Shown: piece by piece, positions 1-33,225 of the stretch
Position numbering within the stretch: the first letter of the stretch is position 1
Layout of the letters: every line of letters begins with the position of its first letter
IMG/VR virus record: IMGVR_UViG_3300033153_009805
Span: 25,442 to 58,666 of that record
DNA from: a virus
Reading direction: 5' to 3' (one strand)
Length of the DNA stretch: 33,225 nucleotides
Program-made: the position numbers and the translations under genes
Notes under the pieces: model-generated
The model's database searches: none
What the model was told of the DNA's origin: nothing
The model's input: the letters and a program-made list of their open reading frames with translations, nothing else

Positions 1-2046
1 CATGCTTTTTTCACTGTCTAATCTTTTAGCATCCGCAGCAGACCTTCCTATATTAGATGGCTCTTTTCTAGCTCCAAATCCATTTTGATTTAATCTATCA
101 GCCAACCCGCCATCAATGATCTGTTCAAATCCGTCATTCATTTCATCAGTATTCCACGTCGCTTGACTTAAGAATTCACCATCTGCTTTCTTGTACAATC
201 TTATTATAACTGTATATCCATCGATATTAGATTCACCCCTTTGAGTTCTATCATGTTGGCCAAATATATATGGCCGCCTAGGCAATGGTATAGGGTATCC
301 ATCATTTATTAACAATTCACCAGCACCTTTTTTGGTATCTCTCCTAACAAAGCCATCGTAAGGTTCAGGATTATAAGGCATTAAAAAATCCCATATAATC
401 CTAAATATTTCTTCAAATGGCGTCAGTTTATTTTGAGCAACTTGAGTCCAATGCCATAATTGACTAGATCCAGTAGCCTCACATGCACGACATTCAGGTT
501 CACCCTGATTTTCTTCAGCTTCATAATCGATGCTTCCCCTAGGTTCTATAAATCGGAATGGAGATTGATAAATCTTGTTGGTATTGAGAAATTTAATTGC
601 TTGTTGACCATTAATAGTGATGCGCATTGTTTCAGGGGTTAATAATGCATTAGAACTTCCACCTGCTTTTGCACCGCAAACAGGACATAATCCGTCATCA
701 CATCCCATCAATACTGATTGATCGGTACCATTAATAACAATCCACCAATATGGTCCTCCTGGTTGTTGCTCGTACAATTTCTCAACTGTAGGTCGATCAT
801 CATTATCTTGTCTTGGAACATTAGTCAGAAATCTTGTGTCTGGTTCAGCACCGCTTGGTATTGCTAGTATCGGATTAGTTTGTAGAGTATTATATGGGTC
901 GCTGCCAGCTTTCCAAATAAATTCAATTTTTATTTCAGCGACATATTTGCTATAATAATCATCAAAATTATCAATAACATTATAATATTGTTGATACAAT
1001 TCATATTGTTTAATATCTAGATGTTCAATCCATTCTTCTAAACCAACTAAATATTCAGATTGTTTACCATGAACACGGAATTTTTTGAAATCTTCTTTCA
1101 ATCGTCTAACAAATCGGTCAATACTTAGGTTGTCATTTTTTTTACGAGCTTCATAAAATTCATCTGCTATATAGCGAATAATTTGATTCGGTAGAGTATT
1201 GACTTTCTGTACCAGATTTTGTTTAGGATATTTCGCATTTAAATCGGCCAAGACAGTACCGCCCAATGAACTGTTCAATAATTGATCAAAATCTATATCG
1301 GCCAGCGGCAAGTAATAATAGAATTTAGTGTAAACATCATATAATCTCTCATCGTAATGATCGGCGATAATCTGCATCCTTTCATAAATTCTTAAGAATC
1401 TCGCTCCTTTGCACGTTGAATCGATATCTTTCTGCCAGAGTTTGTCCTTAATGACATTTCTCAATATGTCATTTGGTGTATCAATTAAGCATTTACATGT
1501 TTTATTATGATTCTTTAATGCATCTATACGGGCTTTTGTTACATGATCACGCAAATTTTTCAAGGCCTTAACAGTGGTACATTGATCCGCACTTAATTTT
1601 TCAGAAGGCTCTTCTTCAGCGTTATCGAATTCCTTCATCCATCTATCAGTGATATTACGCGGCATTTCGTCTCTATATCTGTTCAACAAATAATATCTAG
1701 TGAGACCAGCTTTATTCCTAATATTTTCAATTTCTGATTCGCTATTGCCTTGACTGTGGGCATGTTTCACAGCATTCTGAACTGATAATGCATGTTTAGT
1801 ACGTAAGGCATCTATAAGATGTCCCTGAATCTTCTTTTTGATTTGATCAGTCCACCATTTTTTCTGGCCACTTCCGGCCAATCCCCACACAAAATTCGAT
1901 CTTAGAGGTGGTTCATCAGATGCTATAGCTACAACATGAGCAATCTTTATGCGAGTCGTCAACCAATCTTGTCGCGCCTCATCTATCGTGGAATTATCCA
2001 ACACATTAGACAATTCCTCTATTATTTTAAGTTCAATCTTATTCAA
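1..2046 (-). CDS. Large protein of unknown function, C-terminus beyond window edge
   Basis: A reading frame stays open from 2046 down to the window edge, giving 682 residues without a stop; the gene continues outside the window. The most likely start is TTG at 2046: a GAGGGG ribosome-binding site lies six bases upstream, and the TTG overlaps the TGA stop of the preceding gene (TTGA). The protein is rich in charged residues and Asn. It has a Cys cluster near residues 445-455 (CxxxxCxxC) and a second CxxC near residue 520, which could bind zinc. I do not recognise the family. Its size and place after a run of co-directional small genes suggest a virion or assembly protein, but that is inference only. 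Confidence 0.75.
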   Translation of the reverse strand, partial: MNKIELKIIEELSNVLDNSTIDEARQDWLTTRIKIAHVVAIASDEPPLRSNFVWGLAGSGQKKWWTDQIKKKIQGHLIDALRTKHALSVQNAVKHAHSQGNSESEIENIRNKAGLTRYYLLNRYRDEMPRNITDRWMKEFDNAEEEPSEKLSADQCTTVKALKNLRDHVTKARIDALKNHNKTCKCLIDTPNDILRNVIKDKLWQKDIDSTCKGARFLRIYERMQIIADHYDERLYDVYTKFYYYLPLADIDFDQLLNSSLGGTVLADLNAKYPKQNLVQKVNTLPNQIIRYIADEFYEARKKNDNLSIDRFVRRLKEDFKKFRVHGKQSEYLVGLEEWIEHLDIKQYELYQQYYNVIDNFDDYYSKYVAEIKIEFIWKAGSDPYNTLQTNPILAIPSGAEPDTRFLTNVPRQDNDDRPTVEKLYEQQPGGPYWWIVINGTDQSVLMGCDDGLCPVCGAKAGGSSNALLTPETMRITINGQQAIKFLNTNKIYQSPFRFIEPRGSIDYEAEENQGEPECRACEATGSSQLWHWTQVAQNKLTPFEEIFRIIWDFLMPYNPEPYDGFVRRDTKKGAGELLINDGYPIPLPRRPYIFGQHDRTQRGESNIDGYTVIIRLYKKADGEFLSQATWNTDEMNDGFEQIIDGGLADRLNQNGFGARKEPSNIGRSAADAKRLDSEKSM

Positions 2047-2429
2047 AAGATTCCCCTCAGTGGGAATGCTTCGCATATCTCTCCTATAGACAATGGTCTG
2101 TCGCTTGGAATAGAATCAACTTGTACATCCTGTCCAATAGCACGCAATTTGGCATACCAATCCTCAACATATCTACAGGATGTACAATTATCCGGACTTG
2201 GTGCCGGGCCATTTGGCAATACAAAAAATTTCCTCCTTGGGTTCCGCATATAAACGACGCTTGATCCTGAAACTGCTTCAAGAGCATCAGCCAGATCAAC
2301 AACAGTGACTGCACATTCTCTGTTTTCGGCTAGCGTTGGACTAGTAAAGGCGCTAGTTGGCTCACACCCAGGTACTACTATTTTATTGCCAAGCAAAACT
2401 TCTAATTTATTTGCTATATTTATTGCCAT
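2043..2429 (-). CDS. Hypothetical protein (128 aa)
   Basis: ATG start with a GAGA-type ribosome-binding site about eight bases upstream. The start overlaps the end of the preceding gene by ten bases, and the stop overlaps the TTG start of the next, so it is translationally coupled on both sides. The sequence has a CTSC motif followed by an aromatic-rich helix near residues 82-92. No family recognised. The compact coupling suggests it works with its neighbours, possibly in virion assembly. Another frame inside this gene (2084-2314) is open by chance and is ignored. Confidence 0.75.
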   Translation of the reverse strand: MAINIANKLEVLLGNKIVVPGCEPTSAFTSPTLAENRECAVTVVDLADALEAVSGSSVVYMRNPRRKFFVLPNGPAPSPDNCTSCRYVEDWYAKLRAIGQDVQVDSIPSDRPLSIGEICEAFPLRGIF

Positions 2430-2986
2430 ATTATTCTCTCTAAGATGCCTTTGATTAATCTCGTTGTAGCTTCTTTGTTGCGCCTCATTTTATTACTTAT
2501 GCGCAACTGCGGATCTATCCGTTCTAATTTCTTCATAAGACGAGGCGACATCATAATCAACATATTATCGTTATCATAAACATTGATCCATATTTTCATC
2601 ATAGGGCTGATTATAATATCAACTATTGGATACTTGTCGCCCAATTCGCCCGGTGCTATCTTAAGGATTTTAATTTCAATGTTGATTTTGCCAAAACCAA
2701 ATCTCTTGGTTTTGGCCGATTTTTCATTAAATTCATCATATAGATTTATATCTTGCCCAAGACCGCGTTTATGTTTAAGCGTATCAGAAACGAATCTTCT
2801 GAATTCATGAAATATTTCAATTGCCCATCCATTTAGATCTTCTGTATTCTCCCTATCAGTTTCGTAATTTCTTTTAGCTATCTTGCCATGAGGCTTTAAT
2901 TGAGTAATATCTTCATCAATAAGATATAATTCTCTAAATTCATCAAAATCGAGAGCATGAAAATCACGCGATATGTTACCAATCAT
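2420..2986 (-). CDS. Hypothetical protein (188 aa)
   Basis: The 188-residue protein is charged, with an acidic N-terminal third and a basic C-terminal tail rich in Arg and Lys (residues 150-188). The middle has a beta-rich stretch with hydrophobic Ile runs (residues 105-135). No clear ribosome-binding site precedes the ATG, which lies 14 bases after the stop of the upstream gene. It overlaps the next gene by ten bases. No signal peptide or membrane segment is visible. I do not recognise the family; it belongs to the same minus-strand block as the putative structural genes. Confidence 0.75.
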   Translation of the reverse strand: MIGNISRDFHALDFDEFRELYLIDEDITQLKPHGKIAKRNYETDRENTEDLNGWAIEIFHEFRRFVSDTLKHKRGLGQDINLYDEFNEKSAKTKRFGFGKINIEIKILKIAPGELGDKYPIVDIIISPMMKIWINVYDNDNMLIMMSPRLMKKLERIDPQLRISNKMRRNKEATTRLIKGILERIIWQ

Positions 2987-2999
2987 ATATTATATTTAT

Positions 3000-3767
3000 T
3001 TAGTAGACGTAAATGCCAAGCGGTTCGCCGACACTAATGGCAAATTCTAATACCTTTTCATATTCATCCTTGCCCTCAGTTACCAAATCACCACCATCTA
3101 ATGTAATGGCACCACCTTCAGGACCAGGTACGCCTTGAAGCTTTCTCCTAGCATAGCCAAGAGCAATCTTCATTTGTGCAAGAAATGCTCGATAAGTAGC
3201 TTCTCTAGCTTGTGGCGATCTAAACGTATTGACAGATGGAAGATACTCAACAACTACCGGAAAACTCCCCTTAGGAACCGGGAATAATTTAATTGTGCCG
3301 CCAAATTTTCCATTAGGATCACCGCGCTCAACTTTAAATTCCCAATGGCCCTCATTACCTAATATTCTCTGGCTGAATTTTCTATAAGATTGCAACAAAT
3401 GATAATCTGTCAAGATGTTCTGAATACCAGAAATGTTTCCAATATTGAACAGGAAAGACTCGGCGCCGAAAATATCATCTATTCTGGTAGTGGATGGATC
3501 CCAAACACAGCTCCTAATCCAATAAGCATCTTCTGGAATCGGATATTCCGACTGAAGCGGTTGGGTCATAAAAAAAGCAAAACGTTCTTCCAATGGGAAA
3601 TAATGAGAAATAAAATCGCCAGCAGATCGTAATACTTGCTCCATCTGCGTTTCAATTAGCTCTATAAATACTACTGGGTGACCCAATTGGCTCAAAGCAT
3701 GGAATTTAAGAGGATTTGAATCAACTTTCAAAATTATAGGTAATTGTTCTGGACCAAGTATAGCCAC
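3000..3767 (-). CDS. Putative virion protein (about 255 aa)
   Basis: The frame opens at an ATG at 3791. The likelier start is GTG at 3767: it has an AGGAG ribosome-binding site nine bases upstream and shares its first G with the TAG stop of the preceding gene (TAGTG). The C-terminal half, with a Pro/Val-rich beta stretch followed by a long helix (GYARRKLQGVPGPEGG and beyond), resembles in style phage neck or virion proteins, but I cannot name the family. It sits within a block of coupled genes likely to be expressed together. Function is inference from context; the coding call itself is strong. Confidence 0.7.
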   Translation of the reverse strand: MAILGPEQLPIILKVDSNPLKFHALSQLGHPVVFIELIETQMEQVLRSAGDFISHYFPLEERFAFFMTQPLQSEYPIPEDAYWIRSCVWDPSTTRIDDIFGAESFLFNIGNISGIQNILTDYHLLQSYRKFSQRILGNEGHWEFKVERGDPNGKFGGTIKLFPVPKGSFPVVVEYLPSVNTFRSPQAREATYRAFLAQMKIALGYARRKLQGVPGPEGGAITLDGGDLVTEGKDEYEKVLEFAISVGEPLGIYVY

Positions 3768-4357
3768 TACGAGAAACTCCTCCCACCACATTTCTTAACG
3801 CCGAATTTAATGCCATTATACTCTATATGGATTACATCTTCAGGCACGAAATTTATTAAGCCAGGATGGCCGGTAACAACACTTAAAGCTGTTACCAAAT
3901 TATCCCTAAGTTCCGCTACTTCTGATTCTACTATAGGAAGTGGATCTTGTCCTTCGGATAACATTCCGCCTCTGTTGACATTTCTTATGTCAGTATGTTC
4001 CCCCTGATCAGTCCCACTATGTATTATCTCAATATCAGTTGTCGGCCCTCTTGCCGGCTTATTGACTTTTACGAATCCGACAATAGTAACCCTAGCAGAG
4101 AAATCTCCAAATTGTGTAGTAAACAATATTGGAGTTGAAATGTTGATTTCTTGAGTTAATAACCCATCATCGATAGCATTGAGTACACTCATCTGTATCA
4201 ATCTTACTGCTTTTTGTAGATTATGAACCATAGTACGGCGTTTACCAGTTCCGAGATTAGGAACTACTCTAATCCAAGCTCTAAATGGCACAAAATTTTC
4301 TCGTCTTGCTGCTGTTGGAGCCGATACCCAAGAACTAGTAGAAAGTTCAGAAGACAT
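3767..4357 (-). CDS. Hypothetical protein (196 aa), possible virion component
   Basis: Starts at ATG 4357 with AGGTG six bases upstream. The protein has an N-terminal low-complexity Ser/Ala segment, a helix around residues 45-65, and beta-rich segments after residue 70. A Gly-rich C-terminus ends at the coupled start of the next gene. No catalytic motif or membrane segment is seen. Its place first after the 4434-4463 hairpin suggests that it may open a separately transcribed unit. The family is not recognised. Confidence 0.75.
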   Translation of the reverse strand: MSSELSTSSWVSAPTAARRENFVPFRAWIRVVPNLGTGKRRTMVHNLQKAVRLIQMSVLNAIDDGLLTQEINISTPILFTTQFGDFSARVTIVGFVKVNKPARGPTTDIEIIHSGTDQGEHTDIRNVNRGGMLSEGQDPLPIVESEVAELRDNLVTALSVVTGHPGLINFVPEDVIHIEYNGIKFGVKKCGGRSFS

Positions 4358-4433
4358 AATTTCACCTATTACTATATTTTTGTTCTTTGTTCTAGCCCGA
4401 ATTGATTATCTTGTGTTAAATGGACACACACAA

Positions 4434-4463
4434 ATCTGGCCACGCACACGTGCGTGGCCAGAT
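4434..4463. terminator. Perfect 14-bp hairpin, likely bidirectional terminator or processing signal
   Basis: Two 14-base arms (ATCTGGCCACGCAC and its exact complement) are separated by only two bases. The hairpin lies between the stop of the gene at 4484 and the start of the gene at 4357. On the minus strand it is followed by a weak T/G stretch rather than a classical U-tract. A terminator or RNA-processing hairpin fits best. Its TGGCCACG core recurs as an inverted repeat at 29461-29505. Confidence 0.7.
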
Positions 4464-4483
4464 GATCATATTATCCGATAGCG

Positions 4484-4870
4484 TTATGAGCGAGCAGCAC
4501 GAAGGTCAGCGTGCAGATCTTCAGTCTCATAACCATCCTGTTTATTGAGGAACTTATCTTGACCAATAACTATGGGGAAGGCCAGATGCGATATAGCAAC
4601 AATAGCTTCTTCTAATGATAGTACAGACTTAAGGCCGCGAACTACTGGCAGACCAGACCCACGTCCTTCTATAATAGCAGTAGTTACAATATCACTATCC
4701 ACATCAGTAATTCTAATAACAGTGTCTAGAGTCTCGTCAGCCGGAACACTCATAACTAGTGGACGCAGACGATTGACCATACCATGAATATTGTTGTGAC
4801 GCAACATCTGGCGGTAAGACCTTACACGACGCTTGACTGCAATTTCAGTGTTTGCTGGTTGAGAAGCCAT
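4484..4870 (-). CDS. Hypothetical protein (128 aa)
   Basis: ATG start preceded by AGGAG. A basic N-terminus (residues 12-35, several Arg) is followed by an alternating beta/helix pattern. No catalytic motif, signal peptide or membrane segment is visible. It is the last gene before the hairpin at 4434-4463, so its transcript probably ends or is cut there. No family recognised. Confidence 0.75.
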   Translation of the reverse strand: MASQPANTEIAVKRRVRSYRQMLRHNNIHGMVNRLRPLVMSVPADETLDTVIRITDVDSDIVTTAIIEGRGSGLPVVRGLKSVLSLEEAIVAISHLAFPIVIGQDKFLNKQDGYETEDLHADLRAARS

Positions 4871-4892
4871 TTCCTACTCCTGTCTTAATAAT

Positions 4893-5084
4893 CTATTTTT
4901 GCCCAAGTACTAGCTTTCTACTTGGTTTCCTACGAATCATATCAATAACAGGCCGACGCACCCTAACAATAGGCATGCCATTCGAGATATTTACAGGAAA
5001 TACAGCGCCACTTGGCTTAATGCCATGCATAAATCCCTTGCCAAACATTAGCATACTTGGACGAACAGCTACTGAAATATTCAT
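4893..5084 (-). CDS. Small basic hypothetical protein (63 aa)
   Basis: ATG start at 5084 with GAGGAAG upstream, overlapping the TGA stop of the preceding gene (ATGA). The protein is basic, with RVRRP and IRRKPSRK motifs in its second half, and may bind nucleic acid or another virion component. No known family. Being coupled on one side and in a consistent block makes it a likely real gene despite its size. Confidence 0.65.
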   Translation of the reverse strand: MNISVAVRPSMLMFGKGFMHGIKPSGAVFPVNISNGMPIVRVRRPVIDMIRRKPSRKLVLGQK

Positions 5085-5272
5085 CTTCTTCCTCTAGCTA
5101 ATCTAGCTCTAATAGAATTATTATATCTTTGCTTTCTCCTACTTTTCTTCTTAAACCTATGTTCTGATTGTTCTTCCTTATCTTCCTTGTGATTTTCCTC
5201 TTCAGTACCATCTGACATATCAAATTGCGCATATGCAGGCATATTAACTGACCAAAATAAATCATTATCCAT
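5081..5272 (-). CDS. Small charged hypothetical protein (63 aa)
   Basis: ATG start with a GAGAG ribosome-binding site about eleven bases upstream. The N-terminal third is hydrophobic/neutral, the middle is strongly acidic (residues 22-37), and the C-terminus is strongly basic (KKKSRRKQR, then RARLARGRR). Such split-charge small proteins occur among phage nucleic-acid-binding or scaffolding proteins; function here is unknown. It is coupled to the next gene by an ATGA overlap. Confidence 0.65.
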   Translation of the reverse strand: MDNDLFWSVNMPAYAQFDMSDGTEEENHKEDKEEQSEHRFKKKSRRKQRYNNSIRARLARGRR

Positions 5273-5286
5273 ATAAATTATCTCTC

Positions 5287-5736
5287 CTATCGATATTCAG
5301 ACAACACCACAAATTTTTTCACATATTTATGATAATTACTGACTAAAATTCGTTCATATTGAACCCATCTGTGTTCAATATGATTACAATCTAATGAAAT
5401 AACGCCTTCAGGGATAGCACGATATATAATATTAATTGTATGAGTACCACAGCCGTGCTCGAATGGATCAGCTTCAAATATTGTTTCATCAAACCCCAAC
5501 AAACATAACTCGGTTAGAAACAAACCTGTCTCAGATTTAACAACGCGAATAGCAGCTGAACTAGATGATTCTCCTCTGTATAATCTGCCACCAGGAAACC
5601 ACCAACTACCCTTCTCAGGCTCAACACCGCGCTTAACCAACAATATTGTATCACCACGCCTAACGACAATATCTACACAAACAATCGGTAATATTTTGTG
5701 AATTTTATGATATAAATCGCTAGGAATGAATTGCAT
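5287..5736 (-). CDS. Nudix hydrolase, GDP-mannose mannosyl hydrolase-like
   Basis: The 149-residue protein has a Nudix fold signature: FPGG at 47-50, E56, then an R64-to-L72 segment matching the Nudix box but lacking two of its usual Glu residues. This kind of deviation is known in GDP-mannose mannosyl hydrolases. The N-terminal HKILPIVCVDIVV and the late THTINIIYR and EHRWV blocks also fit that subfamily. It should hydrolyse a nucleoside diphosphate-linked substrate in the cytoplasm; the actual substrate is unknown. The ATG start overlaps the upstream TGA (TGATG), so it is coupled. A nucleotide-pool role would fit the neighbouring purZ, but a sugar-nucleotide role is equally possible. Confidence 0.8.
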   Translation of the reverse strand: MQFIPSDLYHKIHKILPIVCVDIVVRRGDTILLVKRGVEPEKGSWWFPGGRLYRGESSSSAAIRVVKSETGLFLTELCLLGFDETIFEADPFEHGCGTHTINIIYRAIPEGVISLDCNHIEHRWVQYERILVSNYHKYVKKFVVLSEYR

Positions 5737-5945
5737 CAACCCAATATTACTCGTCTAATAGCTTTCTGCACAGCTTGTTCACAAATAACACGGTCTCTAT
5801 TTGTAAAAATTGTATTCCATATGTCATTTTCTAGAACTTGAATATACCATTCTACAATAGAAGGAGTAGTAGATGAATTATCAGACTGCCTGATGCGGAC
5901 ATTTCCTTTGGCTTCTTTAATCCGTTTCAATGTCAGAGGACTCAT
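5736..5945 (-). CDS. Small hypothetical protein (69 aa)
   Basis: Read from ATG at 5945, which has a GGA-type site eight bases upstream; a longer frame to a TTG at 5966 is possible. It overlaps the preceding gene by about 29 bases and its stop overlaps the Nudix start. It has a basic N-terminus (LKRIKEAKG), a central WYIQVLE strand and a C-terminal helix with two Arg. No family recognised. Confidence 0.6.
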   Translation of the reverse strand: MSPLTLKRIKEAKGNVRIRQSDNSSTTPSIVEWYIQVLENDIWNTIFTNRDRVICEQAVQKAIRRVILG

Positions 5946-6351
5946 TATCAACATCCAATCCAACAATATGTACGTACCTTATATCACACACTTTAACTTT
6001 TCCGTCAATAATCATATTAGAAAGACGAGTAACCACTTTACCAAGAACTGACTTACCAGCAATCAAATCCAATTCTAATTCTACGCCAAGATCATTTTGA
6101 AGAGTTTCGATACTAAACATTACCTCTTTGTCGCCGGTAACAAAAGCATCTATAACAATATGACTTACTTCCTCCTTGCTGATCTTTAATTTCACAATAT
6201 TGTATGATCCACAGATCGTACGATTTCTTATTTTCTCCCTAAACGATGGCCTAGTAAAAAGTTCTATAATATTTTCACTAGTATAAATATAACCACTTTT
6301 ATATGCCGGATAATCAAGAGCAATATTAGTATGTATACTGAATCGCGACAT
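5917..6351 (-). CDS. Hypothetical protein downstream of purZ (144 aa)
   Basis: The ATG at 6351 overlaps the TGA stop of purZ (TGATG), so translation is probably coupled to PurZ. The protein is mixed alpha/beta with an acidic C-terminal tail (residues 132-144). No catalytic motif, metal site or membrane segment is visible, and I do not recognise the family. Its tight coupling makes it a candidate partner in nucleotide metabolism, but this is inference from position only. Confidence 0.7.
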   Translation of the reverse strand: MSRFSIHTNIALDYPAYKSGYIYTSENIIELFTRPSFREKIRNRTICGSYNIVKLKISKEEVSHIVIDAFVTGDKEVMFSIETLQNDLGVELELDLIAGKSVLGKVVTRLSNMIIDGKVKVCDIRYVHIVGLDVDNESSDIETD

Positions 6352-8606
6352 CAATCTTTATACCAAACATGTCCTATACCAGGTCCAGTACCCACTAACG
6401 CAACAGGAATTCCAATCGCAGTTTCTAGATCAACAATGAAATCTCTAACTTTCCTAGGAAGCAGGTCTAGATTATACAGATACCCACCAGTCTGGAAACA
6501 TTCATAATCTAAATAATTCGCAAAATTCAAGGCAATCTTAGTAGCCCCATTGACTCTACAAGCCCTCTTTACCTGTTCCATAGAAAACGTGAATACTCTA
6601 CGAACTCTCTTAGTAACAGTAGTAATCTCCTGTAAATCGTAATCAGAAGGATATCCAGACAATTTTCTAATATCGGCCCATGACATCTCGGCCTGATCAT
6701 CATAAACATCTCCAGAATATCCAACAATTTTACCATTCTCAACCACATTGCCGACACGAATAGGATACGGCCTAACAACAACATATACATCACCAACCAC
6801 CGACGGAGCTAATCCCATATCCATCAGTTCACGAGATACTGTACACTCACGACTAGTGCAATTTTCAACATTAAAATATCCAGCATGATTAGAAACAAAA
6901 TAATTATGGCAATCTTTAATTTCAATATTATATGTAACATTGTTGTGTCTAAATTTCTTTTTAACTTCAACAACATCGACAATTGTTTCTATATCAGATA
7001 TCAAATTATCTGAAGCTAAAGACCACGAAATGTCGTATTTGTCTGGCATCTTATATTTCATACATGGCGAAATATAAAATTTGATATTTTCAAAGAACTT
7101 GTCATGACAAGTTCTTGAAAGTCTTAAATAATATTCATATTGACCTTCTAATTTCTCATTATTATATCGTTTGGGTCGTTTGTTTACCGAAAAATTTAAG
7201 TTAAATTTAGAATTCAAACAATCCGCTAATTGTTGATTTTCTTCTTTTGTAAATCCTTGAGAATGCATAAAAATTTCTTGACCATTACAAGCCAATTTAT
7301 ATTGACCATCATCTTGATACCATATTGCAATTCCTGCCCATTCAATATCTTTAATTATTGCATTAATATTTGGTCTCTTAACTCCAAAACAACCATACCT
7401 TTTAGCTAATTTTTTAATGTTATTTCTATAAGCAGATTCATATCGTATATGGTTATTCCCTTCTTTAAATGAACTTTTACTAGTAATAATATTTCGCATC
7501 CCACCAGCAGTATATGATTCCATTATAGCTGCTTTATCACGACAATAATTTTGCTGCTTTTCACAATGCGAAAAAGAAAACTGCGCTCTTTTAGGTGATT
7601 TAAACACATTACAAACAGTGCCATCACCAAGCATAGAACCAAGAAAAACCTGCAGGGCTCCCCCTGTAATTTTATGTTCTAAAGTATAAATTTCATCACC
7701 TGATACCAATTCATCAACTCTTTTAAGACCATTAGTTGTTTTAACTTGGTGATTACCAGTCAATTTGGGGCCATACCAAGATTTATCATGTGGTGCATAC
7801 ACTGATGTTTCTGTGATAATATTGTACCATTTTCTGTCTAACAAATCACTTTTATGCCAATTAACAATCTTCCCAGACACAATATGGCCATCATTATCAA
7901 GACATTTCACTTTAACATCCAGTTTATTGTTGACTATTTTGCCTATTGCCATAGTTGTATTGTCATCTAATAGCACTTTAGATTGATAAGACAAACAAAA
8001 AGGATAATGGCTACCATGAAGCATTCCAAGGCTAAAACCCTGGCTTCCTTCGTGCAACCACATCCGATTATTGTCCAACAGACTGTGAATTTCCTCAAAC
8101 CAATCATCTACAATCATCTCAGAAATCTCTGGAATATCTCTGGCAAGCTTTACAGTTGGTCCGCGCATCAAACGTTCTACCTGAACAGCACCGGATCCCT
8201 GCATAGTCGAGGCAATATGCTTAGTACTTTGTTTAACCGACTTCTCCCCTCTTTCTATAGCAGCATGTTCATCGGTTACAACCATTGTCCTAGGATGAAT
8301 CCTGACTTTAGATGGTTCAATATCACATTCATTCATTTCTTTCAACAGTTGTCCAATTCTAAACCCAGCCCCAGGCCCAATATATGCTTTGATATTTCGT
8401 CCGAATTTGTTTAAGAACATGTTTACTGGCAATATCTTAGAAATAAACGAAGTGCCGCCAACAACTATTGTATGTCCAGCATTTGGCAAATTATTAGTAC
8501 TAGCAATGCCAATCTCCCATCTATTACCTAAAAATCCGGCTATTAAGCCCTTGCCACAACTGCCCCATTGACCATCGACTACTATATTCAGTTTTCCTGT
8601 TTCCAT
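6351..8606 (-). CDS. purZ: PurZ, 2-aminoadenylosuccinate synthetase, with in-frame intein
   Basis: PurZ joins dGMP and aspartate using ATP, the committing step to diaminopurine (Z) deoxynucleotides. The 751-residue precursor holds a 372-residue synthetase (1-203 and 583-751) split by a 379-residue intein. The N-terminal motif GQWGSCGKG has Ser16 where cellular PurA has its catalytic Asp; this change marks phage PurZ. NAGHT follows at 42-46, and EGSQGFSLG at 186-194. After splicing, the junction reads YPF/CTSREC, matching, from memory, YPYCTSRDC in vibriophage PhiVC8 PurZ. The late TTVTKRVRRVF and GTGPGIG segments also match. The start is ATG with GAGGG upstream, 20 bases from a TATAAATA element. 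A host-type PurA role is less likely because of Ser16 and the closer match to phage PurZ. Confidence 0.95.
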   Translation of the reverse strand: METGKLNIVVDGQWGSCGKGLIAGFLGNRWEIGIASTNNLPNAGHTIVVGGTSFISKILPVNMFLNKFGRNIKAYIGPGAGFRIGQLLKEMNECDIEPSKVRIHPRTMVVTDEHAAIERGEKSVKQSTKHIASTMQGSGAVQVERLMRGPTVKLARDIPEISEMIVDDWFEEIHSLLDNNRMWLHEGSQGFSLGMLHGSHYPFCLSYQSKVLLDDNTTMAIGKIVNNKLDVKVKCLDNDGHIVSGKIVNWHKSDLLDRKWYNIITETSVYAPHDKSWYGPKLTGNHQVKTTNGLKRVDELVSGDEIYTLEHKITGGALQVFLGSMLGDGTVCNVFKSPKRAQFSFSHCEKQQNYCRDKAAIMESYTAGGMRNIITSKSSFKEGNNHIRYESAYRNNIKKLAKRYGCFGVKRPNINAIIKDIEWAGIAIWYQDDGQYKLACNGQEIFMHSQGFTKEENQQLADCLNSKFNLNFSVNKRPKRYNNEKLEGQYEYYLRLSRTCHDKFFENIKFYISPCMKYKMPDKYDISWSLASDNLISDIETIVDVVEVKKKFRHNNVTYNIEIKDCHNYFVSNHAGYFNVENCTSRECTVSRELMDMGLAPSVVGDVYVVVRPYPIRVGNVVENGKIVGYSGDVYDDQAEMSWADIRKLSGYPSDYDLQEITTVTKRVRRVFTFSMEQVKRACRVNGATKIALNFANYLDYECFQTGGYLYNLDLLPRKVRDFIVDLETAIGIPVALVGTGPGIGHVWYKD
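6861..7997 (-). mobile_element. Intein in PurZ with LAGLIDADG-type endonuclease domain
   Basis: The intein is residues 204-582 of the PurZ precursor. It starts with CLSYQSKVL, a canonical block A with Cys1. A block B-like TGNHQVKT (TxxH) lies at 283-290. The C-terminal block F reads IEIKDCHNYFV, and splicing ends at Asn582 before Cys583. Two LAGLIDADG-like motifs, FLGSMLGDG (321-329) and GIAIWYQDDG (425-434), bracket the central endonuclease region. The penultimate residue is Glu581 instead of the usual His, a known but minority variant. Removal restores an uninterrupted PurZ active-site segment. Confidence 0.95.
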
Positions 8607-8625
8607 CGCCCTATCCCTCTAAACG

Positions 8626-8633
8626 TATTTATA
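8626..8633 (-). promoter_or_regulatory. Possible T4-late-type promoter element upstream of purZ
   Basis: The minus strand reads TATAAATA, identical to the T4 late promoter -10 element, about 20 bases before the purZ ATG with GAGGG in between. A gp55-like sigma candidate is encoded at 14313-14789, so the system is plausible. The motif is short and the window is AT-rich, so chance occurrence is possible. Confidence 0.4.
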
Positions 8634-8673
8634 TTTGACAAAAATATGGCATTATCAGCAAAGGTAAAATACC

Positions 8674-10320
8674 ATGTGGAAACCAATAGATGAAAATTTA
8701 CCAACTAAAAAACATTCAAGGAAACAAATAACTTTTAAATGCCAATGTCGAATAAGAACAATCAAAAAAATGCCATGGAGAAATTATGCAGCTGGGCATT
8801 CTAAATCATGCGGAAAATGCAATTATATTTATCTATCAGAATTAAACGGAAAACAATATGGGAATCTACAAATTGAAGAAGATAAAGACGAGCTAGTATC
8901 CAAGAATTATAAAGCAATTTTTATATGTTCCTGTGGTTCTAAGAAAAAAATTGTTCTTAAATCAGTATTGAATGGATTAACAAAATCGTGCGGATGCCTA
9001 TTAATAGGCAAAAATGAAAAATTTATTGAACATGCATTACTGTACAAAGGACCTCAACAGATAATTAATCGGCCATCAATTAATCCTAATGTTAAATTAA
9101 ATGATTGGTGGCAATTACAGCAATTTGGACGATTAAAAATAATTCAAACTGTTGATAAATTATCAATCAAATCAGAAAAAAAACTACAATGTCAATGTGC
9201 ATGTGGAAATATGCATCACGTACGAGCGGAACATCTCACTTCTGGTCGAACTAAATCATGCGGAAAATGTTCATTAAAAGCTGCCAAATGGTGGGAAGAA
9301 ACCAAAATATTATCATATCCAACAAATTTAAAAGAATTCAAACAAATAATGGAAGGTTCTTCTCTAGAACCATTAGAATTTAATAAATTAAAACCCAAAA
9401 CAAAATGTTTATATTGTTCCAAAATTTTTACGCCACGATTTTATGATATTTTCTTAAAACAGATTAAGTCATGTGGTTGTATCAATTCTAAGATCACCCA
9501 ACCAACTATAAAATTAGCATCATATATTCCAAACCAAATAACTATAGAATATGAAAAATCTATAAATGGATGGGATATCGATATTTTTTTGCCAGATTTT
9601 AATTTGGGAATAGATTTGCACGGTTTAAGATATCACTCCAATGCTATAAGAGATAATAAAAGTAAAGACATAAGAAAATTTAGAAATTTATCGCATACTA
9701 TTGATTATTTAGTAATATATGAAGATGAAGTGAGGATTAAAAAAGATTGGTTAAAATCATTCTTAACAGAAAAAACGAAATCTAGTAATCCAAAAATCTT
9801 AAGACCACAAAAATGCTCATTACAACAAATCAATTATAAACAAACAGTACCATTATATGAACAATATCATTACTTAGGACCTAGAGCCGCAAAACTTCAT
9901 TTGGGTTTATATTACAACGAAAAATTAGTAGCCGCAATAAGTATTCATACCCCAAGCAGGCAGTCCAATCATGATTATGAAATAGTAAGAATGTGTAGAA
10001 ATCCTAATTATAGGATACATGGTATTTGGTCATATTTAATGTCAAAATTACCAGAATATGGAGTATCTGGTAGTATTATTTCATTTAGCGATAATAGAAT
10101 ATCAAATGGGAATGTCTATTCCATAATCGGATTTAAATTTTCTGGTGACATAAAATCAGATTATTGGTATACAAATTTGAGACAAAGATTCCATAAATCC
10201 AAAATGAGAAAAACTAAAAAAGAGAAATTAAGTAATACAACAGAAGAGAATTTACGATTGAATCAAGGTTTTTATAAAATATGGGATTTTGGCAAGAAAA
10301 AATGGGACATTACCCTTTAA
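8674..10320 (+). CDS. Free-standing homing endonuclease, Vsr-like (EDxHD type), with Zn-finger repeats
   Basis: The 548-residue protein is one of few plus-strand genes. Its first half has four Cys-rich modules (about 22-49, 84-108, 172-199, 246-270), most ending in KSCGKC or KSCGC, as in DNA-binding fingers of phage homing enzymes. Residues about 300-330 carry GWDIDIFLPDFNLGIDLHG, followed by VIYEDE, the signature of Vsr-like EDxHD endonucleases such as I-Bth0305I. The C-terminal domain (about 385-510) resembles the acetyltransferase-like domain often fused to phage homing enzymes. It should cut a recipient genome lacking it. An AAGG site precedes the ATG. Its stop overlaps the stop of the convergent exonuclease gene. 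It is more AT-rich than its neighbours, a sign of recent arrival. Confidence 0.85.
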   Translation: MWKPIDENLPTKKHSRKQITFKCQCRIRTIKKMPWRNYAAGHSKSCGKCNYIYLSELNGKQYGNLQIEEDKDELVSKNYKAIFICSCGSKKKIVLKSVLNGLTKSCGCLLIGKNEKFIEHALLYKGPQQIINRPSINPNVKLNDWWQLQQFGRLKIIQTVDKLSIKSEKKLQCQCACGNMHHVRAEHLTSGRTKSCGKCSLKAAKWWEETKILSYPTNLKEFKQIMEGSSLEPLEFNKLKPKTKCLYCSKIFTPRFYDIFLKQIKSCGCINSKITQPTIKLASYIPNQITIEYEKSINGWDIDIFLPDFNLGIDLHGLRYHSNAIRDNKSKDIRKFRNLSHTIDYLVIYEDEVRIKKDWLKSFLTEKTKSSNPKILRPQKCSLQQINYKQTVPLYEQYHYLGPRAAKLHLGLYYNEKLVAAISIHTPSRQSNHDYEIVRMCRNPNYRIHGIWSYLMSKLPEYGVSGSIISFSDNRISNGNVYSIIGFKFSGDIKSDYWYTNLRQRFHKSKMRKTKKEKLSNTTEENLRLNQGFYKIWDFGKKKWDITL

Positions 10321-11087
10321 TATCCAGGTGATTCTATTTTCTCAAGTCTAAAAGACCACTCAGGTTTTGCCCCACGCATTACTTTCTTGATATACTTGGC
10401 ATCTAGTTCAATATATTCCGATATTAAACCGCATTTATGCCATGATTTAATACTAGGATCCCACATATACTTTCCGCCAATACCATCAACTACCGATGGT
10501 GCCTGCCACAACAGTTCTTTTTGTTCCTTAATACGACCACCATTTGCGAACAAATGAAATTTCGGAGTCATTTTGCGTTCAGCCGCCTCATCCAAATCAT
10601 GATATCCAGCAATCTGCGCACAAATTATAGCATCTGTCAAAGCACGATGCCAATCAAGAACGATAATACCATAATCTACAGCTAGATGACCAAGTCTATA
10701 AGATGAGACTTTTTTCAACACGTTAGTGTGTATAAAGTCTCTCTGAGTACAAAGCCAAGGTTTTTGTTTAAATGATGGCCATCTATTGGTAATAAATTGA
10801 TAATCGCACGTCGCATTATGAGCCACAATATATTTCGCTAGATCAGCAGATACAGCATCCCACGGATCAATCCCGTTCTCATCAATATCCGGCATCATTA
10901 AACTTAAATTGCGATCGATTTTATGACATTCAGCGGCCTCTGCCCCCCATTTTGTCGTTTTATAAATCTTACCAAAAGAAGAAAGCACCACCTTGGATTC
11001 GGTGTCATATAGGACAGCGCCCATTTCAACAATCTGATCATCTTTTTCGAGACCAGTGGTCTCTACATCCACTCCCAATATAATCAT
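10317..11087 (-). CDS. DnaQ-like 3'-5' exonuclease (DEDDh family)
   Basis: Residues 6-13 read VDVETTGL, the ExoI motif with D7 and E9. AHNATCDYQFI (89-99) provides D95, and WHRALTDA (146-153) provides H147 and D152: all five DEDDh residues are present. The enzyme removes nucleotides from 3' ends of DNA or RNA. It could proofread DNA, trim tRNA, or process recombination ends. The exonuclease domain occupies about 165 residues; the remaining 90 form a Trp/Lys-rich tail of unknown role. The ATG at 11087 has no strong ribosome-binding site. A TATAAATA sequence lies immediately before the start but is too close to act as its promoter. Confidence 0.85.
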   Translation of the reverse strand: MIILGVDVETTGLEKDDQIVEMGAVLYDTESKVVLSSFGKIYKTTKWGAEAAECHKIDRNLSLMMPDIDENGIDPWDAVSADLAKYIVAHNATCDYQFITNRWPSFKQKPWLCTQRDFIHTNVLKKVSSYRLGHLAVDYGIIVLDWHRALTDAIICAQIAGYHDLDEAAERKMTPKFHLFANGGRIKEQKELLWQAPSVVDGIGGKYMWDPSIKSWHKCGLISEYIELDAKYIKKVMRGAKPEWSFRLEKIESPGY

Positions 11088-11099
11088 AATATTTATATA

Positions 11100-11450
11100 C
11101 TATAACATAGCATCCGGTATTAATTCTACCCAATGTTCTGGCATCCATATTCTCTTACCATCAGTGAATATAACCCTATAATGGATATGTGATTTATCGA
11201 CTATGATACCAGGATCAAGATATTTAGTATGTTCTTCATTAATCACATATATCCATTGGCCTTCATCTATTGATGGGATATCGTCTAATTGTCCGCATAC
11301 AGGCCAATTTGGCGGAATAATCTGAACATTTTCAATCACAACCCATTCAATAAATCCACAACCAGAGCATTTAGCGGGCATCTTATTAAATGATGACCAA
11401 TGTGCTGAATTACTAAGATTAAGAGGAGTTTTGCATTTACTACATATCAT
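11100..11450 (-). CDS. Zinc-ribbon hypothetical protein (116 aa)
   Basis: The N-terminus holds two CxxC pairs (CSKC near 4-7 and CSGC near 28-31), a four-Cys zinc ribbon. The C-terminal part has strands of the type YVINEEHTKYLDPG and HYRVIFTDGKRIWMPEHW, typical of a small beta-barrel. ATG at 11450 is chosen; the frame extends to a GTG one codon upstream. It overlaps the end of the dCMP deaminase gene by 11 bases. No specific family recognised. Confidence 0.7.
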   Translation of the reverse strand: MICSKCKTPLNLSNSAHWSSFNKMPAKCSGCGFIEWVVIENVQIIPPNWPVCGQLDDIPSIDEGQWIYVINEEHTKYLDPGIIVDKSHIHYRVIFTDGKRIWMPEHWVELIPDAML

Positions 11451-11889
11451 CACTATATCTTACTGTAATCCCAGCTTCCTTGAACATCCGTTCAGATCTT
11501 TCAGCCTCTTCATCCCATTTCTTACCACTGCTGCTCCTACTTCCAAGTATAACCTCTTTAATTCCAACTTGAATAATAGCACGAGCACAGTCGGTACATG
11601 GAATATAACAACTCATAAAAATTCTGCATCCTTTAAGCTTTACCCCGTGTCTAGCAGCATTATATATTGCATTCCTTTCGGAATGCTCAATCCAAAAATA
11701 TTTCTCTGGTCTCTCTTGCCTCTCAGATATATCATCGTTAATACCTCTTGGGAAAGAATTATATCCTGTAGATATTACTTCGTTATCAGGGCCTACTATT
11801 ACAGCTCCTATTTGAGTATTTTGATCTTTCGATCTAGTCGCTACAAGTCTTGCCATTTTCACGAAATAGACATCCCAGGAAGGTCTCAT
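11440..11889 (-). CDS. dCMP deaminase
   Basis: Converts dCMP to dUMP, supplying thymidylate synthesis, in the cytoplasm. The zinc site is complete: HSE at 69-71 and PCTDC at 97-101, with an N-terminal RSKDQNTQIGAVIV strand usual for the family. The length (149 aa) is that of phage dCMP deaminases. Its ATG overlaps the TGA of the preceding gene (ATGA). It belongs to a nucleotide-metabolism block with a DeoC-like protein and a deoxyribosyltransferase-like protein. A ComE-type or riboflavin deaminase is less likely given the short, single-domain form. Confidence 0.93.
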   Translation of the reverse strand: MRPSWDVYFVKMARLVATRSKDQNTQIGAVIVGPDNEVISTGYNSFPRGINDDISERQERPEKYFWIEHSERNAIYNAARHGVKLKGCRIFMSCYIPCTDCARAIIQVGIKEVILGSRSSSGKKWDEEAERSERMFKEAGITVRYSDDM

Positions 11890-12668
11890 TTCAATCTACC
11901 GCGCTGAAATTTTCTCCTCTGAACCCGAAGACCACTGTTGGTTATCATATTTCTAACCTGAGCCTTGCGTACACCATCCAATTTGCTAACAGGATCAGGT
12001 ACAACATCTTCGACTTTTAAGTCTACCACTGATTTCTTAAACTGATCTACAGAAATATCAAATCTTGCTACCTTGTACTCATCTAAAGCATGAATCAATT
12101 CTAGATCAACATTACCGCTCACTTTAACGGGGTATGGAATAAAAGATTGAATGCGCTTTATAGCTTCAATATGTTCATCTATCCCAATATTTGGAATCTT
12201 TAAGTGAGGATCGGTCCTCACAAATGACGGTGGGTACATTTTCATATTCTTAAGGATGCGTTCGGCGTCATCACCATCTCTATAATATGATCCAAGACAC
12301 CACCTGATTTCAGCTAATCTATTCTGCATCTTAATGAATTCGAATATAGCTTTCATCTCGTTTCTGGCTTCTATTTCTGTTTTATCAGGGCTCAATAAAA
12401 TCTCAAAACCATCAGCAGCAATAAAATCTGGATGAGATCTCTTCAATTTATCCATCGCAAAATTCCTACCATCAGGAAAATCAATAGTGCATATTATGCG
12501 ATATTGACCATTGCGTGCAGATCGATGTGTTATGAGTTCTGCAACGTATTCAGATTTAGTCACAATTGTCTGTATTCGATTCTTTATTACCAGATCCGAT
12601 ACATATTGCGGATTAGTATTTGGATTGAAAATGTTGAGTTCTAAACGACCGGCTAATTGTGGATTCAT
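11886..12668 (-). CDS. DeoC-like TIM-barrel protein, catalytic lysine probably lost
   Basis: Several segments line up with deoxyribose-phosphate aldolase: IICTIDFPDG (58-67) with the family's TV-FPxG strand, FEILLSPDK with EVDVV, FVRTDPH with the Schiff-base strand FIKTSTG, and VKVSGNVD with FKPAGGVR. In this alignment, made by eye, the Schiff-base Lys is Arg, so ordinary aldolase activity may be missing. The C-terminal 35 residues are very basic. The gene is coupled to dCMP deaminase downstream and a deoxyribosyltransferase-like gene upstream, consistent with deoxyribose or nucleotide metabolism. An AGGA site precedes the ATG. The assignment is moderate; another TIM-barrel family is possible. 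Confidence 0.55.
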   Translation of the reverse strand: MNPQLAGRLELNIFNPNTNPQYVSDLVIKNRIQTIVTKSEYVAELITHRSARNGQYRIICTIDFPDGRNFAMDKLKRSHPDFIAADGFEILLSPDKTEIEARNEMKAIFEFIKMQNRLAEIRWCLGSYYRDGDDAERILKNMKMYPPSFVRTDPHLKIPNIGIDEHIEAIKRIQSFIPYPVKVSGNVDLELIHALDEYKVARFDISVDQFKKSVVDLKVEDVVPDPVSKLDGVRKAQVRNMITNSGLRVQRRKFQRGRLK

Positions 12669-13274
12669 CTATATTCCTAGTTCTGAAATGACATCAGGAT
12701 CTTCATAATACGAAATGAAAATCCATTTAAATTTATCTACATCCAATTTGCCAGAATCAACAGCAATAACGTAGTCGTATAGCTCATCCCAAGTACCAAA
12801 ATGACAATGAGACACATATTCGTCTAACGTAGATGCAACTTGCGCTGGAATCCAAGTACTAACCACGCCATCCGGCATATGAAACAATATTGGTTTGCCA
12901 GCATCAGTCGCTACCTTTAGTTCCTCAAGAGTACCAAATGTTGGTTTCTTAGGCAAATGGCATATCATGAAATTACAATCATGCGCAAATCTCAGATCGA
13001 TATCACGCACTTTTTTAATCCCATCATTAAATATATGCGACTCAACAGAATCTGCATATCCATCCTTAACTGCACTAGTAATCGCATCGTTATAAGTGCT
13101 AGGATGACACCCACCAAGATCCCCTAACCAACCCGGCTTAATTAACGGGTCATAAACCTTAATGTCGAGTGGCAGCAGTAAATTATTGGCAATGTCACGT
13201 CGCCATTTGCGCGGATCTTCGCTGTGATCAATCGATCCCGTCAAATAAACAGAAGATCCTTTTAATTTATTCAT
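12669..13274 (-). CDS. Nucleoside 2-deoxyribosyltransferase-like protein
   Basis: The N-terminal VYLTGSID (9-16) and a later MICHLPKKPTFGTLEELKVA stretch match the pattern of the nucleoside 2-deoxyribosyltransferase superfamily: a GSI loop, then a hydrophobic strand and GTxxE, where Glu117 or Glu118 would be the nucleophile. GKPILF follows as usual. Such enzymes move deoxyribose between bases or hydrolyse deoxynucleoside monophosphates. The protein (201 aa) is a little longer than the classical enzyme because of a C-terminal helix. An AGGTG site precedes the ATG. Substrate is unknown; in a Z-genome phage, base exchange on purine deoxynucleotides is a possibility to consider. Confidence 0.7.
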   Translation of the reverse strand: MNKLKGSSVYLTGSIDHSEDPRKWRRDIANNLLLPLDIKVYDPLIKPGWLGDLGGCHPSTYNDAITSAVKDGYADSVESHIFNDGIKKVRDIDLRFAHDCNFMICHLPKKPTFGTLEELKVATDAGKPILFHMPDGVVSTWIPAQVASTLDEYVSHCHFGTWDELYDYVIAVDSGKLDVDKFKWIFISYYEDPDVISELGI

Positions 13275-13302
13275 ATCTCACCTGATATATGAGATACGCA
13301 TA

Positions 13303-14256
13303 TCAGTTTGTTTTATTATTTGCTATCTCAAGAATTTTATCTGGCGCTTCAATATGATCTAACTTAGAGAAATACTCTATAAAGGGCCATTTATTGTAGG
13401 AGGAACAGAATACGAATTTCTGTCTTTCTTGTGGAGTTAATTGTTTGGCGCCAGCCATGTAATATTCAGCTTCTTTTTCAAACCTCTTTACTCTGATGCC
13501 GGGCTCAACATCTGGATTGCGGCCATAAAAATGAACTTTGCCATCTTTACCGGCAGACATATCACATCCAAATATGAATATCTTATCATAATTCATCCAT
13601 AATGCAGTCTGCATGTTTGCGAACGTAGTTGATCTGCCGATATAATATCCAGTTAATAAATTCTTCGAGAACCCTTTACCAGATCTATTACGGACCATTA
13701 TTTGATTCTTATGTCTAGCTCTAACTGACCATGCGTTAATCAAAGTATTTGGGAATGCATCAAAAACCTCACGATTTCTTAGATATTGAGAATTATCACA
13801 AAATACCCAATATTTTGTAGGATGCACTCTCGGATCTGGTTTGTTTATTGACATAATATCGATTAATGGGTGTCCTTTTAATTTCACTATATCAGTCTCT
13901 AATATTGAGGGGCCACATGCTACCATTATTAATATTCTGCCTTTGCCACAATCCCTTAATCTCTCAATAGCGGCATTATATTGAGTTTGATGTAATTCCT
14001 TCTGTGATCGCAATCTCGAAACTTTGGATTTATTAACAACAACTCGTGGTTTTACTACATTATTGCGTGGTGCTTTGATGTTCGGCGGTCTTTGGATCAT
14101 TACCTTCTGCGGCTGTTGAAGCCTCAGCGTACTAGGTTGTGTCGCTCTTGATGTATTCGGCTTGTTTAATACAATTATAGGCTTTGTTCTAGTGTTAACA
14201 AATCGCCCCGCTCTAACAATGCCAGGTTTAGCAGTTAATCTATATCGTTGAGCCAT
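13303..14256 (-). CDS. DUF115-like protein, possible glycosyltransferase-related (317 aa)
   Basis: The first 85 residues are a Pro/Lys/Arg-rich low-complexity region. From about residue 105 the protein reads ILIMVACGPSI, like the GPSL loop of DUF115/sialyltransferase-like proteins, then INKPDPRVHPTKYWVFCDN and IFIFGCDMS, both consistent with a Rossmann-like fold. Phages often carry such proteins, but their function is largely unsettled. The basic N-terminus may bind nucleic acid or virion. The ATG has no clear ribosome-binding site. I am confident it is coding and only moderately sure of the family. Confidence 0.6.
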   Translation of the reverse strand: MAQRYRLTAKPGIVRAGRFVNTRTKPIIVLNKPNTSRATQPSTLRLQQPQKVMIQRPPNIKAPRNNVVKPRVVVNKSKVSRLRSQKELHQTQYNAAIERLRDCGKGRILIMVACGPSILETDIVKLKGHPLIDIMSINKPDPRVHPTKYWVFCDNSQYLRNREVFDAFPNTLINAWSVRARHKNQIMVRNRSGKGFSKNLLTGYYIGRSTTFANMQTALWMNYDKIFIFGCDMSAGKDGKVHFYGRNPDVEPGIRVKRFEKEAEYYMAGAKQLTPQERQKFVFCSSYNKWPFIEYFSKLDHIEAPDKILEIANNKTN

Positions 14257-14312
14257 AAGTTACGTTTGGGTATTTCGACGTATTTTATTAGATTAGCGAG
14301 TTTAAGAATTGA

Positions 14313-14789
14313 CTAAGACCCAGCCTTATGTTCTAATTGAGTAGCATCGTTATGAAGTTTAGCCATCAACCGGATGTTATCTGGATGTCTTATAACGCTA
14401 CCATCTATACTAGAAGCTTTAACCAATCTAGGCTTAAGAGCATAATTAGAGAACAACAGACGCCTCCTACGAGTACGCTTGTTCATCAAGGAATATAAAT
14501 GTCGGTGTATTGTAGTAGTCAACAGATTGAAAACTGGAGCGCGCCCTGGGGTGAATATCAATTTCTTATTCTTAATCTTTTCAATCGTGAGAGTGAAAGT
14601 TTCATGCGTCAATTCAGCATGTTCCTCGTCGCTCTTTGGATTGAACTTAACAGCCACGCCTTGACATATTCTGTAGACAAAATTAGAAAGCCGATGCCAA
14701 GATTCCTCATCATCATATTGCAGCCAATGAGCCCAACAATTTTCGATGTCGGAACTCTCAACATAATTTTTCTTAGCCTTTCTTCTCAT
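14313..14789 (-). CDS. Sigma-like factor, T4 gp55 (late sigma) type
   Basis: The start is taken at ATG 14789, which has GGAG seven bases upstream; a longer frame to 14828 lacks such a site. The 158-residue protein has one sigma region-2-like core: SWHRLSNFVYRICQG, LTHETFTLTIEKI, then FNLLTTTIHRHLYSLMNK followed by an Arg cluster, as in minimal phage late sigma factors. It should bind host RNA polymerase core and direct late transcription. It is divergent from another sigma-like gene at 14932. A region-4 domain is absent, as in T4 gp55. A TATAAATA element upstream of purZ would fit this factor. Confidence 0.65.
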   Translation of the reverse strand: MRRKAKKNYVESSDIENCWAHWLQYDDEESWHRLSNFVYRICQGVAVKFNPKSDEEHAELTHETFTLTIEKIKNKKLIFTPGRAPVFNLLTTTIHRHLYSLMNKRTRRRRLLFSNYALKPRLVKASSIDGSVIRHPDNIRLMAKLHNDATQLEHKAGS

Positions 14790-14853
14790 AGATATACTCC
14801 AATAAAATCTATAAAAGATAAAATACATGTATATTTTACTACTACATAATTAA

Positions 14854-14931
14854 GCAAAAGAAACAAACGGCAAAGAAACAAACGGCAAAAGAAACAAACA
14901 GCAAAAGAAACAAACAGCAAAAGGAGCAAAA
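14854..14931 (+). repeat. Tandem repeat leader, about five units of 15-16 bp
   Basis: Units start at 14854, 14870, 14885, 14901 and 14917. The consensus is GCAAAAGAAACAAACG. The fifth unit is changed to GCAAAAGGAGCAAAA, creating the ribosome-binding site directly before the ATG at 14932. The leader is pyrimidine-poor and unstructured, so it could act as a translation enhancer or protein-binding array. The short dyad TACATGTA lies just upstream, around 14825. Confidence 0.9.
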
Positions 14932-15969
14932 ATGGGACAACTAGCAAAATTATTTATTCGTGGAAGTTTAGTAAAAGTAACAGCAAAAAACCTGGCACCA
15001 GAACAAAAAGAAAACGTCGAAAATTTGATGTTTCTGGTTTGGAACGACCCTGATCTTGATAGTGCCAAAACAGAATTCTGTTCCATCCTAAGGCGCACCA
15101 TCAGTAATGAATATATGGATCGAGATTATGCTCTAGCCGAAGTTATGATCACATTGTGGCGAGGAGCAGTCGATGTTCTATATCATTCTCCAAAAAATGA
15201 GACATCTGAGAAATATGCAATCTGGAAAGAACGTAAACACAAAATTTTAACCGACCAGATAATCAGAAAGAAGTATTTTAAAACATATCTTTATATGTAT
15301 ATGCGTCAGATTATAAATGAGAACAAAATCCAAATGCGCCAAGTCGATAAGATTGTTACTGGTCCCGCTGACCAAGTAGCATTGGAAATGGTCGAATTCT
15401 TCCTAAACAGTAATGCACCCAAAAAAATTAGCTATACTATTGACGAAGATTCCACAATCTACTGTGACACAAATCTTATTCCTGTTAAAACTCTTAAGAA
15501 GATCTGTATATTAAAAGATGAATTTATCAGGTTCAATGTCGAGATTAAAATTCAAGAAGATAGAGTTATCATTAATTCTAATGATCCAACCTTGATCTCG
15601 AAGACTATCACAGACAAGGAACGTGCTAAATTCAATTCGATGAGTGGCTTCGATGAGGACACCAAGAACAGTTTCCAACAACATTGTGAATATCAGGCGA
15701 TTAATAGGATGGGAGTCGATATGGATAATGTGCTAGTAGAAGATGCTATAAGAGCTATCAACAACAGATTAACCGATCAGAGCAAGGAAGTTTTTGAGCT
15801 TCTAATCAATCCGCCGAAAGAATTTCTTGATCAATTCTACCCGCGCAGAAAGAAGGAAGTCCGTCCAAAGGAACTCCATATGGCGCAATGGCTTGGAATT
15901 TCCAAAGATGAAGTGTCTAAATGCATCAATATGATCCAGAAGCAAGCTATTGCTCTTGATATCAAATAA
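14932..15969 (+). CDS. Putative sigma-like or DNA-binding regulatory protein (345 aa)
   Basis: The plus-strand gene has an AAAGGAG site seven bases before ATG. Residues 105-135 (YFKTYLYMYMRQIINENK) resemble the sigma region-2 helix, and the last 45 residues contain a helix-turn-helix-like AQWLGISKDEVSKCINMI, as in region 4. A central beta-rich insert lies at about 155-230. This layout suggests a sigma-like transcription factor, but the match is weak. It is divergent from the gp55-like gene, so both may share a control region containing the tandem repeats. The alternative is a phage-specific regulator without sigma ancestry. Confidence 0.5.
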   Translation: MGQLAKLFIRGSLVKVTAKNLAPEQKENVENLMFLVWNDPDLDSAKTEFCSILRRTISNEYMDRDYALAEVMITLWRGAVDVLYHSPKNETSEKYAIWKERKHKILTDQIIRKKYFKTYLYMYMRQIINENKIQMRQVDKIVTGPADQVALEMVEFFLNSNAPKKISYTIDEDSTIYCDTNLIPVKTLKKICILKDEFIRFNVEIKIQEDRVIINSNDPTLISKTITDKERAKFNSMSGFDEDTKNSFQQHCEYQAINRMGVDMDNVLVEDAIRAINNRLTDQSKEVFELLINPPKEFLDQFYPRRKKEVRPKELHMAQWLGISKDEVSKCINMIQKQAIALDIK

Positions 15970-16009
15970 CTAAGAGTAAGACATTAGTCGATGCTTGGCA
16001 CAGGATAAT

Positions 16010-16555
16010 CTACCTAGGCCCAGAATAGAATGCCCCAGCAGCCGTAGGCCCCAATCTTGGACTTCTAGCATTATTTCCTATAATTGGTAATTGAGTTAAA
16101 GCGCCCATAGGTAATTGGAAATTTTGTGGCAGTTCTATATAACCAGACTTACTGTTATCCAAGATTTTCAATATGAAATCGATAACACGATCAGGTGTTG
16201 TCATCATATCTGCCGGCAAATGCGAATCTGCCTCGCCACGAGTAGCTCGCAATACATCAGTTGCACTAGTATGACTAGTATATCCAAGGTTCAGTCGATT
16301 AGTACCTAATACAAACAAATTCCAACCAATCTTATGAACACCAGTAGCTATATCCACCGATTCAGAATGTGGAATTATTTCGCAACGATTGAATAAATTA
16401 GGACACGCAATCGGCAAATCAGCAGACAACGGTGGATATAACGGGGATCGCATATTATCAGCATAACCCTTAATAGCGAAGAATTGATTTAATTCACGTT
16501 TAATAAGTTCTCTCTGTAATTTCCGCTTAATTTTTCTAGCTAACATTAGATTCAT
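16010..16555 (-). CDS. Hypothetical protein (181 aa)
   Basis: ATG with AAGG upstream. A very basic N-terminal helix (residues 6-22) is followed by a Pro-rich stretch and a Gly/Ala/Pro-rich C-terminus. No catalytic motif, signal peptide or membrane segment is seen. It is convergent with the sigma-like gene, with 40 bases between the two stops. The 135 bases between this gene and sbcC hold no convincing gene. Family unknown. Confidence 0.7.
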   Translation of the reverse strand: MNLMLARKIKRKLQRELIKRELNQFFAIKGYADNMRSPLYPPLSADLPIACPNLFNRCEIIPHSESVDIATGVHKIGWNLFVLGTNRLNLGYTSHTSATDVLRATRGEADSHLPADMMTTPDRVIDFILKILDNSKSGYIELPQNFQLPMGALTQLPIIGNNARSPRLGPTAAGAFYSGPR

Positions 16556-16691
16556 ATTATAAAACCTTATTATTTATGCCATAGCCCAATAAATTGATAT
16601 TATATAGACCATGCAGCGGACAATATCCAAGGAATGTAGCCGCCAACCAGCAAAAATTTGGATTAAGTGATCTAGGCATACATTATGTTTG

Positions 16692-18788
16692 TTATTCAAC
16701 AATGTACGAGAAAGAATCGTCTTTTTTCATAACAATTTGAGATGGAAATAAATCCTTAAGTTCAGTCTTATGCGATATAATAAATATGGTCTCGGGTCTT
16801 AATGGGTTTGTTTCTCCAAAATCATCAAGTATCATATTAGCGAAAGCTTGTACTCCTTTTTGATCCAGTCTACTATCAACTTCGTCTAATATCATAATAT
16901 TACATTGTTGTCCATAAAGCGACATATACAAATCATATAATGCAAACATTATCGACAAATCTATCCTCTTACGCTCACCGCCAGAACAAAACTCATAACC
17001 CCATTTATCCGTACTATCCGATAGCGTAGATGCGAATGATATAGATAAATCTATATCAAATGCACCAAGATAATAATCAATACGATTATTGAGAAATGGT
17101 ATTAGCTCAGAAAGTAACCAGCTCTTAATTTTTCGCCTATCAGAATAGGATCTATAAATATATTTATAATGTGAGAACAAAATGTCTAATTGTTTTATCT
17201 GATCCTCTTTATCTCTTATTTTGTCATATAAATCTTTAATATATAATTTAATGCTCTTGATTATATCGTCATATGGATTAGGTTCATTCGTAATCTCAGT
17301 AATTTTAGCTTTATTACTGCTTATCAATTTTATTAATTCAGACTTGATATCAATTAATTTCTTGACTTCATCTAATTTGTTGTCATCAGCTAGATTTGGC
17401 AACATCTCATCCGCTTTGGCCACAGTCCCCAATAATCTAATGATAGATTCTTCTAGCCCGTTTATTTCGAGATTGTAATTAGCAATTTTGATTTTAGCTT
17501 CATCGACTTCATTGGATAATCTAACATTGAAATCAATAATCGATTCGGCCTTATCAACGGACATCTTTGGCCTATCAATAATAATTATGATTTCTCCCAA
17601 ATCCTCAATCTCTTGTTCTAATTCCTTAATCTTGGATCTAATATTACATAATTCATCATTAATTGGCGACAATGTTGTATCAACATGATGTTGTTTAACT
17701 TCTTGTTCACAGGCAGGACATGTAGTGCCACGCTTCTTTTCCCAGGATTCAACCCTCAAATTCAATTTCCTAAAATTAGATATAAATAATTTCAATTCGG
17801 TTCTATAATTACTAATTTTGGTATCAATAGACGATCGCTCACGTTCAGCATCATCAGCTTTCGAATGTAGATTGATTAATTCTTTAATATTTGGTTCATC
17901 AATAAATCCTGGATTTATCGTCCTATCTTCAAGATCGGAAATATTAGATTGTAGCCATTTCATTCTAGACTCATTTGATTCTATCTTGGCTCTATAATTA
18001 TCAAGCATAGAAATTATCTTACGGCGCGTAGATCGTTGTTTTTTTAATTCTGCAAGATCAGGAATCTCCTTGGGCATTGCAGCTTCCAATTCAACAATCT
18101 CAATATTGATATTAGTTATTTTGGATTTTCTATCGCACTCAAACAGCCGCCTCTTTTCACCAACCTGTCCCTGAAGCTTTTCTTGGCGTTCCAAATCTGT
18201 CTGAAGCGATTCTACAGCCACTCGTAGGCCCTTCTGTTCTAATTCAACCTCTTGATATTTCTCTTTAGCCTTAACAGCATAATCATTTATTTTATCGAGC
18301 CCGAGTAGTCGTTCAATAGCATCCTTTCTTTTAGTAGGCGCCATCTCAAGAAATGATTTTCCCATCTGTCCACAAAAGACACTAGAGATGAAAATGTCAT
18401 AATCCAATCCAAATTTGTCAAGTAAATCTCGTTGAGTTACAGTATTAGTCGATTTAGTATTATCTTCATCGCCCTTTTGTAACAACAATTCCGAATGACC
18501 ATCGGTGTTCCTAGTACGGATAATCTCCCAGCCATCCGATGTCGTTATCTTAATATAACAATTGCTTCCACTAAACCAATTGACAATTTTGTTGCCAGGC
18601 ATTGGTGTTGAGATGGTTCGCCCAAATAAACACCATATAAAAGCTGCCAGTAGGCTACTCTTGCCAGCACCATTCAATCCAGATATCAATACAGGACCAC
18701 GCGCAGCAATACTTAATTTGGTATTATAATCTCCGAACGACAAAAAATTGCGAATCTCTATAGAATTTATTTTAAGTGGTATAGACAT
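16692..18788 (-). CDS. SbcC/Rad50-like recombination ATPase (T4 gp46-like)
   Basis: Partner of the SbcD-like nuclease at 21671; together they process double-strand DNA ends for recombination-dependent replication. The 698 residues show Walker A GLNGAGKSS (38-46), a long coiled coil from about 170 to 560, and a central zinc hook CPAC (358-361 in the frame opened one codon upstream). The ABC signature FCSGGERKR (601-609) and Walker B NIMILDEVD (631-639) follow. Length and layout match phage gp46. No strong ribosome-binding site precedes the ATG at 18788; a GTG lies one codon upstream. Unlike in T4, the sbcD-like gene is about 3 kb away with several genes between. Confidence 0.95.
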   Translation of the reverse strand: MSIPLKINSIEIRNFLSFGDYNTKLSIAARGPVLISGLNGAGKSSLLAAFIWCLFGRTISTPMPGNKIVNWFSGSNCYIKITTSDGWEIIRTRNTDGHSELLLQKGDEDNTKSTNTVTQRDLLDKFGLDYDIFISSVFCGQMGKSFLEMAPTKRKDAIERLLGLDKINDYAVKAKEKYQEVELEQKGLRVAVESLQTDLERQEKLQGQVGEKRRLFECDRKSKITNINIEIVELEAAMPKEIPDLAELKKQRSTRRKIISMLDNYRAKIESNESRMKWLQSNISDLEDRTINPGFIDEPNIKELINLHSKADDAERERSSIDTKISNYRTELKLFISNFRKLNLRVESWEKKRGTTCPACEQEVKQHHVDTTLSPINDELCNIRSKIKELEQEIEDLGEIIIIIDRPKMSVDKAESIIDFNVRLSNEVDEAKIKIANYNLEINGLEESIIRLLGTVAKADEMLPNLADDNKLDEVKKLIDIKSELIKLISSNKAKITEITNEPNPYDDIIKSIKLYIKDLYDKIRDKEDQIKQLDILFSHYKYIYRSYSDRRKIKSWLLSELIPFLNNRIDYYLGAFDIDLSISFASTLSDSTDKWGYEFCSGGERKRIDLSIMFALYDLYMSLYGQQCNIMILDEVDSRLDQKGVQAFANMILDDFGETNPLRPETIFIISHKTELKDLFPSQIVMKKDDSFSYIVE

Positions 18789-18833
18789 CACTAATAAAAT
18801 ACTGATTCATAATTAAATAAAATAGGAGAAAAT

Positions 18834-19211
18834 ATGAATTCGCCAGACATTGAATATACTTATTTACGAAGCTTCAGATTCCGCTTGAGCATGGGATTAC
18901 AAAAAGCTGATAAAGCGCTATCAGCTATCAAAGGAATAAAGATAACAAATGCTCATTTAGAAATAAATTATTATGCAACTAAGGAATTCTTCGAATTCCT
19001 TATAGACAATCCTAAAATAGATCATTTATTATTAACATTCGCAAATAACACAGGCCAACCCCAAATAGACATCGTATTCGATGAATTGGCACTTAAAAAC
19101 GATGGCGTTGATGGTATAACACTTGATTATGAGAATACAGAAATCCCAGTACTAACCGCCACATATTCTTACCAAGTATATCGTCTAGTTAAATCTCCTC
19201 AAGAGGAATAA
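18834..19211 (+). CDS. Hypothetical protein (125 aa)
   Basis: A plus-strand gene divergent from sbcC, with AGGAG six bases before ATG and an AT-rich leader of about 45 bases that would hold both promoters. The protein has an alternating helix/strand pattern with no Cys, no membrane segment and an acidic second half (residues 78-110). No family recognised. Its own strand and good ribosome-binding site support a real, separately regulated gene. Confidence 0.7.
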   Translation: MNSPDIEYTYLRSFRFRLSMGLQKADKALSAIKGIKITNAHLEINYYATKEFFEFLIDNPKIDHLLLTFANNTGQPQIDIVFDELALKNDGVDGITLDYENTEIPVLTATYSYQVYRLVKSPQEE

Positions 19212-19250
19212 TACACCAATGACCAGTAACGGTCTATTTAGATAAGACTC

Positions 19251-19655
19251 CTAATAATCCAATATTCTTCCAGATGACCCAAAATCATTATGATCTATTT
19301 CATATTTCAAGCAACGCTCACGAATATCAACATATCCAGCAAGATCAATTTGATTATCACGATTATATTTATGCTCAGATCTAGTCAATTTGAATAACAT
19401 TTGAATCAATGGAATATCCCTTGGATATAGCTGTCGCCCCGTCAGTTCTGTAAAAGCATTAGCAATGCGAACAGCCGAGTCAACAGGATTACCATAACCC
19501 TTATCGCGCCCACGAACAATATTACGAGCCTCAATAAGCACAGAGTTATCAATATTGGGTTCATCCTCGACATGATCACAATCGCCAGTCATTGCACGCG
19601 GAAATCCGCACTTCATACATATATCTTCTGGATTACACATATAACAGTCGTTCAT
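19251..19655 (-). CDS. DUF6378-like protein with N-terminal Cys cluster
   Basis: The C-terminal 90 residues (ARNIVRGRDKGYGNPVDSAVR, then LFKLTRSEHKYNRDNQIDLAGY) match the DUF6378 pattern common in phages, whose function is not established. The first 30 residues hold six Cys (CYMCNPEDICMKCGFP and CDHVE), likely a zinc site, an unusual addition. GGTG precedes the ATG. The conserved DNxxDxxGY motif looks like an all-alpha nucleotide pyrophosphohydrolase. A second pyrophosphohydrolase-like protein is encoded at 27567, so a nucleotide-pool role is reasonable but unproven. Confidence 0.7.
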   Translation of the reverse strand: MNDCYMCNPEDICMKCGFPRAMTGDCDHVEDEPNIDNSVLIEARNIVRGRDKGYGNPVDSAVRIANAFTELTGRQLYPRDIPLIQMLFKLTRSEHKYNRDNQIDLAGYVDIRERCLKYEIDHNDFGSSGRILDY

Positions 19656-19665
19656 AAATCACCAT

Positions 19666-19742
19666 CGCGCCCGACAGGATTTGAACCCGCAACCTCCAGG
19701 ATCCTTACTCCCAGTGCTCTAGCCAAATTAAGCTACGGGCGC
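19666..19742 (-). tRNA. tRNA with expanded anticodon stem-loop (centre AAG)
   Basis: Acceptor GCGCCCG pairs fully with CGGGCGC; D-arm and T-arm (GCGGG, TTCAAAT, CCTGT) are canonical. The anticodon arm is CTGGGA, GTAAGGA, TCCTGG: six pairs rather than five, or a nine-base loop. The central triplet is AAG, with U before it. AAG would be Leu, but the variable loop is short, unlike bacterial Leu tRNAs. Identity is uncertain. Confidence 0.75.
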
Positions 19743-19765
19743 ATATAGTTTATATACTAAACAAA

Positions 19766-20563
19766 TTATAATACTTTAATTATCCAAGCGATTTCAACAA
19801 ATGCCGGGGTAGCAGCGCCAGATCCAGTATTTGCATCAGACGGCCCAGTAGTATTTGCAGTAGACGGCACATCAGTATTTACAGTAGATGCTATACCAGT
19901 AGAACCATGTGATGATGCATCTGTATCTGCAGCAGACGGCCCAGTAGTATTTGCAGTAGACGGCACATCAGTACTTGCAGCAGATGTTACACCAGTATTG
20001 CCACCACCATGTGTATGATCTCCACCAGAAATATCTGTAATATTAGATCCAGCACCGTTCTGTACTGTAGCACCACCGATGTGTAAACCGTGGGTATGCG
20101 CTCCACCAGTATCAATAGGATGTGTATGACTCTGCATCGAGTGCGTATGACTATCCATCGAGTGCGTATGACTCTGCATCGAGTGCGTATGACTCTGCAT
20201 CGAGTGTGAGTGATTCTGCATCGAGTGCGTATGACTATCCATCGAGTGCGTATGACTCTGCATGGAATGATCATGAGAATCAGAACCACCAGAAATAAGA
20301 GGATTATTACCGCCATATGGAGAACTAAGATTACTAGTATCTGCGCCACGTATGAATTTCACAGGTGTAGCAATTTCTTCCACAGTCTTCATCAGTGCTG
20401 GTTTGTTTCGCCCAAACAATGGTGATTCTGGTGTAAAGACTGCTCCGCCATCAGCATATTCCCATCCGGATGGGGTGCTTGGCTGGGGCGATCCGGCTTC
20501 GGGAGACATCCACGGGACACATATGCCTACGGGTAATTCAATATGGCCGATATTAATTGTCAT
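19766..20563 (-). CDS. Tail fibre or tip-like protein with His-rich heptads
   Basis: The 265-residue protein begins with a collar-like region (PVGICVPWMSPEAG, then PSGWEYADG), as in phage tail collar or short-fibre proteins. Residues 96-151 hold eight heptads of the type SHTHSMQ, giving many HxH pairs suited to binding metal ions along a trimeric fibre, as in the T4 fibre tips. Further HTHG motifs follow, then an Ala/Ser/Thr-rich repeat region with TDVPSTANTTGPS twice, and a short hydrophobic end. It probably recognises the host or shapes the fibre tip. No ribosome-binding site is evident before the ATG. Confidence 0.8.
   Translation of the reverse strand: MTINIGHIELPVGICVPWMSPEAGSPQPSTPSGWEYADGGAVFTPESPLFGRNKPALMKTVEEIATPVKFIRGADTSNLSSPYGGNNPLISGGSDSHDHSMQSHTHSMDSHTHSMQNHSHSMQSHTHSMQSHTHSMDSHTHSMQSHTHPIDTGGAHTHGLHIGGATVQNGAGSNITDISGGDHTHGGGNTGVTSAASTDVPSTANTTGPSAADTDASSHGSTGIASTVNTDVPSTANTTGPSDANTGSGAATPAFVEIAWIIKVL
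20111..20278 (-). repeat. 21-bp tandem repeats encoding HxH heptads
   Basis: Eight in-frame 21-bp units inside the fibre gene, encoding SHDHSMQ, SHTHSMD, SHTHSMQ, NHSHSMQ, SHTHSMQ, SHTHSMD, SHTHSMQ and SHTHPID. The units are nearly identical in DNA, so copy number can change by slippage. Confidence 0.93.
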
Positions 20564-20581
20564 TTTATTATTTATTTTTTG

Positions 20582-20965
20582 TTAAGTTTGGATAGCAAAT
20601 TCCTTTGCTTCTGCAATAACCCACAACCATAATGATTCTTTATCCAAATCAATATTAGTTGTGTTTGGCGATAAATGAATCTTGCCGCGCAACAATGCTC
20701 GTAAAGTACACAATTTAGTAATGCGCTTAGCTATCTCTTCACAATCTAGACAAGCTTCCCAATATTCGTTGCGTAATTTGTCTTTTTGCGGATCATCCGA
20801 TCTCCAAATATGCGTTTTATGGTCATATTTATAATCATCCCATAGATGCTCGACAGATTTGTTTAAGGTAGGATCCCGCATCTTTCTCTTGGACTCCTTT
20901 ATCTCCTCAGATAATTTTTTAATTTCATTTTTCAGCAACGTCACGTTAATATTGTTCTCCTTCAT
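20582..20965 (-). CDS. Coiled-coil hypothetical protein (127 aa)
   Basis: ATG preceded by AGGAG six bases upstream. Residues 8-35 are a Lys/Glu-rich heptad helix, followed by a DPQKDKLRNEYWEACLDCEEIAKR helix region (written here in parts: DPQKDKLRNEYW, then EACLDCEEIAKR). No enzyme motif is seen. It lies between the fibre gene and the Pth2-like gene in the same direction. Family not recognised. Confidence 0.7.
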   Translation of the reverse strand: MKENNINVTLLKNEIKKLSEEIKESKRKMRDPTLNKSVEHLWDDYKYDHKTHIWRSDDPQKDKLRNEYWEACLDCEEIAKRITKLCTLRALLRGKIHLSPNTTNIDLDKESLWLWVIAEAKEFAIQT

Positions 20966-20973
20966 AATAGCTC

Positions 20974-21294
20974 CTATCTTAATAATGGTAAATTAGAAAA
21001 ATGCTTCCGAAGCTTTTTCTTAGAATCTGGATATACACCAATAGCCATAATACTATTGTGCCATGGTGGATCTGGTTCTCTAATTGATTTATGGGGAATG
21101 CCTTTTTTGATAAGGCGTTGTTCAATATCTAATAAATGTTGCTCATTTTTGGCAGCTAGAACTATAGCTATAGTGCCACTAGGAAGATTACCAGGGCTGC
21201 TTTCACCGGCCGCATGAACGAGTTGTGCCGAGATGGTTCCTAATGGGAGATCGCGTCTAATTATACAATAATGAGCTATATCATCCCAGCTCAA
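20974..21294 (-). CDS. Pth2-like peptidyl-tRNA hydrolase
   Basis: The 106-residue protein matches the Pth2 family pattern: YCIIRRDLPLGTISAQLVHAA at the N-terminus (parts: YCIIRRDLPLG and TISAQLVHAA), a central strand IAIVLAAKNE, KKGIPHKSI, and a late SIMAIGVYP strand. Pth2 frees peptidyl-tRNA stalled on ribosomes. This would help a phage that makes its own tRNAs. The start is TTG at 21294 with no strong ribosome-binding site; no in-frame ATG precedes the conserved N-terminus. The family is usually archaeal or eukaryotic, but phage members are known. A PTH2-fold protein with another role is the alternative. Confidence 0.75.
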   Translation of the reverse strand: MSWDDIAHYCIIRRDLPLGTISAQLVHAAGESSPGNLPSGTIAIVLAAKNEQHLLDIEQRLIKKGIPHKSIREPDPPWHNSIMAIGVYPDSKKKLRKHFSNLPLLR

Positions 21295-21312
21295 GGATTG
21301 GCTGTCAAGGCT

Positions 21313-21687
21313 TCATAATATACTATCTTTTAACCGAGATATCCCACCAACAGTTTCTCTTTCAATGTCTCCAAGATCTAATTCTACCCAATAAATCTCA
21401 AATGCAATACAATCTTCAAGCACCTCGAATTTATGCCATTGGCCAGGAGGGACTATAGTCTGTTCTCCAGGACCAACGATCGTTATATCATCTAATATCC
21501 CTGAGCCATAATCTTTAGTAACTATAATCTTAAGCTTGCCTTTTTCGACCAGAAACATATTAAATTTAGATTGATGGAAATGCTTCGAACAATACCCACC
21601 CCTACGGCCTTCTATTCTATGAATTTCAACATTGTTCTTAAAGAATACAGGACTAGTTTTGCCCCACACTTTACCGTGAATTTCCAT
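21313..21687 (-). CDS. Cupin-domain protein (124 aa)
   Basis: The start is ATG at 21687 with GAGG six bases upstream; the longer frame to 21723 lacks a site. Cupin motif 1 is seen as GGYCSKHFHQSKFNMFLVEKG (parts: YCSKHFHQSKFN, MFLVEKG) and motif 2 as PGEQTIVPPGQWHKFE (PGEQTIVPPGQWH). Two His in KHFHQ, a possible Glu and a late His could bind metal. The substrate is unknown; small phage cupins include sugar-nucleotide isomerases and dioxygenase-like proteins. It overlaps the end of the SbcD-like gene by 17 bases. Confidence 0.8.
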   Translation of the reverse strand: MEIHGKVWGKTSPVFFKNNVEIHRIEGRRGGYCSKHFHQSKFNMFLVEKGKLKIIVTKDYGSGILDDITIVGPGEQTIVPPGQWHKFEVLEDCIAFEIYWVELDLGDIERETVGGISRLKDSIL

Positions 21688-22729
21688 TGACCACCTCTTC
21701 GTTGAGTTTTTGAAGAAACTCAATATTTAATTTCTTAGGTTGATCATGTTTTAGCCATTTATCGAATAGATCTAATGGCGAATTGAGCGACAAATCTGAT
21801 TTGGATTGCCGATCATCAAGATCGATTTTTTCTTCTTTCATCTTCATAAATTTTATACTAGATACTCCACGCTTCGAGAAAGATTCTCTTATTCTAAACA
21901 ATTCATCTTTGCTATATTCACGATTTAATTGTATCCTAACATTGTCTCCATCAAGCTCTATATCACAATCCAACATATCATCAGTTAATGTTATATAACC
22001 TGGCGGCTTAGGACCTTCAATCAAGTCCAATTCAAATAAGTCAATAAATTTTATCTTGCGGGAATCAAGATCATATTCGATAAATCCATGCGATACCATA
22101 CCTTCATCAAACCTGAATGGTATTGGACTGCCAGGATACCAAACATTATCTCCGACTTTTTGTTTGCAATGGAAATGTCCAGCAAATACTATATCGAATT
22201 TTGAATTATCAAAATTTACTGTACTCCAATTCTTCAACATATAGCATTCATTTAGAGTAGCATTATGCACACCGATATGTGTTAGCAGCACATCTTTATC
22301 TTCATATAATTCCTCAACAGCTTCAACAATTTTCATATATACAGATTCAAAATGGATAAATGGCACAATCCAAAATCTGGAATTCAGAATATTAATGAGC
22401 TTTACTTCCTCAACAATAGTCGCAACATCATTAAGAAAATGTAAAGAATTGATATCCCAAGTATTTCTCATATATAAATCATGATTACCAGGAAACAAAA
22501 CCCATTGTTGACCATAAACATTCTTCGTCTCTGCCAAAAAGAGATATACCGCATTAAGGACTTCGATATTAATATTTTCTCTATCATGAAATAGATCACC
22601 AAGAACACAAACTATTTCAACATCGTTAATTTTCGCATATTCTCTAATATGCCTAACTGACCACAAAATATCATCAAGTTTTTTAGCTAACCCGAAATGG
22701 ATATCGGCCGTGATTATTATATTAGACAT
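21671..22729 (-). CDS. SbcD/Mre11-like nuclease (T4 gp47-like)
   Basis: Metal-dependent phosphoesterase acting with the SbcC-like ATPase on DNA ends. The calcineurin-like motifs are complete: ADIH (D9, H11), GDLFHD (D45), GNHD (N82, H83), H151 and GHFH (H185, H187). The 352 residues match phage gp47, with a C-terminal capping and partner-binding region. No ribosome-binding site is visible before the ATG. The next gene begins inside its last six codons, which suggests coupling. Confidence 0.95.
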   Translation of the reverse strand: MSNIIITADIHFGLAKKLDDILWSVRHIREYAKINDVEIVCVLGDLFHDRENINIEVLNAVYLFLAETKNVYGQQWVLFPGNHDLYMRNTWDINSLHFLNDVATIVEEVKLINILNSRFWIVPFIHFESVYMKIVEAVEELYEDKDVLLTHIGVHNATLNECYMLKNWSTVNFDNSKFDIVFAGHFHCKQKVGDNVWYPGSPIPFRFDEGMVSHGFIEYDLDSRKIKFIDLFELDLIEGPKPPGYITLTDDMLDCDIELDGDNVRIQLNREYSKDELFRIRESFSKRGVSSIKFMKMKEEKIDLDDRQSKSDLSLNSPLDLFDKWLKHDQPKKLNIEFLQKLNEEVVNGNSR

Positions 22730-22755
22730 ATTTTTTCATATACTAATATAATAAT

Positions 22756-22923
22756 CTAACAATGATGGTTTTTACTTCTAATCTTTTTATGACACCCAGA
22801 ACATTTTGGTCTCGATTTCCTAGCCCAATATTTATTAGGATCAATCGGGCCAATAATAGATCTAAGACGTTTAAGCCCCTTACAATTTGTATTACAAATC
22901 GGGCATCTAAATATACGAATCAT
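22756..22923 (-). CDS. Small zinc-ribbon protein (55 aa)
   Basis: The start is the ATG at 22923; the longer frame begins with TTG at 22941. CPICNTNC and CSGCHKK provide four or five Cys for a zinc ribbon, in a basic protein (many Arg/Lys, ending NHHC). It may bind nucleic acid. The ribosome-binding site (GAGAG) lies within a perfect inverted repeat (22924-22955), so its translation may depend on RNA folding. Confidence 0.65.
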   Translation of the reverse strand: MIRIFRCPICNTNCKGLKRLRSIIGPIDPNKYWARKSRPKCSGCHKKIRSKNHHC

Positions 22924-22955
22924 ATAAATACTCTCTTTCAATAAAGAGTATTTAT
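22924..22955. promoter_or_regulatory. Inverted repeat over the ribosome-binding site of a Zn-ribbon gene
   Basis: Two exact 11-base arms (ATAAATACTCT and AGAGTATTTAT) are separated by ten bases. The left arm ends one base before the ATG at 22923 on the minus strand. The arms also contain TATAAATA-like motifs on both strands. It could be an RNA hairpin that hides the ribosome-binding site, or a divergent promoter element. Confidence 0.6.
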
Positions 22956-22983
22956 CAGGTCATCTTAGATCTCCAGTTCATGA

Positions 22984-23068
22984 TGGATAACGGCAGATTC
23001 GAACTACATCCCCTTAAGGACCATCGGCTTAGCAAGCCGCGTTGAGACCCTTTCTCAACTCGTTATCC
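22984..23068 (-). tRNA. tRNA-Ser(GCU)
   Basis: Acceptor GGATAAC pairs fully with GTTATCC. The anticodon loop TTGCTAA gives GCT. A long variable arm (class II) and TTCGAAT T-loop are present, as expected for serine. The D-arm is unusually stable, with seven pairs. Confidence 0.92.
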
Positions 23069-23072
23069 AATA

Positions 23073-23336
23073 TTATATTTCCATAAAATCAGCAATTTCA
23101 GATATGGCTTCTAAATATGGAGACTTCTTCGATCCGATTTCGCCTTCTGGACCTTCAGCAGTTTTAACTTTGTGGGTCTCTTTACCAGGATCCCTTGGTT
23201 CTTTCTGTTGCTCATGAGTATGTCCAATTATTTCGAATTTCTCATCAACATCCACTTCATCAACATCATCATCATCAGATTCATTGAAAATATCTGGATC
23301 TTCTGTGAGCCATTTGGCTATATCTTTAGGATTCAT
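23073..23336 (-). CDS. Acidic hypothetical protein (87 aa)
   Basis: An acidic protein with a dense Asp cluster at residues 21-32 (SDDDDVDEVDVDE) and a later Glu/Lys/Pro-rich segment. No fold or motif recognised. Acidic small phage proteins may mimic DNA or bind host factors, but nothing specific supports this here. It lies between two serine tRNA genes; its stop is five bases from the 5' end of tRNA-Ser(GCU). Confidence 0.65.
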   Translation of the reverse strand: MNPKDIAKWLTEDPDIFNESDDDDVDEVDVDEKFEIIGHTHEQQKEPRDPGKETHKVKTAEGPEGEIGSKKSPYLEAISEIADFMEI

Positions 23337-23363
23337 AACTTATTTTTATCTCGATACGATTGA

Positions 23364-23457
23364 CGGATAGCAGAGGATTTGCACCCCAAGTCCCGCTCAT
23401 CGCAGGACTCCCACGGTTTTCAAGACCGGTCCGGTACGCTTGCCCGATTTACCATCC
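23364..23457 (-). tRNA. tRNA-Ser(UGA)
   Basis: Acceptor GGATGGT pairs with GCTATCC (two GU pairs). The anticodon loop CTTGAAA gives TGA. A long variable arm with a five-base stem is present, and the T-loop is TGCAAAT. Its first base is also the last base of the TAG stop of the upstream gene. Confidence 0.92.
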
Positions 23458-23687
23458 TAATTTTCAACATCTTGACACCAACAATCCTTTTTAGAACATT
23501 TAGGCTTACCAGCATCGATCCAAGCCTGGTGAACCTCTGTTAAATGCCTAAATACATCAGCAAACATCTGTGCAGTGTCCTCTTGAGAACCAATTAATTG
23601 CTCAGGCATTATTTTTTGCGCTGATTTCATTAATTTTTGTGCTGATTTTCTAATAATAGGGAATGTGAATTTTTCAAATTCCTTCAT
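23457..23687 (-). CDS. Hypothetical protein with C-terminal Cys motif (76 aa)
   Basis: Start at ATG 23687 with GGAGAAG upstream; a GTG five codons earlier overlaps that site and is less likely. The protein is helical, with the repeat AQKLMKSAQKIM, and ends in CSKKDCWCQ, a possible metal site. Its TAG stop shares its G with the first base of tRNA-Ser(UGA). Family unknown. Confidence 0.65.
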   Translation of the reverse strand: MKEFEKFTFPIIRKSAQKLMKSAQKIMPEQLIGSQEDTAQMFADVFRHLTEVHQAWIDAGKPKCSKKDCWCQDVEN

Positions 23688-23730
23688 AATGAGCTTCTCC
23701 ACTGGTTATGAATATTTTGCAGGATCTATA

Positions 23731-23805
23731 TGGGACCGATCAGATTTGAACTGATGGCCTCTGCTTTATCAGAGCAGTACTCTACCCAAACTGAGCTACG
23801 GTCCC
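23731..23805 (-). tRNA. tRNA-Ile(GAU)
   Basis: Acceptor GGGACCG pairs fully with CGGTCCC. The anticodon stem CTGCT/AGCAG encloses CTGATAA, giving GAT. D-arm and T-arm (ATCAG, TTCAAAT, CTGAT) are canonical. Its first base coincides with the last base of the upstream gene's TAG stop. Confidence 0.95.
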
Positions 23806-24149
23806 TAAGTATATAATCGCCCATCCTTACTATAATAATTGATCGTGCGATCAAATAAATTATTTTTGGATACACAAACAGCATTCTTAGTTATAGGATC
23901 AGTATTAATAATATTGCTGGCCGGAATGCCCCTATTAAAACATACCCAACCAGATCCATCTTGATATTGATTATGATCAATTACTCCAACATCATCAATA
24001 GTATTGCTAGTTAATTGATCTACGATATTGGTTTTATGTCTTTCCGACAATACTACGCTTTTAGTATCTCTAACAGTTTTCTTGATCTCCGCCAAATCGA
24101 ATTTAGCTGGAGTCCTATCTGCCTTATTGCGTCTCCAGAATTTGAACAT
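23805..24149 (-). CDS. Hypothetical protein (114 aa)
   Basis: ATG at 24149 with GAGATAATT upstream, directly following the coiled-coil gene. A basic N-terminus (FKFWRRNK) precedes a helix, then a beta-rich Asn/Asp-rich second half. No motif recognised. The stop TAG shares its G with tRNA-Ile, so the tRNA 5' cut would fall at the end of this message. Confidence 0.65.
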   Translation of the reverse strand: MFKFWRRNKADRTPAKFDLAEIKKTVRDTKSVVLSERHKTNIVDQLTSNTIDDVGVIDHNQYQDGSGWVCFNRGIPASNIINTDPITKNAVCVSKNNLFDRTINYYSKDGRLYT

Positions 24150-24151
24150 AA

Positions 24152-24334
24152 TTATCTCACTAACTTTCTAATAGTCTTCTTTAATTGATCATAGTCGCTT
24201 TTTAGCTTCTTATGATCTTTTTCTAATCTCTTATGATCTTTTTCTAATCTCTTGTAGCGTTGTATCATAATATTGAGATCACGCCTCAATACCTGATTTT
24301 CATAAAACAATTTATTAGATTCGCTGTCTGGCAT
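24152..24334 (-). CDS. Small coiled-coil protein (60 aa)
   Basis: ATG overlaps the TAA of the preceding gene (TAATG), with GGAG seven bases upstream. From residue 13 it is one continuous coiled coil, with the repeat KRLEKDHKRLEKDHKKL. It probably forms a dimer or trimer and may serve as a spacer or adaptor. Family unknown. Confidence 0.7.
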   Translation of the reverse strand: MPDSESNKLFYENQVLRRDLNIMIQRYKRLEKDHKRLEKDHKKLKSDYDQLKKTIRKLVR

Positions 24335-24948
24335 TATAGCTCTCCCAACATCCGTTCCCTGAATTGTCTTTCTTTATTAGATAATTTTCCAGAATCCAAT
24401 TCAGATCTAAATTTTTCTTTAAGATAATCAGTGTGGCTTCGCATTATCTCCACAACTTTATGTATAGATATTGGCTTATAATTATGACAATCAACACCAA
24501 CATCCATAGCAAGACAATCATCTAAAGCTTTGCGACCATATTGCTTAGTCATAGTCCCATGTACATGGCCAAATAAATGCCACGATCCTCGATGCGATTT
24601 ATTCCAAGTCCTCATCGGATAATGCATCAATATAATCTTTTTCTTGAACAATTTTAATTCTTTATAATTTTGAATACTATAGAATCCACCAAGAGAATTA
24701 TTCACACACCTATCGTGATTACCACAAATCAGATGAATTCTTCCATTCAATCTACTTAAATAATCTCTAGGATCACCACGACCCATCCGAAAATCACCAA
24801 GATGCCAAACCTCGTCTTTGAGCTTAACTGTATTATTCCAATTATTAATTAATGCCTCATCCATCTCAGCAACAGAATGCCAAGGGCGTTTACAATACTT
24901 TATGATATTGTAATGTCCAAAATGAGTATCACTAGTAAAAAATATCAC
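24334..24948 (-). CDS. Calcineurin-like metallophosphoesterase (204 aa)
   Basis: A second phosphoesterase, distinct from the SbcD-like one. Motifs: SDTHFGH (D7, H9), HLGDF, CGNHD and LFGHVHG, all present. Single-domain, small proteins of this kind are common in phages and may act on nucleotides or 2',3'-cyclic ends. The start is GTG at 24948 in a purine-rich context; no in-frame ATG fits the conserved N-terminus. The C-terminal 35 residues are charged and helical. Substrate is unknown. Confidence 0.85.
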   Translation of the reverse strand: MIFFTSDTHFGHYNIIKYCKRPWHSVAEMDEALINNWNNTVKLKDEVWHLGDFRMGRGDPRDYLSRLNGRIHLICGNHDRCVNNSLGGFYSIQNYKELKLFKKKIILMHYPMRTWNKSHRGSWHLFGHVHGTMTKQYGRKALDDCLAMDVGVDCHNYKPISIHKVVEIMRSHTDYLKEKFRSELDSGKLSNKERQFRERMLGEL

Positions 24949-24995
24949 TCCCTTTACTTTCCTTTCTCATTCAAATTAGTTTAAATTAAATATTA

Positions 24996-25067
24996 TCCTA
25001 GGACCGGGATTCGAACCCAACCTTCAACGTCCACAGCGTTGCGTGCTTCCAATTACACTTTCCTAGG
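24996..25067 (-). tRNA. tRNA-His(GUG)
   Basis: Acceptor CCTAGGA pairs fully with TCCTAGG. The anticodon loop CTGTGGA gives GTG. The T-arm is TTGGG, TTCGAAT, CCCGG. The base before position 1 is T, not the encoded G-1 usual for histidine tRNAs, so G-1 would not come from the gene. Confidence 0.9.
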
Positions 25068-25070
25068 AAA

Positions 25071-25142
25071 TAGGCGTAGCAAGATTCGAACTTGCATTGC
25101 TGGTTCCGTAGACCAGTGTCTTATCCATTAGACGATACACCC
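25071..25142 (-). tRNA. tRNA-Arg(ACG)
   Basis: Acceptor GGGTGTA pairs with TACGCCT (two GU pairs). The anticodon stem CTGGT/ACCAG encloses CTACGGA, giving ACG, which needs A34-to-inosine editing to read CGN codons broadly. T-arm GCAAG, TTCGAAT, CTTGC. Confidence 0.93.
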
Positions 25143-25197
25143 ACACATCCTAACATCCTAACTACTAGATCAGGTACTTAAAATGAAATACAATGAA

Positions 25198-26346
25198 TTA
25201 TTTTGTACAAATTGTCTTGATCAAATAAGCAACAGCCTCATAAGGATCTATATTAGCACAAGGCCGGCGATCCTCAATATATCCTTTACCATTTTGCTCA
25301 ACATACAATGGTATCCTAACAGAAGCAGTGCGGTCGCCAATGCCATATTTAAATTGATTATAAGAACATGTCTCACAAGCCCCAATTAACCTACGCTCAT
25401 ATCCATAACCATATTGCTTTGGGAAATTTGGAGCATCATAAATATGTTCTTCATTAGGACTATTATCCATTAAGATATCGGCGACTGGAATACCTGTAGC
25501 CGCATGCCCCAATCTTCTACAAGCTTTATGACAATCTTCCAAACCACCATCATCCCTCATATCGCTCGTAGAAAAATTAATATGGGCACCAGCACCATTC
25601 CATTCACCAACCACTGGTTTCGGATCTAACCTAATAGTAATGCCGCGACATTCACCAAGACGATATAAAATATATCTAGCCAGCCATATTTCATCAGAAA
25701 CATTTATAGCACTAGAAGGTCCAATTTGGAATTCCCATTGGCCAGGCATAACCTCAGCATTAGCACCGGAAATATTTAAACCAGCCTTGATACAAGAATC
25801 TAGATGTCTCTTGATGAGTGGACGACCAAAAACCTCATCAGCACCAACGCCGCAATAAAACGGCCCCTGTGGTGGTGGAAATCCTTTATCAGGCCATCCT
25901 AATGGCCTACTACCTTCAAACAAAGTATATTCCTGCTCAATACCAAATAGACATCTATGAACACCATAATCTTTTTCTAATTGTGCAACAACGGATCTGG
26001 TATTTGTTTCATGCGGACGACCATCTATATCAAGCACCTCACATAAAACCAATATACCATCCTCACATAAAGGATCAAATATAACTCTTACTGGATTAAG
26101 AATACGATCTGACAACCTAGATGATACAGGAGGAAATGGTGCTTGGTAAGTGCTAGAAGCATCAAAAGCCCATAATTTGATATATTCATAAATGAACATA
26201 TCATTAACTAATAAAGAACTTCCAATATCGCACCATACATCATTCTTATGATAACAAGAATGGATAATTTTAGTTTTAGACCGCAATTTCTTAGTTGGCT
26301 TTGATCCATCAATCCAAATGTATTCAGCTTTTATTGAATATTTCAT
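25198..26346 (-). CDS. Type II glutamine synthetase (GSII)
   Basis: Makes glutamine from glutamate, ammonia and ATP in the cytoplasm. The 382 residues carry the GSII signature: AEYIWIDG (7-14), FDASSTYQAP (61-70), GIEQEY (135-140, metal-binding Glu), NAEVMPGQWEF (196-206), GAGAHINFST (251-260), YERRLIG, DRTASVR and GYIEDRRP (355-362). This eukaryotic-type family is not the usual bacterial GSI. A short extra segment lies at about 281-313. No ribosome-binding site exists outside the upstream tRNA: ATG begins two bases after tRNA-Lys ends, so initiation may use the GGA of its acceptor stem or a leaderless message. It may supply glutamine for purine and pyrimidine synthesis. High confidence in family, low in purpose. 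Confidence 0.95.
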   Translation of the reverse strand: MKYSIKAEYIWIDGSKPTKKLRSKTKIIHSCYHKNDVWCDIGSSLLVNDMFIYEYIKLWAFDASSTYQAPFPPVSSRLSDRILNPVRVIFDPLCEDGILVLCEVLDIDGRPHETNTRSVVAQLEKDYGVHRCLFGIEQEYTLFEGSRPLGWPDKGFPPPQGPFYCGVGADEVFGRPLIKRHLDSCIKAGLNISGANAEVMPGQWEFQIGPSSAINVSDEIWLARYILYRLGECRGITIRLDPKPVVGEWNGAGAHINFSTSDMRDDGGLEDCHKACRRLGHAATGIPVADILMDNSPNEEHIYDAPNFPKQYGYGYERRLIGACETCSYNQFKYGIGDRTASVRIPLYVEQNGKGYIEDRRPCANIDPYEAVAYLIKTICTK

Positions 26347-26347
26347 A

Positions 26348-26420
26348 TGAGTCCAGAGGGATTTGAACCCTCAACCCCCTAATTAAGAGCCAGGTGCTAT
26401 ACCAATTTAGCTATGGACCC
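26348..26420 (-). tRNA. tRNA-Lys(CUU)
   Basis: Acceptor GGGTCCA pairs with TGGACTC. The anticodon loop CTCTTAA gives CTT; stem CCTGG/TTAGG has two GU pairs. T-arm GAGGG, TTCAAAT, CCCTC. The glutamine synthetase ATG follows its 3' end after one base. Confidence 0.92.
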
Positions 26421-26430
26421 CGCATTTATA

Positions 26431-26883
26431 TTAAAATATTGAAACATTGAAATGTTTGAACATTTCAAGTTGATTTTTATATGTTATTCCATCAAACGAT
26501 GATACATGTATTAAATTATTTATTTTCATCTTAGCATCATCAATAATTATATAATCATCAACCTCAGGATGCCTACTAAGCCATTCATTAATTTCTATCG
26601 GTCTATCAACCATAGAATGCTTAACAAGATCTTTTGTAGCCCAATCTTCATGTAAATATTCTTTTTTTATATTATTTAATTCAAGAATTTTCACCATCCT
26701 ATCATAGCCACAAGTGCGCCAAGAGCTTGAAATGATTATGCTAGCTCCAGATTCATCAGCTAACCGCTTGACAGTTTCAACAGCTACAGGATCAAATCTC
26801 TCCGTTCGATTATCAATCCAGCCTAAAACAGACGCTCTAAATGGTACCATAGGGCCATCAAAATCCAAAAATATTACTTTCAT
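26431..26883 (-). CDS. HAD-like phosphatase (150 aa)
   Basis: DFDGPMVPF (7-15) is HAD motif I with D7 and D9; ISSSWRT (around 51-57) is motif II, and YIIIDDAKM holds the acidic motif IV. It resembles the short HAD family found in nucleic-acid repair fusions ('Swiss army knife' RNA repair proteins) and in phages. It may remove 5' or 3' phosphates from nucleotides or RNA ends; the substrate is unknown. It starts 11 bases after the 3' end of tRNA-Arg(UCU) with no ribosome-binding site, and ends just before tRNA-Lys. Confidence 0.8.
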   Translation of the reverse strand: MKVIFLDFDGPMVPFRASVLGWIDNRTERFDPVAVETVKRLADESGASIIISSSWRTCGYDRMVKILELNNIKKEYLHEDWATKDLVKHSMVDRPIEINEWLSRHPEVDDYIIIDDAKMKINNLIHVSSFDGITYKNQLEMFKHFNVSIF

Positions 26884-26893
26884 ACAAATAAAA

Positions 26894-26966
26894 TACCCCC
26901 GGCAGGATTCGCACCCGCATAAAACAGTTTAGAAGACTGCTGCCTAATCTATTCAGCCACGAGGGC
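26894..26966 (-). tRNA. tRNA-Arg(UCU)
   Basis: Acceptor GCCCTCG pairs with CGGGGGT. The anticodon stem GCAGT/ACTGT encloses CTTCTAA, giving TCT. The T-loop is TGCGAAT. Reads AGA/AGG, common codons in AT-rich phages. Confidence 0.93.
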
Positions 26967-27008
26967 TAGGAAGAATCATAATCAGAATGATCCGCTAAAT
27001 AACTAATT

Positions 27009-27293
27009 CTATATAAACGATATAGTATTATTAGAATTTGTAGCATTACTATCAAATCGAAGTTCTTGTTCCGGGCACCTATTACATATACCATAATCTA
27101 TCAAATCATCAATATCTAATTCCAAATTAATCCAAGGCCCAGATATATGATATCCACAATAACGACATATAATTGTCGGCTTTACCGTACCATGACCATC
27201 ACAAAATTCACAAATCATAAGCGCAGGATAATCTGAAAAAATTGTTAATTCAAAATCATATCCTTCACCGCAACAAAATGGACATTCAATCAT
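27009..27293 (-). CDS. Zinc-binding protein with CxxCxGxG-like repeats (94 aa)
   Basis: Four Cys pairs are seen: CPFCCGEGY, CEFCDGHGT, CRYCGYHIS and CNRCPEQ. The first two resemble the DnaJ zinc-centre repeat (CxxCxGxG). The protein may be a small RNA- or protein-binding zinc protein. It starts ten bases after the 3' end of tRNA-Leu(GAG) with no clear ribosome-binding site. Family not assigned. Confidence 0.7.
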   Translation of the reverse strand: MIECPFCCGEGYDFELTIFSDYPALMICEFCDGHGTVKPTIICRYCGYHISGPWINLELDIDDLIDYGICNRCPEQELRFDSNATNSNNTISFI

Positions 27294-27302
27294 ATTAAAT
27301 AC

Positions 27303-27376
27303 TGGGCCGAACGGGATTCGAACCCGAAACCTCTTGGTCCTCGACCAAGCGCCTCTGCCAATTGGACTATCGACCC
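27303..27376 (-). tRNA. tRNA with GAG anticodon (Leu by code), short variable loop
   Basis: Acceptor GGGTCGA pairs with TCGGCCC. The anticodon loop TCGAGGA gives GAG, but C instead of U precedes it. D-arm GTCC..GGC and T-arm TCGGG, TTCGAAT, CCCGT are canonical. The variable loop has only five bases, unlike class II Leu tRNAs, though the gene resembles the CAA tRNA at 28647. Confidence 0.85.
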
Positions 27377-27378
27377 AT

Positions 27379-27449
27379 CTGGCCCGCCAGGATTTGAACC
27401 TGGACTAAAGGATTCAAAGTCCTTTGTGCTACCATTACACAACGGGCCA
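27379..27449 (-). tRNA. tRNA-Gln(UUG)
   Basis: Acceptor TGGCCCG pairs fully with CGGGCCA. The anticodon loop CTTTGAA gives TTG; T-arm CCAGG, TTCAAAT, CCTGG. Two bases separate it from the next tRNA. Confidence 0.95.
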
Positions 27450-27482
27450 TTAAAATTATCAAAAATAATCGTTAGATTCACA

Positions 27483-27566
27483 TCCGCCGCCTGGGAATCG
27501 AACCCAGCCGCTCCTTAAGAGTCCTGGTTTACAGCCAGGATGCCATCCATAGACTACTAACGACGG
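27483..27566 (-). tRNA. tRNA-Tyr(GUA)
   Basis: Acceptor CCGTCGT pairs with GCGGCGG. The anticodon stem CCTGG/CCAGG encloses CTGTAAA, giving GTA. A long variable arm is present, as in bacterial Tyr tRNAs. The gene begins directly after the TAA stop of the DUF5664-like gene. Confidence 0.93.
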
Positions 27567-28004
27567 TTAGATATCATCTAATTCTTTAGATAATTTACCC
27601 TGCTTAATCATCTCTTCAGTATGAAGCAAACAATGTATATTCCATAACCAAGCAGCAAGATGATCTTCCTCATCCTTTCCCATTAACCAATCAAGACTAT
27701 GCCTAGTAGCCGAATTGAAGAATACAGAAAGAGGCATTCCCTTTTCCCAATTTCGAACACCATATTTTCTAGCGCCACGTTCCATGTGAACTGCTAAGCG
27801 CCTCAAAACATATGGTGATAAAAGGTGGAAGAAACCTTTATCCTCTTGTATATCGCGCTGAGCACCAGATTCAAACGTTTCTTTTGAACCAGAATCTGTT
27901 ATTCTGGTTTTCTCGACTACCTCATCTTTACCCCATAAATCTTTCTGAATCTCTTCATACGATTTTTGCAGAATAATATGAGGGTCATCTTTTTTTGTTA
28001 CCAT
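27567..28004 (-). CDS. dATP/dGTP pyrophosphohydrolase-like protein (DUF5664), MazZ candidate
   Basis: The true start is ATG 28004 (AGGTG six bases upstream); the frame runs on through the upstream tRNA, which is not coding. The 145-residue protein has GARKYGVRNWEKGMPLSVFF (77-96), then ATRHSLDWLMGKDEEDH (99-115) and AWLWNIHCLLHTEE. This matches the DUF5664 family, annotated as the N-terminal dATP/dGTP diphosphohydrolase domain and related to proteins found with purZ in Z-genome phages. In that pathway a pyrophosphohydrolase turns dGTP into dGMP, the PurZ substrate. The residues are consistent with an all-alpha pyrophosphatase fold. Activity is inferred; the link to purZ is by family and genome only, as the genes are 19 kb apart. 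Confidence 0.75.
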   Translation of the reverse strand: MVTKKDDPHIILQKSYEEIQKDLWGKDEVVEKTRITDSGSKETFESGAQRDIQEDKGFFHLLSPYVLRRLAVHMERGARKYGVRNWEKGMPLSVFFNSATRHSLDWLMGKDEEDHLAAWLWNIHCLLHTEEMIKQGKLSKELDDI

Positions 28005-28032
28005 AATACACCTATATAGCATGAAATACAAC

Positions 28033-28105
28033 AACGGGCAGGAGAATCGAACTCCCGTCTCCTGGTAGACAGCCAGGTATTTTCCCATTAAACTACATGC
28101 CCAAT
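28033..28105 (-). tRNA. tRNA-Asp(GUC), acceptor stem irregular
   Basis: The anticodon stem CCTGG/CCAGG encloses CTGTCTA, giving GTC. T-arm GGGAG, TTCGATT, CTCCT is canonical. The acceptor does not fit a usual layout: ATTGGGC/GCCCGTT has one T-T mismatch and shifts the D-arm, whereas GGGCA/TGCCC gives five pairs but leaves the 3' side three bases short. It may be decaying or fold unconventionally. Confidence 0.75.
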
Positions 28106-28144
28106 TATGCTCTATTAATTTCTACGATTTATTATGGCGAAATC

Positions 28145-28169
28145 TGTCATATCACTAAATTATATGACA
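28145..28169. terminator. 8-bp inverted repeat, weak terminator candidate
   Basis: Arms TGTCATAT and ATATGACA are separated by nine bases just after the stop of the gene at 28171. No U-tract follows on the minus strand, so it may be an RNA-processing or stability hairpin. Confidence 0.4.
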
Positions 28170-28170
28170 T

Positions 28171-28443
28171 TTATTCTTCATTCTTAGGATCTAACCAACC
28201 ATCATAACCATCACGCTGCTCTTTCTCTTTTTCTTCTTTATCCTTAACCATTAATGCACCAATATTAATGATCTCTGCTATTTGAGAAAGAGCAATACTA
28301 ATATCGGAGAACGATGTTTTCTTACTAATACTTATAATCATATTCCCACCAGAGAATAATTCATTACAAGCTTTGAAAACCTTAGCGATAAATTCTTGTT
28401 TGCCTTCATTCAAGAAATGTGAATTAACATCTATCCTAGTCAT
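28171..28443 (-). CDS. Hypothetical protein (90 aa)
   Basis: Read from the ATG at 28443; a GTG seven codons upstream is also possible, and neither has a clear ribosome-binding site. The protein is helical with an Ile-rich middle and ends in a Lys/Glu-rich segment followed by YDGWLDPKNEE. No motif recognised. It follows tRNA-Gly in the same direction. Confidence 0.6.
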   Translation of the reverse strand: MTRIDVNSHFLNEGKQEFIAKVFKACNELFSGGNMIISISKKTSFSDISIALSQIAEIINIGALMVKDKEEKEKEQRDGYDGWLDPKNEE

Positions 28444-28509
28444 ATTATATGTTTGTGAGGGCACAACAAAAAAGCATAATCTTACAAATTATTATTATTT
28501 TCCTCACAA

Positions 28510-28581
28510 AGCGGATAGCGGGACTCGAACCCGCAACCTCCAGCATGGCAAGCTGGCACTCTCCCATTGAGCTACATCCGC
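28510..28581 (-). tRNA. tRNA-Gly(GCC)
   Basis: Acceptor GCGGATG pairs with TATCCGC. The anticodon stem CCAGC/GCTGG encloses TTGCCAT, giving GCC. T-arm GCGGG, TTCGAGT, CCCGC; discriminator base U, as in bacterial tRNA-Gly. Confidence 0.94.
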
Positions 28582-28587
28582 ATAACT

Positions 28588-28643
28588 CACGGGCAGCGAG
28601 GATTACACTCACCTGGATTTTCACCACTTTCGTATTTGCCCGC
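28588..28643 (-). other. Miniature tRNA-like element (about 56 nt)
   Basis: A seven-pair acceptor-like helix (GCGGGCA/TGCCCGT) encloses a T-arm-like hairpin (GTGAG, TGTAATC, CTCGC), a short hairpin TAC-GAAA-GTG in the D position, and a weak central stem-loop. It lies exactly between tRNA-Gly and tRNA-Leu(CAA). It lacks the TTC T-loop. It could be a decayed tRNA or a true reduced-arm tRNA. Confidence 0.5.
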
Positions 28644-28646
28644 AAA

Positions 28647-28721
28647 TAGGCCGAGAGGGATTCGAACCCTCAATATTCAGCATCTTGAGTGCTGCGCCTC
28701 TGCCAATTGGGCTACCGGCCC
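28647..28721 (-). tRNA. tRNA-Leu(CAA), short variable loop
   Basis: Acceptor GGGCCGG pairs with TCGGCCT (terminal GU pairs). The anticodon stem CAGCA/TGCTG encloses CTCAAGA, giving CAA. T-arm GAGGG, TTCGAAT, CCCTC. The variable region is short, not the long arm of bacterial leucine tRNAs. The upstream gene's last ten bases, including its TAG stop, lie inside this tRNA. Confidence 0.88.
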
Positions 28722-28951
28722 TTACTGATCTTTCTTATATCTGTTAAAGATATTTTATTATATATATTAACAAATTTTCCAAAAATACAAGTACTAGTAG
28801 CACTGATATCTTGTGCTAATTCTATATCAATTTCGATCAATCCACAAACTTCACAAATAATATATCTAAAAGGTTTGAATGTATCACTGTCAATTATCAT
28901 CCCTAGATTGAATGCATCATCTTTACATTCTGGGCACTGGGTCATCTTCAT
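28712..28951 (-). CDS. Small zinc-ribbon protein overlapping tRNA-Leu (79 aa)
   Basis: CPEC near the start and CEVC in the middle form a zinc-ribbon pair. The rest is a mixed helix/strand sequence ending ISKGR. The ATG overlaps the TGA stop of the preceding gene (TGATG) and has AGG upstream. The final codons and TAG stop are formed by the acceptor and position 8-10 of tRNA-Leu(CAA). RNase P cleavage would remove the stop from the message, so tRNA maturation and translation of this gene exclude each other on one transcript. Confidence 0.65.
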   Translation of the reverse strand: MKMTQCPECKDDAFNLGMIIDSDTFKPFRYIICEVCGLIEIDIELAQDISATSTCIFGKFVNIYNKISLTDIRKISKGR

Positions 28952-29154
28952 CAGAATAACCTATTCAATCTGTCTTGGAACTGTCTAATAAGATCAAGTT
29001 TAAATTCTATTTTAGCATCTTCATCCATTTCAACGACACTACGCAATAAATCACCATTAATGGCGATTCCAACCACTTTATTCATTTGGAAATCTTGACC
29101 AACAACTGTTATACCCTCACCATGCGTAATTTCAAACAAAATATCTTTCGCCAT
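28951..29154 (-). CDS. Hypothetical protein (67 aa)
   Basis: ATG with AGGTG seven bases upstream, 12 bases after the tRNA-Asn 3' end. Two short beta strands (DILFEITHGEG, ITVVGQDF) are followed by a helix with charged residues. No motif recognised. It is coupled to the zinc-ribbon gene by TGATG. Confidence 0.65.
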   Translation of the reverse strand: MAKDILFEITHGEGITVVGQDFQMNKVVGIAINGDLLRSVVEMDEDAKIEFKLDLIRQFQDRLNRLF

Positions 29155-29166
29155 TTTTCACCTAAA

Positions 29167-29456
29167 CTCCGGCGCTTGGATTCGAACCAAGAACTTGGTG
29201 GTTACAAGAACCTATAATTTTCATTATAGCTTGGACTATATCATCATCCTTATGGATGCCGGGCGCTAATGTGGTTATTAAGAAGACTTAACTTCTCCAC
29301 TAGTCTCTGCACCTTCCGGAGGTGTACCTCCAGCTTGGCTCAGGATTGCCACCGACTAAACGCTGAGGTTCCCCTGAATTCACCCAGTTTTCGACTATCG
29401 TTACCGATAGAAGCTGCTTAACACAGCCACCTACTCTGCCATTGAGCTACGCCGGA
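29167..29456 (-). tRNA. tRNA-Asn(GUU) interrupted by a group I intron
   Basis: The exons are 29423-29456 and 29167-29204. Joined, they give acceptor TCCGGCG/CGCCGGA, anticodon stem GGTGG/CCACC and loop CTGTTAA, so anticodon GTT. T-arm CTTGG, TTCGAAT, CCAAG; discriminator G. The 218-base intron lies between anticodon positions 35 and 36. Confidence 0.93.
29205..29422 (-). mobile_element. Group I self-splicing intron in tRNA-Asn
   Basis: The conserved core elements appear in order: P at 29363-29380, Q (AATCCTGAGCC) at 29337-29347, R (GCAGAGACTAG) at 29300-29310 and S (GATATAGTCC) at 29233-29242; R and S pair through GACTA/TAGTC. P1 forms between exon GGCTGT and intron GCAGCT, with the expected U-G pair at the 5' splice site. 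The intron ends in G. It has no open reading frame, so any movement would need an enzyme in trans. Confidence 0.92.
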
Positions 29457-29460
29457 AAAC

Positions 29461-29505
29461 TGGCCACGACAAAATAAAAAAACCGCAATCTGACTCCCGT
29501 GGCCA
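29461..29505. repeat. Inverted repeat TGGCCACG with T-rich loop
   Basis: Exact 8-base arms are separated by 29 bases that include T7 on the minus strand. The arms match the core of the hairpin at 4434-4463. It lies immediately upstream of tRNA-Asn. It may be a terminator or processing signal, or a tRNA remnant. Confidence 0.6.
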
Positions 29506-29609
29506 CAACAGCCAGATCACAGAACTAACACAGCATTAGTATTTGATGCGAGGGAACATACGAAAGAGATTATTTGTTGCTCTACCATCTGAGCTACTCA
29601 CGAGCACCG
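29506..29609 (-). other. Non-coding stretch with tRNA 5'-half remnant
   Basis: From about 29603 downward, the minus strand reads like a tRNA 5' half: a position 8-9 TA, and a perfect D-arm GCTCAGATGGTAGAGC. No matching anticodon arm, T-arm or acceptor 3' strand is found, so it looks truncated or interrupted. The rest shows no gene. Confidence 0.5.
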
Positions 29610-29680
29610 CCCGTAAGGTGGGACTTGAACCCACGGCACACAAATTGTCATGAAGTAACTCTCCCTATCACTCCTCGCAA
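29610..29680 (-). other. Divergent tRNA-like element, possibly Met(CAU)
   Basis: A perfect T-arm (GTGGG, TTCAAGT, CCCAC) is joined to CTTACGG, which pairs in six of seven positions with TTGCGAG at the 5' end. The total is 71 bases. A TTCATGA loop with CAT could be a Met anticodon, but its stem has a mismatch and the D-arm is unclear. Confidence 0.5.
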
Positions 29681-29751
29681 TAAACCGCCCCGGAATCAAA
29701 CCGAGAAATGCCGACATACCCATCATCAACATTGTCTATCAAGACCAATCC
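29681..29751 (-). other. Divergent tRNA-like element abutting a stop codon
   Basis: The 71-base element starts directly after the TGA of the gene at 29752. The T-arm (CTCGG, TTTGATT, CCGGG) is good, and the acceptor GGATTGG/GCGGTTT pairs in six of seven. No clear anticodon arm is seen. It abuts the next tRNA-like element with no spacer. Confidence 0.5.
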
Positions 29752-29979
29752 TCAAACCTCACCAATATCTGAAATACATCTATCTACGAGTCTCTTGACC
29801 ATATCAGATTCAGAAACACCGATAATTCTAGCGAGATTTCTTAATTTCTCTATCACATCATCATCAAGTATAATTGGAACACATTTAACTGGCTTCTTCT
29901 CAAAATCTCCTATAGGGCCGGGCCTCGGCCTGGGGCCACGTGGATCAAATGGAACGCCATATTTCATAATATTCATCAT
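29752..29979 (-). CDS. Ribbon-helix-helix-like protein (75 aa)
   Basis: Start at ATG 29979 (GGA seven bases upstream), two bases after the stop of the fibre gene; a TTG four codons earlier is less likely. After a Pro/Arg-rich N-terminus, CVPIILDDDVIEKLRNLAR and IIGVSESDMVKRLVDRCI have the strand-helix-helix pattern of RHH DNA-binding proteins. It could repress phage transcription or bind DNA. Moderate confidence because the family is short and variable. Confidence 0.6.
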   Translation of the reverse strand: MMNIMKYGVPFDPRGPRPRPGPIGDFEKKPVKCVPIILDDDVIEKLRNLARIIGVSESDMVKRLVDRCISDIGEV

Positions 29980-29981
29980 AA

Positions 29982-30701
29982 TTAAGTCCAATTCCCATCT
30001 ATCTCACCAACATGAATAGTACATATGTTCTCACTCTCACCACCAACCGTACGTCCAGTCTCAATTTTGATTTTCAACATTTGACCACTAGAGAAGGCAC
30101 CACCAAGATCAAGTTCCGTAGCATATAACCAAACATAAGCATCATCAGATGCACTCACAGTTCTAGTATTAGCGACTAGAACTGCACCGGTTGTTGGATG
30201 ATATACCGTTAAACGAATAATACAGGTTCCTGGGTTCTGACCCGGCGCAAATAAAAACTTATGACGAACACCAATAGCATTAGATTCCCATCCAGTAGCG
30301 CCATGTGGAATATGCGTTTGAAGAGTAAATTCATTAATCGGATCAGCCATCCAATCATCACCCAAATGCCACCAGATATAACTTGTTTGATCTCCAACAG
30401 CAGCGCCAGAACCAACACGCTCATACGCTAAAGTCGGTGTCGTAGGATTACTTTCACCCCATATTTCTGTAACCCCCCAAGAACCCCAACACCAAGTAGT
30501 CTCTTTGTTAGATTCGCCCTGTAACATATTGCGCGTAGGAAACGCATGTAACTGCGGAAAACTACCAGCTCCGGTTGCTCCAGTAGCTCCGGTTGCTCCA
30601 GCATCTCCAGTAGCTCCAGTAGCACCTCCACCTCCACCTACACCTCCACAATCCCAATTTACTATATAAACATTATGTATTTTCCCTGGAGGATATGCCA
30701 T
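29982..30701 (-). CDS. Collagen-like putative fibre protein (239 aa)
   Basis: A Gly-rich hinge is followed by GATGATGDAGATGATGATGA (residues 26-45), a collagen-like Gly-X-Y run as in phage fibres and appendages. After it come about 190 residues of beta-rich, Trp-containing sequence, probably a globular tip or carbohydrate-binding head. It likely forms a trimeric structure on the virion. No clear ribosome-binding site. Its location inside the tRNA array, away from other structural genes, is unusual. Confidence 0.7.
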   Translation of the reverse strand: MAYPPGKIHNVYIVNWDCGGVGGGGGATGATGDAGATGATGATGAGSFPQLHAFPTRNMLQGESNKETTWCWGSWGVTEIWGESNPTTPTLAYERVGSGAAVGDQTSYIWWHLGDDWMADPINEFTLQTHIPHGATGWESNAIGVRHKFLFAPGQNPGTCIIRLTVYHPTTGAVLVANTRTVSASDDAYVWLYATELDLGGAFSSGQMLKIKIETGRTVGGESENICTIHVGEIDGNWT

Positions 30702-30717
30702 ATGATATATTTACTAT

Positions 30718-30755
30718 CGAAGGAACAGAATTCTAACCCGCAGCTCCCGCGTCCC
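30718..30755 (-). other. tRNA 3'-half remnant
   Basis: A T-arm-like hairpin (GCGGG, TTAGAAT, TCTGT) followed by TCCTTCG directly downstream of tRNA-Pro. There is no room for a 5' half, so this is probably the relic of a deleted tRNA. Confidence 0.4.
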
Positions 30756-30756
30756 A

Positions 30757-30832
30757 TCGGGGGAGGGGGATTTGAACCCCCATTATTCTGACTCCCAAAG
30801 CCAGTGCCATAACCAGATTAGGCGATCCCCCG
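30757..30832 (-). tRNA. tRNA-Pro(UGG)
   Basis: Acceptor CGGGGGA pairs fully with TCCCCCG. The anticodon stem CTGGC/GTCAG encloses TTTGGGA, giving TGG. T-arm GGGGG, TTCAAAT, CCCCC. Confidence 0.94.
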
Positions 30833-30852
30833 TTTATATTGACCACATTTAG

Positions 30853-30923
30853 AACACCGTACCGGTACTGCCCCGATTTCTGCGGGTTTGCAATCCGCCG
30901 CCTCACTTTCTGGCTCACAGTGC
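30853..30923 (-). tRNA. tRNA-Cys(GCA) with atypical T-loop
   Basis: Acceptor GCACTGT pairs with ACGGTGT. Loop TTGCAAA gives GCA, and discriminator U fits cysteine. The T-stem ATCGG/CCGGT is sound, but the T-loop is GGCAGTA instead of TTCGANN. The anticodon stem has one A-C mismatch next to the loop. Confidence 0.8.
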
Positions 30924-30945
30924 ATAATGTTTAACTAATGCTATA

Positions 30946-31134
30946 TTAATCCTTTACTTTCTGAAGATCTCTAATCTTATTGATCAACATTAGGATTAAT
31001 CCCCGGTTGAAAAACCCAGGATTGCCCTTAACCTCCATTTCAATAATATCTAACTGATAATCCTCGATTACTTTCAATTCACTCATTTGAAAACAACCTA
31101 TTGGCCAAGCCAATCTCATCTTCTTTTTGGCCAT
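30946..31134 (-). CDS. Hypothetical protein (62 aa)
   Basis: ATG with a good AAGGAAG site upstream. A basic N-terminus (AKKKMRLAW) precedes a helical protein with Ile/Leu-rich segments. No motif recognised. It stands between tRNA-Cys and an approximately 130-base stretch without genes. Confidence 0.65.
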   Translation of the reverse strand: MAKKKMRLAWPIGCFQMSELKVIEDYQLDIIEMEVKGNPGFFNRGLILMLINKIRDLQKVKD

Positions 31135-31263
31135 TTCTTCCTTTATGTTACACCGCGCTCAGATGAATAGAAAACTTATAAATAACATCCAAGTATTCTA
31201 GCAAGTTATGCACGCAAGGCTGGTAAAAGACCAACCCAACTACTCACTATTAAAACGCGACTT
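31135..31263 (-). other. Non-coding stretch with a 7-bp hairpin
   Basis: A hairpin at 31218-31236 (GGCTGGT/ACCAACC with five-base loop) resembles a Lys(UUU)-type anticodon arm at the right distance from a tRNA start, but acceptor, D- and T-arms do not form. No gene is seen in the stretch. Confidence 0.35.
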
Positions 31264-31335
31264 TGGGCGATGAGGGATTTGAACCCCCGACTTCTTCCTT
31301 GTAAAAGAAGCACTCTCCCACTGAGTTAATCGCCC
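31264..31335 (-). tRNA. tRNA-Val(UAC)
   Basis: Acceptor GGGCGAT pairs fully with ATCGCCC. The anticodon stem CTTCT/GGAAG encloses TTTACAA, giving TAC. T-arm GGGGG, TTCAAAT, CCCTC. Confidence 0.94.
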
Positions 31336-31376
31336 CAATTATCTAAGAACTACTTCTTAGATACAACAGCCATCTT

Positions 31377-31447
31377 TGGACACGACCAGAGTTGAACTGA
31401 TATTAACGGGTCTTCAGCCTGCTGCTCTACCATTGAGCTACGTGTCC
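31377..31447 (-). tRNA. tRNA-Phe(GAA)
   Basis: Acceptor GGACACG pairs fully with CGTGTCC. Loop CTGAAGA gives GAA, with one A-C mismatch in the anticodon stem GCAGG/CCCGT. T-arm ATCAG, TTCAACT, CTGGT. Confidence 0.9.
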
Positions 31448-31448
31448 A

Positions 31449-31533
31449 TTGACGCTGACGGGATTCGAACCCGCAAAACCCAGGTTGAAAGCCTGGAGAC
31501 TTACCAGATTAGTGCTTTACCGCGCCATGGTGT
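31449..31533 (-). tRNA. tRNA-Glu(UUC) with irregular 5' half
   Basis: The anticodon stem CCAGG/CCTGG encloses CTTTCAA, giving TTC. T-arm GCGGG, TTCGAAT, CCCGT and 3' acceptor CAGCGTC are good. The 5' strand (GACACCA at the far end) pairs in only four of seven positions and is separated from the D-region by about 12 extra bases. It may have a small insertion, be decaying, or need unusual processing; the 5' boundary is uncertain. Confidence 0.65.
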
Positions 31534-31566
31534 CAAATTGTCAAAGTACGAAGTTTCGAAACTTAA

Positions 31567-31640
31567 AGCCGGAGGCCGGAATCGAACCGGCAACCTGAGA
31601 CTTACAAGGTCCCTGCTCTGCCTAGTTGAGCTACACCGGC
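31567..31640 (-). tRNA. tRNA-Thr(UGU)
   Basis: Acceptor GCCGGTG pairs with CTCCGGC apart from one T-T mismatch. The anticodon stem GGGAC/GTCTC encloses CTTGTAA, giving TGT. T-arm GCCGG, TTCGATT, CCGGC. Confidence 0.92.
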
Positions 31641-31668
31641 AAATGGGTGGTGGGTGTGACAAAGTAAC

Positions 31669-31920
31669 CTACCTCGTCAAGGTTGGACATTCCAACTTAT
31701 CTCGGAATGTCTCAACCACACTCTCAGGGGAGTGGTTATTGCGAAGCAATTGTTCATAATATCGATATGATTTGCTCCCACTACCAGTACTACCACATAT
31801 ACGTAGCATACCAGTTTGTCTATCTAATCTAAATCGGAAATTGATAAAAGGCATATTAGAACCCAAAAGCTCAGCAAGCTTTCCAATATCTTCAGTCTTG
31901 GGTTCATATCTATAAGCCAT
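31669..31920 (-). CDS. Hypothetical protein (83 aa)
   Basis: ATG with GAGG nine bases upstream. The protein has an N-terminal helix, a beta hairpin (FINFRFRLDR, GMLRICGS) and a C-terminal helix. A GSTGSGSKS stretch at about 48-56 resembles a phosphate-binding loop, but the protein is too short for a P-loop NTPase. Family unknown. Confidence 0.65.
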   Translation of the reverse strand: MAYRYEPKTEDIGKLAELLGSNMPFINFRFRLDRQTGMLRICGSTGSGSKSYRYYEQLLRNNHSPESVVETFRDKLECPTLTR

Positions 31921-31987
31921 CGCTCAGTTCCTCAATCCATATATTTGATCATAGATTGATATCTATGTTAATTATTAACATATCTTA

Positions 31988-32061
31988 TGGAGCTAACCGG
32001 ACTCGAACCGGCAACCTCAGACTTGCAAAGCCCGCGCTCTCCCAAATTGAGCTACAGCCCC
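31988..32061 (-). tRNA. tRNA-Ala(UGC)
   Basis: Acceptor GGGGCTG pairs with TAGCTCC (two GU pairs). The anticodon stem CGGGC/GTCTG encloses TTTGCAA, giving TGC. T-arm GCCGG, TTCGAGT, CCGGT. Confidence 0.94.
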
Positions 32062-32063
32062 AT

Positions 32064-32137
32064 GGCGTCCGGATCGATTCCCGCTCACCCTCGCTACGCA
32101 AAGATTCAAATGGCTTCAACGAACCACCGGGCCGGAC
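32064..32137 (-). other. tRNA-sized element with closing helix and CCA
   Basis: GTCCGG at the 5' end pairs with CCGGAC at the 3' end, followed by G and CCA, in 74 bases abutting tRNA-Ala. Inside, no canonical anticodon or T-arm forms, though GGGAATCGATCC resembles a shortened T-arm. It is probably a decayed tRNA. Its 5' part is repeated at 32924. Confidence 0.4.
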
Positions 32138-32150
32138 AAGTCTTATATAC
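32121..32150. repeat. Direct repeat copy A at the pyrF 3' end
   Basis: These 30 bases are identical to 32924-32953, offset by 803 bases. They cover the pyrF stop region and the flanking GGCCGGAC segment. A shorter match (gctcaccctc) recurs nearby at 32083 and 32903. Confidence 0.9.
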
Positions 32151-32799
32151 CTTTGCTGCTAATCTCATCATTTATCCTTTTGACAGCACTAAGACAATCG
32201 TCCGATTTAGTAATAGCTCTGCCGACTACCAAAAAATCAGCACCAGCATCAATAGCCATCTTCGGAGTCATGACTCTCTTCTGATCATCAACTTTGCCAT
32301 ACCATAATGGTCTGATTCCAGGACAGATCTTTTTAAAAGGATATATCTGTAACATAGTTGCTTCATGCGCCGAACAAACAATATAACCATAACCAGCTTC
32401 AGCAGCAAAAGATGCGAAACCTCCAACTGCATTATCAACACTCTTACCAAAGATCGATAAACATTGTTCATTATCAACTGAAGTTAGAATAGTAATTCCT
32501 GCTAATTTAGCAGCATGTTTCGACCTATAATTAGCGGCACAATGAACAGTAATTATATCTGCACCAGCACATAATGCCGCATTAATTCCGTTGTTCATAG
32601 TATTTGGTATATCAAACAATTTTATATCAGCCATTACGTTACCAAATCGTTTCAAAACACTGATAATTTGTGTACCATGATCTATTATTAAATCATTTAC
32701 CTTGAAGCCCCAAACATGATCTTGTACCTTATAGGCTATAGTTGTAGCATCTCGCTTAGATATACCATCTAACGATACTATAATTCTATTGTTTATCAT
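32143..32799 (-). CDS. pyrF: Orotidine 5'-phosphate decarboxylase
   Basis: Converts OMP to UMP, the last step of de novo pyrimidine synthesis. The catalytic motif DIKLFDIPNT (58-67) holds the Asp-Lys-Asp network; GFKVND (31-36) carries the other Lys, and ADFLVVGRAIT near the end binds phosphate. PGIRP lies on the loop over the active site. At 218 residues it has the size of bacterial enzymes. AGGA precedes the ATG. Phage-encoded PyrF is uncommon and fits a drive for nucleotide synthesis. A hexulose-phosphate synthase is excluded by the DxKxxDIPNT motif. Confidence 0.93.
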   Translation of the reverse strand: MINNRIIVSLDGISKRDATTIAYKVQDHVWGFKVNDLIIDHGTQIISVLKRFGNVMADIKLFDIPNTMNNGINAALCAGADIITVHCAANYRSKHAAKLAGITILTSVDNEQCLSIFGKSVDNAVGGFASFAAEAGYGYIVCSAHEATMLQIYPFKKICPGIRPLWYGKVDDQKRVMTPKMAIDAGADFLVVGRAITKSDDCLSAVKRINDEISSKGI

Positions 32800-32814
32800 A
32801 TCAGATTTCCTAAT

Positions 32815-32901
32815 CTATAATACTTTGCGTCTACGAGGCGCCGGAGGAATCTTATCATACCTAATCTCAATATAACATTCATGACAATACTGAGCATACA
32901 T
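32815..32901 (-). CDS. Very small protein (28 aa) upstream of pyrF
   Basis: An ATG at 32901 has GAGG seven bases upstream and opens a 28-codon frame ending 15 bases before pyrF. The protein begins MYAQYCHECYIEIRYD and ends in a basic PRRRK tail; CHEC could be half a zinc site. The good ribosome-binding site and spacing suggest a real leader or small gene, but its size keeps confidence modest. Confidence 0.5.
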   Translation of the reverse strand: MYAQYCHECYIEIRYDKIPPAPRRRKVL

Positions 32902-32923
32902 TGCTCACCCTCATAAACCACAA

Positions 32924-32953
32924 GAACCACCGGGCCGGACAAGTCTTATATAC
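32924..32953. repeat. Direct repeat copy B upstream of pyrF
   Basis: Identical over 30 bases to 32121-32150. It lies next to the degraded pyrF fragment, marking a duplication of the pyrF end. Confidence 0.9.
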
Positions 32954-32990
32954 TTTTACTGCCAATCTCACCATTTACTCTTAAAACCGC
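32946..32990 (-). pseudogene. Fragment of a second pyrF copy (last 14 codons)
   Basis: Read in frame, this gives AVLRVNGEIGSKSI and a stop, against AVKRINDEISSKGI and a stop in the intact pyrF. Nine of fourteen residues match, and the following bases are nearly identical. No upstream start or remaining gene is seen, so this is the remnant of a duplicated or replaced pyrF. Confidence 0.8.
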
Positions 32991-33090
32991 CATATAAACA
33001 AATTAATATGTCATAATCAATCACACAATAAAGCGATTAAGTTCAAAATCTATTTCAATACTTATAACAAAAATAAATTAAAGGCGTTTA

Positions 33091-33210
33091 ATGATAGTAA
33101 CTGATGTAATTTATCATGGAAACGGTGCTCTTTACACTTTTAATGATAATAGCAAAGCGATTATAGTTCCACAAATCATATCAATCGTTAACCTTAAATA
33201 CCATAGCTAA
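33091..33210 (+). CDS. Small protein at window end (39 aa)
   Basis: A plus-strand ATG with AAGG six bases upstream opens a 39-codon frame: MIVTDVIYHGNGALYTFNDN and onward to KYHS. The alternating hydrophobic pattern suggests a small beta-sheet protein. No family recognised. The 100 bases before it (32991-33090) show no gene and probably hold its promoter. Confidence 0.5.
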   Translation: MIVTDVIYHGNGALYTFNDNSKAIIVPQIISIVNLKYHS

Positions 33211-33225
33211 CGTCGCGCTTGGACA

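Follow-up and report, generated by a model that had tools for sequence, protein, structure and literature searches.

The viral DNA examined here, from a large bacteriophage, encodes a PurZ-type enzyme that is interrupted, within its active-site segment, by an intein. The window, by which we refer to the whole 33,225-nucleotide stretch analyzed (positions 25,442 to 58,666 of IMG/VR record IMGVR_UViG_3300033153_009805), carries on its minus strand a gene of 751 codons (6351..8606), and the unspliced reading frame matches both the NCBIfam PurZ model (2.5e-58) and the archaeal-type PurA model (6.8e-60). We consider residues 204–582 of this precursor to be a mobile class 1 intein with ordinary splicing and homing as its mechanism, a reading to which we assign a probability of roughly 0.92. 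Inteins as such are well known; what is new here is the host protein, with two sites of insertion, rather than the kind of intein itself.

The architecture of the precursor is readily divided. The N-extein (7998..8606, minus strand) supplies PurZ residues 1–203, contains the motif GSCGKG and terminates in HYPF, while the C-extein (6351..6860, minus strand) supplies residues 204–372 and starts with CTSREC, the opening Cys of which is native to the PurZ family, as judged from aligned relatives. Between them lies an insert of 379 amino acids (6861..7997, minus strand; precursor codons 204–582) that begins with Cys1 and ends in Glu-Asn ahead of Cys+1. Its N-terminal splicing half (approximately residues 1–108; 7674..7997, minus strand) was delimited by block alignment and by a structural match to the Mtu RecA intein, its LAGLIDADG_2 homing endonuclease domain (approximately residues 112–318; 7044..7664, minus strand) by Pfam and by profile and fold matches to I-SceI, and its C-terminal splicing half (approximately residues 335–379; 6861..6995, minus strand) by block F, which reads YNIEIKDCHNYF, and by the terminal VEN of block G, after which Cys+1 follows directly. 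Block A runs from Cys1, and block B is represented by TGNH at residues 80–83. Both acidic motifs of the endonuclease are retained, as LGDG (123–126) and YQDDG (227–231, with DDG at 229–231). The reading frame is uninterrupted through the intein and both exteins, and an open frame of 379 codons would be expected by chance, at the base composition of the insert, with p ~4e-16. Excision of the insert in silico leaves a protein of 372 amino acids that can be aligned over its entire length with the PurZ proteins of phages. In GC content the insert (30.3%) lies below the exteins (40.8%). A preliminary description of this DNA had placed a 379-residue intein at 6861–7997, with a spliced product of 372 residues and a penultimate Glu at position 581, and each of these values is correct. 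The Cys1, the splicing blocks, the two LAGLIDADG-like motifs and the split between YPF and CTSREC that it reported are likewise all seen in the alignment, the Pfam matches and the fold. It made no mention of a further departure from the norm, which is that the usual Asp at position 4 of block F is replaced by Asn (N357).

The endonuclease portion of the insert is recognized directly by Pfam LAGLIDADG_2 (PF03161; E=1.7e-16, 61 bits against a cut-off of 25). The Pfam Intein_splicing match is weak (E=0.0034) and falls under its cut-off, as does the match to TIGR01445, and as such the case for an intein is made from relatives and from the fold. An alignment was assembled of 29 inteins, comprising the window intein and 28 phage inteins, in which C1, H83, D229, K316, H364 and N379 are invariant; the block B His and the block F H364 are thus each present in 29 of 29 sequences, and the block B Thr in 28 of 29. 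The nucleophiles of a class 1 intein are all in place (C1, N379 and C+1). An AlphaFold2 model of the intein, built from 26 sequences, has a mean pLDDT of 89.2 and superposes by VIA-align on the splicing domain of the Mtu RecA intein (2in0) with Z 21.9 and 1.6 A over 138 amino acids, the match running from termini to termini (residues 1..379 onto 1..440), which identifies the HINT fold in the splicing domain. Given this match, the splicing-domain scores beneath the cut-offs appear to be a matter of divergence. The same model superposes on I-SceI (1r7m) with Z 21.8 and 2.5 A over 202 amino acids, with the acidic residues D125 and D229/D230 aligned to those of I-SceI, and a profile search from the intein reaches I-SceI, I-WcaI and many inteins. 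A model of the whole precursor, built without intein rows, was of low confidence across the intein part and was left unused.

Several other origins for the insert were considered and set aside. A group I or group II intron is ruled out by the frame, which is open throughout, and by the presence of the protein blocks; an assembly chimera is ruled out by a junction that falls precisely between two conserved codons and by the completeness of the blocks. A class 3 intein is ruled out as well, as Cys1 is present and position 4 of block F is Asn rather than Cys.

The element has clear counterparts among phage inteins. Those of the KLEP7 RNA ligase (Pseudaeromonas phage), the SelmaRatti DNA polymerase (Escherichia phage) and the pEa_SNUABM_17 UvsX-like recombinase (Erwinia phage) align with it over their full length at 20–30% identity, and share with it the splicing blocks, the class 1 residues and a homologous LAGLIDADG_2 endonuclease. 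They differ from it in host protein and insertion site, and in that they end in His-Asn whereas the window intein ends in Glu-Asn. I-SceI and I-WcaI have the LAGLIDADG fold and both acidic motifs in common with the window endonuclease, but are intron-encoded and have no splicing domain.

The position of the insertion is informative. In the PurZ of phage S-2L, Y203, C204 and T205 line the dGMP pocket (PMC8342488). In profile alignments to the 7odx structure, the Cys that opens the C-extein falls on chain position 210 and the GS serine on position 29, each six positions beyond its S-2L counterpart (C204 and S23, respectively); the intein therefore parts the equivalents of S-2L Y203 and C204. As the dGMP pocket is split in this manner, the unspliced precursor should be inactive. 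Elsewhere in the family the segment is generally whole, and YPx/CTSR (the slash denoting the insertion point) is uninterrupted in 137 distinct PurZ N-halves from the fetched loci.

The events that would follow translation can be outlined from what is known of class 1 inteins. The splicing domain would fold once the precursor has been translated, the N-extein would be carried as a thioester first on Cys1 and next on Cys+1, which is the cysteine native to PurZ, cyclization of the C-terminal Asn would release the intein, and ligation of the two PurZ halves would yield the 372-amino-acid enzyme. The LAGLIDADG domain, for its part, would cleave purZ alleles that lack the intein, at the YPx/CTSR codons, and repair would copy the intein in. 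An active-site segment would be favored as the place of residence because the DNA is most conserved there, and because only exact excision restores the essential residue pair. We infer that the intein splices, that the nuclease cuts, and that the spliced protein makes the precursor of 2-amino-dAMP.

Both departures from the canonical intein lie at positions that assist catalysis, and the preliminary description had proposed that the penultimate Glu, which is E581 of the precursor and E378 of the intein and does indeed stand in place of His, may slow or condition splicing, such that the intein could act as a switch on Z production. The split dGMP pocket lends this proposal some force, given that a precursor awaiting excision would be without activity, and a regulatory role has been proposed for phage inteins (PMC5050341). 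The relatives, however, argue against it. Within the 29-member alignment, 17 inteins have a penultimate His, 7 have Ser, 2 have Glu (the second being that of locus L128) and one each has Lys, Gly or Thr, so that 12 of 29 lack the His. In mycobacteriophage inteins this residue is poorly conserved and often not His, and the RDF intein, which has Gly, splices completely, whereas its Gly-to-His mutant is slowed and accumulates precursor (PMC5050341). These mycobacteriophage elements resemble the window intein in being class 1 without a penultimate His, and differ in having Gly, Lys or Ser where it has Glu. A review counts the penultimate His among the assisting residues and not among the nucleophiles (PMC4031507). 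Position 4 of block F is Asp in 17 of the aligned inteins, Cys in 8 and Asn in 4, the window intein included, and a penultimate His accompanies none of the four with Asn as compared with 17 of the other 25 (Fisher p = 0.02, for sequences that are related to one another). This pattern is only suggestive, but it resembles a co-adapted active site more than a fault. Furthermore, the majority of phages in the clade produce a PurZ with no intein at all. Based upon the non-His relatives and the Gly intein, the Glu is uncommon yet gives no indication that splicing is slow or conditional, and neither that suggestion nor the proposed switch is supported by the comparative evidence; that Glu, in company with the block F Asn, slows splicing or makes it depend on redox, on temperature or on the time since infection, and in this manner times Z production, seems to us very unlikely.

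The same two residues, in blocks F and G, might instead be taken as marks of decay, i.e., of a remnant that is defective in splicing or capable of cleavage only, in which case the PurZ of the window phage would be broken. This we regard as the most improbable of the explanations weighed here, as the frame is intact through intein and exteins, Cys1, Asn379, Cys+1, the block B Thr and His and the endonuclease motifs are all kept, and both exteins retain the residues that are invariant across the PurZ family. It is possible, in view of two non-canonical positions of catalytic assistance, that splicing of the window intein is inefficient or is accompanied by side cleavage. By default we would nevertheless read the insert as a mobile element that splices promptly.

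The identity of the host enzyme bears upon the meaning of the finding. The N-extein motif GSCGKG has Ser (S16) where PurA has its catalytic Asp, a substitution published as the mark of phage PurZ (PMC12884076), and among the related phage sequences in which the motif was read, only one lacks the Ser of GSxxKG. In our tree, in which archaeal PurA was unsampled, the large-phage clade to which the window protein belongs joins the characterized PurZ proteins and stands apart from PurZ0 and bacterial PurA (96/97), while lying outside the core PurZ clade. The PurZ of phages S-2L and phiVC8 share with it the enzyme family, the GSxxKG Ser and the Cys at the insertion point, and have no intein there; the phiVC8 protein is ~37% identical to that of the window, which sits in its separate large-phage clade. 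The window also encodes a protein with a dATP/dGTP diphosphohydrolase domain (PF18909, DUF5664; 27567..28088, minus strand, assigned by domain match), a family which is present in several Z phages and clears dATP and dGTP from the pool (PMC12884076). Taken together, these features make it probable, on sequence grounds, that the host is a PurZ-type enzyme, presumably a 2-amino-adenylosuccinate synthetase. The contrary view, that it is an adenylosuccinate synthetase of the archaeal type (PurA) with IMP as its substrate, draws on the profile scores and on the genomic setting. The spliced protein scores 209.0 bits with the NCBIfam PurZ model, under the curated cut-off of 300 (the intein-free relative L014 scores 222.9 bits); the archaeal-type PurA model gives a slightly higher score, 221.6 bits, which likewise falls short of its cut-off. 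BLAST-level searches of the 58.7-kb record from which the window derives and of eight related records returned no homologue of DatZ or DpoZ, and a YfbR-like HD protein of the DatZ type was absent from that record and six relatives, both Z-phage controls having matched. Weighed against the Ser, the tree placement and the diphosphohydrolase-domain gene in the same genome, we find a PurA identity rather unlikely, and the reading of the insert as an intein is unaffected by it.

Searches of six related large-phage records gave no PF18909 gene, and searches of nine records gave no DNA polymerase of the B family; the A family of DNA polymerase has matches in six related records from large phages and none in the window's own record, which is probably partial and contains contractile-tail genes (sheath, tube and baseplate). 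The records of L014, L016, L017, L023, L210 and L211 range from 137 to 408 kb and each has a PurZ-type enzyme and a DNA polymerase A family match, with no recognizable DatZ. This large-phage PurZ-type lineage outside the core clade may use other partner enzymes. The window itself additionally carries sixteen tRNA genes with small ORFs among them (19665–32062), as well as unusual phage metabolic cargo in the form of a glutamine synthetase-like gene (25198–26346) and an orotidine 5'-phosphate decarboxylase gene (32143–32799).

The closest PurZ proteins are those of L014, L015 and L016 (67, 65 and 61% identity; IMG/VR records of 185, 36 and 371 kb, respectively), and in all three purZ is intact with an empty site, HYPQ/CTSREC. 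L014 and L015 are syntenic with the window on both sides of purZ, yet have no intein. Adjoining the window purZ, and divergently transcribed from it, is a free-standing homing endonuclease-like gene of 548 amino acids (8674..10320, plus strand; phrog_3339, E=2.3e-51), the product of which also has a weak C-terminal Mom/GNAT-like match under the Pfam cut-off. This gene is missing from the syntenic L014 and L015, whereas L016 has a homing endonuclease-like gene (50% identity) beside purZ and no intein. From this distribution it follows that the window locus holds two separate mobile insertions, and the intein and the neighboring gene might conceivably help one another to spread. When the entire precursor was searched against IMG/VR, no relative was returned, and the exact intein of the window was found in no other record, so the case for its mobility is drawn from the comparison of empty and filled sites in diverged phages. 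None of 80 IMG/VR loci retrieved with the intein alignment has PurZ exteins. A profile search of genome contigs with the alignment of PurZ N-halves gave one weak and distant match (L343, 25% identity), and hence these contigs offered no example of an intein in a cellular or prophage PurZ.

Scans with the PurZ N-half covered 166 PurZ loci, partly overlapping the earlier locus set, and revealed inteins in two of them. L210 (IMGVR_UViG_3300045256_000294, a 137-kb record) has two PurZ inteins within a single ORF of 1232 amino acids, one of 424 amino acids at NAGH/T (1723–2994, plus strand) and one of 397 amino acids at HYPQ/C (3529–4719, plus strand), the latter at exactly the site used in the window and with a canonical His-Asn ending (AHN/CTSR). 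L211 (IMGVR_UViG_3300025121_000282, a 315-kb record) has an intein of 424 amino acids at NAGH/T (1696–2967, plus strand). The two NAGH/T inteins are 41% identical (164/399) and are plausibly alleles. The two YPx/C inteins are only 16% identical (53/331) and their endonucleases belong to different families (LAGLIDADG_2 in the window, LAGLIDADG_3/Hom_end in L210), which rules them out as alleles and makes independent arrival at YPx/C the simpler reading. In S-2L PurZ the phosphates of dATP are touched by H52 and T53 (PMC8342488), and with the YPx/C residues likewise touching substrate, both sites split pairs that contact it. The L210, L211 and L016 records have further intein splicing-domain matches elsewhere. 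The three intein-carrying PurZ proteins are scattered in the PurZ tree, and with L210 and L211 added to the window, PurZ emerges as a repeatedly invaded target of inteins in large phages.

With respect to novelty, the literature searched, which was taken apart from subscription papers and InBase, has no published intein in PurZ or in adenylosuccinate synthetase. The earlier statement that no PurZ intein had been described stands to that extent, and is incomplete in that the site is also filled in L210; the comparison of PurZ homologues at this insertion site, which the preliminary description had called for, thus finds it occupied by an unrelated intein in L210 and empty in L014–L016. Inteins in the active sites of phage nucleotide enzymes are already known, e.g. 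that of thymidylate synthase (PMC5050341).

The present finding extends the range of intein hosts to an enzyme of nucleotide modification, and the occupation of one PurZ site by two unrelated inteins is a clean convergence on active-site codons. For the annotation of PurZ in metagenomes it means that genes split by inteins would otherwise be missed or divided. As purZ is expected only in phages that replace adenine with 2-aminoadenine, the nuclease of such an intein would have to find and cut Z-DNA, and it is conceivable, though we hold the idea tentatively and consider it more doubtful than not, that the intein nuclease cuts Z-containing DNA and is thus a homing enzyme that has adapted to a non-canonical genetic alphabet, with PurZ as a hotspot for such elements. 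If Z-DNA is real in these phages, their nucleases would provide a direct test of whether homing enzymes are able to cut when every A is 2-aminoadenine.

Follow-up and report, generated by a model that had tools for sequence, protein, structure and literature searches.

The locus and assignment of the gene

The window, the whole stretch of DNA analyzed here, comprises 33,225 nucleotides and corresponds to bases 25442-58666 of a 58,666-base IMG/VR virus record, a 58.7-kb fragment of an uncultured phage. The following features lie in the part of the window around the gene of interest:

25198..26346, minus strand: type II glutamine synthetase (GSII/GlnII-like), 382 aa (reading frame, Pfam, NCBIfam, PDB and fold model)
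26348..26420, minus strand: tRNA-Lys(CTT), directly upstream of GSII
32143..32799, minus strand: PyrF, orotidine-5'-phosphate decarboxylase (profile matches)

The GSII frame is read on the minus strand from 26346 down to 25198 (382 codons) in a region where the plus strand is full of stops, and its limits are exactly those given in the initial annotation. The best match in both sequence and fold was the glutamine synthetase (GS) of Streptomyces coelicolor (PDB 4bax). Specifically, 4bax matched residues 4-381 (E 3e-107), and the AlphaFold model of the window protein (pLDDT 86, pTM 0.88), which contains the N-terminal beta-grasp and the GSII fold, aligned with it at TM 0.81/0.89 over 380 columns. 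Pfam Gln-synt_C scored 54.6 bits, over its cut-off, and Gln-synt_N alone scored 17.8 bits, below its cut-off of 33.4. Among the viral proteins of BFVD, the fold had no convincing match, the best being an amidoligase (TM 0.30). These comparisons confirmed that the gene is a phage-encoded GSII by structural and phylogenetic family. It resembles the S. coelicolor enzyme in fold and in catalytic and metal residues, and differs from it in four changed near-invariant residues, three extra segments and its location in a phage. The NCBIfam GlnII equivalog has a naming cut-off of 500 bits, which was missed by both the window protein (425 bits, E 1.6e-127) and its canonical-looking relative L171 (480 bits); the function-level name GlnII is therefore not claimed.

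The ATG of GSII follows the 3' end of tRNA-Lys after one base (26346-26348), a gap too short to hold a ribosome-binding site or a leader of its own. Processing of tRNA-Lys would leave a nearly leaderless GSII message. The gene lies within an array of 16 tRNA genes interspersed with small frames (19665-32062), 17 kb away from the PurZ gene of the window; the relative G051 carries approximately 40 tRNAs. Elsewhere in the window, positions 663-753 hold 91 bases that are missing from a near-identical contig, L168.

Conserved residues, insertions and predicted activity

Residues of the window GSII were evaluated in an alignment with GSII sequences of viruses (n = 80) and bacteria (n = 80). E137, E139, E198, E205, N250, G251, H255, R319, E325, R339, R344, E358 and R360 were all kept; based on general knowledge of the family, we take these to be ligands of metal, ATP and glutamate. 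Thus, at every ligand checked, the motifs for metal and nucleotide binding are preserved, as first proposed, but four other near-invariant positions are changed: G63A, which converts FDGSST to FDASST, G76S, and T321I and H324C, which convert the flap region RLTGxHET to RLIGACET.

Columns were counted as near-invariant when 99% or more of 161 relatives agreed (n = 80). The window GSII retains 76 of these 80 columns (95%) at approximately 55% identity to its nearest relatives. As read from the alignment, this retention shows long-lasting constraint on the protein, which is therefore probably an active enzyme. As many or more near-invariant changes occurred in just one of the 161 relatives, making the window GSII the second-highest of 162 sequences. 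At the changed positions, L171 and L002 both carry the canonical residues. In the sister sequence L017, H324 is also altered, to Asn, and this site thus appears relaxed in the clade. A literature search on GSII flap residues returned nothing on the roles of the four changed residues, and an exact GSII pattern search of IMG/VR for near-identical strains, intended for dN/dS, found none.

The protein contains three extra segments relative to the S. coelicolor enzyme:

26206..26247, minus strand: extra segment, residues ~34-47; low model confidence, partly common to relative L002
26125..26139, minus strand: private 5-residue insertion PFPPV, residues 70-74, right behind the FDxSST loop
25420..25497, minus strand: insertion-bearing variable loop at residues ~284-309, preceding the RL-G-ET flap

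Only one internal insertion, at about residues 281-313, had been described initially; it is real, and those at ~34-47 and 70-74 are two more. PFPPV was absent from all relatives compared. The suggestion that the 281-313 insertion might abolish activity was addressed in part by comparison with L171, whose GSII has a different insertion in the same length-variable loop and keeps all flap residues. Thus, the loop insertion of the window protein is, on its own, no argument for loss of activity. Given the four changed positions and the three extra segments, an altered activity is possible, and the four changes place the exact activity in real doubt.

One form of altered activity would be that of a GSII-derived ligase, a gamma-glutamyl amide synthetase that couples glutamate to some other amine and might thereby serve to make a modified metabolite or base. 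Such a specificity would fit the four near-invariant changes, two of them in the flap, together with the private insertion behind the FDxSST loop and the score under the GlnII naming cut-off. We nevertheless consider it quite unlikely: the glutamate, metal and ATP ligands checked are all kept, the close relatives L171 and L002 are canonical at these residues, and a search for a dedicated amine substrate pathway found none.

A second alternative, that the gene moved from a PurZ cassette to the tRNA array and is losing function there, would account for its displaced position, its want of a leader of its own, its rank in near-invariant changes and its longer terminal branch in the tree described below. 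Against this decidedly improbable alternative, 382 open codons and the conservation of near-invariant columns at this level of identity are incompatible with long neutrality, and the change at H324 is shared as a site with L017.

Phylogeny of the window GSII

The GSII tree was built from 48 sequences: bacterial, phage and two eukaryotic PDB stretches. The window GSII and the viral sequences L171, L002 and L017 formed one clade (support 100/98), in which the window sequence has a longer terminal branch; in an AU test, a clade of the window, L171 and L002 without L017 was not rejected (p 0.076). The four-member clade sits among bacterial GlnII and several separate phage GSII groups, and the starred branches of the tree require that the label switched between phage and bacteria three times or more. 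The eukaryotic rows, which are only the two PDB stretches, fall elsewhere.

A eukaryotic origin was ruled out by this position among bacterial GlnII and phage GSII. As placed by the tree, the window GSII is bacterial GlnII-like and not a eukaryotic acquisition, and the earlier term "eukaryotic-type" is correct as an old class name and not as a statement of origin. Phylogeny had also been proposed as a means to find the donor. It grouped the gene as described, but the nearest bacterial rows, which are Myxococcota-like, are weakly placed, so no donor is named.

Occurrence of glutamine synthetase in phages

GS matches were present in 6 of 50,697 phage records, all metagenomic: four full-length matches came from records of 635-735 kb, and the two others, from faecal metagenomes, were weak. 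In IMG/VR, 130 stretches matched the window GSII. Published examples of GS as an auxiliary gene of phages come from nine moraphages (PMC12619734), jumbo phages (PMC13037316) and Antarctic viruses (PMC10721903), and it is among the phage auxiliary genes of an ocean virome survey cited in PMC9083009. Phage GS is thus rare in isolates and already known from metagenomes of uncultured phages. The description of the gene as very unusual for a phage is apt for isolates and annotated viral proteins, but not in view of the 130 IMG/VR stretches and the published auxiliary genes. The reported moraphage, jumbo, Antarctic and ocean genes are similar to the present one in that a GS occurs in large uncultured phages; unlike in the window phage family, no link to PurZ, PurB or Z-DNA is given in the available text of those reports.

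PurZ and the Z-DNA gene set

Three further genes of the window are relevant to nucleotide metabolism:

6351..8606, minus strand: PurZ-like succino-aminoadenylate synthetase (GSCGKG; intein-interrupted)
27567..28088, minus strand: DUF5664/PF18909 dATP/dGTP diphosphohydrolase domain protein (profile matches)
12669..13274, minus strand: nucleoside 2-deoxyribosyltransferase (NDT)-like protein (weak match, below cut-off)

In the window PurZ, Ser replaces the catalytic Asp of PurA (GSCGKG), NAGHT and the Thr region are present, and the residues of the dGMP pocket agree with the pocket described in PMC8342488. The NCBIfam PurZ cut-off of 300 bits was not reached by the L171 gene (223), the L002 gene (220) or the intein-split window gene (198), although this model was the best-scoring one for the L171 and L002 genes. 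The intein (~6861-7997), which includes a LAGLIDADG domain, precedes the CTSREC motif, and the PurZ genes of L002 and L171 lack an intein at this site. Between PurZ and an exonuclease gene, the window contains a plus-strand gene (8674-10320) with repeated Cys-rich motifs and a nuclease-like look, which is missing at that place in L002 and L171.

The gene sets of Z-DNA (2-aminoadenine) phages include PurZ, with which synthesis of the base Z begins, DUF5664/MazZ, DatZ, DmtZ and DpoZ (PMC12884076, PMC8342488). The conversion of dSMP to dZMP, the step that PurB would catalyze, is assigned to the host in PMC12884076, which mentions neither glutamine nor PurB. The window shares with these sets a PurZ-type enzyme, a DUF5664 protein and an NDT-like protein. 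Unlike them, its family adds GSII, and the 185-kb relative G051 adds PurB and IMPDH and has a DNA polymerase III alpha-type enzyme, its Pol A match being partial only. The window record yielded no polymerase of the Pol I type. Because of these polymerase findings and the PurZ scores under the cut-off, we infer, rather than assert, Z-DNA in this phage family.

Gene order in related phages

L171 and L002 are located in records G051 (185,177 bases) and G001 (35,619 bases), respectively. Both records share genes with the window, including a structural protein (78-79%) and PurZ (~66%). Three phages of one family, including that of the window, have thus retained GSII, though at differing locations. 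In L171, one strand carries PurZ (10001-11104), a P-loop kinase-like ORF (11086-11625) and GSII (11634-12710). Similarly, in L002, PurZ is followed by one small frame and then GSII. This arrangement, in which a single open frame separates PurZ from a downstream copy of the same GSII gene in two relatives of the window phage, is a new observation.

G051 encodes NrdJ and ThyA, adenosine deaminase and a glutamine-hydrolysing AsnB (558 bits), the latter two above cut-off, as well as IMPDH, of the GMP branch, and PurB, both below their own naming cut-offs. G045, a phage record of 159 kb whose GSII is a different one, encodes a PurZ-type enzyme and a complete GuaA; an IMPDH-family gene lies close to its PurZ-type enzyme (L202, L188, L275). 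No class I amidotransferase (GuaA, CarA, PyrG, PurL) was found in the window, L002 or L171 records, which would leave use of the glutamine to enzymes of the host. A phage-encoded class I amidotransferase as the consumer was dropped as a candidate, such an enzyme occurring in 1 of 51 records.

Association of GSII with purine genes

Gene content was compared between GSII records and a control set of 41 ThyA-bearing records of similar length. ThyA was chosen as the control marker, as the SbcC-like protein had no relatives and NrdJ too few. PurA/PurZ-family genes were present in 10 of 49 GSII records. Among records that were 30 kb or longer and did not belong to the window family, they occurred in 8 of 43, versus none of the 41 controls (Fisher p 0.006), and IMPDH-family genes in 9 of 43 versus 3 of 41, which is not significant (p 0.12); the sets are phylogenetically non-independent and the records fragmentary, so these p values serve as guides. 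Outside the window family, only the PurA-family gene of G045 is PurZ-type, and the others read are PurA-type. GSII occurred in none of the 41 control records, a set without a positive record. Finally, only 6 phage records had any GS match, versus 106 with PurZ/PurA, which indicates that GS is not needed for Z-DNA.

The pairing of GSII with PyrF, to which the initial annotation had given weight, did not hold: among the 47 records searched, 46 of which bear GSII, 3 had PyrF, and G051 lacks it. The broader proposal of a role in nucleotide synthesis is supported for purines by the proximity to PurZ in two relatives, the PurB, IMPDH and AsnB genes of G051 and the over-representation of PurA/PurZ, and falls away for the PyrF pairing.

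Proposed role in purine synthesis

The position of PurZ and GSII almost side by side in two relatives suggests that the enzyme probably supplies nitrogen for purines, and a purine-specific role of the predicted GSII is likely. During infection, the enzyme would make glutamine from glutamate, ammonia and ATP. Judging from the neighbourhood and gene content, this glutamine would provide amide nitrogen for purine synthesis, above all through GMP synthetase (GuaA), a host enzyme; the GMP could then be converted to dGMP and, by PurZ, lead to 2-aminoadenine (Z) nucleotides. Asparagine synthetase, seen as AsnB in the relative, and other amidotransferases may be further users. Overall, our confidence is about even that this is a functional, somewhat diverged bacterial-type GSII whose main purpose in this family is to supply amide nitrogen for purines via GuaA, GMP and Z.

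The chief rival of purine supply is a general supply of amide nitrogen without a purine focus, in which the glutamine mainly serves protein synthesis and amide transfer (AsnB, GlmS). The location of the window GSII in the 16-tRNA array and the large tRNA complement of the L171 phage are consistent with this, although tRNA arrays are common in large phages. The strong AsnB match in the L171 phage and the AsnB or GlmS-type genes of other GSII phages also point this way, as does the lack of both PurZ and PurA in the majority of GSII phages. General supply does not, however, predict the proximity of PurZ and GSII in two relatives or the enrichment of PurA/PurZ, and we regard it as somewhat unlikely.

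Many hosts control their own GS, a GSI, by adenylylation, and in many bacteria GSI is under a different regulation from GSII. Being a GSII, the phage enzyme would escape this control on the host enzyme. The initial annotation had raised replacement of a host enzyme switched off during infection; such replacement, or that of a feedback-inhibited enzyme, without any pathway focus would be in keeping with the different regulation of GSII and fits all gene-content observations. As it does not predict the proximity to PurZ, we rate it as highly improbable next to purine supply.

Taken further, purine supply by GSII raises the possibility, less likely than not, of a large-phage family with an almost self-sufficient route leading from IMP to 2-aminoadenine nucleotides, comprising its own IMPDH, PurZ, PurB and ribonucleotide reductase, with GSII for nitrogen. 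In the Z-phage literature consulted, the host is credited with the steps that follow PurZ and with the entire nitrogen supply. If the proposed route exists, these would be Z-type phages with a dedicated nitrogen supply. A family with its own nitrogen assimilation, one member of which also has PurB and IMPDH, would suggest that purine and nitrogen flux limits base replacement in large phages, and for at least one lineage the scattered reports of phage GS would be linked to a definite pathway.

The gene for PurB (adenylosuccinate lyase) in the PurZ-bearing relative lies at L183:18406-19767 (G051:151406-152770). Separately, L185:2721-5038 of G051 contains a nicotinamide/nicotinate phosphoribosyltransferase beside an NMN adenylyltransferase-Nudix-like gene, a pair pertaining to NAD supply.
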